Positions 1-64,000 of a DNA stretch of 64,000 nt are shown here, piece by piece. The notes under the pieces are model-generated. The model was not told where the DNA came from. It did not search any database and saw only the letters and a list, made by a program, of their open reading frames with translations. The position numbers were made by a program, and so were the translations under genes. How positions within the stretch are numbered: position 1 is the stretch's first letter; each line of letters starts with the position of its first letter. The stretch spans positions 124,001 to 188,000 of the forward strand of contig JAIQFB010000005.1 of the NCBI GenBank assembly GCA_020073485.1. The letters are read 5' to 3'. Source of the stretch: Terriglobia bacterium. Lineage in GTDB: Bacteria > Acidobacteriota > Terriglobia > Acidiferrales > UBA7541.

Positions 1-565
1 GGTCCAGAATGAACTGCGCGCCGAGCCCGGCTGCCAGGGCCTTCACGCCGGAATAGTCCCGGACGTTTTGCCGCATGAGCACATTGGCAAAGATCACCTG
101 CACTCCACGCTCGCGTAACAAACGCGCCGCCCGGATCGACTGCCGCAGCGAGCCCGGCATTTTCGTGACGGCGTCGTGGACCTCGGGGCGATGCGAATAA
201 ATGCTGATCTGCACTGATTGCACGCCCAGCGCGTGGATGCGTTCGGCTTGTGCGGCGCGAATCAGGACTCCGTTGGTCTTAAGCTTCACGCAGAACGTGC
301 GGGCGCGCGCGTGCTCCAGAATTTCAAAGAAATCCTTGCGCATCATGATCTCGCCCCCGCTGATGGTGAGATAGAAGACGCCGGCAGCGGCCATCTGATC
401 CAGAAGGTCCAGGATTTCCGCGGTGGCCATCTCGCCGTGATCGCGATGATCGAGGTAGCAGTGAACGCACCGCTCGTTGCAGCGATAGGTCAGGTCGAGT
501 TGCACGCTGAGCGGGATGCCCATCTGGAGGGCCTTGGCGGCCATTTCCGCGGCCAATGCGCTCAT
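1..565 (-). CDS. Radical SAM RiPP maturase, partial (C-terminus beyond window)
   Basis: About 188 N-terminal residues are visible; the gene runs off the left edge. The radical SAM CX3CX2C cluster motif, YRCNERCVHC, has cysteines at residues 29, 33 and 36 and is followed by the GGE motif (SGGEIMM). Proteins of this class bind a [4Fe-4S] cluster, cleave S-adenosylmethionine and modify peptides or other substrates by radical chemistry. The ATG overlaps the stop of the PqqD-like gene as ATGA, which fixes the start. The neighbourhood (PqqD-like carrier, HPr-kinase-like protein, S26-type peptidase, short peptide) points to peptide modification like PqqE or other SPASM enzymes. The SPASM domain that would confirm this lies outside the window. 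Radical SAM is certain; RiPP maturase is inferred. Confidence 0.88.
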   Translation of the reverse strand, partial: MSALAAEMAAKALQMGIPLSVQLDLTYRCNERCVHCYLDHRDHGEMATAEILDLLDQMAAAGVFYLTISGGEIMMRKDFFEILEHARARTFCVKLKTNGVLIRAAQAERIHALGVQSVQISIYSHRPEVHDAVTKMPGSLRQSIRAARLLRERGVQVIFANVLMRQNVRDYSGVKALAAGLGAQFILD

Positions 566-882
566 CGGGTTTCCCGCGGGGAACTATTGGCGGCGGCCAA
601 GGGTTTGTCGGAAATCAGCAGGATGCCGTGTCCGGCGAGTTGCTGGATGAAATTTTCGGCGTCCCGCAGGGCAACGTCCGGCGGAATGTCATACCGCGCG
701 CAGATTTTGTTCCGGACGATTTCGTCCAGGGGGGTCACTCCGTCCGCCGATTCCCAGAGCAGCGTCGCGATTTCGTCCAGTGTGAACAGCGTGGAACTGG
801 CCGCGGACATGACCATGGTCTCGTCGCCCAGCGGGCGCGAAGCGATCGCCGCGCTGCGCGCCATATAGCGTGTGTCATTCAT
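562..882 (-). CDS. PqqD-like peptide chaperone (RRE domain)
   Basis: This 106-residue protein has the layout of PqqD-family RiPP recognition elements: a hydrophobic beta segment followed by the helical stretch FTLDEIATLLWESADG, then a C-terminal winged-helix part ending near AENFIQQLAGHGIL. PqqD-type proteins bind the leader of a precursor peptide and present it to the radical SAM enzyme. The ATG overlaps the stop of the upstream kinase-like gene, and its own stop overlaps the radical SAM start, both as ATGA. The three are therefore translationally coupled and probably act on one substrate. The best candidate for that substrate is the 56-residue peptide encoded upstream in the same direction. 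Confidence 0.8.
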   Translation of the reverse strand: MNDTRYMARSAAIASRPLGDETMVMSAASSTLFTLDEIATLLWESADGVTPLDEIVRNKICARYDIPPDVALRDAENFIQQLAGHGILLISDKPLAAANSSPRETR

Positions 883-1694
883 ACCAGCAACTCCCAGACC
901 GAAGCATTCGGAACAAAGGTCAAGCGGCGCACGGGCACGCGGCCGGCGAAATCCAAGGCCGCATCGAAGACCATGCGCACGAATTCAGGATCCCGCGCAA
1001 AGAAAAGAATATTTCCCAGCAATCCGCGGACGGCATCGGCCACGGCGAGCGGCTCGATTTTATTTTCCGGGCCTTTGGCGAGCAGGTACAAAGCCTCGAT
1101 GGGGGCGCGCAGGTTTTCTCCCGCCCTCGCCAGTTCGCCGTAAAACGGAGTGCCCACGGCGAGATAGCCGCCGCCCTGCCGGATCACGTACGAAATCTCG
1201 TCGGTCAGCAGGGCGGCGTCCGGGGGAGCGAGCCTGGCCATGGTCGTCTTGCCCGCGCCGGAAACGCCCGAAAATAAAAACGCGCGGCCGTTGCGAATGG
1301 CGCTGGACGCGTGCAGCAGGAAGCCGCCCTTGCCGGCCAGCAGCAGCGTATGCACGATGCGCAGCACGGAATCGAGCGCATAGGGATTGATGGTCTGCCG
1401 GATGCTCCCGAGCGCGGTCGCCGGATTCCATTCCGCGCGAAAATCGCCGCGCTGCATCAGCCAGCGACCCGAATCCCAGCTCACGCGCACGTCTTCGTCC
1501 CGCGAGGCGGTGCCGCGGGGGGCCAGTTCGATATCGAAGTGGAAACTCGGTTTGCTCGACGAGGTCACGTAGCCTGCATAGCGTTCTTCAATCTGTTGAA
1601 CGAAGGCAGGGTCGCCGCAGCGCAGGCGGATCGGCAGGCCGCCGATATCGACCACCACGTCCGAAACTCGCGCCCGCCCAGGTAAACCCGTCAT
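879..1694 (-). CDS. HPr kinase/phosphorylase-like P-loop protein of RiPP cluster
   Basis: The protein has 271 residues from the chosen ATG, which overlaps the upstream stop as ATGA; an upstream in-frame extension is less likely. A Walker A loop, SGVSGAGKTT, lies near residues 142-151, preceded by LLHASSAIRNGRAFLF. That arrangement is typical of HprK-like proteins found in peptide clusters, not of the PTS regulator, because the usual N-terminal HprK domain is missing. Known relatives in lasso-peptide clusters phosphorylate the peptide, but activity here is not shown. Some members of this family are predicted to have lost catalysis. The family assignment is good; the substrate is inferred from the neighbours. 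Confidence 0.72.
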   Translation of the reverse strand: MTGLPGRARVSDVVVDIGGLPIRLRCGDPAFVQQIEERYAGYVTSSSKPSFHFDIELAPRGTASRDEDVRVSWDSGRWLMQRGDFRAEWNPATALGSIRQTINPYALDSVLRIVHTLLLAGKGGFLLHASSAIRNGRAFLFSGVSGAGKTTMARLAPPDAALLTDEISYVIRQGGGYLAVGTPFYGELARAGENLRAPIEALYLLAKGPENKIEPLAVADAVRGLLGNILFFARDPEFVRMVFDAALDFAGRVPVRRLTFVPNASVWELLV

Positions 1695-2209
1695 TTTGTC
1701 TCCTTCCCAAGGAACGTCCGCCGGAAAGCGGCCAGCCGGAGGTAGAGAAAAGTCGCGCGATCCGAAGCCAGCAACAGGCGGACGACCCACTGGCCGGATC
1801 CATGGGCACGGGCCGCGAATTCGATTTTCCGGTTGCCGCGCTCGACCGAAACCACGCGTCCCAGCAATTCCCGTTTATGGACGGGAGGATCGTCATGAGC
1901 AAGACGGTCGCCGCGGGTAATCAGGCAAAATTCCTCGAGACCCGGCGCACCGCTCAAACCTTTTCGGTCCACAACCCGGTGGACAAACAATCTCCCCCTC
2001 CGCGAATACAGCACCACGTCGCCCCGGGAAATCTCCCGCACCCCGGCTCTACGGATGGCAATCAAATCGCCCGGCAGGATGGAAGGCACCATGCTCGTGC
2101 CAAAGACGCGAAGGCGAACCTCGCCGAAAGAGCGGACAATTTCCGCCGCCATCCCGCAAGCCAGCTCGGTCGAGGAACCCTGTTGTGGATTCGCAGCCAT
2201 CGGGGGCAC
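1691..2209 (-). CDS. S26-type (signal peptidase-like) serine peptidase
   Basis: This 172-residue protein has the S26 nucleophile motif FGTSMVPSILPGD, with Ser at about residue 39. A later FVHRVV motif carries His near residue 77, where SipW/archaeal-type signal peptidases use His instead of Lys. A conserved RGDRLAHDDP segment follows, as in signal peptidase box D/E regions. There is no N-terminal membrane segment, unlike housekeeping LepB, and only a weak hydrophobic C-terminal stretch (VVRLLLASDRATFLYLRLA). Such soluble S24/S26-like peptidases recur in RiPP loci, where leader removal is the obvious job. It begins 4 bases after the precursor stop and overlaps the kinase-like gene. Confidence 0.75.
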   Translation of the reverse strand: MPPMAANPQQGSSTELACGMAAEIVRSFGEVRLRVFGTSMVPSILPGDLIAIRRAGVREISRGDVVLYSRRGRLFVHRVVDRKGLSGAPGLEEFCLITRGDRLAHDDPPVHKRELLGRVVSVERGNRKIEFAARAHGSGQWVVRLLLASDRATFLYLRLAAFRRTFLGKETK

Positions 2210-2213
2210 GCCG

Positions 2214-2384
2214 CTACGACGCCTTCCTGCTGACCCGGCAACCGCCCTCGGTCGAAAACACTTTGCCGCAGGCCAGCGCCGAAACCTCGAAGACGCGCTC
2301 GAATTTCAATGAGGGTGTCTTGTACGGTCTCTTTTGCTTCTTCGATTCCGGTGCTTTCTCGTCCGGATTCTTCCTATCAATCAT
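2214..2384 (-). CDS. Putative RiPP precursor peptide (56 aa)
   Basis: This lysine-rich peptide of 56 residues has a charged N-terminus, then KRPYKTPSL, FEVSALACGK and a short tail with a second Cys (C39 and C49). YKTPSL matches the YxxPxL leader signature that PqqD/RRE-type proteins recognise in lasso and related peptides. The ATG is preceded by a GGAGG Shine-Dalgarno about 9 bases upstream; a longer in-frame start exists 45 bases upstream but has no such site. Four maturation-type genes follow on the same strand with minimal gaps. The likely core is the C-terminal stretch from about residue 33. The product class (lasso, Cys-linked or other) cannot be read from the sequence, and no asparagine-synthetase-like lasso cyclase is visible in the window. 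Confidence 0.65.
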   Translation of the reverse strand: MIDRKNPDEKAPESKKQKRPYKTPSLKFERVFEVSALACGKVFSTEGGCRVSRKAS

Positions 2385-2471
2385 GGTTTCGTCCCTCCCG
2401 CTTTTGCGCGCGGCGAATATCGGAGTCATCGCCGGCGCCGCGTCGGCCGGTTTCCGGCCACCGCGCTGCTT

Positions 2472-4334
2472 TCAGTTCAGCCCGGATTGGGTCAACTTCA
2501 CGGCCATGTTCGTGCTTAAGACGGAGAAATAGATGCTGGCGGCCTGGGCCGAAGCGCTCACGTTGTCGACAACGATGCCGCTGGTGCCGCCGTCGGCACC
2601 GCCCTCATCGATGGCATGTTCCGTTACGGTCGGAAATGAATTGATGTTCAAGGAGGTAAAGTTGGGATTAGGGGCGTGAAGGGCGTTGTTGAAGATGCGG
2701 TCTTCGCCCCCGCTGAGAAACTCGGTCGCTGGTGACAGCTCATAGGGACCGCCGATGGGGAAGGTGAGCACGTTCGAGGGCGTGCCGGGAGTCATGTTGT
2801 GGCCGGCTTCAAAGCTTGCTCCATAGAGAGCCACTGCGGTTCCCCCGGCGTTGGCGGCAAACGCGTACAGCAGCCAATCGGTGGATGTGAGACTGGAAAA
2901 ATAGGCGTCATTGAAATCCGGGTCGTGAAGGTTGAATAGTCCCCCCGCCCCCAACGTTGCCACCTGAGGGGAACTCATGTCCGCCGTTTTCGCCTGAACG
3001 AGAATGGCGGTTCCTCCCGAACAATCCAATCCTGCCGATGAGCCGGTCACGACGTAGACGAATCCGTTCACCGCGTCCACCAGCGGCGGGTCCACAATTC
3101 CTCCTGTCGCCGAACCATCTCCCACGGACATAGGAGAACCCGCGAGTGGGGTCCCGTTCGAGGTGAACCCGTACAGGGCGCCATCCGCGCATCCTACGAA
3201 AACGTTTCCAGTGACAGCGTCTTCCACCGGGCCGCTCATCTTAAAGCCGGGACAAACCGAGAGAGCGCCCGCAGTGCCCCAGGTTGCGTCCAGGGTCGGC
3301 GCTGGGGGAGTCCCGCCCGAGCAGGCCGGATTGACGGTGCAAAAGACATCCTGGATACGGAAGAGAGTCCCATTGTCGTTGCCCACGTAGGCGTAATCGA
3401 AGGTGTAGTCCACGAAGGGCGAAGACAGCGTGTCGCTGTCAAATACGGTCGATCCCAGCGCAAGGTCGGTTACCGTTCCGCTGCCGGCAGCCGGAGCCTC
3501 TGGGAGAAAGCCGTCGGGGCCGGTGATCACTACCGGTAAGAGAACGTTCTGCGCGTTGGGGGTCAGCAGGTCCACTCCATCGCCACTCCTCCACGCGAGG
3601 ACGTGAAAATGGGCCCTGGTTGAGGCACCGGTTTCGACAAAGGCCACCTTGGTTCCATCCAGAGAAAGAGCGGGAGACGTGGTGACTTGTCCGCCCGCCG
3701 CCTGGATGTCGTAGGACCATAGTGTGGTCGCCGATACGCCGTCATCGCCTGACGGCGGATCCGCTCGATTGCAAATTCCAGTGCTGCCGGACGTCCCGCT
3801 GTACAAATTATTAAAGCCCACCAGGTTCGGCTGCGTCGACGTGCCCGGGGCATTAATCGGGTAGACGACGAAATCGTTGGTGCAATCCGGCGCGGCGTTG
3901 ACGTCAAACGAGAATTTCGCCGGGTACATGGCCGGTGATGTCCCGCCGGCACCCAGGCTGATGCTCCAGTCATGATGGAGGCCGCGCCTGGCGCGATGCT
4001 TAGGCTGAAAATCATTATCTTCATTATTTCTCTCTCTATCCCTGTCTCCTCCCTCATCCCTCTCTCTGTGCCAATCGCGCCGTATCGCCTCCTGCCAGCT
4101 GAGAATTGCCCGGGGATCGCGTCCCGCGGCTATCAGGGAATGGAGCGGGCCGACCCGCGGGAAGACGACGTGATGCCTGCTCCAGTCCTGCATCAGTCCG
4201 TCGTGGCCGGCACGGCTTTGCTCGCGCTGCTGGCCATAGGCAGGCAATCCGCAAGCGCCAAGCAAGCTAAGCAAGAAAGTTATAGAAAAGTAGACTTGCG
4301 CAGCACGAATTTTGGTTTTCACGAACAACTCCAT
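2472..4334 (-). CDS. Secreted beta-propeller-like protein of unknown function
   Basis: The chosen ATG gives 620 residues beginning with a clear signal peptide (KIRAAQVYFSITFLLSLLG then ACGLPAYGQQ). The ORF is open 52 codons further upstream, but that extension would put the signal peptide internally. After a low-complexity Arg/Asp-rich stretch, the mature protein contains repeated segments of the propeller type: DGTKVAFVETG, YVGNDNGTLFRI, VFVGCADGALYGF and VYVVTGSSAGLDCSG. Each is an outer-strand pattern of PQQ-like or related propellers. Several paired cysteines fit an extracellular location. It precedes the RiPP cluster on the same strand with an 87-base gap, so it could be co-transcribed. 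A functional link is not shown. Confidence 0.65.
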   Translation of the reverse strand: MELFVKTKIRAAQVYFSITFLLSLLGACGLPAYGQQREQSRAGHDGLMQDWSRHHVVFPRVGPLHSLIAAGRDPRAILSWQEAIRRDWHRERDEGGDRDRERNNEDNDFQPKHRARRGLHHDWSISLGAGGTSPAMYPAKFSFDVNAAPDCTNDFVVYPINAPGTSTQPNLVGFNNLYSGTSGSTGICNRADPPSGDDGVSATTLWSYDIQAAGGQVTTSPALSLDGTKVAFVETGASTRAHFHVLAWRSGDGVDLLTPNAQNVLLPVVITGPDGFLPEAPAAGSGTVTDLALGSTVFDSDTLSSPFVDYTFDYAYVGNDNGTLFRIQDVFCTVNPACSGGTPPAPTLDATWGTAGALSVCPGFKMSGPVEDAVTGNVFVGCADGALYGFTSNGTPLAGSPMSVGDGSATGGIVDPPLVDAVNGFVYVVTGSSAGLDCSGGTAILVQAKTADMSSPQVATLGAGGLFNLHDPDFNDAYFSSLTSTDWLLYAFAANAGGTAVALYGASFEAGHNMTPGTPSNVLTFPIGGPYELSPATEFLSGGEDRIFNNALHAPNPNFTSLNINSFPTVTEHAIDEGGADGGTSGIVVDNVSASAQAASIYFSVLSTNMAVKLTQSGLN

Positions 4335-4845
4335 TCTTTTCGCCCAAGGGTGTTCATCCAGCCGGGGCAATGCGATCTGCGTACGTATTCCTGTTGGCAT
4401 CACGTGAAAAGAACCATTGCACATGGGATCCAGTTCCAAGCGCTCTCCAACGGTGCGTCTGCGGGCGCTGCGTGTATCTTCAATTGCCACAAATTCAACG
4501 GCCGCCCAGATCGGTTCAAGGAATACAAATGGAACACTGGCACGTCGAGCACCACCCGCACATTTAATCTTTGTAATGAAAAGTCGTTATTTTTTATTGA
4601 TTTAATGAAGCTCAGGAGTGCGCAATGCCCTTGGACCTTCGCGGTGTAAACCCATTTCAGGAAGGACGGTTTTGGCTTCTGTTTCTTTCCGGGAATCTTC
4701 CGAAAATCACAATTTTGCCGTGCTCCCTTCTACGATGAGACAAATTCATTCGGCGGGACCGGCTGCGGCCCTGATTAATTTCTTCTGATGTTTGGAAAGG
4801 AGCTGTCCGTTCCCGTCTTGCCGGGGATCGGATCTTGCCGGCAGC
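4335..4845. other. Intergenic region, no gene seen
   Basis: About 510 bases lie between the propeller gene start and the cytochrome c gene stop. It should hold the promoter of the propeller gene, but no convincing -35/-10 pair was found. Near 4818-4842 the octamer CTTGCCGG occurs twice as a direct repeat just downstream of the cytochrome operon. Short ORFs here lack ribosome-binding sites and family resemblance. Confidence 0.5.
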
Positions 4846-5265
4846 CTAATGCTTCAGGATAGGGATCGTCTTTGTGGACGGTGGTTGCGGCCGGGACTGC
4901 AGGAATGCATAGATGTCGGTCAGGTCCTTGTCGGATAACACCTTATCGGTATACGGCGGCATTTCCGCCAGAGGGTGGCGGACATACGACACGACAAACG
5001 GAAACGGCATCGGATCGGGGGCGAGACGCGGACCGTTCAGCCCTCCGCCCTGCGCCTCGCGCCCGTGGCATTCGTAGCAGCCATACTTGGCAAAAAGCTT
5101 TTTTCCATTTTCGGCATTCGCGGCCTGCGCTTCGCTCGCCTTGGATGAGGTGTTTTCGGATTGCCCCATGGTGCGGCTTCCAACCATCAGGAACACCGTC
5201 ACAGCCGCGAGTGCAACCATGCAGCGCGCCGCGCGGCCTGAATTCCGCCCGCAATATGTATTCAT
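4846..5265 (-). CDS. Secreted class I c-type cytochrome
   Basis: The protein has 139 residues with an N-terminal export signal (CMVALAAVTVFLMVGS). One haem-binding motif, CYECH, has Cys63, Cys66 and His67. The probable distal Met ligand is in PLAEMPPYTDKVLSDKDL, which resembles the C-terminal part of small mono-haem cytochromes. It lies 9 bases downstream of the thiamine-diphosphate enzyme, so the two are very likely co-transcribed. Both carry export signals. A role as electron acceptor of that enzyme is inferred from this arrangement. Confidence 0.88.
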   Translation of the reverse strand: MNTYCGRNSGRAARCMVALAAVTVFLMVGSRTMGQSENTSSKASEAQAANAENGKKLFAKYGCYECHGREAQGGGLNGPRLAPDPMPFPFVVSYVRHPLAEMPPYTDKVLSDKDLTDIYAFLQSRPQPPSTKTIPILKH

Positions 5266-5274
5266 GTTCCCTCC

Positions 5275-7182
5275 TCAGCGCCCTTGGCAGACGGCATCGA
5301 CCAGTGCCGGCTCTCCGCGCTTCACCACGGCGATGGCGCGGCGGATCGCCGGGCCAAGATCCTTGGGATCGGTGATCGGGCCTTCCGCATATAGGCCCAT
5401 GCCCTGGGCGAGCTTCGCGAAATCGATATTGGGGTCTTCGATGCCGGTGACGATGTGTGCGTTTTCAACGCCGCGGTTGTGCCGGCAGGCCATCATCTGA
5501 AACTGCATAATCTCGGCGTGATAGCAGCGGTTGTTGTGCATGATGTTCAGGATGGGGATGCGGTTATGAGCCGCGGTCCACAAGATGCCCGGCGCAAACA
5601 TCAGATCGCCGTCGCTCTGGATATTCACCGTGAGGCGGCCGTGTTTGCGGTTGGCCAGGGCGGCGCCCACCGAGGCGGGCGCGTTGTAGCCGATCCCGAG
5701 GCCGCCCGATCCGCCGATGAACTGGTAGTGCTTGTTGAAGTCCCAGAGGCGCTGCGGCCACCGGCTCAGGTATTTCGTGAAGGATACGAACGACCAGTCT
5801 TCATTTTTGATCTGATCCCAGACCTCGGCGTGCAGGCGGGCCACGCTGATGGGACTGGCGTCCCAGCCATAGGTGGCGTCGGTGTACGCCTGGTCCCAGT
5901 CATCTTGACGCTCCCTCGCGAACTTGGCTCCACGATCCGCGAACACCTGCCTGCGGCTGCTGGTGATTTCGCGCTTCACAGCCTCGATCAGGGACGGCAG
6001 CGTCGCCTCCGCATCGGCCGCCATGTCCACGTCCACTTCCCGGAAGCGATGCAAATCCTGGTAATTCGATTTCATGTACAAGTCTTCGGAACCGATGCTG
6101 ATGAGTTTCGCGTCGGGCTTGATAATCGGGCGGGAGGTGCGCTGCAATTGGTCGGTGAACTCGTTGACCGTGCCCCAATAATCCTGCAGCTCAAGGCCCA
6201 GAACCACGTCCGCATGGCTAAGCAATGCGGAACTTCGCTGCGATTGGTTGAGGGGATGTCGCGACGGGAAATTCATCCGTCCGAGTTGATCGATCACCGG
6301 CGCTTGCAGCGTTTCGGCGAGCTTCACCAAATTTTCCATGCCGGCCTGCGAGTGCGCGGCGCGCTCGGCGACGATAACAGGGTTTTCCGCCTGGACCAGA
6401 AGACGCGCGGTTTCGGCGACGCCGGCCGAATCCCCCTGTGGCGGTTGAGCCAAAGTCAGTTTCGGTATGCGCAGGTTGGCGCCGGGTGCGATCGGGTCTT
6501 CCTGCACGTGGAAATCGGCCACTAGCGCCACGGGCAAAGTCGGCGGGGTCATGGCGATCCTGTAGGCGCGCACCGCGGATTCGGCGAAACCTTGCAGCGT
6601 GGTGGGCTGGTCGTCCCACTTCACAAAATCACGCACCATGGCGATAGGGTCCTGGGCGCTGTGGACGGTGTCAAGTCCTGGCCGGCGAATCGATGAATCC
6701 ATGACATTGCCCACAATCGCATAGACCGGCGCCCGGTCGCACCAGGCGTTGTACAGGGCCATGGCCGAGTGCTGCAATCCGACAGTGCCATGAATGCAGA
6801 CCAGCAGCGGCTTGCCCTCGATCTTCGAGTAGCCATGGCACATGGCAACGGCCGACTCTTCGTGCGTGCACAAGTTCCATTTTGGATTCTGATTGCCGCC
6901 GTAGTTGACGATCGATTCGTACAGCCCGCGGTAGCTCGAACCCGGATTGCCGCAGACAAACTCAAAACCCAAAGACTTGAGGACGTCGACCATGAAATCG
7001 GCGCCGGGGCGGTCCGTAGTCATGTCCTGGACGACGGGCGGCGTGGCGGGTTCCGGCTGCCCGGCGCCCGCCAGCAACGCCGGAGGCGCGCCCGATTGCG
7101 CCAGAAGGGTTGCCGCGCCGGTCATCGCGGCATTTTTCAAGAAGTTGCGCCGATCCACCGAAGGTCGATCCGATCTGGCCAT
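5275..7182 (-). CDS. Tat-exported thiamine-diphosphate-dependent enzyme
   Basis: This 635-residue protein of the acetolactate synthase/benzoylformate decarboxylase superfamily begins with a twin-arginine signal: DRRNFLK followed by a hydrophobic Ala-rich stretch. The N-terminal pyrimidine-binding domain shows GNPGSSYRGLYES and THEESAVAMCHGY, with the activating Glu. The C-terminal diphosphate-binding domain shows QSDGDLMFAPG and MHNNRCYHAE, the GDGX~25NN-type motif. Most relatives are cytoplasmic, so a Tat signal is unusual and implies export of a folded cofactor-loaded enzyme. The adjacent cytochrome c suggests an oxidative reaction on a 2-oxo acid, analogous in principle to pyruvate:quinone oxidase. 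The substrate is unknown, and ilvB should not be assigned. Confidence 0.85.
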   Translation of the reverse strand: MARSDRPSVDRRNFLKNAAMTGAATLLAQSGAPPALLAGAGQPEPATPPVVQDMTTDRPGADFMVDVLKSLGFEFVCGNPGSSYRGLYESIVNYGGNQNPKWNLCTHEESAVAMCHGYSKIEGKPLLVCIHGTVGLQHSAMALYNAWCDRAPVYAIVGNVMDSSIRRPGLDTVHSAQDPIAMVRDFVKWDDQPTTLQGFAESAVRAYRIAMTPPTLPVALVADFHVQEDPIAPGANLRIPKLTLAQPPQGDSAGVAETARLLVQAENPVIVAERAAHSQAGMENLVKLAETLQAPVIDQLGRMNFPSRHPLNQSQRSSALLSHADVVLGLELQDYWGTVNEFTDQLQRTSRPIIKPDAKLISIGSEDLYMKSNYQDLHRFREVDVDMAADAEATLPSLIEAVKREITSSRRQVFADRGAKFARERQDDWDQAYTDATYGWDASPISVARLHAEVWDQIKNEDWSFVSFTKYLSRWPQRLWDFNKHYQFIGGSGGLGIGYNAPASVGAALANRKHGRLTVNIQSDGDLMFAPGILWTAAHNRIPILNIMHNNRCYHAEIMQFQMMACRHNRGVENAHIVTGIEDPNIDFAKLAQGMGLYAEGPITDPKDLGPAIRRAIAVVKRGEPALVDAVCQGR

Positions 7183-7588
7183 AACTTTTTCTCCCCGCCG
7201 CTCAGAGGCGCAATGAATTGAGTCTGAATATCCGGCGACGACCTGTGCGCAAGCTGCGCCCCGTACCTGCCACCTTCATTCTTCGTTCTACCGCGGGAAT
7301 TCTTTAGCAGGCGTTTTTATTTCGGCTTCGACTTCTGCCGCCAGCATGAGGCTTCCCTGCAACACCGCGTTCCAAAACACAAGGAAATCCATTGCCCTGC
7401 CCAAACATTGAGCATTAGGCCGCGCGAAATCGCTGTGACGTGAATCACGGCCCCGCATGCGGTCCGTCACTTTGCCATTGCACCCGCCGGGCGGGAATTT
7501 CCAGCGGAACTGCGGCGGCTACCCAAAACACGCGGATTGACTACCGCAGATTAGGGTGCTAACTTCGCCCGAACGCGGGGTGAACTGG
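7183..7588. other. Divergent intergenic region
   Basis: This 406-base region lies between the start of the Tat/thiamine enzyme and the start of the CadC-like regulator. A 60-codon minus-strand ORF at 7288-7470 has no Shine-Dalgarno or family resemblance and was not called. The right end holds a plausible promoter for the regulator, listed separately. Confidence 0.5.
7537..7565 (+). promoter_or_regulatory. Candidate sigma-70 promoter of CadC-like regulator
   Basis: TTGACT at 7537-7542 is followed, after a 17-base spacer, by TAACTT at 7560-7565. The predicted transcript starts about 15-20 bases before the chosen ATG at 7589. The -35 box is near consensus and the -10 box is weaker. Confidence 0.4.
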
Positions 7589-9370
7589 ATGTCAGAGTCC
7601 GGAGTCAGCGTGCAAACCATTCCCGGCGATTTTGAGCTCGATAAACGTGCCGGAGAACTGCGCAAGGATGGCCTGACCATCCGGCTTCCCGAACAGCTCT
7701 TCCGCCTTCTGGCGCTTCTTGCCGAGCACTCGGGTCAGGTGGTGACCCGGGAACAGATTCGCAGCAGTTTGTGGTCGGATCGCTTCGTTAATTTCGACGA
7801 CAGCATTAATTCAGCCATCAAGCGTCTCCGGCAGTGCCTGGCGGACTCGGCCATGAATCCCCGGCTCATTAAGACATTGCCTGGCCGCGGGTACCGGTTC
7901 GCGGTGCCTACCGAGCCAATCCGGCCCATCTCCAAAGTCGATGCCGACCCCAACGAGGCCCGGGAACCGCGCCTGGCGGTGTTGGCGTTCCGCAATCTTT
8001 CCGGCAATCCCGCCGAGGAACACCTGGCGGCCGGGTTGACCGACGCGCTGGTTACGGCGCTGACGAAAGTTCCGAAACTGCACGTGGTATCGCGACGCGG
8101 CGCATCATCGAACAATGGATCGGATCGCGGGATGGCCGCGACCGGCAGGATGTCGAAGGTGGACGCCGTGGTGCGCGGCACCGTCTTGCGCAGCGGAGAT
8201 TGCGTGCGGGTTACGGTGCAATTGCTGCACGTCGCGACGGAAGAATATCTGTGGGCTGAGAACTACGATTACATGTTCAGCGATATCCTGGCGTTCCATT
8301 CCGATGTCAGCGGAGCCATCGCCGACCATGTTTCCGATAAGCTTCTTCCCGGACGCCCCCATCGCCTGCCCGCACCCGTGCATCCCCGCCGCCCCGCCGC
8401 CTACCAGGCGTTTCTGAAGGGGCATCACGTTTTCAAGAATGTTACCGACGAAGGATTGTGGAAGGCCCGGCACTACTGGAAGAAAGCGATTCGCGAAGAC
8501 CCTCACTATGCGCGGGCTTATGCGGGCCTCGCTGAGTCCTACAACATGCTGGGAATTACCGGCCTGCTTCCGGCGCTGGACGCCGTGGGACACGCGCGGG
8601 AAGCGGCCATCAAGGCGCTGGAGATTGACGAGTCGCTCAGCGAGGCGCATACCGCGCTTGGCTTCACACGGATGCTCGAATGGGACTGGGACGGCGCAGG
8701 CAAGGAGTTCCGGCGCGCCCTGCAGCTGGATCCAAACTTTGCCTCGGGTAATCCCTGCCACTATGTCGAATATTTGCTGGCCATCGGGAGGCCTGAAACC
8801 GCTGTTGCCGAACTCGAGCGCGCCCAGGAGATGCAGCCGCTCTCCCTATTCCTTAGCGTGATCCTTGGCTGGACCTATTACGGAGCCCGGCAATACGACA
8901 AAGCCGTCCGCCAGCACCGCCGGGTTGTGGCCATCGAGCCGCAATTCGGCATGGCTCATTGGTGCCTCGGGTTGGGTTATTCTCAAATGCGCAAGTACCG
9001 AACAGCGATCGAGGAGTTCCAAAAAGCGACTCTTTCCGGTGGCCCGCATAACGCCCTCGCCGCCACCGGCTATGTCTACGCCATGATGGGCGACCGGGAA
9101 CGGGCGGAGCACTTTGTGAGGGAACTGAAGCGCCTGCAACGCACCAGCTATACGCCCCCTTACGCTTTTGCCGCCATTTATGCGGGGTTGGGCGAAAACG
9201 ACGCCGCATTTGAATGGCTCGGCCGGGCGCAAAAGGCCCACGATGTCGGCCTGATTTGGCTGAAATGGGATCCGCAATTCGACAATCTGCGGCCGGATCC
9301 GCGATTTCAGGCCATCCTGGGCGGAATCGGCCTGCAGGGCGCGGCCTATTCGACTAGCGCGGCGGACTAA
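7589..9370 (+). CDS. CadC-like winged-helix regulator with TPR repeats
   Basis: The protein has 593 residues. The N-terminal 100 or so form an OmpR/CadC-type winged-helix DNA-binding domain (GDFELDKRAGELRKDG, LLALLAEHSGQVVTREQI, ending PGRGYRF). A central segment (LAVLAFRNLSGNPAEEHLAAG, VVRGTVLRSGDCVRVTVQL) matches the TolB-like domain seen in adenylate-cyclase-like regulators. The C-terminal half consists of TPR-type helical repeats. No transmembrane helix is evident. Acidobacterial genomes contain many paralogues of this architecture. The ATG at 7589 is preferred over an in-frame GTG 33 bases upstream. Its target is unknown; the TonB receptor downstream on the same strand is a reasonable guess only. 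Confidence 0.82.
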   Translation: MSESGVSVQTIPGDFELDKRAGELRKDGLTIRLPEQLFRLLALLAEHSGQVVTREQIRSSLWSDRFVNFDDSINSAIKRLRQCLADSAMNPRLIKTLPGRGYRFAVPTEPIRPISKVDADPNEAREPRLAVLAFRNLSGNPAEEHLAAGLTDALVTALTKVPKLHVVSRRGASSNNGSDRGMAATGRMSKVDAVVRGTVLRSGDCVRVTVQLLHVATEEYLWAENYDYMFSDILAFHSDVSGAIADHVSDKLLPGRPHRLPAPVHPRRPAAYQAFLKGHHVFKNVTDEGLWKARHYWKKAIREDPHYARAYAGLAESYNMLGITGLLPALDAVGHAREAAIKALEIDESLSEAHTALGFTRMLEWDWDGAGKEFRRALQLDPNFASGNPCHYVEYLLAIGRPETAVAELERAQEMQPLSLFLSVILGWTYYGARQYDKAVRQHRRVVAIEPQFGMAHWCLGLGYSQMRKYRTAIEEFQKATLSGGPHNALAATGYVYAMMGDRERAEHFVRELKRLQRTSYTPPYAFAAIYAGLGENDAAFEWLGRAQKAHDVGLIWLKWDPQFDNLRPDPRFQAILGGIGLQGAAYSTSAAD

Positions 9371-9935
9371 CCCGCTCGCTCTTGATCTAACACCTCAGGT
9401 CTAACCTCCTCGATAGAAGCCCAAGTGCGTTATCGAAACTTGGTCTCGTTCTTGAATGATCGATCCCTATGTTTGGAAAGACATTTGGCCCTAATTTTCA
9501 TCTGTCATATGTCGATCAGGAGATTGTCAGATAGATGTCAGGTATTTTCAGTTGACACCCAATTCCTCAGGCATGACACTGCCACAACGGGATTTGTGTT
9601 AGATCGGGCGTTTAACTCGAAATAACGTGCGCTTGTATTTTTATGAGCAATATCGCCGCATAGGGTGTTCGGCGGGCTGAACACTGTGAATGCAAAACCA
9701 TTTTATGCCATCAGTCCACAGGTTCGGGACAATCCCCGGAGCGCACGAGTGATACCGAAAGCGTAATTGGAATTATTGGTAAGTATTGCCGTGGGTGGTG
9801 TTGCCGGACATGAATGTAGCGTATCGGGCCATTTAGGGCAATTCAGTGTCATTTAGATGGTTTCAGGGGTGAAAGGTCAAGTTGTTGCGTACTTGAACGT
9901 CTGGGGTGTTTACAAGAAAATTGGAGGATATCGAA
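9371..9935. other. Intergenic leader of TonB receptor, no gene seen
   Basis: About 565 bases, more AT-rich than the flanking genes. A 66-codon ORF at 9425-9625 has no ribosome-binding site or recognisable family. A strong GGAGG lies at the right end, before the receptor ATG. No convincing promoter or structured RNA was recognised. Confidence 0.5.
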
Positions 9936-12900
9936 ATGGCATTTCGTTTGAACAGTAGCAGAATTCTCAGGCTGGTCCTGTGCGCGGCCGTGCTGTTGGC
10001 CTCGTTCGGCGCCCAGCGATCGTTCGCGCAGGCGGTTGGCGCGACGCTCACCGGCACGGTGACGGACCCATCGGGGGCCGCCATTGCCAATGCGCAAGTT
10101 TCCATTTTAAATACGGCGACCGGGGTGCCGCGAGACGTTACCAGCAACACTGATGGAATCTACTCGGCGCCGAACCTGGTGCCCGGTGTTTATTCGATAA
10201 CCATAACAGCGGCAGGCTTTTCAAAGACCGTACAGACCGGCATCACCCTTACGGTTGGCGCCACGCAAACCTTGAACATAGCGCTGCAGGTCGGGCAGGC
10301 GAGCCAGACCGTGGAAGTCACGGCCGAGGCCCCGACGGTCAACCTGACCAACGCCGAAATCGGCGCGCTCACCACGGAAACGACGATCAAGGAGCTGCCG
10401 CTCAACGGGCGTTCCTGGAGCACCCTGGCAAACCTTCAGCCCGGCGTCTATCAGCTGCACACGCAGCCCGACATCAATAGCCGCGACAGGTTCACGCGCG
10501 GTTACGGTTCCCAATTGTCGATTTCCGGCGCGCGGCCTCAGCAGAACAACTACCGCGTGGACGGCATCAGCATCAACGACCCCGCGAACGGCGGCCCCGG
10601 CAACGTCCTCGGCTCGAACGCCGGCGTCGATGCGATCTCGGAATTCTCCGTGTTGACCACCAATTATTCCACCGAGTACGGCCGGGCGTCGGGTGGCGTC
10701 ATCAACGCAACGACGAAGTCCGGCACGAACGATTTCCACGGAAGCGCGTATGAATTCCTGCGTAACAGCTGGCTGGACGCGCCGAACTTCTATGACCCGA
10801 ACGGCGTGACACCACCGTTCCGGCGCAACCAGTTTGGCGCTTCGGCGGGCGGGCCAATCATCAAGAACAAGACCTTCGTGTTCGGCGATTATGAGGGTCT
10901 GCGCCAGTCAAAAGGCCTATCGTTCTCGAAAATCGCTCCTAATGTGTCCCCGACTGGCACGACAGTGGGTACTGTTGGTGGAGTTCCGAATACACCCTAC
11001 ACGGTCGACCCGACTGTCCTGACGTATTTGAAGGCGTTCTTTCCGGATCAGACCGGCACCGTTAATGGCAGGAAGGTTTGCGCCATTACCCCGGTGGCGG
11101 GAACTCCAAACGAAAATTTTTGTTCATTTGGCGCCAACCAAGTGAGCACTGAAAATTATTACATCATTCGCGCTGATCACGTGATTTCGGAAAAGGACAG
11201 CATCAGCGGGACATTCTTCCGCGATACTTCCACCACCGGCACACCGGACGAGTACAACAACAAAGTGGTGGATACCGCGCAGAACAGCACCTTTGCGACG
11301 GTTTCCTGGACTCACTCGTTCACCGCATCCTTCGTCAATTCCGCTCGCTTCGGCTATCACCGCGACTTCCAAGGTGGCCCAGCGGGCGCCGTGGCACTCA
11401 ACTCCAAGGCAACGGACACCACGTTTGGGGCCATCCCGGGATTTGACGCTCCGCAGGTCTTCTTTGGCGGCAATGCGTTATTTACGGGCGGTGTGACGTC
11501 GTTTAACCCACAGGTCAACCACTTCAATACCTACCAATTCTATGATGACGCGTTCCTGGTCAAAGGGAAACATTCCCTGAAATTCGGCTTCAGCATGGAA
11601 AAAGACCAGCTCAATGACATCCGCTCGCCGCGCCCCGGAGGCATTTTTACCTACGGCGGAATGGACGCTTTCCTGCAAAACCAGGGAGGCAAACTCACGA
11701 CGGATTTGCCAGGTCTGGTTGCCCCAGTCGAACCCAGGGCGGCGATCTACGGCGCGTATGTTCAGGACGATTGGAAAATCCGGCCCAATCTGACCATCAA
11801 TCTTGGTGTGCGATACGAACCGATGCAGATTCCCTACGATGCGCAGGGAAAAAATGCCACGTTGCTTTCTATATTCGATACAACCGGCACGCAGTTGCCC
11901 GTTTGCGGAAAGGCGATTCCGGGGCAGTGCAATGCCCAGACCTACGGGCTCTTTCATAACAACACGCTGAAAGACTTCAGCCCACGAGTCGGTTTCGCTT
12001 GGGATCCGCAGAACAACGGAAAGATGTCGATCCGCGGTGGAATCGGCCTGTACGACCAACTGCCTCTGATCGCATTCATGGGCAGTTCCGTCAATGCCAA
12101 TACCGCGCCGTTCCTGCAATCCGGCAGCGCCAACTTCACTCCAGGAGCATTCGCACCGGCACCTGCAAATTGCGCTACCGCTCCTTCGCCCAAACCGGCG
12201 TTTTGCCAGATTAACGTAGCGAAAAGCAACCGCGTCGCGTTCGTCGACCAGAATCCGAAGCGCGCTTACGTGATGCAGTGGAATTTCACGATCCAGCGTG
12301 AAATCTTCCCCAATCTCACGGTCTTGGTCGGTTACGTGGGATCTCACGGAGTACATGGCACCACTCAGGTTGATGATGTCAACATGGTGCTCCCAACTGT
12401 AAATTCCTCGGGATATCTGTGGCAGTGCGAAAATGCGGCGCATCCTTTTCCCGTGGGCGGCGCTAACATCAATGACTGCCCCGTGATAGGAGTGAGTGTG
12501 CCGGCCAGTCCAACAGGCGTTACCCCTGTCGTTAACGCTGTCCCTTTGCCGACGCTGAATCAAAGCTTTGGACGTCTCCCCGCTACATTTTTCCGGAATT
12601 CGTCGGTGTACCACGGCATGATGGCCCAAGTGACAAAAAAAATGAGCCATGGCTTCCAGGTGGAAGGTTCCTTCACCTGGCAGAAGTCCATCGACACAGC
12701 CTCCGGGGCGGTCATTTCCGACTCCGTGATCACTGCAATCTCCACGCTGAATTGGTTCGACCCTAAGCTTACTCGGGGAGTTTCCGACTTCAACAATTCA
12801 AAGGTTCTTTCCATTAATTACCTCTGGAACGTGCCAACGCCAAAAACATGGACGGGCTTTGCCGATAAGGCTCTCGGTGGATGGCAGTTGGGCGGCATCT

Positions 12901-13472
12901 TCTCAGCTTCCTCTGGACAGCCGTTTTCAGCGGTCATGACTGGCCAAAATGGGGATGCTCTCGGTTTGAACAACACCGACCCATTCTCTTACCCGAACCG
13001 CCTCGCTTCATGCGGCAATAACCTTACCAATCCGGGTAACGTCAACAATTACGTCAAGCTGCAGTGCTTCCAAATCCCGGCTCCTGTTGTTGTGGGTGGT
13101 GTTCATTTCATTCCACTCGGCAATGCAGGGCGCAATATCATGACGGGACCTGGACTTGAGAGTCTTGATTTCTCCGTGGTCAAAAACACCAAGGTTCCAA
13201 AGATCTCGGAGACCTTCAATGTCCAGTTCCGCCTGGAAGTCTTTAACATCACCAACCGGGTCAATTTCAGCCCCCCGGTTACGAATGAATTCCTTTTTGA
13301 TGCCAGTACCCTCGCGCCTGGTCAGGTTGCTGCTCCTGGACCGACGGGCGCTTGCACCGGCGCCAATAGTGGACCTAGCGGATGCAATGGATCCGCCGGC
13401 GCCCTCAGTGGTGGAGATGGCACCGCAACCGATGCGCGCCAGATGCAGTTGTCTTTGAAAGTGATCTGGTAA
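9936..13472 (+). CDS. Oar-like TonB-dependent outer membrane receptor
   Basis: From the ATG with a GGAGG site 8 bases upstream, this is 1178 residues. A signal peptide (LVLCAAVLLASFGAQRSFAQA) is followed by a carboxypeptidase-regulatory-like beta-sandwich at about residues 30-120 (ATLTGTVTDPSGAAIANAQV). A plug region follows (IKELPLNGRSWSTLANLQPG, YRVDGISINDP, SEFSVLTTNYSTEYGRASGG), then a long beta-barrel with many aromatic-ended strands. The final strand ends QLSLKVIW, with the C-terminal aromatic usual for outer membrane proteins. This Oar-like family is greatly expanded in Acidobacteriota and is thought to import large substrates such as oligosaccharides or peptides. The following secreted lactonase genes suggest a sugar- or lactone-related locus, but specificity is unknown. 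Confidence 0.9.
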   Translation: MAFRLNSSRILRLVLCAAVLLASFGAQRSFAQAVGATLTGTVTDPSGAAIANAQVSILNTATGVPRDVTSNTDGIYSAPNLVPGVYSITITAAGFSKTVQTGITLTVGATQTLNIALQVGQASQTVEVTAEAPTVNLTNAEIGALTTETTIKELPLNGRSWSTLANLQPGVYQLHTQPDINSRDRFTRGYGSQLSISGARPQQNNYRVDGISINDPANGGPGNVLGSNAGVDAISEFSVLTTNYSTEYGRASGGVINATTKSGTNDFHGSAYEFLRNSWLDAPNFYDPNGVTPPFRRNQFGASAGGPIIKNKTFVFGDYEGLRQSKGLSFSKIAPNVSPTGTTVGTVGGVPNTPYTVDPTVLTYLKAFFPDQTGTVNGRKVCAITPVAGTPNENFCSFGANQVSTENYYIIRADHVISEKDSISGTFFRDTSTTGTPDEYNNKVVDTAQNSTFATVSWTHSFTASFVNSARFGYHRDFQGGPAGAVALNSKATDTTFGAIPGFDAPQVFFGGNALFTGGVTSFNPQVNHFNTYQFYDDAFLVKGKHSLKFGFSMEKDQLNDIRSPRPGGIFTYGGMDAFLQNQGGKLTTDLPGLVAPVEPRAAIYGAYVQDDWKIRPNLTINLGVRYEPMQIPYDAQGKNATLLSIFDTTGTQLPVCGKAIPGQCNAQTYGLFHNNTLKDFSPRVGFAWDPQNNGKMSIRGGIGLYDQLPLIAFMGSSVNANTAPFLQSGSANFTPGAFAPAPANCATAPSPKPAFCQINVAKSNRVAFVDQNPKRAYVMQWNFTIQREIFPNLTVLVGYVGSHGVHGTTQVDDVNMVLPTVNSSGYLWQCENAAHPFPVGGANINDCPVIGVSVPASPTGVTPVVNAVPLPTLNQSFGRLPATFFRNSSVYHGMMAQVTKKMSHGFQVEGSFTWQKSIDTASGAVISDSVITAISTLNWFDPKLTRGVSDFNNSKVLSINYLWNVPTPKTWTGFADKALGGWQLGGIFSASSGQPFSAVMTGQNGDALGLNNTDPFSYPNRLASCGNNLTNPGNVNNYVKLQCFQIPAPVVVGGVHFIPLGNAGRNIMTGPGLESLDFSVVKNTKVPKISETFNVQFRLEVFNITNRVNFSPPVTNEFLFDASTLAPGQVAAPGPTGACTGANSGPSGCNGSAGALSGGDGTATDARQMQLSLKVIW

Positions 13473-13491
13473 CCACACTCAACAGCCGCTC

Positions 13492-13519
13492 TGGCGCCGG
13501 AGCTTCTGCTCCGGCGCCA
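13492..13519 (+). terminator. Strong intercistronic hairpin after TonB receptor
   Basis: A perfect 12-base stem (TGGCGCCGGAGC paired with its complement) closes a TTCT loop, 20 bases after the receptor stop and 45 bases before the next ATG. There is no U-tract behind it, so it may act as an mRNA-stabilising or attenuating hairpin between the receptor and lactonase genes instead of as a full intrinsic terminator. Confidence 0.6.
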
Positions 13520-13563
13520 AGGTGGTTCAACTTCCGCAGGTCGATTCTCCCAGGACGATTCCC

Positions 13564-14595
13564 ATGAAAATGAACAAGCTTGCGGGTTTTGCCATTCTGA
13601 CGATCCTCGCGGCGTGCACATTCGCCAAAGCCCAGAATTATGGCGAAGTGGACCGCGTCGATCCGGCTGCCGATGCCATTGTTCCCGCCAATGCCCTGGT
13701 CGAAAAACTGGGAGACGGGTTTCAGTTCCTGGAAGGCCCGATCTGGATTCATGCCAAGCACCAAGGGTATCTGCTGTTCAGCGATATCCCGGCGAACGTG
13801 ATTCGCAAGTGGGATCCCAAGAACGGCTTTTCCGTCTATCTGGAGAAGAGCGGGTACACCGGACCGGACGATCCCGACGCCGGCGGACAAACTAACAACG
13901 GATTCGGGATGGTCATTCTCGTCGGCTCCAACGGCATCACTCTGGACCGGCAGGGAAGGCTGGTCTTCTGCACGCACGGCGACCGCCAGCTGGTGCGCAT
14001 CGAGAAGAACGGCAAGCGCACCGTACTCGCGAGCCGTTACGAAGGCAAGCGGCTGAACAGTCCCAACGACGTGGTGGTGAAGTCGGACGGTTCGATTTAC
14101 TTTACCGATCCGCCGTCCGGCCTGCGGCAGGGGGACAAGGACCCCAAGAAGGAATTGTCCTTCAACGGAGTCTATCGGCTGAAAAACGGAAAGCTGACCC
14201 TGCTGGTGAACGATTTCACGCGCCCGAATGGAATCGCGTTTTCGCCCGACGAAAAATATCTGTACGTGAATGACACCATCAAGAAAATCATCAAGCGCTT
14301 TGATGTGCAGCCCGACGGCACCATCGCCAACGGCCAGGTCATTACGGACATGAACTCCGACACGCGGCCCGGAGCGCCCGACGGCATGAAGGTCGACCAG
14401 AAGGGCAACATTTACTGCACCGGACCGGGCGGATTCTGGATCATGTCCCCCGAGGGCAAGCATCTGGCGACGGTCAACACCAAGCAGTTGCCGGCGAATC
14501 TGAACTGGGGCGACGATGACGCGAAAACCCTCTATCTGACCGCGCGCACGGGCCTGTATCGCATACGCCTCAACATTCCGGGCGTTCGGCCATAA
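13564..14595 (+). CDS. Secreted SMP-30/gluconolactonase-like protein, copy 1
   Basis: This 343-residue protein has a signal peptide (MKMNKLAGFAILTILAACTFAKA) and the six-bladed SMP-30/gluconolactonase propeller. Expected metal-site residues are visible: Glu in FLEGPIW, Asn in LNSPNDVVVKSDG and Asp in GAPDGMKVDQKGN. Family members hydrolyse sugar lactones or related esters using a divalent metal in the propeller channel. The signal peptide puts this one in the periplasm or outside the cell. The ORF is open 14 codons upstream, but the chosen start gives a clean signal peptide. The next gene is a close paralogue. Confidence 0.88.
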   Translation: MKMNKLAGFAILTILAACTFAKAQNYGEVDRVDPAADAIVPANALVEKLGDGFQFLEGPIWIHAKHQGYLLFSDIPANVIRKWDPKNGFSVYLEKSGYTGPDDPDAGGQTNNGFGMVILVGSNGITLDRQGRLVFCTHGDRQLVRIEKNGKRTVLASRYEGKRLNSPNDVVVKSDGSIYFTDPPSGLRQGDKDPKKELSFNGVYRLKNGKLTLLVNDFTRPNGIAFSPDEKYLYVNDTIKKIIKRFDVQPDGTIANGQVITDMNSDTRPGAPDGMKVDQKGNIYCTGPGGFWIMSPEGKHLATVNTKQLPANLNWGDDDAKTLYLTARTGLYRIRLNIPGVRP

Positions 14596-14645
14596 ATTTT
14601 CTTTTCGATTGGAACCGCGAATTTCAAAAGGGAGTAACCTCGCTC

Positions 14646-15677
14646 ATGGCAAAAAAACTTGGAATCTTATTTCTAGCTTTTGCTTCGATGTTCATCGCAG
14701 CCGGACTTTCCGCGCAAGACGCCGGAAAAATTATCCGCCTCGATCCCGGCCTCGACGCGCTGATTTCCCCCGACGCCCATATTGAAAAATTGAAGGATGG
14801 CTTTGGCTTCCTCGAGGGCCCGGTCTGGGTGCACACCACCAAGCCGGGCTACCTGCTGTTCAGCGACATTCCGGCGAACGTGATCGACAAGTGGACGCCG
14901 GACGGCAAGGTCACCACGTTCCTGGACAAGAGCGGCTTTGCGGGCGACGATCCCGGAGACGCCGGCTACCAGATGAACAACGGATTCAAGACTGTCACGC
15001 TGTATGGCTCGAACGGCGTCACGTTCGATAAGCAAGGGCGCATTACCTGGGTGCAGCACGGGGACCGCTCGGTCATGCGCCTGGAAAAAGGCGGCAAGCG
15101 CACGGTGCTGGCAAGCAAATACGAAGGCAAGCGCCTGAACAGCCCGAACGATCTGGTCTACAAATCCGACGGGTCGCTTTATTTTACGGATCCCCCGTTC
15201 GGCCTTCGCAAACTGGCCGACGATCCCAAGAAGGAATTGCCCTATGCCGGCGTGTTTCTGCTGTCCAAAGGAAAACTCCAACTGATCATCAAGGACCTGC
15301 AGGCGCCTAATGGCATCGCCTTCTCGCCGGACGAGAAATATCTGTATGTGAACGACTCCTTCGGCAAGAAGTACATGCGCTATGAAGTGCAGCCGGACGG
15401 CACCGTGGCCAACGGAAAAGTATTCATGGACATGACCGCGAGCAAGGAAGACGGCGTGCCTGACGGAATGAAGGTCGATCAGAAGGGGAACATCTACGGC
15501 GCGGGTCCGGGCGGTGTATGGGTGATGTCGCCGGAAGGAAAGCATCTCGGGACCATCAAGCCGGCGGAAAATCCAGCCAATCTGGCCTGGGGAGATGCCG
15601 ACGGGAAGACTCTGTACTTCACCGCGGTCACCGGGCTTTACCGGCTGCGCGTGAACGTTGCCGGAATTCGGCCGTAA
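14646..15677 (+). CDS. Secreted SMP-30/gluconolactonase-like protein, copy 2
   Basis: This 343-residue paralogue of the preceding gene has the same length, the same blade order and the same metal-site motifs (FLEGPVW, LNSPNDLVYKSDG, GVPDGMKVDQKGN). Its signal peptide is LGILFLAFASMFIAAGLSAQ. A GGGAG-type ribosome-binding site precedes the ATG. The 50-base spacing and shared strand point to co-transcription after tandem duplication. N-termini and surface loops differ (for example PDEKYLYVNDSFGKKYMRY here against NDTIKKIIKRF), so the two copies may prefer different lactones. Confidence 0.88.
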   Translation: MAKKLGILFLAFASMFIAAGLSAQDAGKIIRLDPGLDALISPDAHIEKLKDGFGFLEGPVWVHTTKPGYLLFSDIPANVIDKWTPDGKVTTFLDKSGFAGDDPGDAGYQMNNGFKTVTLYGSNGVTFDKQGRITWVQHGDRSVMRLEKGGKRTVLASKYEGKRLNSPNDLVYKSDGSLYFTDPPFGLRKLADDPKKELPYAGVFLLSKGKLQLIIKDLQAPNGIAFSPDEKYLYVNDSFGKKYMRYEVQPDGTVANGKVFMDMTASKEDGVPDGMKVDQKGNIYGAGPGGVWVMSPEGKHLGTIKPAENPANLAWGDADGKTLYFTAVTGLYRLRVNVAGIRP

Positions 15678-15746
15678 TTCAAGCGCAAGGTTTTATTAAA
15701 TTACATACAGCGAACACGTGTACAGCCCGAACGAGGAGGTTTTTCG

Positions 15747-16217
15747 ATGAAACGTTTCCCAATGGCGGTGATCGTTGCGATCCTGGCCTTCACGCCGCTT
15801 GCTTTTGCGCAGACCAAGTCCGGCTCTTCCGCCGCGACGGTCGAAGCACAATTGAAAAAGTTCGACCACGACTGGCTGGACGCCGAGAAGCGGCTCGACG
15901 TGGCCTACTGCGAGAAGTATTTCGCCGATGGATACGTCCTGGTCTTTCCGAATGGCCAGGCGTACACGAAGAAAGAGTGGCTGGATATTCTCCGGGGCCC
16001 CGACCACCCGACGATCACGTTCCTGGATCCCGAGGACATCAAGGTGCACCTGTTCGGGAACGTTGCGATCCTGACCGACCACACCACGCTCAAGGGCCAC
16101 GACAGCAAAGGCAACAGCATGGACGGCGAGTTTAACGTCTTCCGCGTGGTCACCAAGCAGAATGGCGTCTGGCTGGCCAGCGGCGTGGTCATGAACGCGA
16201 TCGCGGCCAAGAAGTAA
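15747..16217 (+). CDS. Secreted NTF2-fold (DUF4440/SnoaL-like) protein
   Basis: This 156-residue protein has a signal peptide (PMAVIVAILAFTPLAFAQ). The rest fits the DUF4440 branch of the NTF2-like fold: an opening amphipathic helix with DHDWLDAEKRLDVAYCEKYFADGYV, then FPNGQAYTKKEWLDIL, and alternating strands ending FRVVTKQNGVWLASGVV. Such cone-shaped alpha+beta proteins bind small hydrophobic ligands or act as enzymes, and function cannot be assigned from the fold. An AGGAGG Shine-Dalgarno lies just upstream. A second protein of the same kind follows. Confidence 0.78.
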   Translation: MKRFPMAVIVAILAFTPLAFAQTKSGSSAATVEAQLKKFDHDWLDAEKRLDVAYCEKYFADGYVLVFPNGQAYTKKEWLDILRGPDHPTITFLDPEDIKVHLFGNVAILTDHTTLKGHDSKGNSMDGEFNVFRVVTKQNGVWLASGVVMNAIAAKK

Positions 16218-16298
16218 GCCGCGCGAATATCGGCGGAGCTGCTGAAAGCGGCATTTCGGAAATCTGGAAGAGATAAGTTTGTAATGGAGAGGATCGCC

Positions 16299-16766
16299 AT
16301 GAAATTCATTTATGGATTGGCCGCAGGTTTTCTGGTTATGGTCGCGACGGCCGCGCTGGCCCTGGGCCAGACGCCCAAGAAGACAAGCCAGGAAGACGTC
16401 GCCGGCACGGTGTCTGTGCTGGATCATATCTGGCTGGATGCCGCGCACAATCGCGACACCGGAACGATGGCCTGGCTGTTCGCCGACAACTTCGTCGAGA
16501 TTCATCCCGGCGGAGAAATCGTCAACAAGACGGAGCAGATCGATCAGATCAAGGACACTTCCCGCGATATCAACGAAATCCATCCTGACGACATCAAAGT
16601 GCTGTACACCTCGCCGGATTCCGCCATCATACTGGACACCACCACTATTCGCGGAGTCAGCGGCGGCGTGAAATACGACGGCAAATATAAAGTGATTCGC
16701 GTCTTCGTGAAGCAGCAAGGCCGCTGGCGCGCCGCGGGAGCGGGTATCGCCCCCATCATGCCCTGA
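16299..16766 (+). CDS. Secreted NTF2-fold (DUF4440/SnoaL-like) protein, second copy
   Basis: This 155-residue protein has a signal peptide (KFIYGLAAGFLVMVATAALALG) and the same fold pattern as its upstream neighbour: LDHIWLDAAHNRDTGTMAWLFADNFVE, HPGGEIVNKTEQIDQIKD and a final strand pair FVKQQGRWRAAGAG. The ATG at 16299 has GGAGAGG 6 bases upstream and gives a normal signal peptide; an ATG 15 bases earlier does not. The two are diverged paralogues. It is the last gene with ordinary chromosomal character before the island boundary. Confidence 0.75.
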   Translation: MKFIYGLAAGFLVMVATAALALGQTPKKTSQEDVAGTVSVLDHIWLDAAHNRDTGTMAWLFADNFVEIHPGGEIVNKTEQIDQIKDTSRDINEIHPDDIKVLYTSPDSAIILDTTTIRGVSGGVKYDGKYKVIRVFVKQQGRWRAAGAGIAPIMP

Positions 16767-17148
16767 GTGCCGCAAGTGCGCGGCGCGAAGTAATGCGCGT
16801 GTCCGCGGACTGTTCGGCGGCAACGCAAATGAAGCATCGCCCCGGACGGTTTCCGTTGCGAGTCCAAATGAGCGGATCAGACCATCGCGCTTGCACACTG
16901 TCGGCGCGCGGCAATCGCGCATAAAACAAATTCCCTGAAAATTTGAGGATAATCTGGCGGAGAGGGGGGGATTCGACCCATTGAATGTGGAGCCTTGTAC
17001 CGCCTTGCATGGCCTTGTTCTGGCACAGGAAAACACAGCACTTATCGGGATTTCGGCTTTCGTCCGATCTTATCGGTGTGTTCTGAAGGCTAATTCACAC
17101 GGAGGATGTAGCACAGCAAGGAAAAATGTAGCATGGGCCGTGGCACAG
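16767..17148. other. Island left-junction region
   Basis: About 380 bases lie between the last flank gene and the first island gene. It contains a tRNA-like 3' end (listed separately). Two TGTAGCA copies lie at 17107-17113 and 17127-17133, and two CTTATCGG copies at 17041-17048 and 17069-17076. These short direct repeats beside a tRNA 3' end look like recombinase arm sites. No gene was seen. Confidence 0.45.
16955..16980 (-). other. tRNA-Ser-like 3' end, probable attachment site
   Basis: Read on the minus strand this is a tRNA T-arm and acceptor 3' strand ending CTCTCCGCCA, with GGTCGAATCC in place of the T-loop. The C-rich T-stem and CTCxCCGCCA end match bacterial tRNA-Ser. The next 80 bases on the 5' side do not form the rest of a tRNA, so only the 3' end is present. 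That is what remains when an integrative element recombines into a tRNA 3' end. Its direction (3' end to the left) places the element to the right. The tRNA identity is by resemblance only. Confidence 0.5.
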
Positions 17149-17331
17149 TTACATGCCAATTTTCTTGCTGAGCTGGGGAGTCATGCCACCCAATTTCTCG
17201 AACCGCTCAGCGATCCGCTTCATGATCTTCTGGTCCGCGGCGGTTTCGCCAGATGGCAGAAAGCGATACCAGCGTGCGAGTTGCTCTTTGCCGGCCTTCT
17301 CGACTTCTTGGATTGTCGGGAATCCCTTCAC
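17149..17331 (-). CDS. Small conserved-looking protein at end of PLD/SNF2 operon
   Basis: This 60-residue, mostly helical protein has an ordered, non-random composition: LARWYRFLPSGETAADQKI, then IAERFEKLGGMTPQLSKKIG. The RWYRFLPS and GGMTPxLSK blocks resemble small hypothetical proteins I associate with mobile elements, but no function is known to me. Its ATG overlaps the stop of the 209-residue gene as ATGA, which argues strongly that it is translated. It is the last gene of the minus-strand operon and sits next to the island edge. A regulator or immunity-like partner of the operon is possible but unsupported. Confidence 0.6.
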   Translation of the reverse strand: MKGFPTIQEVEKAGKEQLARWYRFLPSGETAADQKIMKRIAERFEKLGGMTPQLSKKIGM

Positions 17332-17957
17332 TGGAGCACCTTGGTTTGGGGGGCGAGAAAAATTACAGCGTTTCGGGCTTCAGGCCTAATGGTCAAGTCG
17401 CAAAATTCTCCTGGAACCTTTGATAGGACGCCTGCATTGCGTGATTTTTCCCGCCACACATCGAAGTCCTTTTTAAGACTGGCGATATTGGCTTGAAAGG
17501 CAAGGTGTCCGAGATAATCCAGTCCCTCCAACACAGCCACAAGCGGACTGTCGGGCTTCTCTTTCCCTTTGCACCCGAATACGACGAGCGAACCATCCAA
17601 CCGCAAGCCGATGAGATCCGCACATCGCCGTCTGTGACCGCCCTGATTCGGTACATTGTACGAAATAAGCAAAACGTCCTCATTGCCAACCTGGAGGCAT
17701 CCGTTCCCACATTGATGGAGCTCTCGGTAGAGCCGCTGCACCAAGACGACCTCAAGATGTTGGCCTCTGTTGTTCTCGTTCCGGTAAGCGTGCCGATCCC
17801 GGTCTTGGAACAATTTGCCGACGTAGGGTTTTCGCTCCTTCCGGACTCTCGCCAATTCGGCTTCAATCACGAACCGCAACAGTTTCGGCCACACCTTATG
17901 TCGGCCCGGAACTTTCCACAGGTGCTCAAACATTTTTCGAAAGCCGGAATCGCTCAT
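17328..17957 (-). CDS. PD-(D/E)XK nuclease-like protein with altered catalytic motif
   Basis: This 209-residue protein has a central CADLIGLRLDGSLVVFGCKG block followed by a helix (VLEGLDYLGHLAF). It reproduces the PD-(D/E)XK core in which an Asp is followed about 15 residues later by a strand ending E-x-K. Here the usual Glu is Gly (VVFGCKG), so a key metal ligand appears lost while the Lys is kept. This could be a DNA-binding pseudo-nuclease, or another acidic residue may substitute. The ATG overlaps the SNF2 gene stop and the stop overlaps the 60-residue gene start. A nuclease-like helper of the helicase is the simplest reading. Confidence 0.6.
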   Translation of the reverse strand: MSDSGFRKMFEHLWKVPGRHKVWPKLLRFVIEAELARVRKERKPYVGKLFQDRDRHAYRNENNRGQHLEVVLVQRLYRELHQCGNGCLQVGNEDVLLISYNVPNQGGHRRRCADLIGLRLDGSLVVFGCKGKEKPDSPLVAVLEGLDYLGHLAFQANIASLKKDFDVWREKSRNAGVLSKVPGEFCDLTIRPEARNAVIFLAPQTKVLQ

Positions 17958-20587
17958 TTTTGGACCCTTGGTTCTAGCCGTAGTGGTTTGAATCGAGGCA
18001 GGCCCTCAACAACAGCTTCTTCGTGGCTGCGTTCCAATGCATCTTGATGCTTGGACCCAAGCAATCGCTCAGATAACTGTGCTCGTAGGTTAAGCCTGCT
18101 CAGGATTCGCTCATCGTATGTATATGGCCATATCAAATAATGGATCCTAATTCTCTTTAGGGCTGACGCGCGAGCGATCCTGAGCTTTTCAGCTGCCTGT
18201 CGAAAACGTGGGCGGTCGATTCTACCCGTCTTTTGCTCTGCCTCATGCGGCGTCCATGCCGGAGTGTAGTGAAGAACGTCCCAGCAATATGTGTGTAGGT
18301 CTACTCCGACTGTGCAAACATTCGTGAGAATCAGGATGAAGGGGTTACCTGCTGAACGAAATTTGTCAGCAACGAAATCTCGGGTTCCCGATTCTTCACC
18401 CGTCTGGACTGCGACCTCCAAGGGATTGCGATGGGATAACCCTTCCGTTTGTCGAAGGAGTCTTTTAAGAACTCGTTCAGGGGAATGGACGAAACTCTCA
18501 ATCGTGTCTTTCCACTCCTGATGGCGCTCAATCAGTTTTGCAACTTTCTTCGCCATCGAAGCCAGTAAGGGTGATGGCCCCTGTTGACCGCTCCCAAACA
18601 CTGAGACTAGAGGCTTCATAAGTGGGGTGAGTCGGGCCAGAGACTTCCTTGCAGCTTCTTTGGCCTGAGGTGAAAGATCGAGCGAATCCAGATCGAGAAG
18701 TGCAATGCTTGGAGTCAAATTGATCTTACCGTGCCTTTTCTGCAATTGCTTTTCGAGTGACAAAATGCTTTCGCAACCGATCTCTTCTAGAACCCTCCCT
18801 CGAAACTCCGGTAGCCTACGCAGTACTTGCCGATATTGATGTAGCCTCCAGTCGACATTGGAGCCTGCAAGCGTTTCTCTGAAGTGCCTAAGTTTTTCGC
18901 GTCGATTCCGTCCCTTGTGTGCGTTCACACATGCAGCTAACAACAGTGTCCTGTTCGATCTCGTCAGCTGTTCAATTGTCCATCCTTGGCGGCTAAGAAT
19001 GTCTTTCAGGCCAGGGAGGGGGTCGGGCAAACGCCCATGTCTGAATAAATCCTTGTTGCGTTGTGCGATCTTCTTGCACGAATCAAGCATAAGCCGACGA
19101 AGCCGACGCAAAAGATGCCGCCCTGCCGAATCTTTGCTGCCGGCCCTTGGCTTGAGTTCCGAAGCGGTCTTCACATGATGGACATAAATGAGGAGTTTGA
19201 AACGAGGTGCACTACCAATTGTTCTTTTAAGCCAAGATGATTCTGCCTCAGCATAGTAAGTGTCTATCCAATTAAGGAGGGACGAGATTTTTGGATGGGC
19301 AGTTTTTCTCTCTGCTTGCTTCTTAGCTGGGTCAGATTCCGTAATTGCCGTCCATGCAACGTACCGACGTGCATTATCGCCCGAGCCCAATCTTGACCTA
19401 GCAGCCTGCCCTAAGAACCACGCAAGACTTTCCGACGCATCACGTGCTCTGGAAAGTTCCGTTTGGAGCGCCGCTAACAAAGTATCCATTCGACTGATCG
19501 GGAATGAAGTGTGCTCAAGGCCAGGTTGGCGCAAAGCAAAAACGTCGCGATCATCATGCCCGCCTGGCGCAAAACGATACGAGCGCGGCCGGTGACTTAT
19601 GGTGCGAACAATCAATTCGGGAAGGAGCGATTCCAGGTTCTGCTTATATTTTCCATATTTGCTGAGACGCTCCCGCCTTTCAGTCTCAGACTTTGCCCTC
19701 AGTCCGGCCCGCAGTTCACGAGAGAAACCATCAAGTGCACGCTCTGTTTCATGCGAAAGCAATACATTGCTCTTTGTTCGCGCACGCCAATCCAGGCAAA
19801 GCTGCAGCACCGATCGGGCATCGGATAGGTCGCGAGAGAGAAGTGTCGCAGATAACCCAAGCAGGAAAGGCCGGCGCCTTTGCCACAGGCGAGGACGGTC
19901 GATGACTGTCGACGGACGTAAAAGTCTGCCGTAAATTGTATGCTCGTTCTTTCCACCGAAGATTTCATCCGCAATAACAACATTGACCTTCTGCATCCAC
20001 TGGGTCCAGGCGCGAACTTGTCGCCCCCGTTGCGTATACAAACGCTTGACCCAGGAGGGACTCGTTACCAATATTTCGACGCTTGCGCTAGTGTGTCGTC
20101 GCTGAGGTCCCAGCCTCCGGAATTTCGCCCGATCGTCATCAAGTGCTTCCGCAAGGCGCCTGATGTCACGCCGAAATCTGAGGTGATAGACCACAATATC
20201 TGATTGCTTTCTATGACTTAACCGCTCTAGGTAAATATCAGTATAGGAGCCCTTCCCGGGAACTTGGGCCAGCGTTGAAATTCTGCACTCTTCTGGGGAA
20301 TTACCGACCAATTTCTGAAGCCAGGAGTGGTTCAACTCACTCGGGCCTGCCAATATTAGAATCCGAAAGCACTGCTTATGAGGATGCTGTGAACGCCAAA
20401 GGCCAAATGCAAGGCTCAACGATATGTAGGATTTCCCAGCCCCTACTTCGTCTGCGATAAGGTAGCTTCCTGATCGTCGCCACTTCCGCCATACAAAGCG
20501 TGCCGTTCGATTTTGGGCTTTGGCTAGAGCCGCGGGCCGCAACACTCGAGAATGAATGGGTATCGGACCGGCGCCATGCCGCTTCAC
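17954..20587 (-). CDS. SNF2-family helicase/translocase of uncharacterised defence-type operon
   Basis: This 877-residue protein has a Walker A near residues 45-53 (IADEVGAGKS), typical of SNF2-type DEGLGKT motifs. Motif II is VVIADEIFGGKNEH, with Asp-Glu kept in a DEIF variant. The C-terminal motor lobe shows LTNVCTVGVDLH, DVLHYTPAWTPHEAEQ and TGRIDRPRF (motifs V and VI). A long helical insertion of about 300 residues separates the lobes, as in bacterial SNF2 proteins of defence loci. Both ends overlap neighbours by 4 bases. SNF2 translocases in DISARM (DrmD) and other systems move along DNA, but the DISARM markers (DUF1998 proteins) are absent. The system is therefore not assignable to a named type from sequence alone. 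Confidence 0.82.
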   Translation of the reverse strand: MKRHGAGPIPIHSRVLRPAALAKAQNRTARFVWRKWRRSGSYLIADEVGAGKSYISLSLAFGLWRSQHPHKQCFRILILAGPSELNHSWLQKLVGNSPEECRISTLAQVPGKGSYTDIYLERLSHRKQSDIVVYHLRFRRDIRRLAEALDDDRAKFRRLGPQRRHTSASVEILVTSPSWVKRLYTQRGRQVRAWTQWMQKVNVVIADEIFGGKNEHTIYGRLLRPSTVIDRPRLWQRRRPFLLGLSATLLSRDLSDARSVLQLCLDWRARTKSNVLLSHETERALDGFSRELRAGLRAKSETERRERLSKYGKYKQNLESLLPELIVRTISHRPRSYRFAPGGHDDRDVFALRQPGLEHTSFPISRMDTLLAALQTELSRARDASESLAWFLGQAARSRLGSGDNARRYVAWTAITESDPAKKQAERKTAHPKISSLLNWIDTYYAEAESSWLKRTIGSAPRFKLLIYVHHVKTASELKPRAGSKDSAGRHLLRRLRRLMLDSCKKIAQRNKDLFRHGRLPDPLPGLKDILSRQGWTIEQLTRSNRTLLLAACVNAHKGRNRREKLRHFRETLAGSNVDWRLHQYRQVLRRLPEFRGRVLEEIGCESILSLEKQLQKRHGKINLTPSIALLDLDSLDLSPQAKEAARKSLARLTPLMKPLVSVFGSGQQGPSPLLASMAKKVAKLIERHQEWKDTIESFVHSPERVLKRLLRQTEGLSHRNPLEVAVQTGEESGTRDFVADKFRSAGNPFILILTNVCTVGVDLHTYCWDVLHYTPAWTPHEAEQKTGRIDRPRFRQAAEKLRIARASALKRIRIHYLIWPYTYDERILSRLNLRAQLSERLLGSKHQDALERSHEEAVVEGLPRFKPLRLEPRVQK

Positions 20588-22410
20588 TTAGGCATCTCCT
20601 TCATCGCCCCGCTTAGGGCGTCTAACAATAATATCTGTGCGGGGTCTTGTGCTTGCAATCGAAAAGCGCGGACCCTCTTGCGCAGTACCGTCAATTCTTG
20701 TCCGTCTGCTTTTGCTAGCGTCCTCGCAAACTGGACTCCTTGTGGTTCTCGGTCGAAATCTGGATCATCACTCAAGGAATCAGGCACCATCGGTGGTTCG
20801 ATAACATCTTCCTCCTCTCCCGAAATCTCATAATCCGATTCTTCGGAAGTACTCCTCTTAGGGAGAGGATCGACAATAGTCTTCCCCAAACCCAATAGGT
20901 TTTCGTTACTTGGCTCGAAGGGTATGCCTGTTGTTAAATCTCGTAAGGCGAAGTCGGGATCTGCAACCTCAACAGCGGACTCAATTGATTCGCCATCAGC
21001 AAAATCGAGTGCCACGCGCAGACGTTCGGGGAATCGGTTGACTGCCTCCTTAAGATGAATTTCTACGAGACCATTCAAGAAGTTCGGGGTAGTCCAGTTC
21101 CGGGAGTTCTCAAACGTCTCGATTATGCTTCGTGATTGCAACGGTAACTTCGTGTGGCGTGGATCGAATGCCGCCAAGACCCTCAATCGGATGGGCTCCT
21201 CTTTAGAGGAATACGAGACGGTAAGTTTATACGGACTGGCAGTTTCATCGAAAGCTGCCCAATAGATCCATCGCTCCACTCCTTTGAGTTCGCTCTCAGT
21301 TTCACCTTGATCAGTCGCCCATTTTTCAAGTTTGGCGCTGGAAACGGGAACGACCTCCACGGAGTCGTCCAGAAGCTGAGGGAGCCCACTGCTCGTGATC
21401 TCATGAAATATTGTTTCCGTATTCCGACTTTTGCACCACGCAGCAGCTGTAAAATTTGCAGATCCAAGGAGACGACTGACGCTCCCATTCTGGCTTTCGA
21501 GCTCGATGACCTTTGCGTGAACTTGTTCCGGAAGTTGGAAACCATTCCCAGGCTTCTTTCTGATGGACTTTATCAATAGCTCTCCTTTTTGGGCTACCTG
21601 AAGTCCGATGAGGTTTCGGTAATCGAGCGGCTTTGCGAAAACCTGTGAACCATCCACCCACACCTCCACTCTATCAACTCCACCTTTTGCGGAATTCAAC
21701 ACAGACAGAAGCTCCTCCATGAGTCCAACAGAACCCTCATCGAAGTATGGTGACATTATCCGAAGCACCCGTGGCTTGTCCTTAATTCCCATTACAAGTG
21801 ACTTGAACGCCGTGTTTCTGTTCGATGTTTTGTCGTCGCCAAAAAGCCATGGGATGGACACCGAACGCTTTCTGTACCGGTGCATTCCTTTCAGCCAACT
21901 CTCAACAACACCAGCCCCCACGTTTGGCATTCCCCCTAAAAATTCCAGAAAGGAAGCACACGCAGACAGGCTTTCCCCGGCATCCCAAGTCCAAAGTTCT
22001 AGGTTTCGCTGCCAGCCACCCCAGGTCAGATTTGAGGAGCCTAAGCCTATGACGATATCGGAAGCCCCACGAACGCCGGGTTTCTCATATTCTGCGACAA
22101 TGAACTTGTTGTGAAATAGGAACCGGTTTGCGGGCAGGTATCTGATCCGAAGATTCACCTTCCATTTCGCCCATTCGTCTAACGAATAGAGATCACCAGA
22201 AGCCTGCGACCCTCCAGCGTAGGCGTCATCATCAAATCGCGTTGCGAAAACTAGCACGTCCGTGTTGGCAAGAGAGCTCCGACGGATAAACCCCAGAACT
22301 TCATTATGAAACCAGCGGAAGTTGAATCGGTAAGTGAAGAACAAGAGTCTGCGAAGCCGGCGCCGCCGGGTCCAGAGGAACGCGAGGCTCGATGCTGTTG
22401 GGTCGCTCAT
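20584..22410 (-). CDS. Phospholipase D-superfamily nuclease
   Basis: From an ATG that forms TAATG with the upstream stop, the protein is 608 residues. Two PLD half-sites are present. The first is FHNKFIVAE with His near residue 100, followed by GLGSSNLTWGG. The second is QVHAKVIELE with His near 298, followed by LLGSANFTAAAW. These HxK and G-S-x-N elements form one active site in the fold. The C-terminal 200 residues are acidic (SEESDYEISGEEEDVIE) and of unknown role. PLD-fold nucleases partner with helicases in several anti-phage systems, such as DISARM and Mokosh. Here the partner is the overlapping SNF2 gene, and the active site appears complete. Confidence 0.83.
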   Translation of the reverse strand: MSDPTASSLAFLWTRRRRLRRLLFFTYRFNFRWFHNEVLGFIRRSSLANTDVLVFATRFDDDAYAGGSQASGDLYSLDEWAKWKVNLRIRYLPANRFLFHNKFIVAEYEKPGVRGASDIVIGLGSSNLTWGGWQRNLELWTWDAGESLSACASFLEFLGGMPNVGAGVVESWLKGMHRYRKRSVSIPWLFGDDKTSNRNTAFKSLVMGIKDKPRVLRIMSPYFDEGSVGLMEELLSVLNSAKGGVDRVEVWVDGSQVFAKPLDYRNLIGLQVAQKGELLIKSIRKKPGNGFQLPEQVHAKVIELESQNGSVSRLLGSANFTAAAWCKSRNTETIFHEITSSGLPQLLDDSVEVVPVSSAKLEKWATDQGETESELKGVERWIYWAAFDETASPYKLTVSYSSKEEPIRLRVLAAFDPRHTKLPLQSRSIIETFENSRNWTTPNFLNGLVEIHLKEAVNRFPERLRVALDFADGESIESAVEVADPDFALRDLTTGIPFEPSNENLLGLGKTIVDPLPKRSTSEESDYEISGEEEDVIEPPMVPDSLSDDPDFDREPQGVQFARTLAKADGQELTVLRKRVRAFRLQAQDPAQILLLDALSGAMKEMPK

Positions 22411-23630
22411 TAGGGTTGTCGCTCCAAGTATTTTGCGCTCTCGCAAAGAGTCTGCGAGGCCTGGAATCGGTAGCCAAAGAGACCCCAGCGGTAGTTGTTG
22501 AATGCCGCCGAAAGTGCAGGATAGCTTGGACCTGGTTTCCGGTCTTTAAAGCTCCACGCACAGACAGCATGGCGCTTATTTTGAAGTTCACAGTAGGCCA
22601 CATGGAGTTCAGCCAAAGCTTCCTGCAGTTCAGCAGACCCTCTGGCGCCAAAAGTTTCAATGTCCTGTTTATTATGCAGCTTCATATATCCATTTATATT
22701 CTTGTCGAGTCCAACAAGATTGATAGCATTCTTTTGCCATCTTGCAAGGCGGGCAGAAATAAGATCATCATGAAGTTGTAGACACACGGAAACCAACTTC
22801 CGCCAGTCTGACTGGGTTTGGTTGGGGTACCTGAGTATTAGTGTCAAAAAGTCTTCGAGTGGTTGTGTGCTTCGGCTTCTTCGAACATCAGCGCGCCCAG
22901 TTTCACGTAGTAGAAACGCCGAAGCTTCGAACAGCGTCTGCCATACGGTGAAGAAAAACTCGAGCTCCCGAACGAGGCATATGGAATCCGGCACATTGGC
23001 TGGGGGCTTCATGCCAGTTAACCACCACCTTCTCCAGGATCCCGTTTCGCCCCGAAACAAGTGTTGAATATCAGTTGGCTGAATAGCGAAGACTTTGCCT
23101 CGGTTCCGGCTGTACCATCTAAAGTTACTGATTCGCCGCCTTCGAATTCTTGGTTCATCTTTGGCCAGACCGAGACGGTCCTGAAAAATCATTTTCCGAT
23201 AGCCATCCACGCTCTTCGGACGCTTTTGGTCGAGCAATCCAAAATGATCAACGAGTGATCCATATCGCTGCCAGTAGGTCATCTGCTGAGTCAACTCGCT
23301 AGAGGATTTCTGGATGTTTTCACGAGAAAGAACCTTACTAAGTTCGCGGGCAATTGTGGGATCAGTTGCCGGTCGCTGAAACTCATAGCGCCTTCGTGGC
23401 GAATTGGCAACGTCCATTCGAATCGCTGTCTCATGTATCGCTTTGACATCGTGCAGGTCGCGCGTCAGCACCGTGATGCCGGGGAATAAATAGTCGCCCC
23501 AGCGAGTCGCCAAAGACATGAATCCCAGGACCGAGCGGATGCTAGTCTCTTGCTTGAAAGAGCGAACTATAAACGCAGAATGCTTGGATGAGGTTGACTT
23601 TCTTGGCAACAAGATTACGCTCCGCACCAA
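22410..23630 (-). CDS. Unknown protein, first gene of PLD/SNF2 operon (possibly DUF6361-like)
   Basis: This 406-residue, largely helical protein has no enzymatic motif I can name. Near the N-terminus, SVLGFMSLATRWGDYLFPGI followed by TVLT resembles the opening of DUF6361-type proteins (a G-x-S ... FPG-x-x-x-LT block), which I recall beside PLD and helicase genes. That link is from memory and should be tested. The middle is rich in Arg and aromatic residues (RRRRISNFRWYSRNRGK), consistent with nucleic acid contact. The start is uncertain: 23630 is a TTG with GTG next to it and no clear ribosome-binding site. Its stop overlaps the PLD start. Confidence 0.6.
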   Translation of the reverse strand: MVRSVILLPRKSTSSKHSAFIVRSFKQETSIRSVLGFMSLATRWGDYLFPGITVLTRDLHDVKAIHETAIRMDVANSPRRRYEFQRPATDPTIARELSKVLSRENIQKSSSELTQQMTYWQRYGSLVDHFGLLDQKRPKSVDGYRKMIFQDRLGLAKDEPRIRRRRISNFRWYSRNRGKVFAIQPTDIQHLFRGETGSWRRWWLTGMKPPANVPDSICLVRELEFFFTVWQTLFEASAFLLRETGRADVRRSRSTQPLEDFLTLILRYPNQTQSDWRKLVSVCLQLHDDLISARLARWQKNAINLVGLDKNINGYMKLHNKQDIETFGARGSAELQEALAELHVAYCELQNKRHAVCAWSFKDRKPGPSYPALSAAFNNYRWGLFGYRFQASQTLCESAKYLERQP

Positions 23631-23956
23631 AGAAGAAAAGGAGGACGAGACAAGCGAATAATCGCCTTCGTATGGGTTACGTCCTCGTATTAACCGGGAT
23701 CTTTATCGATCGTAAAAATGACCCGATAGTACACCTGTCTCGCGATTGCGCGCGTCGTGAAACAGTTTATATCCGGAACGCTCCCGAAAGCGTGCCACCG
23801 CCCTCGTTCATGCCGGCTCACATTCCACGAGTTGTGCCATGCGAACATGTGTGACTGCCACACTGGGGAAGACGGCAAAATGGAAGCTACCCATCCCTTA
23901 GGTGGTAACGCGAGAGTGCCGCCGATCAATTGTTATTGCACTTACAGTGTGAGTAT
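23631..23956. other. Intergenic region upstream of PLD/SNF2 operon
   Basis: 326 bases lie between the GHKL-DUF3883 gene stop and the 406-residue protein start. It should hold the operon promoter, unless the GHKL gene is co-transcribed with it. Neither a convincing promoter nor a terminator hairpin was recognised. A 79-codon minus-strand ORF at 23690-23929 has no Shine-Dalgarno and was not called. Confidence 0.4.
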
Positions 23957-26900
23957 TTATTGTTCAAAAAGATCCTTTGGTCGTATTTCAAGGACAACGT
24001 CCAAATCAAAATTGCCCTTTTCAAGCAATCGACCGAACGGATCCCGTATGATATCGCTGGCCCAGCTCGCCTCAGGACCGGCGTCAAGGAATCCGACGAG
24101 GTAATAAGTGTTCCGGTGAACTCCTGCCGATTTCAATTCGTTCGGACTCACGACGATTCGACCGTCCTCGCTGAATGCCTTGACTTCAACGTGGACAAGT
24201 TCGGTTCCTTTCTGACACTCAAAATCATACCCGCAGTTATCCTTTGTTGTGTCCTTAACGAACACGAACCCTTCCCAGCCTTTTTTACTGAGTGTGCGAC
24301 GCATGAATTCTTCCTCGCCACGTCGCCCTCTATCTTTCTGAGAAACTGACACTCTGAGAGATTGTTGAGGTTCATGGATACGCAACGGTTGCGACAAACT
24401 ACGGGGGTCGATGCTTTTCTTCAAATTACCGAACAACTCGGCTACGCGACGGCCGAGAGTTACGCTTCGCTGATCCAGCGTGTCTTCTGCTTGTGCGACG
24501 CCAACTGCCGGAGCGACGACGAATGTCGCCGCTGGTGGCGGTGGAGTTTCTACCGCGAGTTCAGTCGATTCTTCTCGAGCTTCATCAAGGGCACTAACTG
24601 ACACATTGAGGCTCTCAAGAAGAAATCTGCTCATCTCTTCGGGATCCCCGTGACAAGCTTGAAATCGGGAAACGACCCTCGGAAACGCGTCCCGGTAGTC
24701 ATCGCGCGTCCCGTCGCAATAAATAGGAGCGAGCACCTCCCCGAGTGCATCACCATCGAGCTCGAACAACGACACGTCGGGCTTACCGATAACGTACATT
24801 GTGTAGTGCGTCTCCTTGATTGCACCTGGCAGCTCCACAACGCGACGTTGCAGATGAAACTTCTGACATTTAAATGACGCAATATGTTCAGGGGATGAGC
24901 GCAAAGTGAATGTCACTTCGAGCTCACTTGCTAGTCGGACCCCAAATCGATCACGAAGTCTCCGCCTGACCAGATCTGCATATCCTTGCTCTTCAGTTTT
25001 TGCTATCACAATTGCCAGCAAGTAAGGTCCAAGCTCTTTGACAATGGTCGCGTAGAGAAATGGCGCCTCGGCTGCGTTCGCCGCTCCGCTTACTTCTTCG
25101 TCGAGCGTCTGACCCGGAATGAGACGAGCGATCCCAAGTTTCTCAAATAGGCCAGGATAAGGGCGGTCCGTATCTAGAAAGGCAAAGCTACTGCGGAATG
25201 CCCTTTCGGCAGCTGAACCGGGTTCCGCGTAGAACAAAGGACGTTTGCGGAATGCCAGCTGTCCATCAAGGTTAGCGGCCAGGCACAGATCAATAGGCAA
25301 AGAGATCGTTGTGCTGTATTGGTTTAGCGTTCTATACGATTCTTGAATCGCTCCACGCAACAAGCGCCAACGGCTTCGCGACTGGAGCCACGCGTCACGA
25401 ATACCTTCGAGTTGAAACTGACGGCCCACAATTGTCAGGAACCGGACCAAAGTCGAAGCAGATGCGCCATCCTCCAATGGTTCAACGCCAAGACGTGTGA
25501 GTAGTACATAGTCGTTCAGATTGTCCGCAACAACGTACGGAATCAATAGATCACCTAGTTCTTCACTTGCGGTCCCGCGTGAGATAAAGCGCCGATCTCT
25601 TTGGCGGACAAAGCATTCAACAGCATTCGCTGGGCCGAGAGTTGAGGGAAGCCATCGTAGCTCCTGCAGCTGTAGCCGGAAAAATGATCCACATGGCGCG
25701 TTCATTCCGCCACCGCCTGACAGTCGTCTAAATATTTGGTCTGGTTCTAGGTCCTGCGGAGATGGAAGATTGTGAATGAGACTCCAGAGCCGGGCCTGCC
25801 ATGATTCATCTCCCGCATTGCTCTCTTGCTCGGATAAAGCACAACAGCGTTCTAGCGCCTCAACGATTGTGAGTTGCTGAATAGATCGTCCATACGTGTC
25901 ATTGAACGGCGCGGATTCCACAAAACGCTTCCACAATGCCGACTTGTTAACCTCGTCGATAACTGCGAGATTCTGATCGTGTTGCCGCTCCCCCGTAAAT
26001 CGTGTGCGTGCGTCAATGCTCAGTGGAGTCGTAAACGTGACGTCACGTCCGCCCCCAATGAAGCGTACGAATCTCAATACCTTTGGCGTTCCAGTGACAC
26101 CGGCTCGCTGCAGAATGTTGAGCCAGAAGGACGGCGAAATGTTTTGCTCGTTCATTAGATCCGTGAGGAACTTATCCGATACACGACGCAGCTCTGGCAC
26201 GCCCATGAGCACTTTTCCTGCTCCCTCATAACCATCCGGCCAATAGCTGAGAAATGCCGGCGCAATTGAGGACTGGTCAACAGAAATCGGCACAGGAAGT
26301 CGACCTATTTCCTCCCAAAACTCGTCGGATTCAATGCCTCGACCAAGCGCCAGAATTCGCTGTAGGAAACGCCATACGCTTAGTAGGTCCCTGTAGGCTA
26401 AAGGCTCAGAATACATTGACTGCACCGATCCTCTAATAGCTCGTGGGACGATGTCGGACGATTCAAACCTAGCCACCCGGCACGCAGTTATCAACCAATC
26501 GCGGATTGTTTGATAAAATGGGTGATGTATGTCAACGACTTCTGCATTGAGCAGCACAAACACGGATTGGAAGCAACGCGGAACCTCGCACTTCGCGGCT
26601 TCCCCGGTTGGGGTGAAGCAAACAATTCTGCTGCCTTCCTGAGGTACCGCAATGACTTCTCCGCTAGATGTCAGCAACAGACGTCTCCCAACGAGAACTT
26701 GATGACCCCACCGTGAGTAATCTTCGTGTGTTGCTAAATAGCTGTATAACTCAGTCCACCATAGTGTGCTCGGGTGTTCGGAAGACTTCTCGATCAAATC
26801 AAGAATCGCCCGCGACGGTAAAGCTTCCATTCCTATAAATTGTAGGAATTGGCGGGCATCAGAGCTATCGACTGTAGGCTGAAGAAAAGCCTCCTTGTTT

Positions 26901-28369
26901 GCGACACTCTTCAATGCGGCGCCAAAATGTTCGGTCCAGAAACCAACGTCGTCCAAGCATGTAGGCAATGCGACTTCCTGAGGGGAGCGAGGTCCTGAGG
27001 TTGAGGGGACAAAAGCGTCTGAACGCTTCTGAATGGTTCGTTTGACTATAGTTCGGAACCTGACGCCAACATCCTGGTTCGTTAGCGATGGCCGCAACGA
27101 CTCGAACACTCGTCTGGGGTCGTATCGTCGCAGCAACTGGTTCAGAAAATCTCCAGCGAAGAGCCGCCCTGCGACGTCCATCAACCACTCGTTATACGAG
27201 CCAGGCATCAGACGCGTTCTGTCGGGTTTAACGTAAAAATCGCCGTGAATTGTTATCCCGAACCCGGTTGGCTCGTCCGTCGGGAAATAGACATGAAATC
27301 TGGCATTGGCATCGAACGCCGGCACACCATCTCGAAGGAGACAGGACAAACGTACAGTGGCGTAGGTCATTTGCCGTACGGCGCGTGGGGTCTCGGGATC
27401 CGTCTTAACTTGTGGCGGAATCAAAGCTGAGCCTGAGAGCTGAAAGTATGTAGCTCGGCTGACCCGGGAGTTGGCAAGAATGTCGACTGAAATTTGATCT
27501 CCACTCGCTGCATTCCGATCGCCCGCAAGAGTAGCCTGTGCCACCAACTTATTTTGATCAAACAGGCTAACCGTTCTCAGTGATTTCAAAAATGGGAGCA
27601 GACTCGATATCTCACGCTCGACGAAACTAGTTAGGGTGGCCACACCTTCTGAGTTCGAAATGATAGGCTTGACATCCAGAGAGTCCACGACGCGGCGGTC
27701 TGCATCGGGATCTGACGCGGGCAGCCAAAACATGGTCGTGAGCCCTGAACCAATCTCGTTACGGACTGCGCGCTCGAATACAGAGACCCCGCCTCCCAGT
27801 GAGCTCTTCTTCAACTCCCCCGGTATCGCCATTACCGGGCAGGTTGACTGACCGTGCTTCGACCAGCTGCGAACCTCGGCTTCAAGTTCGGGATTCCGTC
27901 GGATGGTCTCATTAACATGTCCTCGATTAAGTCCCCACCCAAACCGGAATCCGAACCAGTCCTTGTCCAATTTGACGACGGCAGGTGATGGCGTCAGATC
28001 AAGAACAGATCGAAACCCAAGTCCCTTGTGACCAATGCACTGATTAGGATCCTTATCACTCCATCCATCAGCTAAACTTCGAAAATTGGCCACGCTGAAC
28101 CACGCACCATCGTGGAGAAAACAAAGGCCATCCGTAACTAATATAAACACGGCCTGAGTTGCCTTGACGTCATCGGCATTCTGGAGAAGTTCATACGGTG
28201 CTCGGCCGCGGTACAATTCGCGAACGTCGCGTTCGCGACCGGCTTTTTCCCGCAAGTACTTGAGACCGGTTAGGTCGAACGACGGTCGGCTCCATTTGTC
28301 GCGCGTATTCTTAAAGCTGGCCCTGTTGAGGGAGGCGGTATTCGACACGATCGAATCAGGAATCTCCAC
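23957..28369 (-). CDS. GHKL (Hsp90/sacsin-like) ATPase fused to DUF3883-type nuclease
   Basis: The N-terminal ATPase shows the GHKL N-box (YELLQNADDV, about residues 58-67) and a G2-type loop (IGHKGLGFRSVL), as in sacsin-like and Hsp90-like domains. About 1100 residues of helical and mixed sequence follow. The last 150 residues form a PD-(D/E)XK DUF3883/NO VEIN-type domain: RRGEEEFMRRTL, then CGYDFECQ and VHVEVKAFSED with Asp, Glu and Lys in place. I chose GTG at 28369 because GGAGG lies 5 bases before it, giving 1470 residues; the frame is open 14 codons further. Proteins joining GHKL ATPases to DUF3883 nucleases recur in defence islands, but I know of no settled mechanism. It is divergent from the HTH gene. 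Confidence 0.82.
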   Translation of the reverse strand: MEIPDSIVSNTASLNRASFKNTRDKWSRPSFDLTGLKYLREKAGRERDVRELYRGRAPYELLQNADDVKATQAVFILVTDGLCFLHDGAWFSVANFRSLADGWSDKDPNQCIGHKGLGFRSVLDLTPSPAVVKLDKDWFGFRFGWGLNRGHVNETIRRNPELEAEVRSWSKHGQSTCPVMAIPGELKKSSLGGGVSVFERAVRNEIGSGLTTMFWLPASDPDADRRVVDSLDVKPIISNSEGVATLTSFVEREISSLLPFLKSLRTVSLFDQNKLVAQATLAGDRNAASGDQISVDILANSRVSRATYFQLSGSALIPPQVKTDPETPRAVRQMTYATVRLSCLLRDGVPAFDANARFHVYFPTDEPTGFGITIHGDFYVKPDRTRLMPGSYNEWLMDVAGRLFAGDFLNQLLRRYDPRRVFESLRPSLTNQDVGVRFRTIVKRTIQKRSDAFVPSTSGPRSPQEVALPTCLDDVGFWTEHFGAALKSVANKEAFLQPTVDSSDARQFLQFIGMEALPSRAILDLIEKSSEHPSTLWWTELYSYLATHEDYSRWGHQVLVGRRLLLTSSGEVIAVPQEGSRIVCFTPTGEAAKCEVPRCFQSVFVLLNAEVVDIHHPFYQTIRDWLITACRVARFESSDIVPRAIRGSVQSMYSEPLAYRDLLSVWRFLQRILALGRGIESDEFWEEIGRLPVPISVDQSSIAPAFLSYWPDGYEGAGKVLMGVPELRRVSDKFLTDLMNEQNISPSFWLNILQRAGVTGTPKVLRFVRFIGGGRDVTFTTPLSIDARTRFTGERQHDQNLAVIDEVNKSALWKRFVESAPFNDTYGRSIQQLTIVEALERCCALSEQESNAGDESWQARLWSLIHNLPSPQDLEPDQIFRRLSGGGGMNAPCGSFFRLQLQELRWLPSTLGPANAVECFVRQRDRRFISRGTASEELGDLLIPYVVADNLNDYVLLTRLGVEPLEDGASASTLVRFLTIVGRQFQLEGIRDAWLQSRSRWRLLRGAIQESYRTLNQYSTTISLPIDLCLAANLDGQLAFRKRPLFYAEPGSAAERAFRSSFAFLDTDRPYPGLFEKLGIARLIPGQTLDEEVSGAANAAEAPFLYATIVKELGPYLLAIVIAKTEEQGYADLVRRRLRDRFGVRLASELEVTFTLRSSPEHIASFKCQKFHLQRRVVELPGAIKETHYTMYVIGKPDVSLFELDGDALGEVLAPIYCDGTRDDYRDAFPRVVSRFQACHGDPEEMSRFLLESLNVSVSALDEAREESTELAVETPPPPAATFVVAPAVGVAQAEDTLDQRSVTLGRRVAELFGNLKKSIDPRSLSQPLRIHEPQQSLRVSVSQKDRGRRGEEEFMRRTLSKKGWEGFVFVKDTTKDNCGYDFECQKGTELVHVEVKAFSEDGRIVVSPNELKSAGVHRNTYYLVGFLDAGPEASWASDIIRDPFGRLLEKGNFDLDVVLEIRPKDLFEQ

Positions 28370-28545
28370 ATATCCTCCACAGCGGTATCGACCACGATTC
28401 TTGGGAGGCACGATTGTTCAGCGCCATTCTAGCCATTGCCGCAGCGGGCCTCCCAGGCCTGGCTGATTCCTTCGACGTACAAGGTATTTTGTAAGATCTG
28501 GAAACAGCCTATCGCTGACTATACGCGGAGATGTAGATATCGATT

Positions 28546-28580
28546 GCGTTATCTCACTACCTGTCTCCATGCGATAACGC
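28546..28580. promoter_or_regulatory. Inverted repeat in divergent control region
   Basis: GCGTTATC at 28546-28553 and its exact complement GATAACGC at 28573-28580 are separated by 19 bases. They lie between the GHKL-DUF3883 gene (minus) and the HTH gene (plus), 46 bases before the latter's start. The position suits a regulator operator, possibly for the small HTH protein itself. Confidence 0.45.
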
Positions 28581-28626
28581 CCCATTTCACAAAATACAGG
28601 TATCAGAACAAGGGGTAAATCTTCTG

Positions 28627-28827
28627 GTGGAAGCGCTCATTCAAGAACAACACGCGCGCAACTGCCTGTTCACGATCGCTGATGTCAGCGAGCTGCTCTG
28701 TTCTCATGACGTAACTTTGCGCGATTGGGCGCGCGCCGGTCGAATGCCGGGGCTGCGGATAGGCGGTCAGTGGCGGTTCGACCCGACGGAGCCGGCGGCA
28801 TGGGTTGAGGTGCGAAGGATGGGCTGA
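28627..28827 (+). CDS. Small MerR/excisionase-type HTH protein
   Basis: This 66-residue single-domain helix-turn-helix protein of the excisionase (HTH_17) type reads LFTIADVSELLCSHDVTLRDWARAG, then MPGLRIGGQWRFDPTEPAAWV. That is the wing and strand pattern of this family. The start is a GTG with AAGGGG about 12 bases upstream. It is the first plus-strand gene of the AddAB/BREX block, so it may regulate that block or the divergent GHKL gene. It could equally be an orphan excisionase left from a mobile element. Confidence 0.75.
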   Translation: MEALIQEQHARNCLFTIADVSELLCSHDVTLRDWARAGRMPGLRIGGQWRFDPTEPAAWVEVRRMG

Positions 28828-28996
28828 GCAAGGTCGCGTCCGCCCATTTCTCCCCGGGTGTTCTATGCGCTGTTAACTAATCAAGTGAATATCGGTGAGA
28901 TACTAGAATAGGAGGAATATACTCTACCTTCTTGCCCCTACACAGCAGGTCGCGTCCCGACTGCATGTGTGTGGGTGCTCATGAGGTTTCGCCAGC

Positions 28997-31642
28997 ATGC
29001 TTCGCCAGACAATTGTTGTGGGCAGTAGCACCGCGTGGCATCAAGAGCGCTTCGATCAGACCCTCTGCAACGCAACCGGAATTCAGATTCTTACAGTTCG
29101 CCGACTAGTGGAACGCTTGGCCGGCGGGTTCCTTAGAGCCGCAAACCTTGACGAGCTCCAGGTTGCCTGCGCCCAGGCTCTCGATTTGGAAAAATCAAAG
29201 CTTCATCACTTGTCCCCGTTGGTAGAACTTCCAGGTACAGCCAGCGCAGTCTCCGGCACTCTTGAAAAGGCGTGGGCTTCTGGTCTGGACCTATCAGCGT
29301 GGAGAGAAGAGCCGCGATGTGTGGATTTGAATATTCTGGAAGCCTCGATCATTTCGCATTTGCCAAACGGCGCCCTCGTAGCGAGTGACTTGCTAGAAGC
29401 TGCCCTGGCACGCATCAATTTCGCGCCTTCTCTCATCGGGTCCATTCGCGTTAAGGGCGTTTACGCGCTTGCACCATGTTGGCAACCGCTCTTTGCGGCT
29501 CTAGCTGAGCGAATTCCAGTCGTGTGGGAAACCACCGGTGAGTGTGACAGCTGGGTTGCCAACACGCAGATCGATACAATCCGGCTCCCCATGAGTGAGT
29601 CATTCCGCAGTGCCGTATCTTGCGCAAATCCAACACATGAAATGACCGAAGCTTTGCGCTGGGCGCGAGAGCTAATAGTTGCCGGTCGTGCCGAAGCTCA
29701 AGAAATTGCAATCGCAGCAGCCTCGGTGGAGGGGTTCGATGACTACTTGCGTGTTATGTGCGATGAATCGCAGCTCCCCGTCTACTTCACAAATGGTCGC
29801 GCCGCACTGAGTGGATTCCTTGGCCAACAAGCGGCCGCGTTAGCTGAGCTGTTGCTTCACGGAGTTAGCCAGGACCGCATCTTGCGGTCAATCCGTCTCA
29901 TTCGATCTGAAAATAAGGAGCTACGCGCACTACCAGACGGCTGGGAAAGATTGATCAATGCTGACGCCCCCCTTTTGAAAGTAGAACACTGGAGGCACGA
30001 GGTCGCCCGCATCAATGAAGAACATAAAATCGATCTGCGTCCGACCCTGCTCGCATTTGTTGAAGATGTTGCTCGGGAATCAAGCGCTGCAGCGACCATC
30101 GGCGAACGCTGGCTCAGCTCCGGTGCTAAGGCCATCTGGCGGAGGGCACTTGCGCAAGGTCCTCCAAGCGCGCTTGCCACGATGCTCAATCATGTCCGGG
30201 TAGCCGACGAAGGAGATCCTGCTGCAAGCATTCTTTGGGGTACCGCAGCTGTTATCTGTACGGTTCGGCGCAAGTTTGTCCGCCTCGTAGGCTTGAGCAG
30301 CCGAGGCTGGCCCCGTACTCTCCAGGATGACCCACTGTTGCCCGAACACATCCTCGGGAGGCGGCTTAGTGCGCACTCTGTTCCTGAACTCGACCGACTG
30401 TACTTTGATGTTTTGACTGGTCAGGCAACAGAAATTGTGTTCAGTCGCAGCCGCCGTGACAAAGAGGGCCGCGTCCTAGGAATTAGCCCTCTTTTTCCGA
30501 GAACTATTGAAGAGGTTGCGCTGAGGCAGTCCCGCGTACCGCCGCACGCATTCAGCCGCGCAGACCGTCTGCTCGCTCGTCCGGCCGAGTTTGCACGATC
30601 GGAATTAGCCCGTTCAGTGAGGCAATGCGTAGAAGACCGCAACCGCGAAGAGATTACTGCCCACGACGGCCTTGTTCGCCCAGACCACCCCGTAGTCGCA
30701 GCCGCGCTGGGCCGCGTGCAATCTGCAACTTCGCTCCGGCTCTTGTTACGGGATCCACTCGGTTTTGTATGGAAATATGCGCTGCGGTGGAAGCAACCAG
30801 ATGACACAACCGAGGAGGAGCCGATCCTTTTTGACAACCTCGCGAAAGGTAGATTTATTCACGAGCTCCTTGAACAAACGGTGATTCAACTTGAACGGGA
30901 TGGTGGATTCTCAACTGCTTCACGAGAACAGATTGCTGCAGCTATTAGCCGAGCGTGCCAAAATACAGCTGAACGATGGGAACTCGACGTGCCGATCCCA
31001 CCGCGTGCGATTTGGGAACGCGAAAAGAATCAGTCACGGGAAATTGCTTTCAAGGCTTTGACATACCCGCACGAAGCCCACGACCACTTGCACAGCTTTG
31101 TCGAAGTGCCCTTTGGGGGACTCGGCGACGCCGCGTCAGGATCTGAATTACCTTGGGATCCTACGCGGGTGGTTGAGCTTTCCAATTTACACATCCGAAT
31201 TACAGGCAGAGTTGACCGTATTGACCTAAGCGAAGACCGACAGTTCGCGCGCGTAATTGACTACAAGACCGTCGGGAAGACTCCGAAAGAGGACCCCTAT
31301 TTGAATGGTGGCAAGGAGCTCCAACGCGCAATTTACACATGTGTCGTACGCAGCTTACTGCCCGAGGTTAGAGAACTTGAGGCCGGGCTTTTGTATCCCG
31401 AAACAAGCTCCTTATTCCAGGCGACAAACATCGAGCAACTCATTAGCGACACGGCCACTTACGTCACCGCGGCGGCAGATCTTTTGCGGCGCGGTTGCGC
31501 TTTGCCAGGAATCGGTGCGGAAGACGACTACAACGAAATGCGCTTCGCATTGCCTAGTAATGCCTCGGCATTTTACATCCCGCGGAAAATACTAAACCGT
31601 AATGAACGAATGCAAACGCTGCTGCCGCTTTGGGGTTCATGA
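28997..31642 (+). CDS. AddB-like subunit with PD-(D/E)XK nuclease domain
   Basis: This 881-residue protein has an N-terminal region resembling the inactive helicase half of AddB (IQILTVRRLVERLAGGFLRA) but no Walker A lysine. The C-terminal third carries a RecB-type nuclease domain: FIHELLEQTVIQLE (the His motif), then GRVDRIDL, VIDYKTVGK near residue 755 and ELQRAIYTCV, matching motifs H, D, D-x-K and Q. In AddAB/RexAB enzymes this subunit cuts one DNA strand. The stop overlaps the start of the UvrD-like gene, as with addB-addA. An island location beside BREX argues for a defence role rather than the chromosomal repair copy, but that is inference. Confidence 0.78.
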   Translation: MLRQTIVVGSSTAWHQERFDQTLCNATGIQILTVRRLVERLAGGFLRAANLDELQVACAQALDLEKSKLHHLSPLVELPGTASAVSGTLEKAWASGLDLSAWREEPRCVDLNILEASIISHLPNGALVASDLLEAALARINFAPSLIGSIRVKGVYALAPCWQPLFAALAERIPVVWETTGECDSWVANTQIDTIRLPMSESFRSAVSCANPTHEMTEALRWARELIVAGRAEAQEIAIAAASVEGFDDYLRVMCDESQLPVYFTNGRAALSGFLGQQAAALAELLLHGVSQDRILRSIRLIRSENKELRALPDGWERLINADAPLLKVEHWRHEVARINEEHKIDLRPTLLAFVEDVARESSAAATIGERWLSSGAKAIWRRALAQGPPSALATMLNHVRVADEGDPAASILWGTAAVICTVRRKFVRLVGLSSRGWPRTLQDDPLLPEHILGRRLSAHSVPELDRLYFDVLTGQATEIVFSRSRRDKEGRVLGISPLFPRTIEEVALRQSRVPPHAFSRADRLLARPAEFARSELARSVRQCVEDRNREEITAHDGLVRPDHPVVAAALGRVQSATSLRLLLRDPLGFVWKYALRWKQPDDTTEEEPILFDNLAKGRFIHELLEQTVIQLERDGGFSTASREQIAAAISRACQNTAERWELDVPIPPRAIWEREKNQSREIAFKALTYPHEAHDHLHSFVEVPFGGLGDAASGSELPWDPTRVVELSNLHIRITGRVDRIDLSEDRQFARVIDYKTVGKTPKEDPYLNGGKELQRAIYTCVVRSLLPEVRELEAGLLYPETSSLFQATNIEQLISDTATYVTAAADLLRRGCALPGIGAEDDYNEMRFALPSNASAFYIPRKILNRNERMQTLLPLWGS

Positions 31643-34600
31643 TGCCGACGATTATCGACCAATCCGAGCGCCTACGTGTCTTAACTGATTTGGATTCGAC
31701 GCTTCTGGTCGAAGCTGGCGCTGGAACTGGGAAAACAGCTTTGATGGCGGGCCGCGTTGCAATGCTACTAGCTGCGGGCGTGCCAACGCGAGAAATCGCT
31801 GCTATCACCTTCACGGAAGCCGCAGCCAGCGAGCTGTTCGCACGCATCTTCGACTATTCCAGCGAACTTCGCGAAGGAAGAATCCCTCCCGAACTCTCAG
31901 TCTCTTTTCCAGAAGGTCCGACAAGGCATCAGACCGAGAACCTTTTACGTGCCAGCGATTCGTTGGACGAGTTGATATGCTCTACGATCCACAGCTTCTG
32001 CCAACAACTGACAAAACCCTATCCCGTCGAGGCCAATCTCGATCCTGGTGCCGTTATTATGGACGAAGTGCAAGCAGATCTAGCCTATGACGTGCTTTTC
32101 GAGGAGTGGCTACGCTCAGAGCTTAGTCAGTCCGAGGATGATAGACCTGTTGCTGTTCTACTCGTAGAAAGGGGCGTAAAAGGGCGCAGGTTAATCGAAC
32201 AAATTGTTGCAGCGCAACAGAACCGTCGCGGCGCACAAAGTCCATCATCTCGTCTTTCACAACATCTTACAAATGACTTCCGCTCAGCCGTCGCTGCTTT
32301 TGTAGAGATATACGGCCGCGCAACGCGCCAAGGTCTAATCGAAAACACTACCTCCGTTTATGCAGATGGGTTTCAAGTGCTCGCCGAATTTTACGCAACT
32401 GATTTTCAACCCGACACATCCTTCCGCCAATTGTGGCGACTTACTGAGCCGCCGGACATTGCGGCGTTCAAGAAAGATGGTTACCACTTTCGAAAGTATC
32501 AATGTAAAGGAGCGTGGCAAGAGGCGGCACGGGCGGCACACCAATCAAGAACCCTGGGCGAACAATTCAACAATGAGCTCTCTGGGGCATATGACCGGGT
32601 CGCCCAGACATTAACATCCCTTTTGGATGCTTTAGGCGAAACAGTTCTCGCGCAACTCACCACAGCTCTCGAAGGCTTTACCGCCACCTATGGCAGGCAC
32701 AAGCGGTCATCCGCGGTATTGGATTTCGACGATTTACTCTACAACGCTCGCGATTTGCTGCGCAGATCACCAGAAGTACGTGCAGCACTGTCAGGACGAT
32801 ATCGCCACATTCTGGTCGACGAATTTCAGGATACCGACCCAGTTCAGGCAGAAATCCTTTTTCTCCTTTGCGGAGAGGGTCCCAACGATGCCCCCTGGCC
32901 GGAGATGCGTTTGCGCCCTGGCCAATTGTTTCTTGTAGGAGACCCGAAACAGTCCATTTATCGTTTCCGCCGCGCGGACATCGCTTGCTATGAACGCGTC
33001 AGGCAGGCCTTTCTTGAACAATTCCCCGGAAGCAAAATCCAGATCACGGCCAACTTTCGATCCCAGGAGCCTATCCTGACTTTCGTAAATGATCGATTCT
33101 CTGCACCACTCAACGAAATCGGATTTGCGCCCCTTTCGTGTACCCTGGAGGGGCCACCGCCTTCAGATCCGCGCGTTGTAAGGCTTGGGATCAACTACCC
33201 TCCGGATATGGGAGCGCCGGATCGCCGTCGTGCCGAGGCTACGCAAGTTGCCCAGTTCTGTCGCCATCTATTGGACAACTTTCAAGTCCGCACGAAAAAC
33301 GGTCTTCAGACATGCAAACCCAAACATATTGCATTGCTCGCACCCAGTAGCACCGAGCTGTGGGTCTATGAACAGGCATTAGAAGAAATCGGCATTCCCC
33401 TCTCTACGCAGGCCGGAAAAGGACTTTTTCGCCGGCAGGAAATTCAAGACCTCATCGCGATCACACGCGTACTCTCGAATCGTCGCGACACGTTTGCGCT
33501 AGGCGCGCTTTTGCGCGGGCCCCTAATTGGCCTGAGTGAGGAAGAACTGCTGGATATTGTCGCTGCGCTGCCGCGACGCCCGGAATCCGGCGATTATGTA
33601 AGTATCTCTGTGACCACGGATCCGGAGTCTATTCCGCATCCGGTGGCACGCGAATCGTTAAAAATACTCAACTCTCTCTCTAAACGCGCTTACAACACCA
33701 CGCCCTTTGACATCCTTAACTCTGCAGTCGAAGGCCTCAATATCCGTCCATTGCTACTTCAACGTCATCCCCGGTACGCCGAGCGTACTTTGGCGAATGT
33801 TGATCTATTTCTCGATCTCGCTCGCCAGTATAGCGTGCGTGGTCTACGTGCATTCTCTCGCGACATGATGCGTCGCTGGGAGGACGCGGAACGACAAATT
33901 GAGGGCCGTACCGATGCAGGGGTCGAAGCTCTCCAGATCATCACTGTTCACGCAGCGAAAGGTTTGGAGTGGCCCGTAGTCATCCCAATAAACATGATTA
34001 CCGAGACTCACGGCGCAGAAGGGGTGTTATTCGACGCTCAAAGAAATACGCTTCTTTGTCAGTTTGAGAAGATAAGACCTGCTCCGTATGTCGACTTGAA
34101 GGATGCAGAGACGGAGCAGCTCCGCAAAGAACGATTGCGCATGTGGTATGTCACATGTACGCGAGCTCGGGACATGCTGGTAATTCCTCACCACACAAAC
34201 GCTCAAGGTGCTGGGTCATGGTTCGGGGAAATCGATCTCCGATTAGCGGAGCTGCAAGCTGCTGTTTTTGAGAATGTCCCACCATATGCTTCAGCACCTC
34301 ACGATGCGTCAAATGACCAAACCCTGGAACTTTTTCAAACGGAAACAGAAGCCATGTCTCGCCGTACTCGGCGCATTCATTGGACCACTCCAAGTCTTGC
34401 AGAAGAGCAGGAAGGGCCGAGCTTACCTAGCGACGAGAGTCTGATCGATGGCGTCGTATCCAGCCCTGTTCTTGTAGCCGGCAGTGCTACGCGTGGCCGG
34501 GTTTTACACAAGCTCATGGAAGAAATTCTCTTGGGCGCTGTCACAGATGATCGTTTGGCCTTAACCACGTGTGCTGCTTCCCTTATCGCACAGCTTGGTC

Positions 34601-34983
34601 TTGACGACTCAATTGATCCACGTGATGGCCTAAGTTCACGCGAGCTAGCGGATTGTGCCTTGCGGACGCTTTCGCTTCCTCTAGTTCAGAAGTATCGCTT
34701 GCAACTAGTGCCGGAATGGAACCTTTATTCTTCAACTCATGGTGAGCAAGGCAAATGTGATGCAATTGCAGGTATCGCCGACGCCATAGCCTACGGTCAG
34801 ACGAATCAAGCGGACTTCGTTTTTGATTGGAAGAGCGACGTCGCGCCGGACAATCCAACTGTCCAGAAACACAGTGCTCAACTGCGAAAATATTTGGCGA
34901 TGACCGGTTGCAAGCACGGCGCTATTGTATACATGACAACAGGCAACGAAGTCGAAGTAAACGTTGAGAGTTCGCGAAGCTGA
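31639..34983 (+). CDS. AddA-like UvrD helicase-nuclease
   Basis: From the ATG that overlaps the preceding stop (ATGA), the protein is 1114 residues. UvrD/RecB motor motifs are complete: VEAGAGTGKTALMAGR (Walker A, about residues 22-37), AITFTEAAASEL (Ia), HILVDEFQDTDPVQAEIL (II), LVGDPKQSIYRFRRADI (III), ITVHAAKGLEWPVVIP (V) and RMWYVTCTRARD (VI). The C-terminus has a second RecB-type nuclease domain: GRVLHKLMEEIL, then GIADAIAY and FVFDWKSD near 1061. The pair could therefore process both strands like AddAB. The gap to pglW is 148 bases on the same strand. Confidence 0.85.
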   Translation: MMPTIIDQSERLRVLTDLDSTLLVEAGAGTGKTALMAGRVAMLLAAGVPTREIAAITFTEAAASELFARIFDYSSELREGRIPPELSVSFPEGPTRHQTENLLRASDSLDELICSTIHSFCQQLTKPYPVEANLDPGAVIMDEVQADLAYDVLFEEWLRSELSQSEDDRPVAVLLVERGVKGRRLIEQIVAAQQNRRGAQSPSSRLSQHLTNDFRSAVAAFVEIYGRATRQGLIENTTSVYADGFQVLAEFYATDFQPDTSFRQLWRLTEPPDIAAFKKDGYHFRKYQCKGAWQEAARAAHQSRTLGEQFNNELSGAYDRVAQTLTSLLDALGETVLAQLTTALEGFTATYGRHKRSSAVLDFDDLLYNARDLLRRSPEVRAALSGRYRHILVDEFQDTDPVQAEILFLLCGEGPNDAPWPEMRLRPGQLFLVGDPKQSIYRFRRADIACYERVRQAFLEQFPGSKIQITANFRSQEPILTFVNDRFSAPLNEIGFAPLSCTLEGPPPSDPRVVRLGINYPPDMGAPDRRRAEATQVAQFCRHLLDNFQVRTKNGLQTCKPKHIALLAPSSTELWVYEQALEEIGIPLSTQAGKGLFRRQEIQDLIAITRVLSNRRDTFALGALLRGPLIGLSEEELLDIVAALPRRPESGDYVSISVTTDPESIPHPVARESLKILNSLSKRAYNTTPFDILNSAVEGLNIRPLLLQRHPRYAERTLANVDLFLDLARQYSVRGLRAFSRDMMRRWEDAERQIEGRTDAGVEALQIITVHAAKGLEWPVVIPINMITETHGAEGVLFDAQRNTLLCQFEKIRPAPYVDLKDAETEQLRKERLRMWYVTCTRARDMLVIPHHTNAQGAGSWFGEIDLRLAELQAAVFENVPPYASAPHDASNDQTLELFQTETEAMSRRTRRIHWTTPSLAEEQEGPSLPSDESLIDGVVSSPVLVAGSATRGRVLHKLMEEILLGAVTDDRLALTTCAASLIAQLGLDDSIDPRDGLSSRELADCALRTLSLPLVQKYRLQLVPEWNLYSSTHGEQGKCDAIAGIADAIAYGQTNQADFVFDWKSDVAPDNPTVQKHSAQLRKYLAMTGCKHGAIVYMTTGNEVEVNVESSRS

Positions 34984-35131
34984 GGGACCGGACGACAAGC
35001 AAAACGAGACTCCCTCCGAGAAGATCGCTTTTGTCCATATTAAGCGGGACTCACTAAATGGATGGTGGTAGCTAAACGATACGTAAATTGCAACTATAGT
35101 TTCTCTGGTTTTTCTAGCTTTAGGACTCTCC

Positions 35132-38100
35132 ATGCCTTTATCCACACAGCGCTGGAAACAGTTCGCCGAATCGAGATACGCGCACGAGCGGGAGGCGCTT
35201 GAATTCCTGCGCGATGTCCTTCAGGATCGGGACCCAAATTTCGTTTATTCCAACTTCGAATTCATCGCCGACGACGGCTCGGTAAACGAGATTGACGCGC
35301 TTGTCGTCACCCAGGCCGGCATTTTCCTCGTCGAGCTGAAGAGTCGAGGCGGAATCGTCACGGGCAATCGGCATCTGTGGGACTGGGACAAAGATGGCCA
35401 TACGATCACAGTCGACAGCCCTCTCACTCTAGTCAACTCGAAAGCCCGAAAGCTCGCTGGGCTATTGAGCAAGCAACGCGCTTTTCGCGGCGAACGCCCA
35501 CCCTGGATTGAGGGCCTTGTTTTCCTGTCCGCGCCAGGCATAAGCGTACGCCTGCCTGAATCCGAACGCATGCGGATCTGTGAGCGCGAGCCGCGTGACA
35601 AAAAGCCGGGGATCGTGGCCGCACTTCTGCAACGCGAATATTTCGGGAACGAGTCCGCGCGCGGACCAGCTATTGATCGAAGCGTAGCCCGTCGTGTGGC
35701 ACAAGCGCTCGATGACGCTGGCATCCGCCCATCGCCACGGCAACGGCGCGTCGCAGATTACGTCCTGAAGGAACTTATCGAAGAGAATCCGCTCTTCGCT
35801 TACCAGGATTTTCAGGCCGAACATCCGACCACCCGAGCCCTGCGTCGTGTCCGTCTCTATACTGTGGCTGGCAAGGACAAGGCCACCCACGAAGGGGTTC
35901 GTCGAGCTGCACTCCAGGAGTTCCAGATTCTCGAGTCGCTTGACCACCCTGGCATCCTCCGCGCTCTCGACTTTAATGAGCACGAACTCGGCCCGGCGAT
36001 TCTATTTCGACGGGAGCCTGACGAGGTCCGCCTGGATCACTTTCTACAGCAGCGCGGCGCAACTCTCTCCCTCGACGTCCGCCTGAGCCTCGCACGGCAA
36101 ATCGCTGATGCGGTTTGCTACGCTCATCGCCACCGTGTGGTACATCGCACGCTCAGCCCAAAGAGCATTCTTGTTGTCCGTCCGGACTCTGATCATCCTG
36201 AAATTCGCATTTTCAACTGGCAGGCCGGACGAGTCCTTGCCACTGGGTCCAGTTCCGGTTCACCATCCTCGCGCACTGTGACACTACACCCCGGTCAATA
36301 TTCGGAAGAGTCCACCCTCCTGTACCTTGCCCCCGAGTCTGTCCTCGACCCGCATGGCCGCGATCCAATGGCGGACGTCTTTTCCCTCGGTTCGATTGCG
36401 TTCCATATTTTCAGCGGCCGTCCGCCGGCCGCGAGCGCAACCGAGTTGAATCAGATTCTCACCGAGCACAAGGGGCTGCCGCTTGGCGCTGCGCTTGACG
36501 GCGCAACGCCGCGTCTACAGGAACTGATCCGGGAAGCGACTGCGCCGGACCTGTTGCTCAGAACTGAAACAGCTTCCGACTTTCTTGCCGCTCTCGATCG
36601 TGTGGAGGAGGAGCTGACGGGGCCTCCTCAGGAATCTCTCGCCAATCCCCTGGAAGCGAAGCCCGGCGAAATGCTGCCTCACAATCTTAAGGTTTTGAGG
36701 CGCTTAGGCAGTGGTGCTGGTGCTATTGCTCTCTTGGTCCAACGCGGCGAAGAAATTCTAGTTTTGAAGTACGCGCGCGAAGCGAAAGACAACGACCGCA
36801 TCGAGAAGGAATTCCGAATCGTATCGGATCTCCGTCATGAACTAATTGTTAGTGTCAAAGATTTGCTCACGTTCCCGGGGGGCAACAAGGGTTTCCTTAT
36901 GGAGTATGCCGGTGAATGGGACCGCAAGAAGGAACCCACTGGTGACGACGAGCCTCGACGCGACACCCTGGCGCGCGAACTCAAGGTGGTCGGCCGCCTT
37001 TCGCTCGAATTCCTCGGCCGCTTCGGCGAGGACTTACTCAAAGTCGTTCAGTACCTCGAAGAGAAGGGCGTCGCCCATCGCGACCTCAAGCCCGACAACA
37101 TCGGCATCAAGGAATATGGGAAGAAGCTTCACCTCAAGGTGTTCGATTTCTCACTTTCAAGTGCTCCGCTAGAAAACGTTCGGGTTGGCACACCTCCTTA
37201 CCTCGAACCCTTCCTTCAACTACGAAACCGTTGGGACACCGCTTCAGAAAGGTACTCCGCCGCAGTCATCCTTTATGAGATGGCCACGGGTACGACTCCG
37301 CGATGGGGAGACGGCCAAAGTGCGCCACATCTCATTGATGCTGAAGTCACTATTGATGCCGACCTTTTCGACGCGCCCGTCCGCCAAGACCTGAACGATT
37401 TCTTTCGCCGTTGCTTCCAGCGCGAACCTCGCCGGCGATTCGACAATTCCACTGACATGCTGCTTGCCTGGCAGAACGTTTTTCATCGCGCAACCGCAAG
37501 TGACAGTCGTCTGCCCGATCCCGATGCTCAAGAGAAGGCGCTCCAGAACCTCCGGCCCGACGCGCTAGTCTCCCAACTTGGTCTCAGCGCGCGCGCCCAG
37601 AATACTCTCGACCGCCTCAGCATCTTCACCGCACAGGAACTCGCTTCCCAGCCGCCGGGCAATTTCTCAAATCTTCGCGGAGTCGGAAACAAGACCCGTC
37701 GCGAAATCATGGATCTTGTCGGCAAGCTCCGCTCCAAGCTGCCGCAGTCCCCAATCCCGGACCGCTCAGCTATTGAGGTTCACACTGAAACCTCCGGCGA
37801 GCAACCAACGGCGCCTCTCAGCGTGGACGCGCTAACGGCACTTCTGATCCCGGTGGCGAGCAGCGCATCCGGTAAAGTTAGCCGTCAAATCCTTGCCCAA
37901 TTTCTCGAACTCGACGATTCGAGTTCTGCCGCAGCCCGATACCCCACGCAAGCTCAAATCGCCGAAAGCACCGGCAAGGCCCGCGCGCAAATCAGTCAAG
38001 TCATTACTAAGGCCCGCGACCGCTGGCGGCGAAGCGTGCCCGCACTGACGCCGATCCGCACCGAATTGGCGGACTACTTGGCAGCCGAGGGAGGCCTCGC

Positions 38101-39424
38101 CGAAGTCGGTGAACTTGCGCAGTTCCTTCTGGCCAGCCGTCGATGCGATGCCGCCGAACCAATCGCCACTCGCCGTGCCGCCGCCGTCGTTCGCGCCGCG
38201 CTCGAGGCCGAAAAACCCTCTGAGAGGCGTCGGTTTTCAGAGCGGCGCGGGGATGAAAGGCTACTTGTTGCGCTGCGCAAGACAGAGGACGTGGGGGGAG
38301 AGATCCGAGAGATTCCGTTTGCCGAACCGGGGCTCGATTATGCCGAGAAGCTTGCTGATGAAGCAAAAAAGCTCGCCTACGCAGACCCGCTACCATCACC
38401 CAGCCGCGCCCTCGAAACCCTTCGCGATGTACCCGCCTCGATCCCATCCCTTCGCGACGACCGCCTCGTCCGTCTAGCCGGAGCTGCTGCCCGCGTTGCG
38501 GTTTCCCCTCGGCTCGAACTTTACCCTAAGAATCTCGAAGCCCTCCGCGCTCTCAAGCTCGCGCAATCTGCTGTCGCGGGCGTTGCCCGAATCACACCCG
38601 GCGACCTTAGCACCCGTGTCCGCGACCGCTATCCCGAGGCTCAGCCTCTACCAGATCGCCCGGATCTAGACAATCTGATCTCTGCAGCCGGTCTCGCCCT
38701 CGAATGGAGCGAAACCGAGGCCGCATATCTCGCCCCACCTGTCCCGGGCCTTGCGTCGTCTACCAGCCTCCATCGGTTTCAGACCGTAGTTACACCGGGC
38801 GCAGTGCCCAACTTCTACATTCCTCCCATCGAATTGCCGCGCGAAATGGAAGAGGCCGTCGAGTTCGAGCGCCGTCTTCACGCCGCATACCGCTCGCCCA
38901 GTTATCTTGTACTCGCCACGGAACCGAAACTGAAATATCTCGAAATGGCGCGCCAGAACCTTGCTAAGCATTTCCCGATGACGATATTCCATTGCGAACG
39001 GGAATTCCTCGCCGCCCTTCAGAAGGAAGCAGAATCGAAGCACATCCGGTGGGATGTGATTCTCCGTGCCGATACCTCCAAACCAGAAGGCAACGCTAAC
39101 GGCGCTCGCGATTGGGACAACCTCCGCAAGCTCGCAGCTAACGCGGCCCATCGCGTAGCCGAACAAGTCCAGTCCCGAACGCAATCGATGCTCCTGATCT
39201 ATCCTGGTCTGTTGGGTCGTTACGGACAGCTCTCGATTCTGGACGAATTGGCGGACTCCCTTGGAACCTACAGTCTTTGGGTCCTTGCCGGAAGTGAGCA
39301 CCAAGCGGCTTCTCCCATGATGGATGGGCAGGCAATCCCGGCACGCCCGACACAATGGGCCTGGATTCCGGCCAAGTGGCTCGACAATGAGTTTCGGAAA
39401 ATCAAAGGCGGATCAACGGCATGA
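35132..39424 (+). CDS. pglW: BREX type 2 protein kinase PglW (NERD-pseudokinase-kinase)
   Basis: This 1430-residue protein opens with a NERD nuclease-related domain (NEIDALVVTQAGIFLVELKS, Asp55, Glu68, Lys70). Two kinase-fold domains follow. The first (about 230-490) has HRTLSPKSIL and IFNW where HRD and DFG should be, so it is probably a pseudokinase. The second (from about 513) has LRRLGSGAGAIALL, VLKYAREA, AHRDLKPDNIG near 647 and KVFDFSLSS, and looks active. A helix-hairpin segment (NFSNLRGVGNKTRREIMDLV) follows, then a long C-terminal region. PglW is the Ser/Thr kinase of the Streptomyces Pgl system. It opens the six-gene operon, and its stop overlaps pglX by 4 bases. Confidence 0.88.
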   Translation: MPLSTQRWKQFAESRYAHEREALEFLRDVLQDRDPNFVYSNFEFIADDGSVNEIDALVVTQAGIFLVELKSRGGIVTGNRHLWDWDKDGHTITVDSPLTLVNSKARKLAGLLSKQRAFRGERPPWIEGLVFLSAPGISVRLPESERMRICEREPRDKKPGIVAALLQREYFGNESARGPAIDRSVARRVAQALDDAGIRPSPRQRRVADYVLKELIEENPLFAYQDFQAEHPTTRALRRVRLYTVAGKDKATHEGVRRAALQEFQILESLDHPGILRALDFNEHELGPAILFRREPDEVRLDHFLQQRGATLSLDVRLSLARQIADAVCYAHRHRVVHRTLSPKSILVVRPDSDHPEIRIFNWQAGRVLATGSSSGSPSSRTVTLHPGQYSEESTLLYLAPESVLDPHGRDPMADVFSLGSIAFHIFSGRPPAASATELNQILTEHKGLPLGAALDGATPRLQELIREATAPDLLLRTETASDFLAALDRVEEELTGPPQESLANPLEAKPGEMLPHNLKVLRRLGSGAGAIALLVQRGEEILVLKYAREAKDNDRIEKEFRIVSDLRHELIVSVKDLLTFPGGNKGFLMEYAGEWDRKKEPTGDDEPRRDTLARELKVVGRLSLEFLGRFGEDLLKVVQYLEEKGVAHRDLKPDNIGIKEYGKKLHLKVFDFSLSSAPLENVRVGTPPYLEPFLQLRNRWDTASERYSAAVILYEMATGTTPRWGDGQSAPHLIDAEVTIDADLFDAPVRQDLNDFFRRCFQREPRRRFDNSTDMLLAWQNVFHRATASDSRLPDPDAQEKALQNLRPDALVSQLGLSARAQNTLDRLSIFTAQELASQPPGNFSNLRGVGNKTRREIMDLVGKLRSKLPQSPIPDRSAIEVHTETSGEQPTAPLSVDALTALLIPVASSASGKVSRQILAQFLELDDSSSAAARYPTQAQIAESTGKARAQISQVITKARDRWRRSVPALTPIRTELADYLAAEGGLAEVGELAQFLLASRRCDAAEPIATRRAAAVVRAALEAEKPSERRRFSERRGDERLLVALRKTEDVGGEIREIPFAEPGLDYAEKLADEAKKLAYADPLPSPSRALETLRDVPASIPSLRDDRLVRLAGAAARVAVSPRLELYPKNLEALRALKLAQSAVAGVARITPGDLSTRVRDRYPEAQPLPDRPDLDNLISAAGLALEWSETEAAYLAPPVPGLASSTSLHRFQTVVTPGAVPNFYIPPIELPREMEEAVEFERRLHAAYRSPSYLVLATEPKLKYLEMARQNLAKHFPMTIFHCEREFLAALQKEAESKHIRWDVILRADTSKPEGNANGARDWDNLRKLAANAAHRVAEQVQSRTQSMLLIYPGLLGRYGQLSILDELADSLGTYSLWVLAGSEHQAASPMMDGQAIPARPTQWAWIPAKWLDNEFRKIKGGSTA

Positions 39425-42400
39425 TTAATGAACCGCTTCTCCGCCAAGGACTGCAAAAACTTCTCAAGGAGACCGAGTCTGCCATTCGGGACCGGCTTTC
39501 CGACGAGCCCACGCTCGAAGCCAAACTCCGCGAGCATCACGCCGCAGCAGTGCGAGCCGAGCGCACCGAAGGGTCAACTAAGGGCTATAACGCGTTTGCC
39601 AATGAGGCCATCACGGAGGCTGCGGTTCACTGGCTTCTGGGATGTGTGTTTGTGCGGTTTCTTGAAGATAACGGATGGTTGGACGAGCGGAACGCCAAGG
39701 TCGCCTGGATCGCAGGATCTCCGGATCGTCTAGCGATCGCCAAGGATCGTCGGACGCTCTTCCTCCGTCCAGATCCAAACCTAACCGATCGTGACTACCT
39801 CTTGCACGTCTTCGCAGAGGTAGCGAAGCTTCCCGGTGTAGTGGGACTGTTCGATCAGAGACACAATCCGCTGTACTCGCTGCAACCGACCGCCCATGGT
39901 GCAGCGAAGATCGTCGAGTTTTTCCAGAAGGTAGATCCGGATTCGAACGACCTGATTCATGATTTTACCGATCCAACCCATGGCACTCGCTTTCTCGGGG
40001 ATTTGTATCAGAACCTCTCTGAATCCGCGCGAAAGCTTTACGCTCTCTGCCAGACCCCTGGATTTGTCATCGACTTCATCCTGGACCGCACACTTACTCC
40101 GGCGTTGGATGCTTTCGGTTTGGAGGCAATCCGCATAATCGACCCATGCTGTGGGAGCGGACACTTCCTCTTAGCGGCGTTCTCTCGTCTCTTTCGCTTC
40201 TGGCAAAACAAAGAACCGGGTACCAATCCTCCGGCACTAGCACAGCGCGCACTCGACTCAGTTTACGGCGTAGATGTGCTACCTTTCGCAGTGGAGATAT
40301 CACGGTTTCGTTTACTCATCGCGGCACTCGAAGCGAGTGGCATTGAGCGACTATGGGACGCTCCCAATTTTCGTTTCAACTTAGCGGCTGGTGACTCGCT
40401 CTTACACGGCTCGCGAGTGGGGGGGGGAGGCATTGAGAGGAACTTTTTCGAGGACCGCCTTCAGTACTTTTATAACACGGAAGATGGGGAAGAACTGAAG
40501 CGTATTCTCGGCCAGCAGTACCACGTTGTAGTTGGCAATCCACCATACATCAACGTGAGTGATCCTGTCCTGCGCGAGGCCTACCGCGCACGATTCGCTA
40601 CCTGCCACGGGAAGTATCAACTGGGCGTGCCTTTCACGGAGCGCTTCTTCGACTTAACTATTCGGGGTGAAGCAGCGCAAAAGGAACAGGCAGGTTGGAT
40701 GGGCATGATCGTATCCGATGCATTCATGAAGCGGACGTTTGGAAAGAAGCTCATCGAAAACTATCTTTGCCATCGCGACCTCACACACGTGATATACACA
40801 GGCGGTGTTTATCTGCCAGGGCACGGCACCCCCACAGTAATCCTACTTGCGAGGAATCGGCAACCTGTTGCGAGCACGATTCGCGCGGTAAGGGGAATTC
40901 GGGGCGAAGATGGGGTGCCTGACGACCCATCAGAAGCCCCGGTTTGGCGTGAGATTACTGACAATATTGATCGACCGGGATTCGTGGGGATTCGAGTAAG
41001 CGTTTCGGATGCCGATCGGCAAGGTCTCAGCATTCACCCTTGGTCGTTTGGAGGTGGGGGTGCCGCAGAATTAAAAGAAAAGCTCGATAACAACTGCGAG
41101 ACGATTCTTGCCAATCTGGTGAGCGCAATAGGTCCAGCGAGTTTTCCAGGACTGGACGAAGCGTTCGTGATGAATTCTGCTTGCGGCCGGCGGTACGCCA
41201 TAGATTCGTCGCTACTCAAAGACTTCCTTGTTGGAGACAACATTGAAGATTGGAGCGTACTGAACGGTCAGATCGCGTTCGCACCTTATGACAAAAGCCT
41301 TGCGCTGATTGACATCTCACTGCTGCCAGAGGGTGCCACCAGATGGCTTTGGCCCAATCGCTCAACGCTGCGAGGCGTCATTTCGTTTGGAAACAAGACC
41401 CGTGAACAACTTGGCGAACCGTGGTGGGGGTGGTACCGCTGGATAAAGGAACGGCTCAATTCACCTTTGTCGCTGGCGTACCCGTTTGTCGAAACTCACA
41501 ATAAGTTTGTGCTCGACCGCGGCGGCAACGTGTTTAATCGAGCCGCTCCCCTTATAAAACTCAAGCCCGAGATGGCGGAAGCGCAACATTTGGAGATCAT
41601 GGGCCTACTTAACTCGTCAACCGCCTGCTTTTGGTTGAAAGCAGTGTCTTACCCTAAGGGTGGAGACCATGTCGGCACAGAGGGTGCGCGCGTCCGAAAG
41701 CTCATGTGGGATGTATACTACGAGTTTGACAGTACCAATCTAAGGCAGTTCCCCATCCCAGCAGGCAGACCATTGTCGCTCGCCCAACAGATTCAGGGCG
41801 AGTCAGATGCACGATCAGCACTGTTGCCGACAGCATTGTGTGCGATCGGGACTATAACGAGATCCCAACTCGACAATGCTCGCGGCAGTGCGTCCGCCCA
41901 TTTGTCGCGCATGATTTCTCTGCAGGAAGAATTAGACTGGCAATGTTATGGCCTCTACGGGATCGTAGAAGAAGAACTCACGTTCTCTCCAAATCAAGTG
42001 CCGCCCTTGCGACTCGGTGAGCGCGCGTTCGAAATTCTGATGGCTCGAGCCAAGGATGAACCGCTATGGTTCGAACGCCATTGTTCTACGCCAATCACGG
42101 AGCTGCCGGCGGATTGGCCGCGAGCGTACAAGAAGCTTGTGGAACGGCGGATTGCGGCCATCGAGAATAATAGGGACATCGCCCTTATTGAACGCCCAGA
42201 ATACAAACGTCGCTGGAATCTACCCACCTGGGAAGATATGGAAAGCGCGGCACTAAAGAGTTGGCTTCTTGACCGCGTCGAATCTAATACGATCTGGAGG
42301 GATCATACGCTCGTTTCTTGCTCACAACTGCGCGACACGTTAGCCCGAGACTCCCATTGGCTCTCCCTCGCTGACGTCTACCACCGTGGTCCTATAGAGG

Positions 42401-43002
42401 ATCTCGGTCAGTTTATAGTCGATTTGGTGACTCCGGAGGCAGTGACATTTTTACCGATCCTCCGGTACACGGAAACTGGACTGCGAAAACGAGCGGACTG
42501 GGAACACGTTTGGAGATTACAGCGCGAAGAAGACGCCGGTGCGAAAGTTGGAGTTTCTGTACCGCCAAAGTACATTTCGAAGGACTTTCAGGCAGGCTAC
42601 TGGCGGCTCCGCGGCAGTCTAGATGTTCCCAAAGAACGCTTCATACTTTACCAAGCCTTTCAGCGTGAGTCCGACGGCACGCCGGTGCTGGGCTGGGCTG
42701 GCTGGTCCCACTTAGAGCAAGCTCGGGCGTTAGCCGCTTATTATCAGCGGATGCGAACGGAAGAAGGGTGGGAACCGGAGCGGTTGAAACCGATCCTCGC
42801 CGGCCTCCTAGATTTGCGAGAATGGTTGAAACAATGGCATGACGATGTGGACGCGGAAACTGGGCTGAAGCTCGGAACCTATTTTTCTGAGTTCGCGGAA
42901 GCACAATGTCAGGAGCTTGGTTTTTCACCGCAAGAAGTCCTCTCCTGGCAACCGCCTGCGGGAACAAGCACCGGACGCAGGGAGAAGAGCAAAGCAAAAT
43001 GA
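39421..43002 (+). CDS. pglX: BREX type 2 adenine-specific DNA methyltransferase PglX
   Basis: This 1193-residue protein has AdoMet-binding motif I, IDPCCGSGHFLLAAF, near residues 239-253, and the catalytic NPPYINV near 372 of N6-adenine methyltransferases. It has the long helical N- and C-terminal extensions of Pgl-type enzymes. In BREX it methylates host DNA and is also needed for blocking phage. The ATG overlaps the pglW stop (ATGA). Between the two motifs, codons 333-336 contain a run of nine G (40419-40427). A one-base slip there would truncate the enzyme early, a likely phase-variation switch. As given, the reading frame is intact (ON state). Confidence 0.92.
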   Translation: MINEPLLRQGLQKLLKETESAIRDRLSDEPTLEAKLREHHAAAVRAERTEGSTKGYNAFANEAITEAAVHWLLGCVFVRFLEDNGWLDERNAKVAWIAGSPDRLAIAKDRRTLFLRPDPNLTDRDYLLHVFAEVAKLPGVVGLFDQRHNPLYSLQPTAHGAAKIVEFFQKVDPDSNDLIHDFTDPTHGTRFLGDLYQNLSESARKLYALCQTPGFVIDFILDRTLTPALDAFGLEAIRIIDPCCGSGHFLLAAFSRLFRFWQNKEPGTNPPALAQRALDSVYGVDVLPFAVEISRFRLLIAALEASGIERLWDAPNFRFNLAAGDSLLHGSRVGGGGIERNFFEDRLQYFYNTEDGEELKRILGQQYHVVVGNPPYINVSDPVLREAYRARFATCHGKYQLGVPFTERFFDLTIRGEAAQKEQAGWMGMIVSDAFMKRTFGKKLIENYLCHRDLTHVIYTGGVYLPGHGTPTVILLARNRQPVASTIRAVRGIRGEDGVPDDPSEAPVWREITDNIDRPGFVGIRVSVSDADRQGLSIHPWSFGGGGAAELKEKLDNNCETILANLVSAIGPASFPGLDEAFVMNSACGRRYAIDSSLLKDFLVGDNIEDWSVLNGQIAFAPYDKSLALIDISLLPEGATRWLWPNRSTLRGVISFGNKTREQLGEPWWGWYRWIKERLNSPLSLAYPFVETHNKFVLDRGGNVFNRAAPLIKLKPEMAEAQHLEIMGLLNSSTACFWLKAVSYPKGGDHVGTEGARVRKLMWDVYYEFDSTNLRQFPIPAGRPLSLAQQIQGESDARSALLPTALCAIGTITRSQLDNARGSASAHLSRMISLQEELDWQCYGLYGIVEEELTFSPNQVPPLRLGERAFEILMARAKDEPLWFERHCSTPITELPADWPRAYKKLVERRIAAIENNRDIALIERPEYKRRWNLPTWEDMESAALKSWLLDRVESNTIWRDHTLVSCSQLRDTLARDSHWLSLADVYHRGPIEDLGQFIVDLVTPEAVTFLPILRYTETGLRKRADWEHVWRLQREEDAGAKVGVSVPPKYISKDFQAGYWRLRGSLDVPKERFILYQAFQRESDGTPVLGWAGWSHLEQARALAAYYQRMRTEEGWEPERLKPILAGLLDLREWLKQWHDDVDAETGLKLGTYFSEFAEAQCQELGFSPQEVLSWQPPAGTSTGRREKSKAK
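40419..40427 (+). repeat. Poly-G tract (G9) inside pglX
   Basis: Nine consecutive G residues encode part of a Val-Gly-Gly-Gly-Gly stretch. No other G run of this length was noticed in the operon. Long G runs in coding sequence are slippage-prone, and pglX of Streptomyces coelicolor is known to phase-vary through a G tract. Confidence 0.9.
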
Positions 43003-46000
43003 CAAAACTACGGGACCTATTCGATCTGCCGGAACGCGTCAACCCAGGCGACTTCGTTCTAAAGCTCTCCGACGTGGTCGATCATCCTGATGCCGCGCTC
43101 AAGGACTACGTCGTCACCGATCAGCTTGCTAGATGTTTTGATGACGCCTTGTCCCTCGTCGAATCAGCCATCACTTCGCGTGAAAGCAAGGCCACTTATC
43201 TCCACGGGAGTTTCGGCGCGGGCAAGAGCCACTTCATGGCTGTGCTCTATCTCTTGCTGCAAGGCAACACAGCGGCGAGATCGCTCGAAAAGCTCGCTCC
43301 GGTAATCACTAAACATAACCGCTGGACCCAAGGGAAAAAATTCCTCCTCGTGCCCTATCACATGATTGGCGCAGAGTCGGTGGAGCAGCGACTCCTGGGT
43401 GGTTACTACGATCTGGTGAGCAAGCTTCATCCAGATCATCCGCCCGCTGGTCTCTTTCCTTCAGACGCCCTGATGGAAAACGCCCTCGCGCTGCGAGACC
43501 AAATGGGCGACCAGGCATTCTTCGAAAGTTTGAATGGCGGAGCGAGCGGAGAATGGGGAGCATTGGAAGGTAATTGGGACACGGCGAGCTTCGCCGTTGC
43601 CGCCCGAGCTGGTGGTGGTTCATCTGAACGCGGCCAATTGGTCGATGCACTTGTCCGGAGTCTTTTCCCAGCCGCCCGACAGACCGCCGGTTTTGTAAGT
43701 CTTGATGAAGGGCTGGCGGTGATTAGCCGCCATGCACAAGGTCTTGGTTACGACGGCGTGATCCTGTTTCTGGACGAACTAATCCTCTGGTTAGCGTCCC
43801 GCTCTGGCGATACCGCCTTCGTCAACCGTGAGGCGCCAAAGCTGGTGAAGTTGGTCGAGGCCGGCGCAGGGGCACGGCCGATTCCGATTGTGAGCTTTAT
43901 TGCTCGCCAACGCGATTTGCGAACCTTGATGGGGGAACACGCGTTAGGAGCGGAAGTTCGAAACTTCGAAGACGCTCTTGCCTATTTCGAGGCCCGTTTT
44001 AGTCGGATTACCCTTGAAGATCGCAATCTCGCGGCCATCGCTCAACATCGTATCCTGCGTCCAAAGAACGAAACTGCTCGGCTACAGATCAAGCAGGCAT
44101 TCGAGAAAGTGAAGCGTGAGCCGGAGTCTGTCCGAGACGTCCTCCTGACCAGCGAAAGTACGATTGAGGAATTTGAGCAACTCTATCCGTTTAGCCCGGC
44201 TCTGGTGAAGACATTAGTGGTGGTTTCCTCTGCACTTCAACGTGAGCGCACCGCGTTGAAGATCATGATGCAACTCCTGGTGGACAACCAGGACACAATG
44301 GAGCTCGGTGAACTAATGCCCGTGGGCTCCTTATTCGGCGCTATGCTCGACGGGCACGATGCGTTCAGCGCCGAGTTGCGCCATCAGTTCGACAAAGCTC
44401 GCAAATTGTGGGAACAGAAACTCCGTCTGGCACTGCTGCGCTCGGCGGGATTAACCGAAGAGCAGTTGCTGACTCTCCCCACAGACAATGCCCAGGTCCG
44501 CCGGTTCCGAACCGATGAACGAATCATCGGGACACTGGTCCTTTCCGCGCTGGCGCCGGAGGCAGAGACGCTACGTGCGCTGACTGCACGCAGATTGGCT
44601 GCCCTGAACTACGGCACGATCAAAGTGCCGATTCCGGGCGGCGAATCTCAATTGGTGGAGCAGCGTTGCCGCCAATGGGCCGCTGAAGTCGGTGAGATAA
44701 AGATCACTGGCTCCGGAGTAGACCCCGTGATGAGCTTGCAGCTCTCCGGCGTAGATACTACCGCCATTCTTGCCAATGCTCAGCATGAGGACAACACCGG
44801 GAATCGATTGCAGAAGATCCGACAGCTTCTCTTTGAAGAGATGGACATCGCCTACGAGAATACGTTCCAGATCGGCCACAAGGTCACTTGGCGCGCTACG
44901 CCACGCGAAGCCGAACTTCGTTTTGCCAACGTTTGGGAAGCCGACGACTCCACACTGCGTTCGGACGGGGACACTTGGCGCGTGGTGATTGACTTCCCGT
45001 TTGACCGGGATCACAACACACCGTTCGCTGACCTGCATCGGTTGGAGAGATTTCGAGGGGCGAACCCGCCCTCCAAGACGATTGTCTGGTTGCCGTCTTT
45101 TTTTTCCACGGGCCTGCAAACAGAGCTAGGTCGATTCGTCGTCCTGGAGTTTCTGCTCTCGAACGACGAACGGTTGCGGCAGTACAGCACACACCTGTCG
45201 CTAGCAGATCGGGCCGAGGCGAAAACCATTCTGACAAATCAGCGCGACCAGCTCCGCGAACGGTTGCGGCGTTCGCTCCGCATGGCGTACGGCGTGATGA
45301 ATCCGGAGCCGGGGATCTTGGATGAAGCCCTACGCCTGGAGAAGGATCAACAATTCCAATCCCTCGATGCCACGATCGCGATCCGGCCGCCGGCTGCGGC
45401 GGATTTGCGCTCGGCGCTAGACAACTTGATCGAGCAAGGGTTGGATGGACAGTATCCTGCGCATCCGAAATTTAGCAAGGATGAGCTGAAGCTCAACAAT
45501 AGGCTGGTGGAGGAGGCGTACGCCACGATCCGCGGAGCCCTCGAAGCGCCAGATAGTCGCGTGCAGATTGAACGTGAACTCCGCAAGAAATTGAGGCCAC
45601 TGCTCGACCCGATGGAACTCGCGCATGTCGGCGAGCAGTTTCTCGCAGTAAAGACCGCTTGGTTTGATCGCTTCGATCCGCGCGAGGCGCAGTTGCCGAA
45701 TCGTATGGCGACCGTGGGGCAGTTGCGCCAATGGATGAATGAACCGAACAGGATGGGTTTGCCGGAAATCTTGGAGAACTTGGTGATTCTTACCTATGCC
45801 TGCCAAGCGAGCCGGATGTTGACCCTGCAAGGCATTCAGGTACCAGAGTCCTTGACGAACCTGCGCGATGACGTGGTGCTGGAACGGCAGAAGCTTCCGG
45901 AACAAAAGGCCTGGGAGCAAGTCTGCGAAAGGGCGAGCCACATTTTCGGCGTCACGATTCCTGCTCTGCCAACCTTAGCGAATCTGCAGAAGCTGAACGA

Positions 46001-46664
46001 TCAAGTGTCTGAGCTGAACAAGCAACTCGGGCCGGATGTCGCGAACTACGTAGGCAAACTGCGCAGTATGCTGCCAATCCTGGTGGGTGATTTTACCGAC
46101 GTCCAACGCTACAAGACGGCGGTCCTCACGAGCACGCTGTGCCAAGCAATACAGCGGGCAAAGAAGCCCTCGGAAGTCTTTGAGGCGATTCAAACCGCCC
46201 AGGTGACTACTCCGTCCGCTATGGGCGAAGTGTTCAAGCAAGCAGCGAGGGTTCATCGGGCTCTCGATCAGGTTCGTCTGGATGTCTTCGAAAGTCTTGG
46301 ACAGGTGCAGGACGAGCCTCGCGCGGGGGTGGCCAAGATGCTACGCCAGGAGATCCAAGATGCGCTGCGGGCAGAAGAGCACGCCACTGCACTCGACAGC
46401 GTGGTGGGGCGATGGCTCGATGACTCTATGAAGTTGCTGCTGGAGGCCCCGCGTGACATAACTCCATTCACCGCGCCTAGACCTGCAGTCAGCGACATTT
46501 CTTTGCCGCCAGCATCGGCATTGCCGGGCACGACAGTCACGGAAGGGAAACGCACGATCAAGGGAGCCAGCGCTTGGAAGTCTTTCCGAGAGGAGATCGA
46601 GCGCGAGCTAACCGAAGATGCAGAACTTGAGATTAATTGGCGAATAGTGAAAAAACTGCAATGA
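42999..46664 (+). CDS. pglY: BREX type 2 P-loop ATPase PglY
   Basis: From the ATG that overlaps the pglX stop, the protein is 1221 residues. It opens MTKLRDLFDLPERVNPGDFV and has a Walker A at about residues 69-77 (HGSFGAGKSHFMAVLYLLL) and a Walker B-like strand GVILFLDELILWLASRSG. The very large single-ATPase layout with extended helical C-terminus matches PglY/BrxC proteins, which are core BREX components that associate with PglZ. An in-frame ATG 93 bases upstream lies inside pglX and is rejected. A run of eight T at 45098-45105 (within PSFFST) is another possible slippage point. The gene overlaps pglZ by 4 bases. Confidence 0.88.
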   Translation: MTKLRDLFDLPERVNPGDFVLKLSDVVDHPDAALKDYVVTDQLARCFDDALSLVESAITSRESKATYLHGSFGAGKSHFMAVLYLLLQGNTAARSLEKLAPVITKHNRWTQGKKFLLVPYHMIGAESVEQRLLGGYYDLVSKLHPDHPPAGLFPSDALMENALALRDQMGDQAFFESLNGGASGEWGALEGNWDTASFAVAARAGGGSSERGQLVDALVRSLFPAARQTAGFVSLDEGLAVISRHAQGLGYDGVILFLDELILWLASRSGDTAFVNREAPKLVKLVEAGAGARPIPIVSFIARQRDLRTLMGEHALGAEVRNFEDALAYFEARFSRITLEDRNLAAIAQHRILRPKNETARLQIKQAFEKVKREPESVRDVLLTSESTIEEFEQLYPFSPALVKTLVVVSSALQRERTALKIMMQLLVDNQDTMELGELMPVGSLFGAMLDGHDAFSAELRHQFDKARKLWEQKLRLALLRSAGLTEEQLLTLPTDNAQVRRFRTDERIIGTLVLSALAPEAETLRALTARRLAALNYGTIKVPIPGGESQLVEQRCRQWAAEVGEIKITGSGVDPVMSLQLSGVDTTAILANAQHEDNTGNRLQKIRQLLFEEMDIAYENTFQIGHKVTWRATPREAELRFANVWEADDSTLRSDGDTWRVVIDFPFDRDHNTPFADLHRLERFRGANPPSKTIVWLPSFFSTGLQTELGRFVVLEFLLSNDERLRQYSTHLSLADRAEAKTILTNQRDQLRERLRRSLRMAYGVMNPEPGILDEALRLEKDQQFQSLDATIAIRPPAAADLRSALDNLIEQGLDGQYPAHPKFSKDELKLNNRLVEEAYATIRGALEAPDSRVQIERELRKKLRPLLDPMELAHVGEQFLAVKTAWFDRFDPREAQLPNRMATVGQLRQWMNEPNRMGLPEILENLVILTYACQASRMLTLQGIQVPESLTNLRDDVVLERQKLPEQKAWEQVCERASHIFGVTIPALPTLANLQKLNDQVSELNKQLGPDVANYVGKLRSMLPILVGDFTDVQRYKTAVLTSTLCQAIQRAKKPSEVFEAIQTAQVTTPSAMGEVFKQAARVHRALDQVRLDVFESLGQVQDEPRAGVAKMLRQEIQDALRAEEHATALDSVVGRWLDDSMKLLLEAPRDITPFTAPRPAVSDISLPPASALPGTTVTEGKRTIKGASAWKSFREEIERELTEDAELEINWRIVKKLQ

Positions 46665-49294
46665 AAGAGTCGGTTCTCTTATCGCAGATTGAGAGCATTA
46701 GATCCAAGCGGGAGCCTGGTCAGGCCATCGGTGTGCATAGTCAAAGTCGATGGCAGGGTCGCGACAAGATCCTTGTTGCTCAGGAAACCTGGCGAGTGGC
46801 TCAATGCGATTCCGTGTTGGAACTGCGGCAGCGACTCTCCGAGCAAATCGATACTCCACTGGTGCTCATTACTCCACTCCCGACCACAGAAATCGGGGAC
46901 GATGTGCGCGCGCGCCTGTTCAAGCAGCAACTTCTTCCGGTGGACTCGTGGAACTCTCTTGCTGACAGATTTAGGGCGCGTCAGGTAGACCCGGCTCTCC
47001 GGCAATCAACGGCGCTAGCGGATGCAGCCCTTGATGCGCTGGGCAATTCGGAGGCGCCCGTTGTGCCGAGCGGTGTGCTGACTGCCGAAGCCGTTTGGCA
47101 AGTCGTACTCCAGCATCGGTTGGGGCTATCACCCGCGAGACCCGATTTGCTCGATTTCCTTCCTTGGGTCAGCTCCGAAGGCGCCTCCATAAAGTGGCAG
47201 TCTCTCGGTTCGACCCTCCAGAGCCAGCTTGCTGCGTGGCTGTCGCTCACCCTTGGTGACCTGGGACCGATCCTGATTCGGTCGCTGTCGAATGGTCACG
47301 GTCCGGATGCGATTGCGGTCGGATTGGCGCTCGGCGCTTTGGCGAACGATCGAAATGATTCCAAGGCGATGGGTCGGCTGGAGCGGTTCACCGGAAATCA
47401 GCCTTTGAACTCGGCCTTGACGCAACGTTGGAATGAAGCGGCGGAAAGATGGGCGGCGCGTCAATCTGGACTGAACAAAATGGACTCGGTCAGACGCGAG
47501 CTCGGGCGTGCTGATCAGATTCTGGAAAGCCTGGGGGCAGCGGAGTCCGCAATTGAAAGCCGTTGGTCACCTCTTGGGTTCCAACAAAGATTGTCGTCAT
47601 TTGCTGAGCAACTCGCGGATGGCGACCCCGCAAAGTGCCTGTTGGCCTATTCTCTTGTTTCTTCGCACGAGGGCTCACGTTACTTGGAAGAGCTGCGCGG
47701 TCGGCGCGAGCGCGCCGAGATGGCGATGCGCTTAAACCGCTGGCTAGAACAGTCAGCTTCTTTGCCCACGACTCTCGACAAAGCCATTTTGGGCTATGAG
47801 CAGGAGGGTTCCTGGGCGGATTGGGCCCGCCATCAGCTTCTTGCCGGAGACGAACCGGAAGGCGTCAGCCGTTCATATCGCAAATTATTCGACAAGGTCA
47901 CGGCGAGGCGCGAAGGCGAGAATCGACGATTCGCTGAACTCCTTGCCGCAGCCACTTTGGCGAATCAGACTCCCCCCAACGTGCTGCTGATCGAGGACGT
48001 TTTGTCGAAGGTCGTTGCGCCCTTAGCCAAGCCTAGAGAGGCGGGTGTCTTGTTTATTGTCATGGACGGGATGAGTTTGCCAATCTGGCGCGAGCTTTCA
48101 TTCGATTTGAGCCGACACGGCTGGCTGGAGTGGGTGCCTGCAGAGGGCCCCCCATTTCACAGCGTACTTACCGTTCTTCCTTCAGCCACTAACTATTCCC
48201 GCGCGAGCCTGCTTTGTGGAGCGCTGATCACTGGCGCCCAGAATGTGGAGAAGCGTGGATTTCAGGATCACGCCGATCTGCGCGCTGCCAGCAAGTCCAT
48301 CACGCCACCGATTCTCTTTCATAAAGATGAGATCGGCGCGAGTGGAAACGACTTGGCTGAGTCCGTGAGGCTAGAGGTTCGCAACCCAAATCGAAAGATT
48401 GTTGGTGTGATTGTAAACGTCGTTGATGACTCGTTGGAGGGTCCGGAGCAACTCTCGATCCAATGGAGCTTAAGGAGTATCTCCGTTCTTCAGGCGTTGT
48501 TGAGCGAAGCTCGGGATGCCGGTCGCGTCGTCATCCTCACGAGCGATCACGGCCACGTCCTTGACCACGGATCCAAGCTGAGCCGTAAAACGGAGAGCGC
48601 AGATCGCTGGCGAACCCCAAGTGCGGAGACAATCGTCGCGATAGATGAGCTGTTGGTGAGGGGCTCCCGCGTCTTGGTAGAAAAGGGTCAGATCATCTGC
48701 CCGACGTCGGAAACAGTTCGCTATACCGCAAATCGACGGCTCGGCTACCATGGCGGACTAACGGCACAAGAGTGCGTCACGCCAATCGCGATCCTTGCGC
48801 CGGACTTGATTGATATTGAAGGCTGGGAGGCACAGCCGGTGAGTCCGCCGGAATGGTGGTTTGAGGGCGAAACCGCACCGGTAATGGAACGACCGAAACC
48901 ACGAAGGACACAAACTCCGAAGACGGAGCAGCCAAGTAAGCCAACGCTGCCACTATTCGAAACGCGGGCCGATCAGACCAACTGGGTTGATGCGTTGCTC
49001 GCCTCCGAGGTCTTCGCGGAGCAAATGGAGACCTTCGCCGGCCGCCTGAAGCGGGAACATGTCGAGCAATACCTGCGAGTGCTTGCAGATCGAAACCTGG
49101 TGATACTCAAGAGTGCCTTCGCGCAGCGTATTGGAGTGTCCGCCCTGCGTGTAGATGGTGTGATTGCGTCGTTGCAGAGAGTCCTCAACGTCGAGAGCTA
49201 TGCGGTCCTGTCCGTAGACTCCTCGCAGACGATTCGGTTGAACCTTCAGCTACTTCGAGAGCAATTCAGGCTGGAGGACAACAATGGTCGTTAG
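46661..49294 (+). CDS. pglZ: BREX alkaline-phosphatase-like protein PglZ
   Basis: The chosen ATG overlaps the pglY stop and gives 877 residues. The alkaline phosphatase superfamily core is visible: LFIVMDGMSLPIWREL with the metal-binding Asp near 467, LPSATNYSRASLLCG with the nucleophile-loop residues, and ILTSDHGHVLDHG near 627 with Asp-His. A later LGYHGGLTAQECVTPI supplies the C-terminal His motif of PglZ proteins. PglZ defines all BREX types. In the Streptomyces Pgl system it antagonises the toxicity of PglX. The stop lies 11 bases inside brxD. Confidence 0.92.
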   Translation: MKESVLLSQIESIRSKREPGQAIGVHSQSRWQGRDKILVAQETWRVAQCDSVLELRQRLSEQIDTPLVLITPLPTTEIGDDVRARLFKQQLLPVDSWNSLADRFRARQVDPALRQSTALADAALDALGNSEAPVVPSGVLTAEAVWQVVLQHRLGLSPARPDLLDFLPWVSSEGASIKWQSLGSTLQSQLAAWLSLTLGDLGPILIRSLSNGHGPDAIAVGLALGALANDRNDSKAMGRLERFTGNQPLNSALTQRWNEAAERWAARQSGLNKMDSVRRELGRADQILESLGAAESAIESRWSPLGFQQRLSSFAEQLADGDPAKCLLAYSLVSSHEGSRYLEELRGRRERAEMAMRLNRWLEQSASLPTTLDKAILGYEQEGSWADWARHQLLAGDEPEGVSRSYRKLFDKVTARREGENRRFAELLAAATLANQTPPNVLLIEDVLSKVVAPLAKPREAGVLFIVMDGMSLPIWRELSFDLSRHGWLEWVPAEGPPFHSVLTVLPSATNYSRASLLCGALITGAQNVEKRGFQDHADLRAASKSITPPILFHKDEIGASGNDLAESVRLEVRNPNRKIVGVIVNVVDDSLEGPEQLSIQWSLRSISVLQALLSEARDAGRVVILTSDHGHVLDHGSKLSRKTESADRWRTPSAETIVAIDELLVRGSRVLVEKGQIICPTSETVRYTANRRLGYHGGLTAQECVTPIAILAPDLIDIEGWEAQPVSPPEWWFEGETAPVMERPKPRRTQTPKTEQPSKPTLPLFETRADQTNWVDALLASEVFAEQMETFAGRLKREHVEQYLRVLADRNLVILKSAFAQRIGVSALRVDGVIASLQRVLNVESYAVLSVDSSQTIRLNLQLLREQFRLEDNNGR

Positions 49295-50594
49295 CCGTCA
49301 ACGAAGGCGCGAAACGATTGACGCTCTTCGAGCGGGCACGGTGCCACGCCGTGGCCTCGATCTGCTCGCGGTTGGCATGGAGCGCTTTGCTACTGCAGTT
49401 GACAGCGAACTCGATTCCGTTCGTGCGGGTTCCGGTGTTTTGAAGGCGGTTCGCGGTGAATACGGTAGTGGCAAGACTTTCTTCGCCCGCTGGCTGCAAG
49501 AGCGTGCCAAGCGCGCCGGGTTCGCCGTCGCTGAAGTGCAGATTAGCGAAACCGAAACGCCGCTGCACCGGCTGGAAACCGTCTACCGCCGGTTGATGGA
49601 GCGGCTCTCCACGGCAGATCAGGAGCAGGGAGCTTTTCGCTCGATTGTAGATGCCTGGTTCTTCTCATTGGAAGAAGATCTCTTGCAGGAGAATGGCAGC
49701 CAACAACTCGAAGAATCTGCGCTCTTGGAACAGACCAACAAGCTTATGGAGAAGCGTTTGATGTCCATCACAAAGATGGCGCCCACATTCGCCGCGACGC
49801 TTAGGGCCTATCGATCAGCATTGGCAGAGGGAAACGTGGCTGAAGCCGAAGCTCTCTTGGCCTGGCTGGCCGGACAGCCAAATGTCTCAGCGGCAGCGAA
49901 GCGACGGGCCGGCATCAAAGGCGACGTGGATCATTTCGGCGCACTTAGTTTTCTACAGGGACTTCTTGTTATGCTCCGGGACGCTGGGTACGCTGGCCTG
50001 CTCGTTGTCTTGGATGAAGTCGAAACGTTGCAGCGTGTTCGTGGCGACATCCGCGAGAAGAGCTTGAATGCGCTGCGGCAACTGATCGACGAGGTGTATG
50101 GCGGCCGCTTTCAGGGGCTGTACTTGTTGGTGACTGGCACCCCAGCATTCTTCGACGGCCCACAGGGCGTCCAGCGCCTCCCGCCGCTCGCCCAACGCCT
50201 TCATGTAGAGTTCGGACCCGAAGATCGTTTCGACAACCCACGGGCGGTGCAGGTTCGCCTACGAAACTTCGATATCAATGGATTGATTGAAGTTGGCCGC
50301 AAGGTTCGCGATCTGTTTGCGGAAGGCTCCCTATGCGAAGAGAGAATTCGTTCTCTCGCAGATGACGCCTATCTGGAAACTCTCGCTCAAGCGATGGTCG
50401 GAGCGTTAGGCGGCAAGGTTGGGCTCGCGCCGCGGCTCTATCTGAAGAAATTGGTGGGGGACGTTTTGGACCGAATCGAGCAATTCCCCGATTTCGATCC
50501 GCGCGAGCATTACGGCCTCACCTTGGCCGGCGCCGAACTTAGCTTGGAGGAGCGGGCCGCTTCGAGTGCCGATGATATTGAGCTGAAGCTGTAA
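49284..50594 (+). CDS. brxD: BREX type 2 ATPase BrxD
   Basis: This 436-residue AAA/ORC-like ATPase opens with SRQRRRETIDALRAGTVPRRG, a typical BrxD beginning. Walker A is RGEYGSGKTFFARWLQERA near residues 55-67 and Walker B is GLLVVLDEVETLQRVRGD. LLVTGTPAFFDGPQG and LAQRLHVEFGP follow as sensor-type segments. BrxD is specific to type 2 BREX. The start overlaps pglZ by 11 bases and the stop forms TAATG with the helicase start, so expression is coupled to the operon. Confidence 0.87.
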   Translation: MVVSRQRRRETIDALRAGTVPRRGLDLLAVGMERFATAVDSELDSVRAGSGVLKAVRGEYGSGKTFFARWLQERAKRAGFAVAEVQISETETPLHRLETVYRRLMERLSTADQEQGAFRSIVDAWFFSLEEDLLQENGSQQLEESALLEQTNKLMEKRLMSITKMAPTFAATLRAYRSALAEGNVAEAEALLAWLAGQPNVSAAAKRRAGIKGDVDHFGALSFLQGLLVMLRDAGYAGLLVVLDEVETLQRVRGDIREKSLNALRQLIDEVYGGRFQGLYLLVTGTPAFFDGPQGVQRLPPLAQRLHVEFGPEDRFDNPRAVQVRLRNFDINGLIEVGRKVRDLFAEGSLCEERIRSLADDAYLETLAQAMVGALGGKVGLAPRLYLKKLVGDVLDRIEQFPDFDPREHYGLTLAGAELSLEERAASSADDIELKL

Positions 50595-52699
50595 TGGGTT
50601 TCGACCGCCTACATCCGAGTATCCAACACCACGTCGTAAATAGCATGGGCTGGCGCGATTTGCGTCCGCTTCAGCAAGAGGCCGTCGATCCGATTCTCGA
50701 TGGCAAGAATTGCCTACTGATCGCCCCCACCGCGGGGGGAAAGACCGAAGCTGCAGTTCTCCCAATTCTTTCTCGGATGCTCAGCGAGTCGTGGCAAGGT
50801 CTCAGCGTCCTCTATGTTTGCCCGATTCGTGCTCTGCTGAACAACTTGGAAGAACGGCTGTCGTTCTATTGTTCCTTGGTTGGCCGCCGCTGCGGCCTGT
50901 GGCATGGGGACGTCGGGCAAGCGGCGCGCTCCGCCATCCTTCGCGAGCCACCGGATATTCTGCTCACAACGCCCGAGAGTCTCGAAGCGATTCTGATCTC
51001 GCGCCGAACCGATCGGGCGTACGTCTTCGGCTCACTGCGGGCAGTGGTCATCGACGAGGTCCACGCCTTCGCAGGTGATGACCGAGGCTGGCATCTACTA
51101 GGGGTTCTGGAGCGCATCGCGAAGCTCGCGGGCCGCCAGTCGCAAAGGATCGGTTTGTCTGCCACTATCGGTAACCCCGATGAGGTCCTCGCATGGATGA
51201 CAAGAGAAGCGTCAATAAATTCTCTTGTCATATCGCCTGCTGCCGGTGCCTCTGCCGAAGCTGATGTCCAACTCGACTACGTGCGGAGCATCGAGAACGC
51301 CGCCCGTGTTGTGGCGCAACTCCACAGGGGTGAAAAGCGCCTGGTCTTTTGCGACAGCCGCGCTCAAGCAGAGCGTCTGGCCTCTCTCCTGCGAGCATCG
51401 GGCACAAGCACATTTGTCAGCCACAGTTCTTTGAGCGTGGATGACCGACGTCAAGCCGAGCGCGCCTTTCGCGAGTCGCGGGATTGCGTCATCGTCGCCA
51501 CCAGCACCTTAGAGCTTGGCATCGACGTTGGTGATCTGGACCGCGTTCTGCAACTCGAAGCCCCTACGACCGTATCCTCCTTTCTCCAAAGACTCGGCCG
51601 AACGGGGCGGCGAACCGGGACCCGTAGGAACTGCTTGCTCCTGGCAACTAACCAGGATTCTCTGATTCGGGCTGCAGCCCTTCTACGGCTCTGGAAGATG
51701 AGCTACGTCGAACCTATTCAACCCACTTTGGCGCCATATCCAGTGGTGGCTCAGCAAATCATGGCTCTGATACGGCAAGAGGGCGGATGCTCGCGACGGT
51801 TCGACGATAACTCAATCCGACGGGCCATCGGTCAGGATGGCGCGATCACGGAGCAGCTTTTGGTACACATGCTGGGGACTGGGATCCTATTTGAGGATTC
51901 CGGAATCGTCGGTTTGGGACCTGCCGGGGAACGATTATTCGGTGCGAAGAACTTCATGGCACTAATGTCGGTATTCGATACTCCTTCACTATTTCAAGTG
52001 ATTTGCGGTCAGGAAGAACTAGGCTGGGTTCATCCTCTGTCCTTCCTGGGATTCGGACAGCGGCCTGTTCTGATCTCACTGGGAGGGCGAGCTTGGGAAG
52101 TCTTCCGACTGGATAAGGATCGGTCCCAGGCTCATGTGCGCCCGACGGAAACACCGGGCCGCTCACGATGGTTGGGCGAGAGCAGGACCTTGAGCTATCG
52201 GTTGTGCCAAGAGGTTCGTGATCTTCTCGTTGGAGAGAGAATTGAAGCTGCCTGGTCCAAACGGGCGGTCACGGAGATCCTATCGGCGCGGTCCGAAAAT
52301 AGAGTCGCGAGATCTGCCGGCAGCGTCGTCGAAACCGATGCTGGGAGTAACCGGACAAGATGGTGGACGTTCGGTGGACTCAAGGCGAACGCTTCACTTG
52401 CCGCTGTTCTGCGAACGAGAGATGGAACCGTTCCCCACTTCGATAACTACTTCGTCGAGATCCTCGGTGCCACGGGACCTGTCGAGACTGAAGAGCTGTT
52501 CGATGCGGCTCGCGTGAGAGATAGGTGGGGCGAGTGCATAGGCACCGATCCGCCCGGGAAGATCAAATTCTGGGAGTGTCTCCCAGATGGGCTTCGAGCG
52601 CAATTCATCCGATCCCGATTTGCTGACATCGGATCTGCGAAAAAGCTTCTTTCGGAATCGAAAGTATATCTTGATCGGCTCGACCATTCTTTGCATTGA
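50594..52699 (+). CDS. brxHI: BREX type 2 helicase BrxHI
   Basis: This 701-residue superfamily 2 DExH helicase is related to Lhr. Motifs in order are LRPLQQEAVDPIL (Q-like), LIAPTAGGKTEAAVLP (I), LLTTPESLEAIL (Ib), VVIDEVHAFAGDDRG (II), IGLSATIGNPDEVL (III), VIVATSTLELGIDVGDLD (V) and FLQRLGRTGRRTGTRR (VI). The helicase core takes up the first 370 residues and a winged-helix/C-terminal part follows. It completes the canonical pglW-X-Y-Z-brxD-brxHI order with no gap. No terminator hairpin was noticed in the 144 bases before the convergent small ORFs. Confidence 0.88.
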   Translation: MGFDRLHPSIQHHVVNSMGWRDLRPLQQEAVDPILDGKNCLLIAPTAGGKTEAAVLPILSRMLSESWQGLSVLYVCPIRALLNNLEERLSFYCSLVGRRCGLWHGDVGQAARSAILREPPDILLTTPESLEAILISRRTDRAYVFGSLRAVVIDEVHAFAGDDRGWHLLGVLERIAKLAGRQSQRIGLSATIGNPDEVLAWMTREASINSLVISPAAGASAEADVQLDYVRSIENAARVVAQLHRGEKRLVFCDSRAQAERLASLLRASGTSTFVSHSSLSVDDRRQAERAFRESRDCVIVATSTLELGIDVGDLDRVLQLEAPTTVSSFLQRLGRTGRRTGTRRNCLLLATNQDSLIRAAALLRLWKMSYVEPIQPTLAPYPVVAQQIMALIRQEGGCSRRFDDNSIRRAIGQDGAITEQLLVHMLGTGILFEDSGIVGLGPAGERLFGAKNFMALMSVFDTPSLFQVICGQEELGWVHPLSFLGFGQRPVLISLGGRAWEVFRLDKDRSQAHVRPTETPGRSRWLGESRTLSYRLCQEVRDLLVGERIEAAWSKRAVTEILSARSENRVARSAGSVVETDAGSNRTRWWTFGGLKANASLAAVLRTRDGTVPHFDNYFVEILGATGPVETEELFDAARVRDRWGECIGTDPPGKIKFWECLPDGLRAQFIRSRFADIGSAKKLLSESKVYLDRLDHSLH

Positions 52700-52843
52700 T
52701 GGAACAAGGATACAGCTGCGGAAGAGATGGCGAATAGCAGACCTAATCTCGGTTGAAGTGTAGAGAACACGAGCTGGGGACGTCATTTGCAACCTATGTT
52801 CGTTTAAGTCCTGTCAGTAATGCAAGCCCTCCGATATCCGCAC

Positions 52844-53005
52844 TCACGGTTTCCTCTTTTCCTGGGCGGCTTTCCGTGCCGCCTTAATCTTCGGAGCGTA
52901 CTCCGCTCGAACCGATTTGATAGCCGCGATGACTTCCTCGAAAGAAGGCATCTTACCAGCGGCTATCAATCTTTCCGCTTCCGCATTCAGATCAGACGGC
53001 TTCAT
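52844..53005 (-). CDS. Very small ORF (53 aa), third of coupled trio
   Basis: Translated directly from the minus strand: 53 residues opening MKPSDLNAEAERLIAAGK, then MPSFEEVIAAIKSVRAEYA and a Lys/Arg-rich tail. The composition is that of a real helical protein. The ATG overlaps the stop of the 58-codon ORF as ATGA. The amphipathic helix plus basic tail could bind DNA or a partner protein, but no family is recognised. Convergent with brxHI. Confidence 0.55.
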   Translation of the reverse strand: MKPSDLNAEAERLIAAGKMPSFEEVIAAIKSVRAEYAPKIKAARKAAQEKRKP

Positions 53006-53178
53006 TGCCGCACCGCCTCGATGTTCGCAGGTCGATTTTCTCGATCCGTCTCCTCGCTGTTTCCCATCAAAACCCAGCCGAGATCACCGTACATCCGAAT
53101 TTCTTCCGGTGAGAACACCCGCCCATTGGCTGGCTGGACGAATTGTTTACTGCCGTCTTGCTTGATTAGGATTGCCAT
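53002..53178 (-). CDS. Very small ORF (58 aa), second of coupled trio
   Basis: Translated directly from the minus strand: 58 residues with ILIKQDGSKQFVQPANGRVF, then SPEEIRMYGDLGWVLMGN, ending in a charged tail. The first part looks like two short beta strands. It starts 1 base after the TGA of the 92-residue gene and its stop overlaps the next ATG, so the three ORFs appear to be one transcript. It resembles the small accessory proteins common in phages and satellites. No function is assigned. Confidence 0.55.
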   Translation of the reverse strand: MAILIKQDGSKQFVQPANGRVFSPEEIRMYGDLGWVLMGNSEETDRENRPANIEAVRQ

Positions 53179-53179
53179 T

Positions 53180-53458
53180 TCAATTCACCCTCTGTTCCGG
53201 GTCGATCACGGCGGGCTTTGTGTCGGGCTCGTGCCACATCATTGTCCTTCCAACAATTTTCAGGGCCGCTCCGAACGAGACACTGAAGTTTCCGGTTGAG
53301 CCGCCATCGCCATGGATCAAAAATAGCGTGTTGATCAGTTCACCGAGACTGAGGTTTGCCAGATCTTCTTCTGTAGCATCCAACGCACGCATAAGACGGG
53401 CTGATACCTGCCCGCGCAATGTGTCATACATCTTCTGTATTCTGGATTCGTTTGCCAT
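53180..53458 (-). CDS. Small protein of unknown function (92 aa), first of coupled trio
   Basis: The protein has 92 residues with a helical first half (ESRIQKMYDTLRGQVSARLM, then ATEEDLANLSLGELINTLFL) and a short Gly-rich middle (HGDGGSTGNFSVSFG). An AAGGAGAG Shine-Dalgarno lies 8 bases before the ATG. No family is recognised. Gene size and tight coupling with two even smaller ORFs suggest mobile-element accessory genes. They could belong to the satellite-like module further right. Confidence 0.6.
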   Translation of the reverse strand: MANESRIQKMYDTLRGQVSARLMRALDATEEDLANLSLGELINTLFLIHGDGGSTGNFSVSFGAALKIVGRTMMWHEPDTKPAVIDPEQRVN

Positions 53459-54843
53459 GATTTTTGCTCTCCTTAGAGCCTCATCTTTTTGCCACCGTGA
53501 TCAGCCTAGGAGGCCGACTCGGTTGGCACCGGCTGACGTCGCCGGATTCTTGATGACTTGAAAACAGTATACCATGCCTATCCTTCAGGTCAGGACCTGA
53601 GTCCTTGATGCGCCTTTTGCGTCCAACGCTGGGATCAACACCGGAATAAAACGTCATGCGGGCAACGTCGGCGATTAATGCCATGGGGATAAGTACATCT
53701 TAAGAACACCCTATGTGCCCCCCAAAAAGGGCGAGTCTATACAAACGTCTTTTAGAAGGAGCCCGGCGAAAATAGGCCTCAGGCGCCGGCGGCTGGTAGC
53801 CCCCTGGTTCCACCGGGTTCGGTTTCAAGACCGGAGGCTGTGAATAACCTCACTCACTCGCCCTGGTCCTAAGACTGCATCAGGTCATTAATTGATTCGG
53901 GCACTTATATCGTTGTGGCTGCTGGGCGCTCGGCGCCGGCTGATCATTCGTTACGACCTTACGATCACTTGGTCAATACCCTATGAAGCTTTCTTCCGTC
54001 TCGCCCGTTTCTTGATGAACTTACGCGACAGTTTGGAAACTATTACTGGCAACGTCTGTAACGATGTTTAACAAACAGCGTAAGTGCCCTGTAACCAGGC
54101 TCCGGCCAGCGGGCACGGGTACTTGGGGCGAATTTTTCCGAACCTCGTTTTGAAAGGATCCCCCTATCCCTTTTCTTTTGTTCACTAAATGTAGATGACT
54201 TTGGAGATTCCGGAGGCCCGGATGGACGGTCGCGCTGAGGCGCGCAGGGGGATTTGCTGTGGATTAGAACTTAGTCTTCTCCTCCAGAAGCACAAAGCAT
54301 TGAGAATACGGCGTTTGATGTCTTGCTACACTATCCCTGCTACACTTGCACGCTAAAAGTTAGTTAGGTTTTCCGAGGCCATAGATCGTGCGCGAAAAAA
54401 TGAAGAAGGTGCATGTTGTCACACTACACCGCGCTAAATGCCGCTGACCTTGTGACGGTTCTGACGGTTGTATTACAAACTCTTCTCACGTGAGAGCAAA
54501 ACATCAAAAGTTTCAGATTGCAGCGTCAGTTTCGTCATTCTGTCACTTCCATAGAGATTTCGCCCGAAGAGGGGGGATTATTTAGTTCTTACGCAGAAAG
54601 CCACCAGACCCATGGATGAAACGGATTACTTCCGGTTGGCCGACCATCCGGGAGTTGGCCCCTTTAATCACTACAAGCGCGTCTAGCGATACTAATCTTC
54701 CAAGATAGCTCAAGAATGGTGCTATGTGGGTTCATGCCATATACTTTGTTGTGGAGATAGCAATTTTCGAATCGGCGACCATCCAACCAGAACCCAGCGC
54801 GAGAGTAATGAAAGGCGCCGCATTGGTAAAATGTTAGCCACGA
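53459..54843. other. Long non-coding stretch between small ORFs and mtgA
   Basis: About 1.4 kb without a convincing gene. It contains a 14-base palindrome CAGGTCAGGACCTG at 53586-53599, upstream of the small-ORF trio. Two TGCTACACT copies lie 14 bases apart (54324-54332 and 54338-54346). A symmetric TGACG/palindrome cluster at 54445-54545 is listed separately. A 67-codon minus ORF at 53481-53684 has no family resemblance or clear ribosome-binding site. The density of repeats and lack of genes suggest a control, replication or junction region. Confidence 0.5.
54445..54545. repeat. Symmetric repeat cluster, possible replication origin or protein-binding region
   Basis: TGACC (54445-54449) and two TGACGGTT copies (54453-54460 and 54462-54469) lie on the left. 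CGTCA at 54524-54528 and 54533-54537 plus GTCA at 54542-54545 lie on the right, in opposite orientation. Near the middle is a perfect 12-base palindrome, TCTCACGTGAGA, at 54484-54495. The arrangement resembles iterons around a central palindrome, as at satellite or plasmid origins, and a primase-helicase gene lies nearby. Confidence 0.4.
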
Positions 54844-55542
54844 TTACCAACCCACTTGGTCCATCCGTTTCAGGATAATCGCGCTGTAGTTATTCATGCG
54901 CTCGGGTCGTCGCTTCAGGGGAGCCGGCAGAATTGCAGCGAGCCGTGCCGCTTGTTGCCGGCCGATATTCCGGGCTGCGGTTTCGTCGTAGTAACTGCAC
55001 GCCGACTCTGCGCCATAAATCGCGGGGCCCCATTCGACCACGTTGAGGTAAATCTCCAGAATGCGCCGTTTGCCGAGGACGAGTTCGGCCACCGGTACCA
55101 GCGTGGCCTCTGCGCCCTTGCGGAGGATCGAGCGGCCCGTTCCGAAGAGCAGGTTTTTTACGAGTTGCTGCGTAATGGTGGAAGCGCCACGAGTGCGTTC
55201 GCCTTCCAAATCGTCTTCGGCAGCGATCTGAATCTGATGCCAATCGAAACCATGGTGCTGGTAGAAGCGCGCGTCCTCCGCGGCGATTACCGCGTGCTGG
55301 AGATCGGGCGAGATCTGGCTGAGCGGAATAAATTTGTAGCGTTTGCGATACGGCGTGTGGTGAATCCAGGCCTGCAAGCGGCGCTGGATGTGCACCGCGG
55401 TTGTCGGTGGGTCGATCCACCGGGCGGCCACAAGGTTCAGTGCGGCAAGCGACCATAGAAGCACCACGCCGATGACAAGCCATCGAATAAAGGACCGGAG
55501 GAAGCCCTTCCAAGGCGGGGTCTTGGTGTGTGTGTTCGGCAT
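54844..55542 (-). CDS. mtgA: Monofunctional peptidoglycan glycosyltransferase
   Basis: From the ATG, the protein is 232 residues with one N-terminal transmembrane helix (WLVIGVVLLWSLAALNLVAA). It then has GT51 motifs: VIAAEDARFYQHHGFDW with the catalytic Glu, RGASTITQQLVKNL, KRRILEIYLNVVEWG and ARLAAILPAPLKRRP. It polymerises lipid II into glycan strands at the outer face of the inner membrane and has no transpeptidase domain. An in-frame GTG 9 bases upstream is possible. A cell-wall gene between the BREX block and the satellite-like module is unexpected. It may be an original chromosomal gene between two insertions, or cargo. Confidence 0.92.
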   Translation of the reverse strand: MPNTHTKTPPWKGFLRSFIRWLVIGVVLLWSLAALNLVAARWIDPPTTAVHIQRRLQAWIHHTPYRKRYKFIPLSQISPDLQHAVIAAEDARFYQHHGFDWHQIQIAAEDDLEGERTRGASTITQQLVKNLLFGTGRSILRKGAEATLVPVAELVLGKRRILEIYLNVVEWGPAIYGAESACSYYDETAARNIGRQQAARLAAILPAPLKRRPERMNNYSAIILKRMDQVGW

Positions 55543-55786
55543 TGCAGTCACATTTCAGAATAATAGCCTGAGCTGGGCTGCTGCTGATGGATGATCTTGT
55601 GCGTGCGAACATAGATTGCCGCACTCTAATCAGGCCACTCGGGATAAACCGGCTCCTTGCGCTGCTTTCAAATCATCATCTGATAGGTAGACCTTAATGC
55701 CTTTGAAATTCTCGCCCCAGGGTCCGCAATACTCATTAATGGAGGGCGCCCTCTCTCCCTTTGAGGCTGAACCGCCACAACATCTC

Positions 55787-57979
55787 TTAGAAAGGTAACT
55801 CGTCGTCTTTAGGATGTGCGGGGGAGCCTCGATCTGCGTTAACTTCAATGCCAAACCAAGTCGTGCCCTGAGCTGTATGTTTTTTGACGAAACCCTTTTC
55901 CTCGAGGGTCTTGCTAAAGTCACGACTATTCAAGAGATACTCATTGTTTGTTGCAGCCCAATTGCAGTACTGCTTGTACAACGCTTCGCTTCCTACTCGC
56001 ACGTCGCTTTGAACTGTGCAGCAAGTTTCCAAGAAATGGGCGATCGCATCCTCTCGCTGGCGATATTCCTTGGTAGCTGCCAGCACCTCGTCGGGATCCT
56101 TTAGCCCCCCGTCGAACCAGTCTCGTAGGCCAGCAATGGCCCAATTGAGGATGCCTTCGGCTTCCAATTTTAGTTTTACCGTCAAATTGCGATCCCGTTC
56201 GGACGCTGGGATCGTCACCGTAAACGGAATCAACCGGATTCTTCTCCATATTCCTTCATCGCTTCCGATGACCTTGGGTCGGTGATTTGTCCCGAGAAAT
56301 AATTTGAACGCAGGTTGGAATTCAAAGAATTCGCCATATAGGAAGCGTGCACTGACCTGATCACCGCCTGTTAATTGCTTCACTAGCGACTCGGCCATTC
56401 GTTTACCAGCCTCGCTTTCGGTCGCAGTTACAAAGCGGGCTCCCTTCAAGCGGGCGATATCGTTTCTGATGCCCTGTCCTTTAGAGGTAAGGAATGCTCC
56501 GAAGTCAGCTGTCGTGGCATAATCGCCCATCACGTAACGGAGGGCTTCAAGAAAGGTCGACTTACCATTGGCGCCCGTCCCATACAATAGGAACAGTGCA
56601 TGTTCGCTAGTTTCGCCAGTCAGTGAATACCCGACCGTGCGAGCCAGGTATTCAGCAAGTCCCTCTGAGCCATTTGTGGTGCGTTTAATAAATGAACCCC
56701 AAAACGGAGCCGAGGCTAGATGATTGTAGGTAACAGGAGAAATCTTGCTGATTAGATCTTCTCTCCGATGTTTTCGTAATTCGCCCTTCCGCAAATCAAT
56801 CGTACCGTTTTGAACATTGAAGAGCATCGGATCGGCATCGAAGTCCGTGAGACGAATGGGAATGCCGGACTCAGACTGTGCGACGTTCACCATAGCCTTT
56901 ATGCGGTTCTCGCTTTCCGAACGTCGCTCATGCTTCACGAGGGCTTTTCGGATTTCCTCAGAGTCTATGTGCGCCGCCTCGATCAACATCCCGCGGACCG
57001 TCTTCTTGGCCCTGCGATAGATTTCTCCCGAAGAATCCTTTTCCCACAACTTGCCATTCCAGATGAACCACTTCTTTATTTCAGCGCAGTACCGCACATC
57101 CTCGCCGTGTTCCCGCACGAATCTTTCGGCATTGCCGAGATCTGTGAAAGGCAAATGTTCAGGATTACCCGGCGCATCATTTTCCTGCCCACCGAGATAG
57201 TCATTTGGTGCTTTCGCAAACGATAGGGCACATTGCCACTCAAGATCAAAATCGGTGGGATGCTCGAGGTGTAGTTCCGAAACATCTTTGGTTGGAAGGG
57301 GAACGACGAAAAGGTTTTCGTTCGGAATATCGCGAGCCACCTTCCTGACGAATTCATTTCCCGCATTGTCGCGATCAGGAACCAAGAGGATCTTTCTTGC
57401 GTTCTTCACCTGTCGGTATTCAGCAAATTCCGGCTTCCAACCGTTGGCCCCGCTAATACCAAGGACCGGGATATCGTGGAAAGCCAGTGTCTGAGCATCG
57501 CTTTCCCCTTCGGTAATGGCCAGTACATCCAAATCGCCGTCGAGACGCCAGACGCCGTAGGGAATCGTACCTGCCCCGTCCTCCCAGAACATGTCGTGCG
57601 AGTCTTTCGAAAGTCTGATCTTGCGTCGAATCGTACCGCCGCATCCACCTTCGATATATGGTAGTGCCACCGCAGGACGCCCCTTCCACCTAATATCCTC
57701 TAATCGCCATTCGGTTTTGAGGTATTCGAGAGGTAGCCTCTTCATCGCAGCATATTCTGAGAGCGTTAGTCCCTGTTCCAGAACTCTCTTGTGGATCGCA
57801 TCCTTTATTTTTTCGAAGGGGCAGCCCGCGTGACAGTGGAGAAGCACCTTGCCATCTTCACCCTTACCAATCGAGAGACTGGGATTGGTATCGTTGTGCG
57901 CTGGACACCGGGCAGAAAATTGCTCATCCGATGACTTGGACGCGCGCAAGAGTTCTATCGTTTGCTCGAAGCTAATCAT
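55787..57979 (-). CDS. Phage/satellite-type primase-helicase (D5-like)
   Basis: This 730-residue protein combines a CHCC zinc finger (Cys25, His28, Cys49, Cys53), a TOPRIM core (LAITEGESDAQTLAFHD and LLVPDRDNAGNEFV), a D5 N-terminal region and a superfamily 3 helicase with Walker A LYGTGANGKSTFLEAL near residue 468. The C-terminal winged-helix ends DDELPF. This architecture primes and unwinds DNA for autonomous replication of P4-like satellites and some prophages. The gene starts 8 bases inside the zinc-finger gene upstream. No capsid or packaging genes accompany it, which fits a satellite or integrative element instead of a full phage. Confidence 0.9.
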   Translation of the reverse strand: MISFEQTIELLRASKSSDEQFSARCPAHNDTNPSLSIGKGEDGKVLLHCHAGCPFEKIKDAIHKRVLEQGLTLSEYAAMKRLPLEYLKTEWRLEDIRWKGRPAVALPYIEGGCGGTIRRKIRLSKDSHDMFWEDGAGTIPYGVWRLDGDLDVLAITEGESDAQTLAFHDIPVLGISGANGWKPEFAEYRQVKNARKILLVPDRDNAGNEFVRKVARDIPNENLFVVPLPTKDVSELHLEHPTDFDLEWQCALSFAKAPNDYLGGQENDAPGNPEHLPFTDLGNAERFVREHGEDVRYCAEIKKWFIWNGKLWEKDSSGEIYRRAKKTVRGMLIEAAHIDSEEIRKALVKHERRSESENRIKAMVNVAQSESGIPIRLTDFDADPMLFNVQNGTIDLRKGELRKHRREDLISKISPVTYNHLASAPFWGSFIKRTTNGSEGLAEYLARTVGYSLTGETSEHALFLLYGTGANGKSTFLEALRYVMGDYATTADFGAFLTSKGQGIRNDIARLKGARFVTATESEAGKRMAESLVKQLTGGDQVSARFLYGEFFEFQPAFKLFLGTNHRPKVIGSDEGIWRRIRLIPFTVTIPASERDRNLTVKLKLEAEGILNWAIAGLRDWFDGGLKDPDEVLAATKEYRQREDAIAHFLETCCTVQSDVRVGSEALYKQYCNWAATNNEYLLNSRDFSKTLEEKGFVKKHTAQGTTWFGIEVNADRGSPAHPKDDELPF

Positions 57980-58430
57980 TGCCGTTCACCGTTCCTTCGT
58001 TTAGATGGATTGCTGCTGTCGTAGTTCGTTGGTAATCAGGATCACTGGGGGAAGAGAGTGTGTTAGCGCAATCACTCTCAGGCATTTCGGGCAAGGGCAG
58101 GCTCCCGAGTCGAGGCACGCTGTCCACTGATGGTCCGCTATAGACAGCTGATATGGGACTGATTGACTTGTCACGGTTACGACGCGCGAACCAGCCATTG
58201 CGCCGAGCAATCCTTCGTAACTTCTGTCTATCCAGATAATCTCGGTGCGCTGGGGATTTGCGATGAGCTGCTTGGCGGCACGCATTTCCACAGAATCGTT
58301 GCCGTGTTGTTGCCGGAGTGAATGCTTTGCCACAATCTTCGCAGGGCTTCGTTACGCCAGAATGTGGGTCAGGAGACACCTCGAGTGTTTCGGGTGCGAG
58401 CGAATCCGTGGCTTGAATTACGTCAGTCAT
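57972..58430 (-). CDS. Small zinc-finger protein of satellite-like module
   Basis: This 152-residue protein has a four-cysteine zinc ribbon, KPCEDCGKAFTPATTRQRFC followed by GNACRQAAHR, and then a basic stretch (QKLRRIARRNGWFARRNR). The C-terminal half is Ser/Pro-rich and probably disordered. The finger resembles those of plasmid and phage DNA-binding proteins. The ATG overlaps the excisionase-like gene stop, and its own stop overlaps the primase start, so it belongs to the replication operon. A role in replication control is inferred. Confidence 0.65.
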   Translation of the reverse strand: MTDVIQATDSLAPETLEVSPDPHSGVTKPCEDCGKAFTPATTRQRFCGNACRQAAHRKSPAHRDYLDRQKLRRIARRNGWFARRNRDKSISPISAVYSGPSVDSVPRLGSLPLPEMPESDCANTLSSPSDPDYQRTTTAAIHLNEGTVNGND

Positions 58431-58738
58431 AACACCCCTCGTTTCTTGGCGGCGGGAGCAGGTGTTGCGTTCACTGCTCTCGCTGCTCTGCGAGCCAGAA
58501 TAGACGGCGGCGTATGTGGCTCGACGGCTGGAAGCAAATCAATGAATGCGTCTAGATCTTCCCGTGTGATGACGAAGCCCCGCCCAAGGCGACGGGCTCG
58601 AAGGCGGCCATCACGGATGGCTTCCTCAATGGCAGCACATCGACACGAACAATATTCGGCTGCGCCGTAAATATTGAACGCACGCCGAGGTGGCCTTGAG
58701 GTGTACTGCTGCGTGTCGGCTTGTATTGCGTCGTTCAT
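58427..58738 (-). CDS. Excisionase-like HTH protein
   Basis: This 103-residue protein has a single HTH_17-type domain: FNIYGAAEYCSCRCAAIEEAIRDG, then RLRARRLGRGFVITREDLDAFIDLL. An Ala/Pro-rich basic tail follows. Such proteins act as excisionases or early regulators in integrative elements. It is the first gene of the minus-strand replication operon and is divergent from the 284-residue zinc-finger gene. It could control both through the repeats between them. No integrase gene is adjacent, so an excision role is only a possibility. Confidence 0.75.
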   Translation of the reverse strand: MNDAIQADTQQYTSRPPRRAFNIYGAAEYCSCRCAAIEEAIRDGRLRARRLGRGFVITREDLDAFIDLLPAVEPHTPPSILARRAARAVNATPAPAAKKRGVL

Positions 58739-58837
58739 GTCTGCGATCGTATTGTTTACGTGTAATCAGGATCAATATGTGATATGATGTTTACTGTATT
58801 TGGGTAGATCGAGTCGCACAGTAGATATGGTGATTAC
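58739..58837. promoter_or_regulatory. Divergent promoter region of satellite-like module
   Basis: This AT-rich 99-base gap lies between divergent genes. TGTTTAC occurs twice in direct orientation, at 58753-58759 and 58788-58794. A -10-like TATGAT lies at 58783-58788 on the plus strand, without a good -35. The repeats are candidate regulator-binding sites. Confidence 0.4.
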
Positions 58838-59692
58838 ATGCTGGATAGCGGTAAGAATAAGATTTGGGGAGGGTTGGTAGATTATGCCAATGCGACTGAT
58901 CTAGAATCTAACCCTAAAGCCTTGAACAATTTGGCCCAGACCCTCTTTGAGTGCATGCCGTGGATGGCATGGACTGCGTTCGATGATAATGTTCCTGCGA
59001 TGATCACTTTGCGAACGAACCGGGACGTTATGTTCGGACAGGTTGAGGGGAAAGGCGCCTGGCTGCATTTCAAGAGCGAGGAACAGTTGGCAAATCAATT
59101 CCGGCAACAGGCCATCGAGTACCAGCCCCGGGTGCGGCAGCTTCTCACGTGGTTATCTGATCAAAAGCGGAATGCGCAAGACAGACCAGACGCATTTGCC
59201 TTTTTACGCGAACACACGATGCATATTGAATTTGCGCCCGGGGACCCAGCGTTCGCACCCGAACAGGAACAGTTCCGATATTTCGCGCCCGGGGGCGATC
59301 TCAAAGACGATTTCCCACATCGAACATTTTCGTACAAGGATTTGGCTGACGTGATCTGTGACTTTATCCAAAAGGAACACGAACTCGGAAGGGACGTGCC
59401 TATTCGAATCTGCAAGCGGCCAGGATGCGGGAAGCTAGTCACTCAGTTCAAGAAACGAGAGTATTGCCATACCGCCTCGTGTGACCGAGAACGGCAGAAG
59501 CGAGACACTGACCGTAAACAAAGGAAGAATAGGGACAACGTATTCCTCTGTCGGTTAAGGAGAATGCCGCTGGCGATGCGCCGAAAGAAGGTACGGGAAA
59601 GCATTGACAGGTTGCACGAGATTGAGAGCTTTTGGCGAGATAATAATCAATCGCTGGCAAGACATGCCCTGGAGTTACTGAAAAAAGGATAA
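58838..59692 (+). CDS. Zinc-finger protein of unknown function in satellite-like module
   Basis: This 284-residue protein has a mixed N-terminal 200 residues (ALNNLAQTLFECMPWMAWTA, FLREHTMHIEFAPGDPAF). A C-terminal four-Cys finger follows: RICKRPGCGKLVTQFKKREY, then CHTASCDRERQKRDTDRKQR. The organisation recalls CGNR-type or ABATE-like regulators, in which a ligand-type domain precedes a zinc finger, but the match is not strong enough to name. It is divergent from the replication operon and is probably its regulator. Confidence 0.6.
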   Translation: MLDSGKNKIWGGLVDYANATDLESNPKALNNLAQTLFECMPWMAWTAFDDNVPAMITLRTNRDVMFGQVEGKGAWLHFKSEEQLANQFRQQAIEYQPRVRQLLTWLSDQKRNAQDRPDAFAFLREHTMHIEFAPGDPAFAPEQEQFRYFAPGGDLKDDFPHRTFSYKDLADVICDFIQKEHELGRDVPIRICKRPGCGKLVTQFKKREYCHTASCDRERQKRDTDRKQRKNRDNVFLCRLRRMPLAMRRKKVRESIDRLHEIESFWRDNNQSLARHALELLKKG

Positions 59693-59766
59693 AGCTACAT
59701 CATGCATCGACGGGTATATCAAACAAGAAGTCCGAAGCACGTCGGTCAATGAGTCGCGATATCGAT

Positions 59767-59790
59767 GGGCGTGAGGGGATTCGACCCCCT
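59767..59790 (-). other. tRNA-3'-like sequence, second possible attachment site
   Basis: Read on the minus strand this is GGGGTCGAATCCCC followed by TCACGCCC: a T-arm-like hairpin with acceptor-like 3' strand but no CCA. It shares GGTCGAATCC with the site at 16955-16980, and it has the same direction. No tRNA body lies on the 5' side. It sits between the satellite-like module and the AbiE-like module, where a junction would be expected. Confidence 0.35.
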
Positions 59791-59982
59791 GCCCTCTAAT
59801 TGCCAGCCGGACAATCGTCTCCAATGCTTCGTTCCGTCTTCTCGCACTACTAACATTCACAACAAATCGGGGAAAATGCTTTTCGGCAAAATCTAACTCG
59901 AATCTATTGAAAACGATGCATCCTTGCGCAGTTTGTGTACACTCGGGACAGCACGGAACGGGGTATCGTGACAAGCAACAAT

Positions 59983-60804
59983 TTATGAAAACAAGAGCTC
60001 CCGGACATATCGGGATGGCTCAACAGCTACAGACTTGTGGGTGAAATAGTTTGCAACATTCTTATCGAATTGGTTGGAATGCTCCTTTAGAAATTTGTGC
60101 AGGTGCTCCAATTGCATAGAAACCTGCGGAAAGGACGCCGACAAACTCTTCAACTTTTTAGCGATCTTCTGTCCCTCCGGGCCAGATAAAAGGAAGTAAA
60201 TGTCAAACGCATCGCGTGCCCTTTTATCCTGCTTTACGCTGTCAGCTTTGGACAGTATCAACGCGGATTCATCCATCAGGGGCACATAACATTCGGAATG
60301 CTTGCCACTGAAATTTGTCGCCGCGACCTTTACTCTGGACCAGAGATTCTGTTGGAAGATAATTGCGGACGATCGAAAACAGATGGATTTGACCTTGGGC
60401 TTCATCTCGTCATAGTCACTACGGATGCCTAGGTCCATGATGTCCTGGAACATTTCTGGTTGTGTAAAAGCCTCAGCGGGGTGCATGAGATCGATGTTGA
60501 ACACGAACTTTCTTGACCCGACACTGAGAGCCTTTAGAAGCTGAAACTCATGTTTCGCAGACAGCACAAAGCCACTCGCGAGAAATAGCTGAACGGCATT
60601 TCTGATTGTTTCTCTATCATCATTAAACAAGACATCCACGTCGCGAGTGCCAGGGTGGCGGAGTCCAGCGTCACTTCTGCCGCGCAACACCGGGACCCAC
60701 CCTCCAGCGATCACATACTCGACGCTCCTCGTGTTCAACACTTCACAGCTTTCAACGAGGAGCGCGCGTGCAGCTTCACCGATCGATGGGTAATTGTAGG
60801 TCAC
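59983..60804 (-). CDS. AbiEii-like nucleotidyltransferase A
   Basis: This 273-residue protein has the nucleotidyltransferase core: EYVIAGGWVPVLRG (Gly-Gly motif), GTRDVDVLFND with Asp55 and Asp57, and a third Asp in FNIDLMHPAE. The AbiEii/COG2253-type helix KADSVKQDKRARDAFDIYFL supplies the Lys and the KR-x-x-D-x-x-D pattern. AbiEii toxins transfer nucleotides to tRNA or other targets. It is the last gene of the module, 21 bases after the second transferase. All catalytic residues look intact. Confidence 0.75.
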   Translation of the reverse strand: MTYNYPSIGEAARALLVESCEVLNTRSVEYVIAGGWVPVLRGRSDAGLRHPGTRDVDVLFNDDRETIRNAVQLFLASGFVLSAKHEFQLLKALSVGSRKFVFNIDLMHPAEAFTQPEMFQDIMDLGIRSDYDEMKPKVKSICFRSSAIIFQQNLWSRVKVAATNFSGKHSECYVPLMDESALILSKADSVKQDKRARDAFDIYFLLSGPEGQKIAKKLKSLSASFPQVSMQLEHLHKFLKEHSNQFDKNVANYFTHKSVAVEPSRYVRELLFS

Positions 60805-60825
60805 AGTCGAAATTAGGTCGACCGA

Positions 60826-61659
60826 CTATCTCCCTTCAAGAATTTGCCCCAAGCCGAATCTACAACGTTCGCAAACCACTTCTGCTGAAAGGTCTCTTGC
60901 CACGTCGATTCGGGCGGCTTCCCGGATCGCGTCGTTAACTTCGCCGAATACGTCTGCGACTGCGCGCTCTATCTTTCGGACACCTTTCGGATGAATCCGC
61001 TGCTTGATATTTTGGTTCCATTCGGCATTTAGCTCTTCGAGTTGTGCACCGAACGTCTCCAGTGTGTCATGTATATATAGGATGTCTTTTGCGGACTTCG
61101 CCCGACCCCGTTTCCCATAAATCAGCATTTTGTGCGCTAGAAAACTGACCGGATTCGCGATCCGAATCTTTTTCTTCTGTTCCAACGGGAAACCATTCGA
61201 ATAATCGAGATCGACTGTCCATGGAGCATGTAGCAGCACTTCTAAATACCGCAGCTGTTGGGAAACGACTCCTGCGATGCGTTTCGTGGCTTTTCGTTTT
61301 CCGGATCGGCCATGTTCGCTGCCCGTGAGCGGCGTTAGAAACTCCGCGAAGAATCCACTCTCCTCATCAAGAAGCTGGTAGTGAGTGGCAGGAGGCTTGT
61401 CCTCCCCAAATCGCTGTTCGGTAAAGCCGCCTGCGATGAGACGTTCCCGCAGATCCTGGCCTTTGACGGACAGTCGAGTAGGGATCGCCACGTCCGTATC
61501 CAAAGTCAGGAGCGGCGCATAATCCAGCGCCTGCGCCTCTGGATGCAGCCTGTAAAGCCGGTGAGCCCAACCGCCAATAATGACTATATCTTCAACCCAA
61601 GGCTCAATCGCAGCGACCAATCTCACAAATGCTTCATTTTCATTATGATCGTGCATCAC
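60826..61659 (-). CDS. AbiEii-like nucleotidyltransferase B
   Basis: This 277-residue nucleotidyltransferase-fold protein is distinct from the downstream one. It has DIVIIGGWAHRLYRLH (Gly-Gly motif), LTLDTDVAIP with Asp54 and Asp56, and a third acidic residue in GFFAEFLTPL. The later LAHKMLIYGKRGRAKSAKDI followed by LYIHDT matches the Lys ... KD-x-x-x-I motif of AbiEii-like enzymes. The C-terminal 80 residues are helical with a Cys pair (VVCERCRFGLG). It overlaps the upstream nuclease-AbiEi gene by 17 bases. Two non-identical transferases in one operon could be a toxin and a modified antitoxin, or two toxins with different targets. Confidence 0.73.
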   Translation of the reverse strand: MMHDHNENEAFVRLVAAIEPWVEDIVIIGGWAHRLYRLHPEAQALDYAPLLTLDTDVAIPTRLSVKGQDLRERLIAGGFTEQRFGEDKPPATHYQLLDEESGFFAEFLTPLTGSEHGRSGKRKATKRIAGVVSQQLRYLEVLLHAPWTVDLDYSNGFPLEQKKKIRIANPVSFLAHKMLIYGKRGRAKSAKDILYIHDTLETFGAQLEELNAEWNQNIKQRIHPKGVRKIERAVADVFGEVNDAIREAARIDVARDLSAEVVCERCRFGLGQILEGR

Positions 61660-62878
61660 TTCCGCTCCGCACGGCAGGCGCTAACACCTTTTTCCAAATT
61701 TGTTCTGCCTGCTCTTTTCCCCGCGCAGGGTGGTTTGCCACGTCGAGCCACACCTGAATAATGTCCGATACTGGGATACCATCGCGTCGGACCACAGGAC
61801 GAAAGAGGGATTCTGGGTTCTCAGGAATCCGCAACAGAACGTCAGGGTTTCGCCCCACATTCCCCACAGAAAGACGGAGCTGTTCTAGCGCCTCTGCTTC
61901 CAGGCGCTCTACATAGATATGGGGCGCAACGCCACGAACAAAGCCGACACCGAGCAATTCAGCAGCTTCAAAGAGGCCGACACAAATGCGAGGCAGCGAT
62001 CGCACGCGCTGCGGTTTTCGAGGGCGCTTTGATGACAAGGATTCGGCATCAATCCGTGAAACATACGAGTTTAGGGCGGACCGAAGTTGCTTCTCGCTCC
62101 CCCGCAAAATCCATCGGGCGGGTATCTCGCGAGCATTCTTGTGGCTGGCGGCTCGCCATCGTTCAAGCAACTCCTCAATGCGCACGACCTTCAATGGTCC
62201 TCTGTGGTCGTCCAAGAATCCTTCGTTCGAAAGCTGTCGGACAAAACGCGAAGCACTCATCACTGAGACGCTGGCAGCGCGGGCTAACTGGGCGGCGCTT
62301 TGGAATTTCTCCCGGGGTGCCGAGAGCAGGGACTCGGAAAATCTCGGAGCCAGCAGAATTTTCAACATCCATTGATTCAGATCGGAGAACAGGCGCACAG
62401 GCAAGCGACTGTGGGACGGTGACCCGAGAGAGGGAGACACTTGCCGGTCTGCATTAAACTGTTCTAGGCCAAAACCTTGGAACGCACGGAACCCTTCCAA
62501 ATCGACGATTCCAACGGCAACATCCGGTGCATGTTTCCTGGCGAAGTCCTTCAATTGCTCCCCCACAGACTCCGGAATGCGATCGGCTGCAACAATAGCT
62601 ACCGAAACGGCAGGTTTTGAAAAGCGTTGTTTTGCTACTTGCGCTTGTAGAATCGCTTGCGAGAGAAGTGGAAGCAGTCGGTCGCCTCTGCCTTCCGAGG
62701 ACCGCTTTAGCTCAATGATATATTTCTTCTCGCCCGAGTCCACTACCAGGTCTATCCCCCGATCTGGACCCTTCGGCTGTCGCATGACCTTCCAACCCGC
62801 GTGCCGAAACACGTCGACCAACAGGGACTCGAATTCAGCCTCTTTCGGCCTAACTCTTTGATATATCGATTCGTACAT
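61643..62878 (-). CDS. PD-(D/E)XK (Mrr-like) nuclease fused to AbiEi-like regulator
   Basis: The protein has 411 residues. The N-terminal 130 form an Mrr/restriction-endonuclease-like domain: FRHAGWKVMRQPKGPDRGID with Asp43, then KKYIIELKRS with Glu56 and Lys58, then a long helix. The catalytic set is complete. The middle is a winged helix (SAAQLARAASVSVMSASRFV then RQLSNEGFL). The C-terminal part ends PVSDIIQVWLDVANHPARGK followed by EQAEQIW, the pattern I know from AbiEi-type antitoxin/regulators (Q-x-x-LDL ... HPARG-x-E-x-A). A nuclease in front of an AbiEi-like protein is unusual. It leads the operon and is preceded by a four-copy repeat. Confidence 0.72.
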   Translation of the reverse strand: MYESIYQRVRPKEAEFESLLVDVFRHAGWKVMRQPKGPDRGIDLVVDSGEKKYIIELKRSSEGRGDRLLPLLSQAILQAQVAKQRFSKPAVSVAIVAADRIPESVGEQLKDFARKHAPDVAVGIVDLEGFRAFQGFGLEQFNADRQVSPSLGSPSHSRLPVRLFSDLNQWMLKILLAPRFSESLLSAPREKFQSAAQLARAASVSVMSASRFVRQLSNEGFLDDHRGPLKVVRIEELLERWRAASHKNAREIPARWILRGSEKQLRSALNSYVSRIDAESLSSKRPRKPQRVRSLPRICVGLFEAAELLGVGFVRGVAPHIYVERLEAEALEQLRLSVGNVGRNPDVLLRIPENPESLFRPVVRRDGIPVSDIIQVWLDVANHPARGKEQAEQIWKKVLAPAVRSGSDARS

Positions 62879-62893
62879 GCGAAAACGTTATCC

Positions 62894-62956
62894 TGGCCAT
62901 GTTATCAATCATGGCCGTGTTACATACCTTGGACATGTTACAATATGGCCTTGTTC
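62894..62956. promoter_or_regulatory. Four-copy direct repeat, probable operator of AbiE-like module
   Basis: TGGCCATGTTA (62894-62904), TGGCCGTGTTA (62912-62922), TGGACATGTTA (62930-62940) and TGGCCTTGTTC (62946-62956) recur at 18-, 18- and 16-base intervals. They lie 16-78 bases upstream of the nuclease-AbiEi start. Iterated sites at this position are typical of autoregulated toxin-antitoxin operons, and AbiEi proteins are known to bind repeats in their own promoters. Confidence 0.65.
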
Positions 62957-63012
62957 TCGTCAAGGCGCTCCCGAGAGATGCACGGGCAGGTTTTGGCCAA
63001 GAACTCCTTGAC

Positions 63013-63165
63013 CTCGCCAGTGAACTAATCGAGGTGGGAGCACCAATTTCAGTGGTGCAAGCGCAGATGCGACATTTCGACCCGCGCATCACTTTGGGCA
63101 TCTAGGGTTACCTTATTCCACAGTCACAAAGAGACGCCGTAGAGAGTCTAGCGGCTCGGTTATGA
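63013..63165 (+). pseudogene. Tyrosine recombinase C-terminal remnant with stop at catalytic Tyr
   Basis: The plus-strand frame reads LASELIEVGAPISVVQAQMR, HFDPRITLGI, then TAG at 63103-63105, then in the same frame GYLIPQSQRDAVESLAARL and TGA at 63163-63165. This is the last 50 residues of a phage-type integrase, where relatives read TLGIYGHV and the Tyr is the DNA-attacking residue. TAG stands exactly where TAC/TAT would be. The HxxR box and everything N-terminal of it are gone. The remnant begins about 55 bases after the operator repeats, so the AbiE-like module probably replaced the rest. Confidence 0.72.
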
Positions 63166-63224
63166 GGGCAATTGTTGAGGAATTGCTGATTCAGCCGTTG
63201 CAAAGTCTTTGTTTCAGTGAGGTT

Positions 63225-63252
63225 TGGTACGGGCGGTGGGGATCGAACCCAT
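63225..63252 (-). other. tRNA-like 3' end with CCA, attachment site of the right-hand element
   Basis: Read on the minus strand: ATGGG, T-loop TTCGATC, CCCAC, acceptor strand CGCCCGT, discriminator A and CCA. No matching 5' acceptor ACGGGCG or tRNA body occurs within 90 bases on the 5' side, so it is only a tRNA 3' end. The recombinase gene ends 73 bases to the right, the usual place for an att site. The direction implies that the element extends to the right, beyond the window. Confidence 0.5.
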
Positions 63253-63324
63253 GACTCTGGGTCTTCACATCTCTATGGATTACCTGGCGCGAGAGCCGGA
63301 ATCCCGAGTCAGGTGATCTTCGGG

Positions 63325-64000
63325 TTAGAACTTACCGGCGCGGTCGAGCTTCTTCTGTTCCTCAGGGTCGTGCATTTCGGAGTCGAGATAAATCTGCGTA
63401 ACCTCCAGCGACTTGTGCCCGAGCCAACTCTTAATTTTCATCAGGTCGAAGCCACAGCGCAGCCAGTTGGTAGCCGCGGTCTTCCGGAGCCTGTGAAGGT
63501 AATGCTCCGCGCATACTGGCCGCGTCTCGCACGTTACCTCGACTTGATGGCGGTTGTCGTATCGGCCCTCACGAATCGTAACCTTACACTGTCCACAATT
63601 CAGCCCCGCGCGCTTTGCGATTGCTTTGAATTTGCGCAGGAAGTGACCTTCGGGTTTGCCATCTTCGTTTGTGAACACCCATCGGTCTGACGCCGTGTGT
63701 TTCTTGTGCTCGGCCAGGAGCGAGCCTAGTTCGGTTGTGAGCGGAACGGGGCGCTCCTCGTGATTCTTAGGAACGAATGCGACATCTGATTTGCCTTCGC
63801 CGGTGACGGTGTAACGCAAATTCTTCAGGTCGATGTCGCGCCACGTTGCGTACTGCACTTCCTGTTCGCGGCAACCGGTGCGAAGAAAGAATAGGTAGCG
63901 CAGATACTCTTCATGGCTCATCGCAGCGAAGAGCTTCGCCACTTGGTCGGGATTGTATGCTTTCGTCCGAATCCGCTGCACCTTCGGCAGCTTGATCAAC
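63325..64000 (-). CDS. Tyrosine site-specific recombinase (integrase), partial
   Basis: The catalytic domain (about 225 residues) is visible and the N-terminal DNA-binding part lies beyond the right edge. Active-site elements are Arg in LRTGCREQEV, His and Arg in HYLHRLRKTAATNW, His in WLGHKSLEVTQ, and the Tyr of QIYLDS. Between the first Arg and the His box lies an unusual insertion with four cysteines (LNCGQCKV ... VTCETRPVCAEH), probably a zinc-binding knuckle. Such enzymes integrate mobile elements, often at tRNA 3' ends, and a tRNA-like 3' end lies just downstream. It is intact where visible, unlike the remnant at 63013-63165. Confidence 0.88.
   Translation of the reverse strand, partial: LIKLPKVQRIRTKAYNPDQVAKLFAAMSHEEYLRYLFFLRTGCREQEVQYATWRDIDLKNLRYTVTGEGKSDVAFVPKNHEERPVPLTTELGSLLAEHKKHTASDRWVFTNEDGKPEGHFLRKFKAIAKRAGLNCGQCKVTIREGRYDNRHQVEVTCETRPVCAEHYLHRLRKTAATNWLRCGFDLMKIKSWLGHKSLEVTQIYLDSEMHDPEEQKKLDRAGKF

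What the first reader, a model, noticed from the sequence alone, without database searches (positions are those of the whole stretch)
17149..23630. Uncharacterised five-gene operon: unknown protein, PLD nuclease, SNF2 helicase, nuclease-like protein, 60-aa protein
Every junction is an ATGA or TAATG overlap, so the five products are likely made in fixed ratio as one machine. Two PLD half-sites and a full set of SNF2 motifs are intact. The operon sits next to BREX but lacks the DUF1998 proteins of DISARM and the HamA of Hachiman, and I cannot match it to a named system. It is a strong candidate for an undescribed anti-phage system.
Basis: partly seen in the sequence, partly recalled or inferred. 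Interest (0 to 1): 0.75.

Follow-up and report, generated by a model that had tools for sequence, protein, structure and literature searches.

The report
Divergent PLD-SNF2 nuclease-helicase defence operon
A bacterial five-gene operon, close to other antiviral genes, encodes a probable DNA-cutting enzyme and a DNA motor distantly related to those of known antiviral systems, together with three unfamiliar proteins, one of which belongs to a family otherwise seen here only in viruses of bacteria.

Summary
The five genes are real and tightly coupled. Junctions are one TAATG, one ATGA and two GTGA, not all ATGA/TAATG. "No named match" is half right: PLD (g2) and SNF2 (g3) match PADLOC's candidate system PDC-M27 (B, C) and Azaca (ZacB, ZacC), over parts of the profiles, and score 98 and 131 bits against wider B and C profiles built here. 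The order leading gene-PLD-SNF2 is also shared: 32 of 66 loci, fetched for PLD or SNF2 matches, carry A-B-C. But g1 matches no A profile significantly, and g4 and g5 have no counterpart in the fetched loci. g2 and g3 sit on very long branches. I file it under no named system: a deep new variant of a known kind. The surprise is g5, which belongs to a small-protein family of giant Caulobacter/Brevundimonas phages and other viral contigs, plus one prophage-like stretch in the same phylum. g4 is only tentatively nuclease-like, without the ExK glutamate. Most likely a DNA-targeting helicase-nuclease defence complex; defence is inferred, not shown.

The parts
22410..23612 (-). g1: 400 aa (from TTG 23612), unknown, predicted mostly helical; occupies the position of the A gene of PDC-M27
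   Evidence: ORF (406 aa from TTG 23630, the form used in searches); GGAG before 23612; no PADLOC hit at E <= 1 and no NCBIfam hit, only chance-level Pfam (E 0.092) and PHROG (E 0.076, 0.088) hits; non-significant but collinear M27A profile match; helical model, pLDDT 52
20584..22410 (-). g2: 608 aa PLD/HKD-superfamily nuclease with two half-sites (HNK..SSNLT, HAK..SANFT)
   Evidence: Pfam PLDc_2 3.2e-8; PDC-M27B 1.5e-12, ZacB 4.1e-12; 98.3 bits to the B profile built here; motifs. Scans used the 620-aa ORF from 22446
17954..20587 (-). g3: 877 aa SNF2/SF2 helicase, GTG start behind AAGGAG
   Evidence: Pfam Helicase_C 4.8e-7; PDC-M27C 2.6e-19, ZacC 9e-13; 131.2 bits to the C profile built here; motifs
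17328..17957 (-). g4: 209 aa, possible degenerate PD-(D/E)XK-like protein (D114, then F-G-C-K instead of ExK), no relatives found
   Evidence: ORF and overlaps; no relatives; model pLDDT 37.5; motif reading by eye
17149..17331 (-). g5: 60 aa, member of a small phage protein family (most members end in GG(M/W)TPE(I/L)SKxIGW or similar)
   Evidence: 40-50% identity to proteins in 11 phage records, 27 viral contigs, a prophage-like stretch; alignment
23957..28411 (-). context, not counted as part: Tiamat (TmtA)-like sacsin-ATPase/NOV_C protein, about 0.33 kb upstream of g1
   Evidence: TmtA 1.5e-43; NOV_C 3.8e-8, SACS below cut-off; P_loop_sacsin above cut-off
28997..34983 (+). context: PD-(D/E)XK protein (881 aa) + UvrD-like helicase (1117 aa), possibly an AddBA-like pair
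   Evidence: PDDEXK_1 1.7e-18; GajB/RTasHel-type UvrD hits
35132..52699 (+). context: type 2 BREX (pglW, pglX, brxC/pglY, pglZ, brxD, brxHI)
   Evidence: PADLOC hits

Best explanation
A deep-branching variant of the PLD-SNF2 helicase-nuclease defence modules (the kind that includes PDC-M27 and Azaca). Proposed mechanism: the SNF2 protein g3 loads on and moves along invading double-stranded DNA and is the ATP-driven sensor/motor. The PLD protein g2, with two half-sites forming one active site, cuts that DNA when the motor stalls or meets a non-self feature. The helical g1, at the A position, is the adaptor or lock that keeps g2 off host DNA and contributes recognition. g4 and g5 are lineage-specific accessories: g4 perhaps a DNA-binding, catalytically weakened PD-(D/E)XK protein, g5 a phage-family protein taken into the operon as a regulator or phage-contact subunit. 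Shown here: gene structure, homology of g2 and g3, the shared order, the phage family of g5. Inferred: that it defends, the DNA target, the complex, and all roles of g1, g4 and g5.
For: g2/g3 homology to M27B/C and ZacB/C; same order with a leading A gene in 32 of 66 loci fetched for PLD or SNF2 matches; both PLD half-sites and SNF2 motifs I, III, VI kept at 20-24% identity to the five relatives aligned; overlapping junctions with ribosome-site-like stretches; island with type 2 BREX, a Tiamat-like gene and a PD-(D/E)XK + UvrD pair; Azaca listed with a PLD-like domain (PMC10952713, table passage) and ZacC listed as SF1/SF2 helicase (PMC12278908, methods passage); HKD nucleases with SF2 helicases discussed as restriction effectors (PMC10853773, PMC12839542, passages).
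Against: No experiment. g1 has no significant match to M27A (hhalign E 0.15 and 0.041; the reversed sequence gave 0.046). The branches are very long (3.2 and 2.8) with placement supports of only 0.51 and 0.48, so kinship with either named system is unresolved. No close relative was found, so conservation of the five-gene set could not be shown. The defence enrichment of homologues' neighbours was inconclusive. Motif II of g3 is unusual (DEIF). The low GC of the operon (about 0.51) is weak evidence of acquisition, since 54-62 kb of the window is as low (0.515-0.525).
Confidence: 0.62

Rival explanations
1. It is simply a fast-evolved PDC-M27 system: g1 is a true but unrecognisable M27A, and g4/g5 are unrelated passengers.
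For: Same order and PLD-SNF2 pair; g2 nearest the M27-proper clade in the B tree (support 0.48); the only hhalign stretch is collinear with the most conserved M27A motif (g1 32-61 vs profile 29-58); the summed N- and C-terminal sub-profile score was reached by 0 of 357 decoys and 1 of 1000 shuffles (a post hoc test).
Against: Whole-profile match not significant; each sub-profile alone is reached by decoys (9 and 4 of 357) and shuffles (34 and 9 of 1000), and the middle part does not match (80 of 357 decoys); modelling g1 with 20 M27A rows gave only pLDDT 52, pTM 0.45; the C tree does not place g3 inside M27.
Confidence: 0.25
2. Five co-transcribed genes but two functional units: a three-gene PLD-SNF2 module (g1-g3) and a separate two-gene unit (g4-g5), for example a toxin-antitoxin-like or phage-derived pair.
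For: No g4 or g5 homologue in the PLD-SNF2 loci fetched; g4 and g5 differ in third-position GC (0.60 and 0.70 against 0.50-0.53 for g1-g3); g5 is of a phage family.
Against: ATGA and GTGA overlaps tie g4 to g3 and g5 to g4; short genes make the GC difference weak.
Confidence: 0.22
3. A decaying or non-defence remnant: a captured operon with repair or plasmid-control function.
For: Motif II reads DEIF instead of DEAH/DEGH; g4 lacks the ExK glutamate (by eye); no close relatives in the genomes sampled.
Against: All five frames intact; both PLD half-sites and SNF2 motifs I, III, VI kept; defence-island setting.
Confidence: 0.1

Closest known systems
PDC-M27 (PADLOC candidate system, A-B-C)
   Same: Leading unknown gene, PLD, SNF2 in that order; g2 hits PDC-M27B (1.5e-12) and g3 PDC-M27C (2.6e-19)
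   Different: g1 not recognised by M27A profiles; g2/g3 match only over parts of the profiles; extra g4 and g5; 14 of the fetched loci carry a small YbjN-like gene after C and 5 have it fused to C
Azaca (ZacA-ZacB-ZacC)
   Same: PLD-like ZacB and SF2 helicase ZacC; g2 4.1e-12, g3 9e-13
   Different: No ZacA match seen; partial profile coverage; the two Azaca-like loci fetched (L076, L080) lie on separate branches from g2 and g3
Alphaproteobacterial PLD-SNF2 loci seen here (L084, L086, L091)
   Same: PLD + SNF2 pair at the end of a tight operon; a UvrD-type helicase gene in the locus (similar to the window's 1117-aa protein, 7.6e-25)
   Different: Their 404-aa gene shows no match to g1, and their first gene (565 aa, cut by the locus edge) none to the window's 881-aa protein, in the tests run
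DISARM (DrmC PLD, DrmD SNF2)
   Same: PLD and SNF2-type helicase
   Different: DrmD 40 bits against cut-off 610, DrmC 15.9 against 133; no DrmB or methylase hit; the DrmA hit of g3 (4e-6) is to the helicase domain only
PbeABCD / CxC-ABC systems
   Same: HKD nuclease with SF2 helicase, plus a small fast-evolving protein proposed as regulator or interactor of viral triggers (PMC10853773, passages)
   Different: PbeA is a fusion; no ABC-ATPase or DndE hit here; g2 to PbeA only E 0.0027

Membership tests
PDC-M27 | PLD protein of the M27B family | tested here: inconclusive
   PDC-M27B 1.5e-12 but best stretch covers only 101-240 of 635 positions; 98.3 bits to the broader B profile
PDC-M27 | SNF2 protein of the M27C family | tested here: inconclusive
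   PDC-M27C 2.6e-19, best stretch 738-845 of 892; a typical member scores E 0 over the full length (L069)
PDC-M27 | Leading gene of the M27A family | tested here: not met
   no PADLOC hit at E <= 1, while ten A proteins of other loci hit M27A (1.1e-10 to 2.3e-204); hhalign E 0.15
PDC-M27 | Order A-PLD-SNF2 in one operon | tested here: met
   compare the 32 A-B-C loci
Azaca | ZacB and ZacC | tested here: inconclusive
   ZacB 4.1e-12, ZacC 9e-13, partial coverage
Azaca | ZacA | tested here: inconclusive
   no ZacA hit for any of the five proteins, but no call showed that the library holds a ZacA model (the gene before ZacB in L076 also had no hit); g1 vs the genes before the Azaca-like PLD genes not significant (the L080 gene is cut by the contig end)
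DISARM | DUF1998 DrmB and methylase; DrmC and DrmD at curated cut-offs | tested here: not met
Hachiman | HamA | tested here: not met
   no HamA hit at E <= 1
BREX-related (BR) systems | DUF499 ATPase + N6-methylase + SNF2 helicase | tested here: not met
   no DUF499 or methylase hit among the five proteins; definition from PMC12839542 section 29
PD-(D/E)XK nuclease (g4) | D...(E/Q)xK catalytic motif in the fold | tested here: inconclusive
   no profile hit above cut-off and no PDB sequence hit, model too poor; by eye D114 and F-G-C-K, no E at the ExK place
Anti-phage defence system | Protection against phage or plasmid | not testable with these tools
   -

The most novel reading that the evidence does not exclude
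The operon has recruited a phage-made small protein (g5) as its trigger or bait: g5 copies a protein that phages use on a host or phage partner, and the PLD-SNF2 complex is released when that partner binds g5. This would be a helicase-nuclease defence that senses phage through a captured phage protein.
Probability: 0.12. Interest if true: 0.78.

Novelty: new variant of a known kind. Interest (0 to 1): 0.42.

Why it matters
It extends the PLD-SNF2 helicase-nuclease kind (Azaca, PDC-M27) to a very divergent lineage that a PADLOC profile scan matches only partially, and suggests that the leading 'A' protein is the fast-evolving part. A phage-family protein built into a defence operon, if functional, would give a direct, testable handle on how such systems sense infection; the paper listings I saw showed no work on Azaca's mechanism.

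Tried and rejected
Close relatives: g1 in its own genome (itself only), in GTDB contigs (0 of 12 candidate stretches confirmed) and plasmids (none at E <= 1); g2 in 101 genomes of relatives, its own included (own only), 399 class genomes (own + 2 weak, 1e-5 and 4.2e-5), plasmids (none), viral contigs (0 of 14 candidate stretches); g3 in 396 phylum genomes (own + 7 at E <= 1e-8) and plasmids (42 records, none covering 80%); g4 in plasmids, phages, viral contigs (none) and 396 genomes (own + 3 weak hits judged chance after alignment); g5 in plasmids (none) and, as a single sequence, in viral contigs (0 of 22 candidate stretches; the alignment A4 then gave 27).

Rejected: g1 as a proven M27A (the sub-profile test was designed after seeing the alignment and is only suggestive). 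g4 as a relative of the YbjN-like gene after M27C (hhalign E 0.029 over 23 columns). g4 as a demonstrated nuclease (pLDDT 37.5). Foldseek of the low-confidence g1 model gave no match under E 0.001. The window's 881-aa protein as a relative of the first gene of the L086-type loci. The neighbour test for defence context: 100 neighbours of the 32 A-B-C loci hit 116 PADLOC families at E <= 1e-20, 58 control ORFs hit 38 (first listed mainly kinase-like PD-T4-6); counts per protein were not given, so I draw no conclusion. The control stretches were incomplete (of 12 asked, two absent and two short; the shortest, L137, was left out of the 58 ORFs). Sequence searches of the PDB with the B and C alignments found nothing at the limits used (0.01 and 1e-5); the A alignment gave only 7 weak hits, best E 0.17.

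Literature: 'PDC-M27' has no paper in the held library (one search); Azaca was searched. Millman 2022, the original Azaca paper, is recalled only and was not seen.
Full report
OBSERVATION. Five minus-strand ORFs fill 17149-23630. Exact junctions are g1/g2 TAATG, g2/g3 GTGA, g3/g4 ATGA, g4/g5 GTGA, so two of four differ from the description. Shine-Dalgarno-like stretches precede g3 (AAGGAG), g4 (AAGGG), g5 (AAGG) and, further away, g2 (GGAG); g1 fits TTG 23612 better than TTG 23630 (the reading of these sites is mine). In 1000 simulated stretches of the same dinucleotide make-up the longest stop-free run was 292 codons, and 55 reached 209. The three long genes are therefore beyond chance, g4 is supported mainly by its overlaps, and g5 by homology. 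The operon is about 51% GC against 58-63% in the first 8 kb of the window, but 54-62 kb is as low, so composition says little.

SURROUNDINGS. About 0.33 kb upstream is a 1484-aa TmtA (Tiamat)-like protein (1.5e-43). Divergent from it are a PD-(D/E)XK protein (PDDEXK_1 1.7e-18) and a UvrD-type helicase, then six type 2 BREX components: PglW, PglX, BrxC/PglY, PglZ, BrxD, BrxHI. This is an inference from equal contig length.

WHAT g2 AND g3 ARE. PADLOC: g2 hits PDC-M27B 1.5e-12 and ZacB 4.1e-12; g3 hits PDC-M27C 2.6e-19 and ZacC 9e-13; g1 and g5 have no hit at E <= 1, g4 only a weak one (PDC-S11, E 0.016). NCBIfam DISARM models are far below cut-off. From 16 loci of phylum genomes, fetched for a weak PLD match, and 50 loci of a GTDB contig scan for the SNF2 alignment, I built A, B and C families at E <= 1e-6. 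A was found in 32, B in 50 and C in 56 of these 66 loci, all three in 32; a few A hits are fragments at contig ends. Because the loci were chosen by PLD or SNF2 matches, the counts are not frequencies in nature. Against these profiles, built without the window's proteins, g2 scores 98.3 bits (5.8e-30) and g3 131.2 bits (4.6e-40) in a test set of 206 sequences; the controls there were 200 shuffles of g1 (best 10.3 bits for B, 2.1 for C), not of g2 or g3. PADLOC gives M27A for all ten A proteins I tested there (1.1e-10 to 2.3e-204), and ZacC for the helicases of L076 and L080 (2.6e-105, 2e-238). Trees put g3 on a branch of length 3.2, joined to M27 plus the L082-type loci with support 0.51 and outside the Azaca-like pair, and g2 on a branch of 2.8 beside the M27-proper clade with support 0.48. 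The residues that matter are kept: H112-x-K with SSNLT, H310-x-K with SANFT (620-aa numbering), GAGKS, SAT, QKTGRIDR. Motif II is DEIF instead of DEAH/DEGH. The five M27C relatives aligned carry a further C-terminal part that g3 lacks; the PADLOC-typical forms in L069, L074, L075 are about as short as g3 (900-917 aa).

WHAT g1 IS. It sits where M27A sits, but the whole-profile test fails: hhalign E 0.15 and 0.041, against 0.046 for the reversed sequence and 0.07-0.51 for eight shuffles, and no significant hmmsearch hit. The single aligned stretch is nevertheless collinear with the strongest M27A motif (g1 32-61 on profile 29-58). The sum of an N-terminal and a C-terminal sub-profile score was reached by 0 of 357 decoys and 1 of 1000 shuffles, but each part alone is reached by some decoys, the middle part does not match, and I designed the test after seeing the alignment. 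A model of g1 with 20 M27A rows is mostly helical, pLDDT 52.3, pTM 0.45, without a significant PDB match. I call it a possible, unproven M27A.

WHAT g4 IS. No homologue found: plasmids, phages, viral contigs, 396 genomes, PDB. By eye it has the run 'CADLIGLRLDGSLVVFGCKGKEK', like the D...ExK core of PD-(D/E)XK nucleases (recalled pattern), but with Gly at the Glu position. The model is too poor to test the fold. 'Nuclease-like' is a lead only, and a catalytically altered version is as likely.

WHAT g5 IS. This was the unexpected result. It matches, over 93-98% of its length at 40-50% identity, hypothetical proteins in 11 phage records (two phages appear twice), all giant Caulobacter and Brevundimonas phages. 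It also matches 27 viral contigs, at least two of which have the lengths of phages already counted, and, in 2 of 297 phylum genomes (its own and G232), one gene in a stretch that I read by eye and recall as a Mu-like prophage. The alignment shows a shared C-terminal motif, GG(M/W)TPE(I/L)SKxIGW or similar. PHROGs gave nothing for g5 and, for six relatives, one weak hit (phrog_16354, E 0.021). No homologue was seen in any PLD-SNF2 locus fetched. In the phages read it lies among small genes of unknown function near peptidyl-tRNA hydrolase and pantetheine-phosphate adenylyltransferase genes, or a nicotinamide phosphoribosyltransferase gene. Its function is unknown.

MECHANISM. The best-supported model is a helicase-nuclease DNA-targeting defence: g3 motor/sensor, g2 cutter, g1 adaptor/lock, g4 and g5 accessory. 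Homology, motifs and order are shown; the rest is inference from this kind of system. Literature seen: Azaca is listed among systems with a PLD-like domain (PMC10952713, passages); ZacC is listed as an SF1/SF2 helicase (PMC12278908, one passage); HKD nuclease plus SF2 helicase is discussed as a restriction effector, with a small fast-evolving partner in PbeABCD proposed as regulator or trigger interactor (PMC10853773, passages); HKD/SNF2 effectors in BREX-related systems (PMC12839542, passages and section 29). No paper on Azaca's mechanism appeared in the listings.

NOVELTY. I file it under no named system: for PDC-M27 the A component was tested and not met, for Azaca the B and C matches are partial and ZacA could not be settled, and DISARM, Hachiman and BR systems lack defining parts. 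It probably works like PDC-M27/Azaca: a new variant of a known kind. The bold reading is the captured phage protein as trigger; nothing here excludes it and nothing but the family match supports it.

CHANGES ON CHECKING. The ZacA test was moved from 'not met' to 'inconclusive', the GC drop was taken out of the evidence, and the nature of the controls was stated.

Noticed in passing
28997-34983: PD-(D/E)XK protein (881 aa) overlapping a UvrD-type helicase (1117 aa); looks like an AddBA-like exonuclease pair placed directly before type 2 BREX.
   Followed up: partly
23957-28411: Tiamat (TmtA)-like 1484-aa protein with sacsin-type ATPase and C-terminal NOV_C domain; no relative in the PLD-SNF2 loci fetched.
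   Followed up: partly
L084, L086, L091 (about 1-10460) and L082: Alphaproteobacterial operon: 563-565-aa protein (cut by the locus edge), 1068-aa UvrD-type helicase, 404-aa unknown, PLD, SNF2. In L091 the PLD and SNF2 give only partial PADLOC matches; may be another undescribed PLD-SNF2 variant.
   Followed up: partly
L022, L026, L055 and others, gene after M27C: 14 of the fetched loci carry a small gene (127-213 aa ORFs) after C that matches one profile, and 5 have it fused to C (L027, L051, L052, L060, L064); the L026 copy passes Pfam YbjN, and the two copies scanned had no PADLOC hit.
   Followed up: partly
L110:2229-6682: The phage g5 homologue lies among several small proteins that share the N-terminal motif GFVSNSSS.
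   Followed up: no
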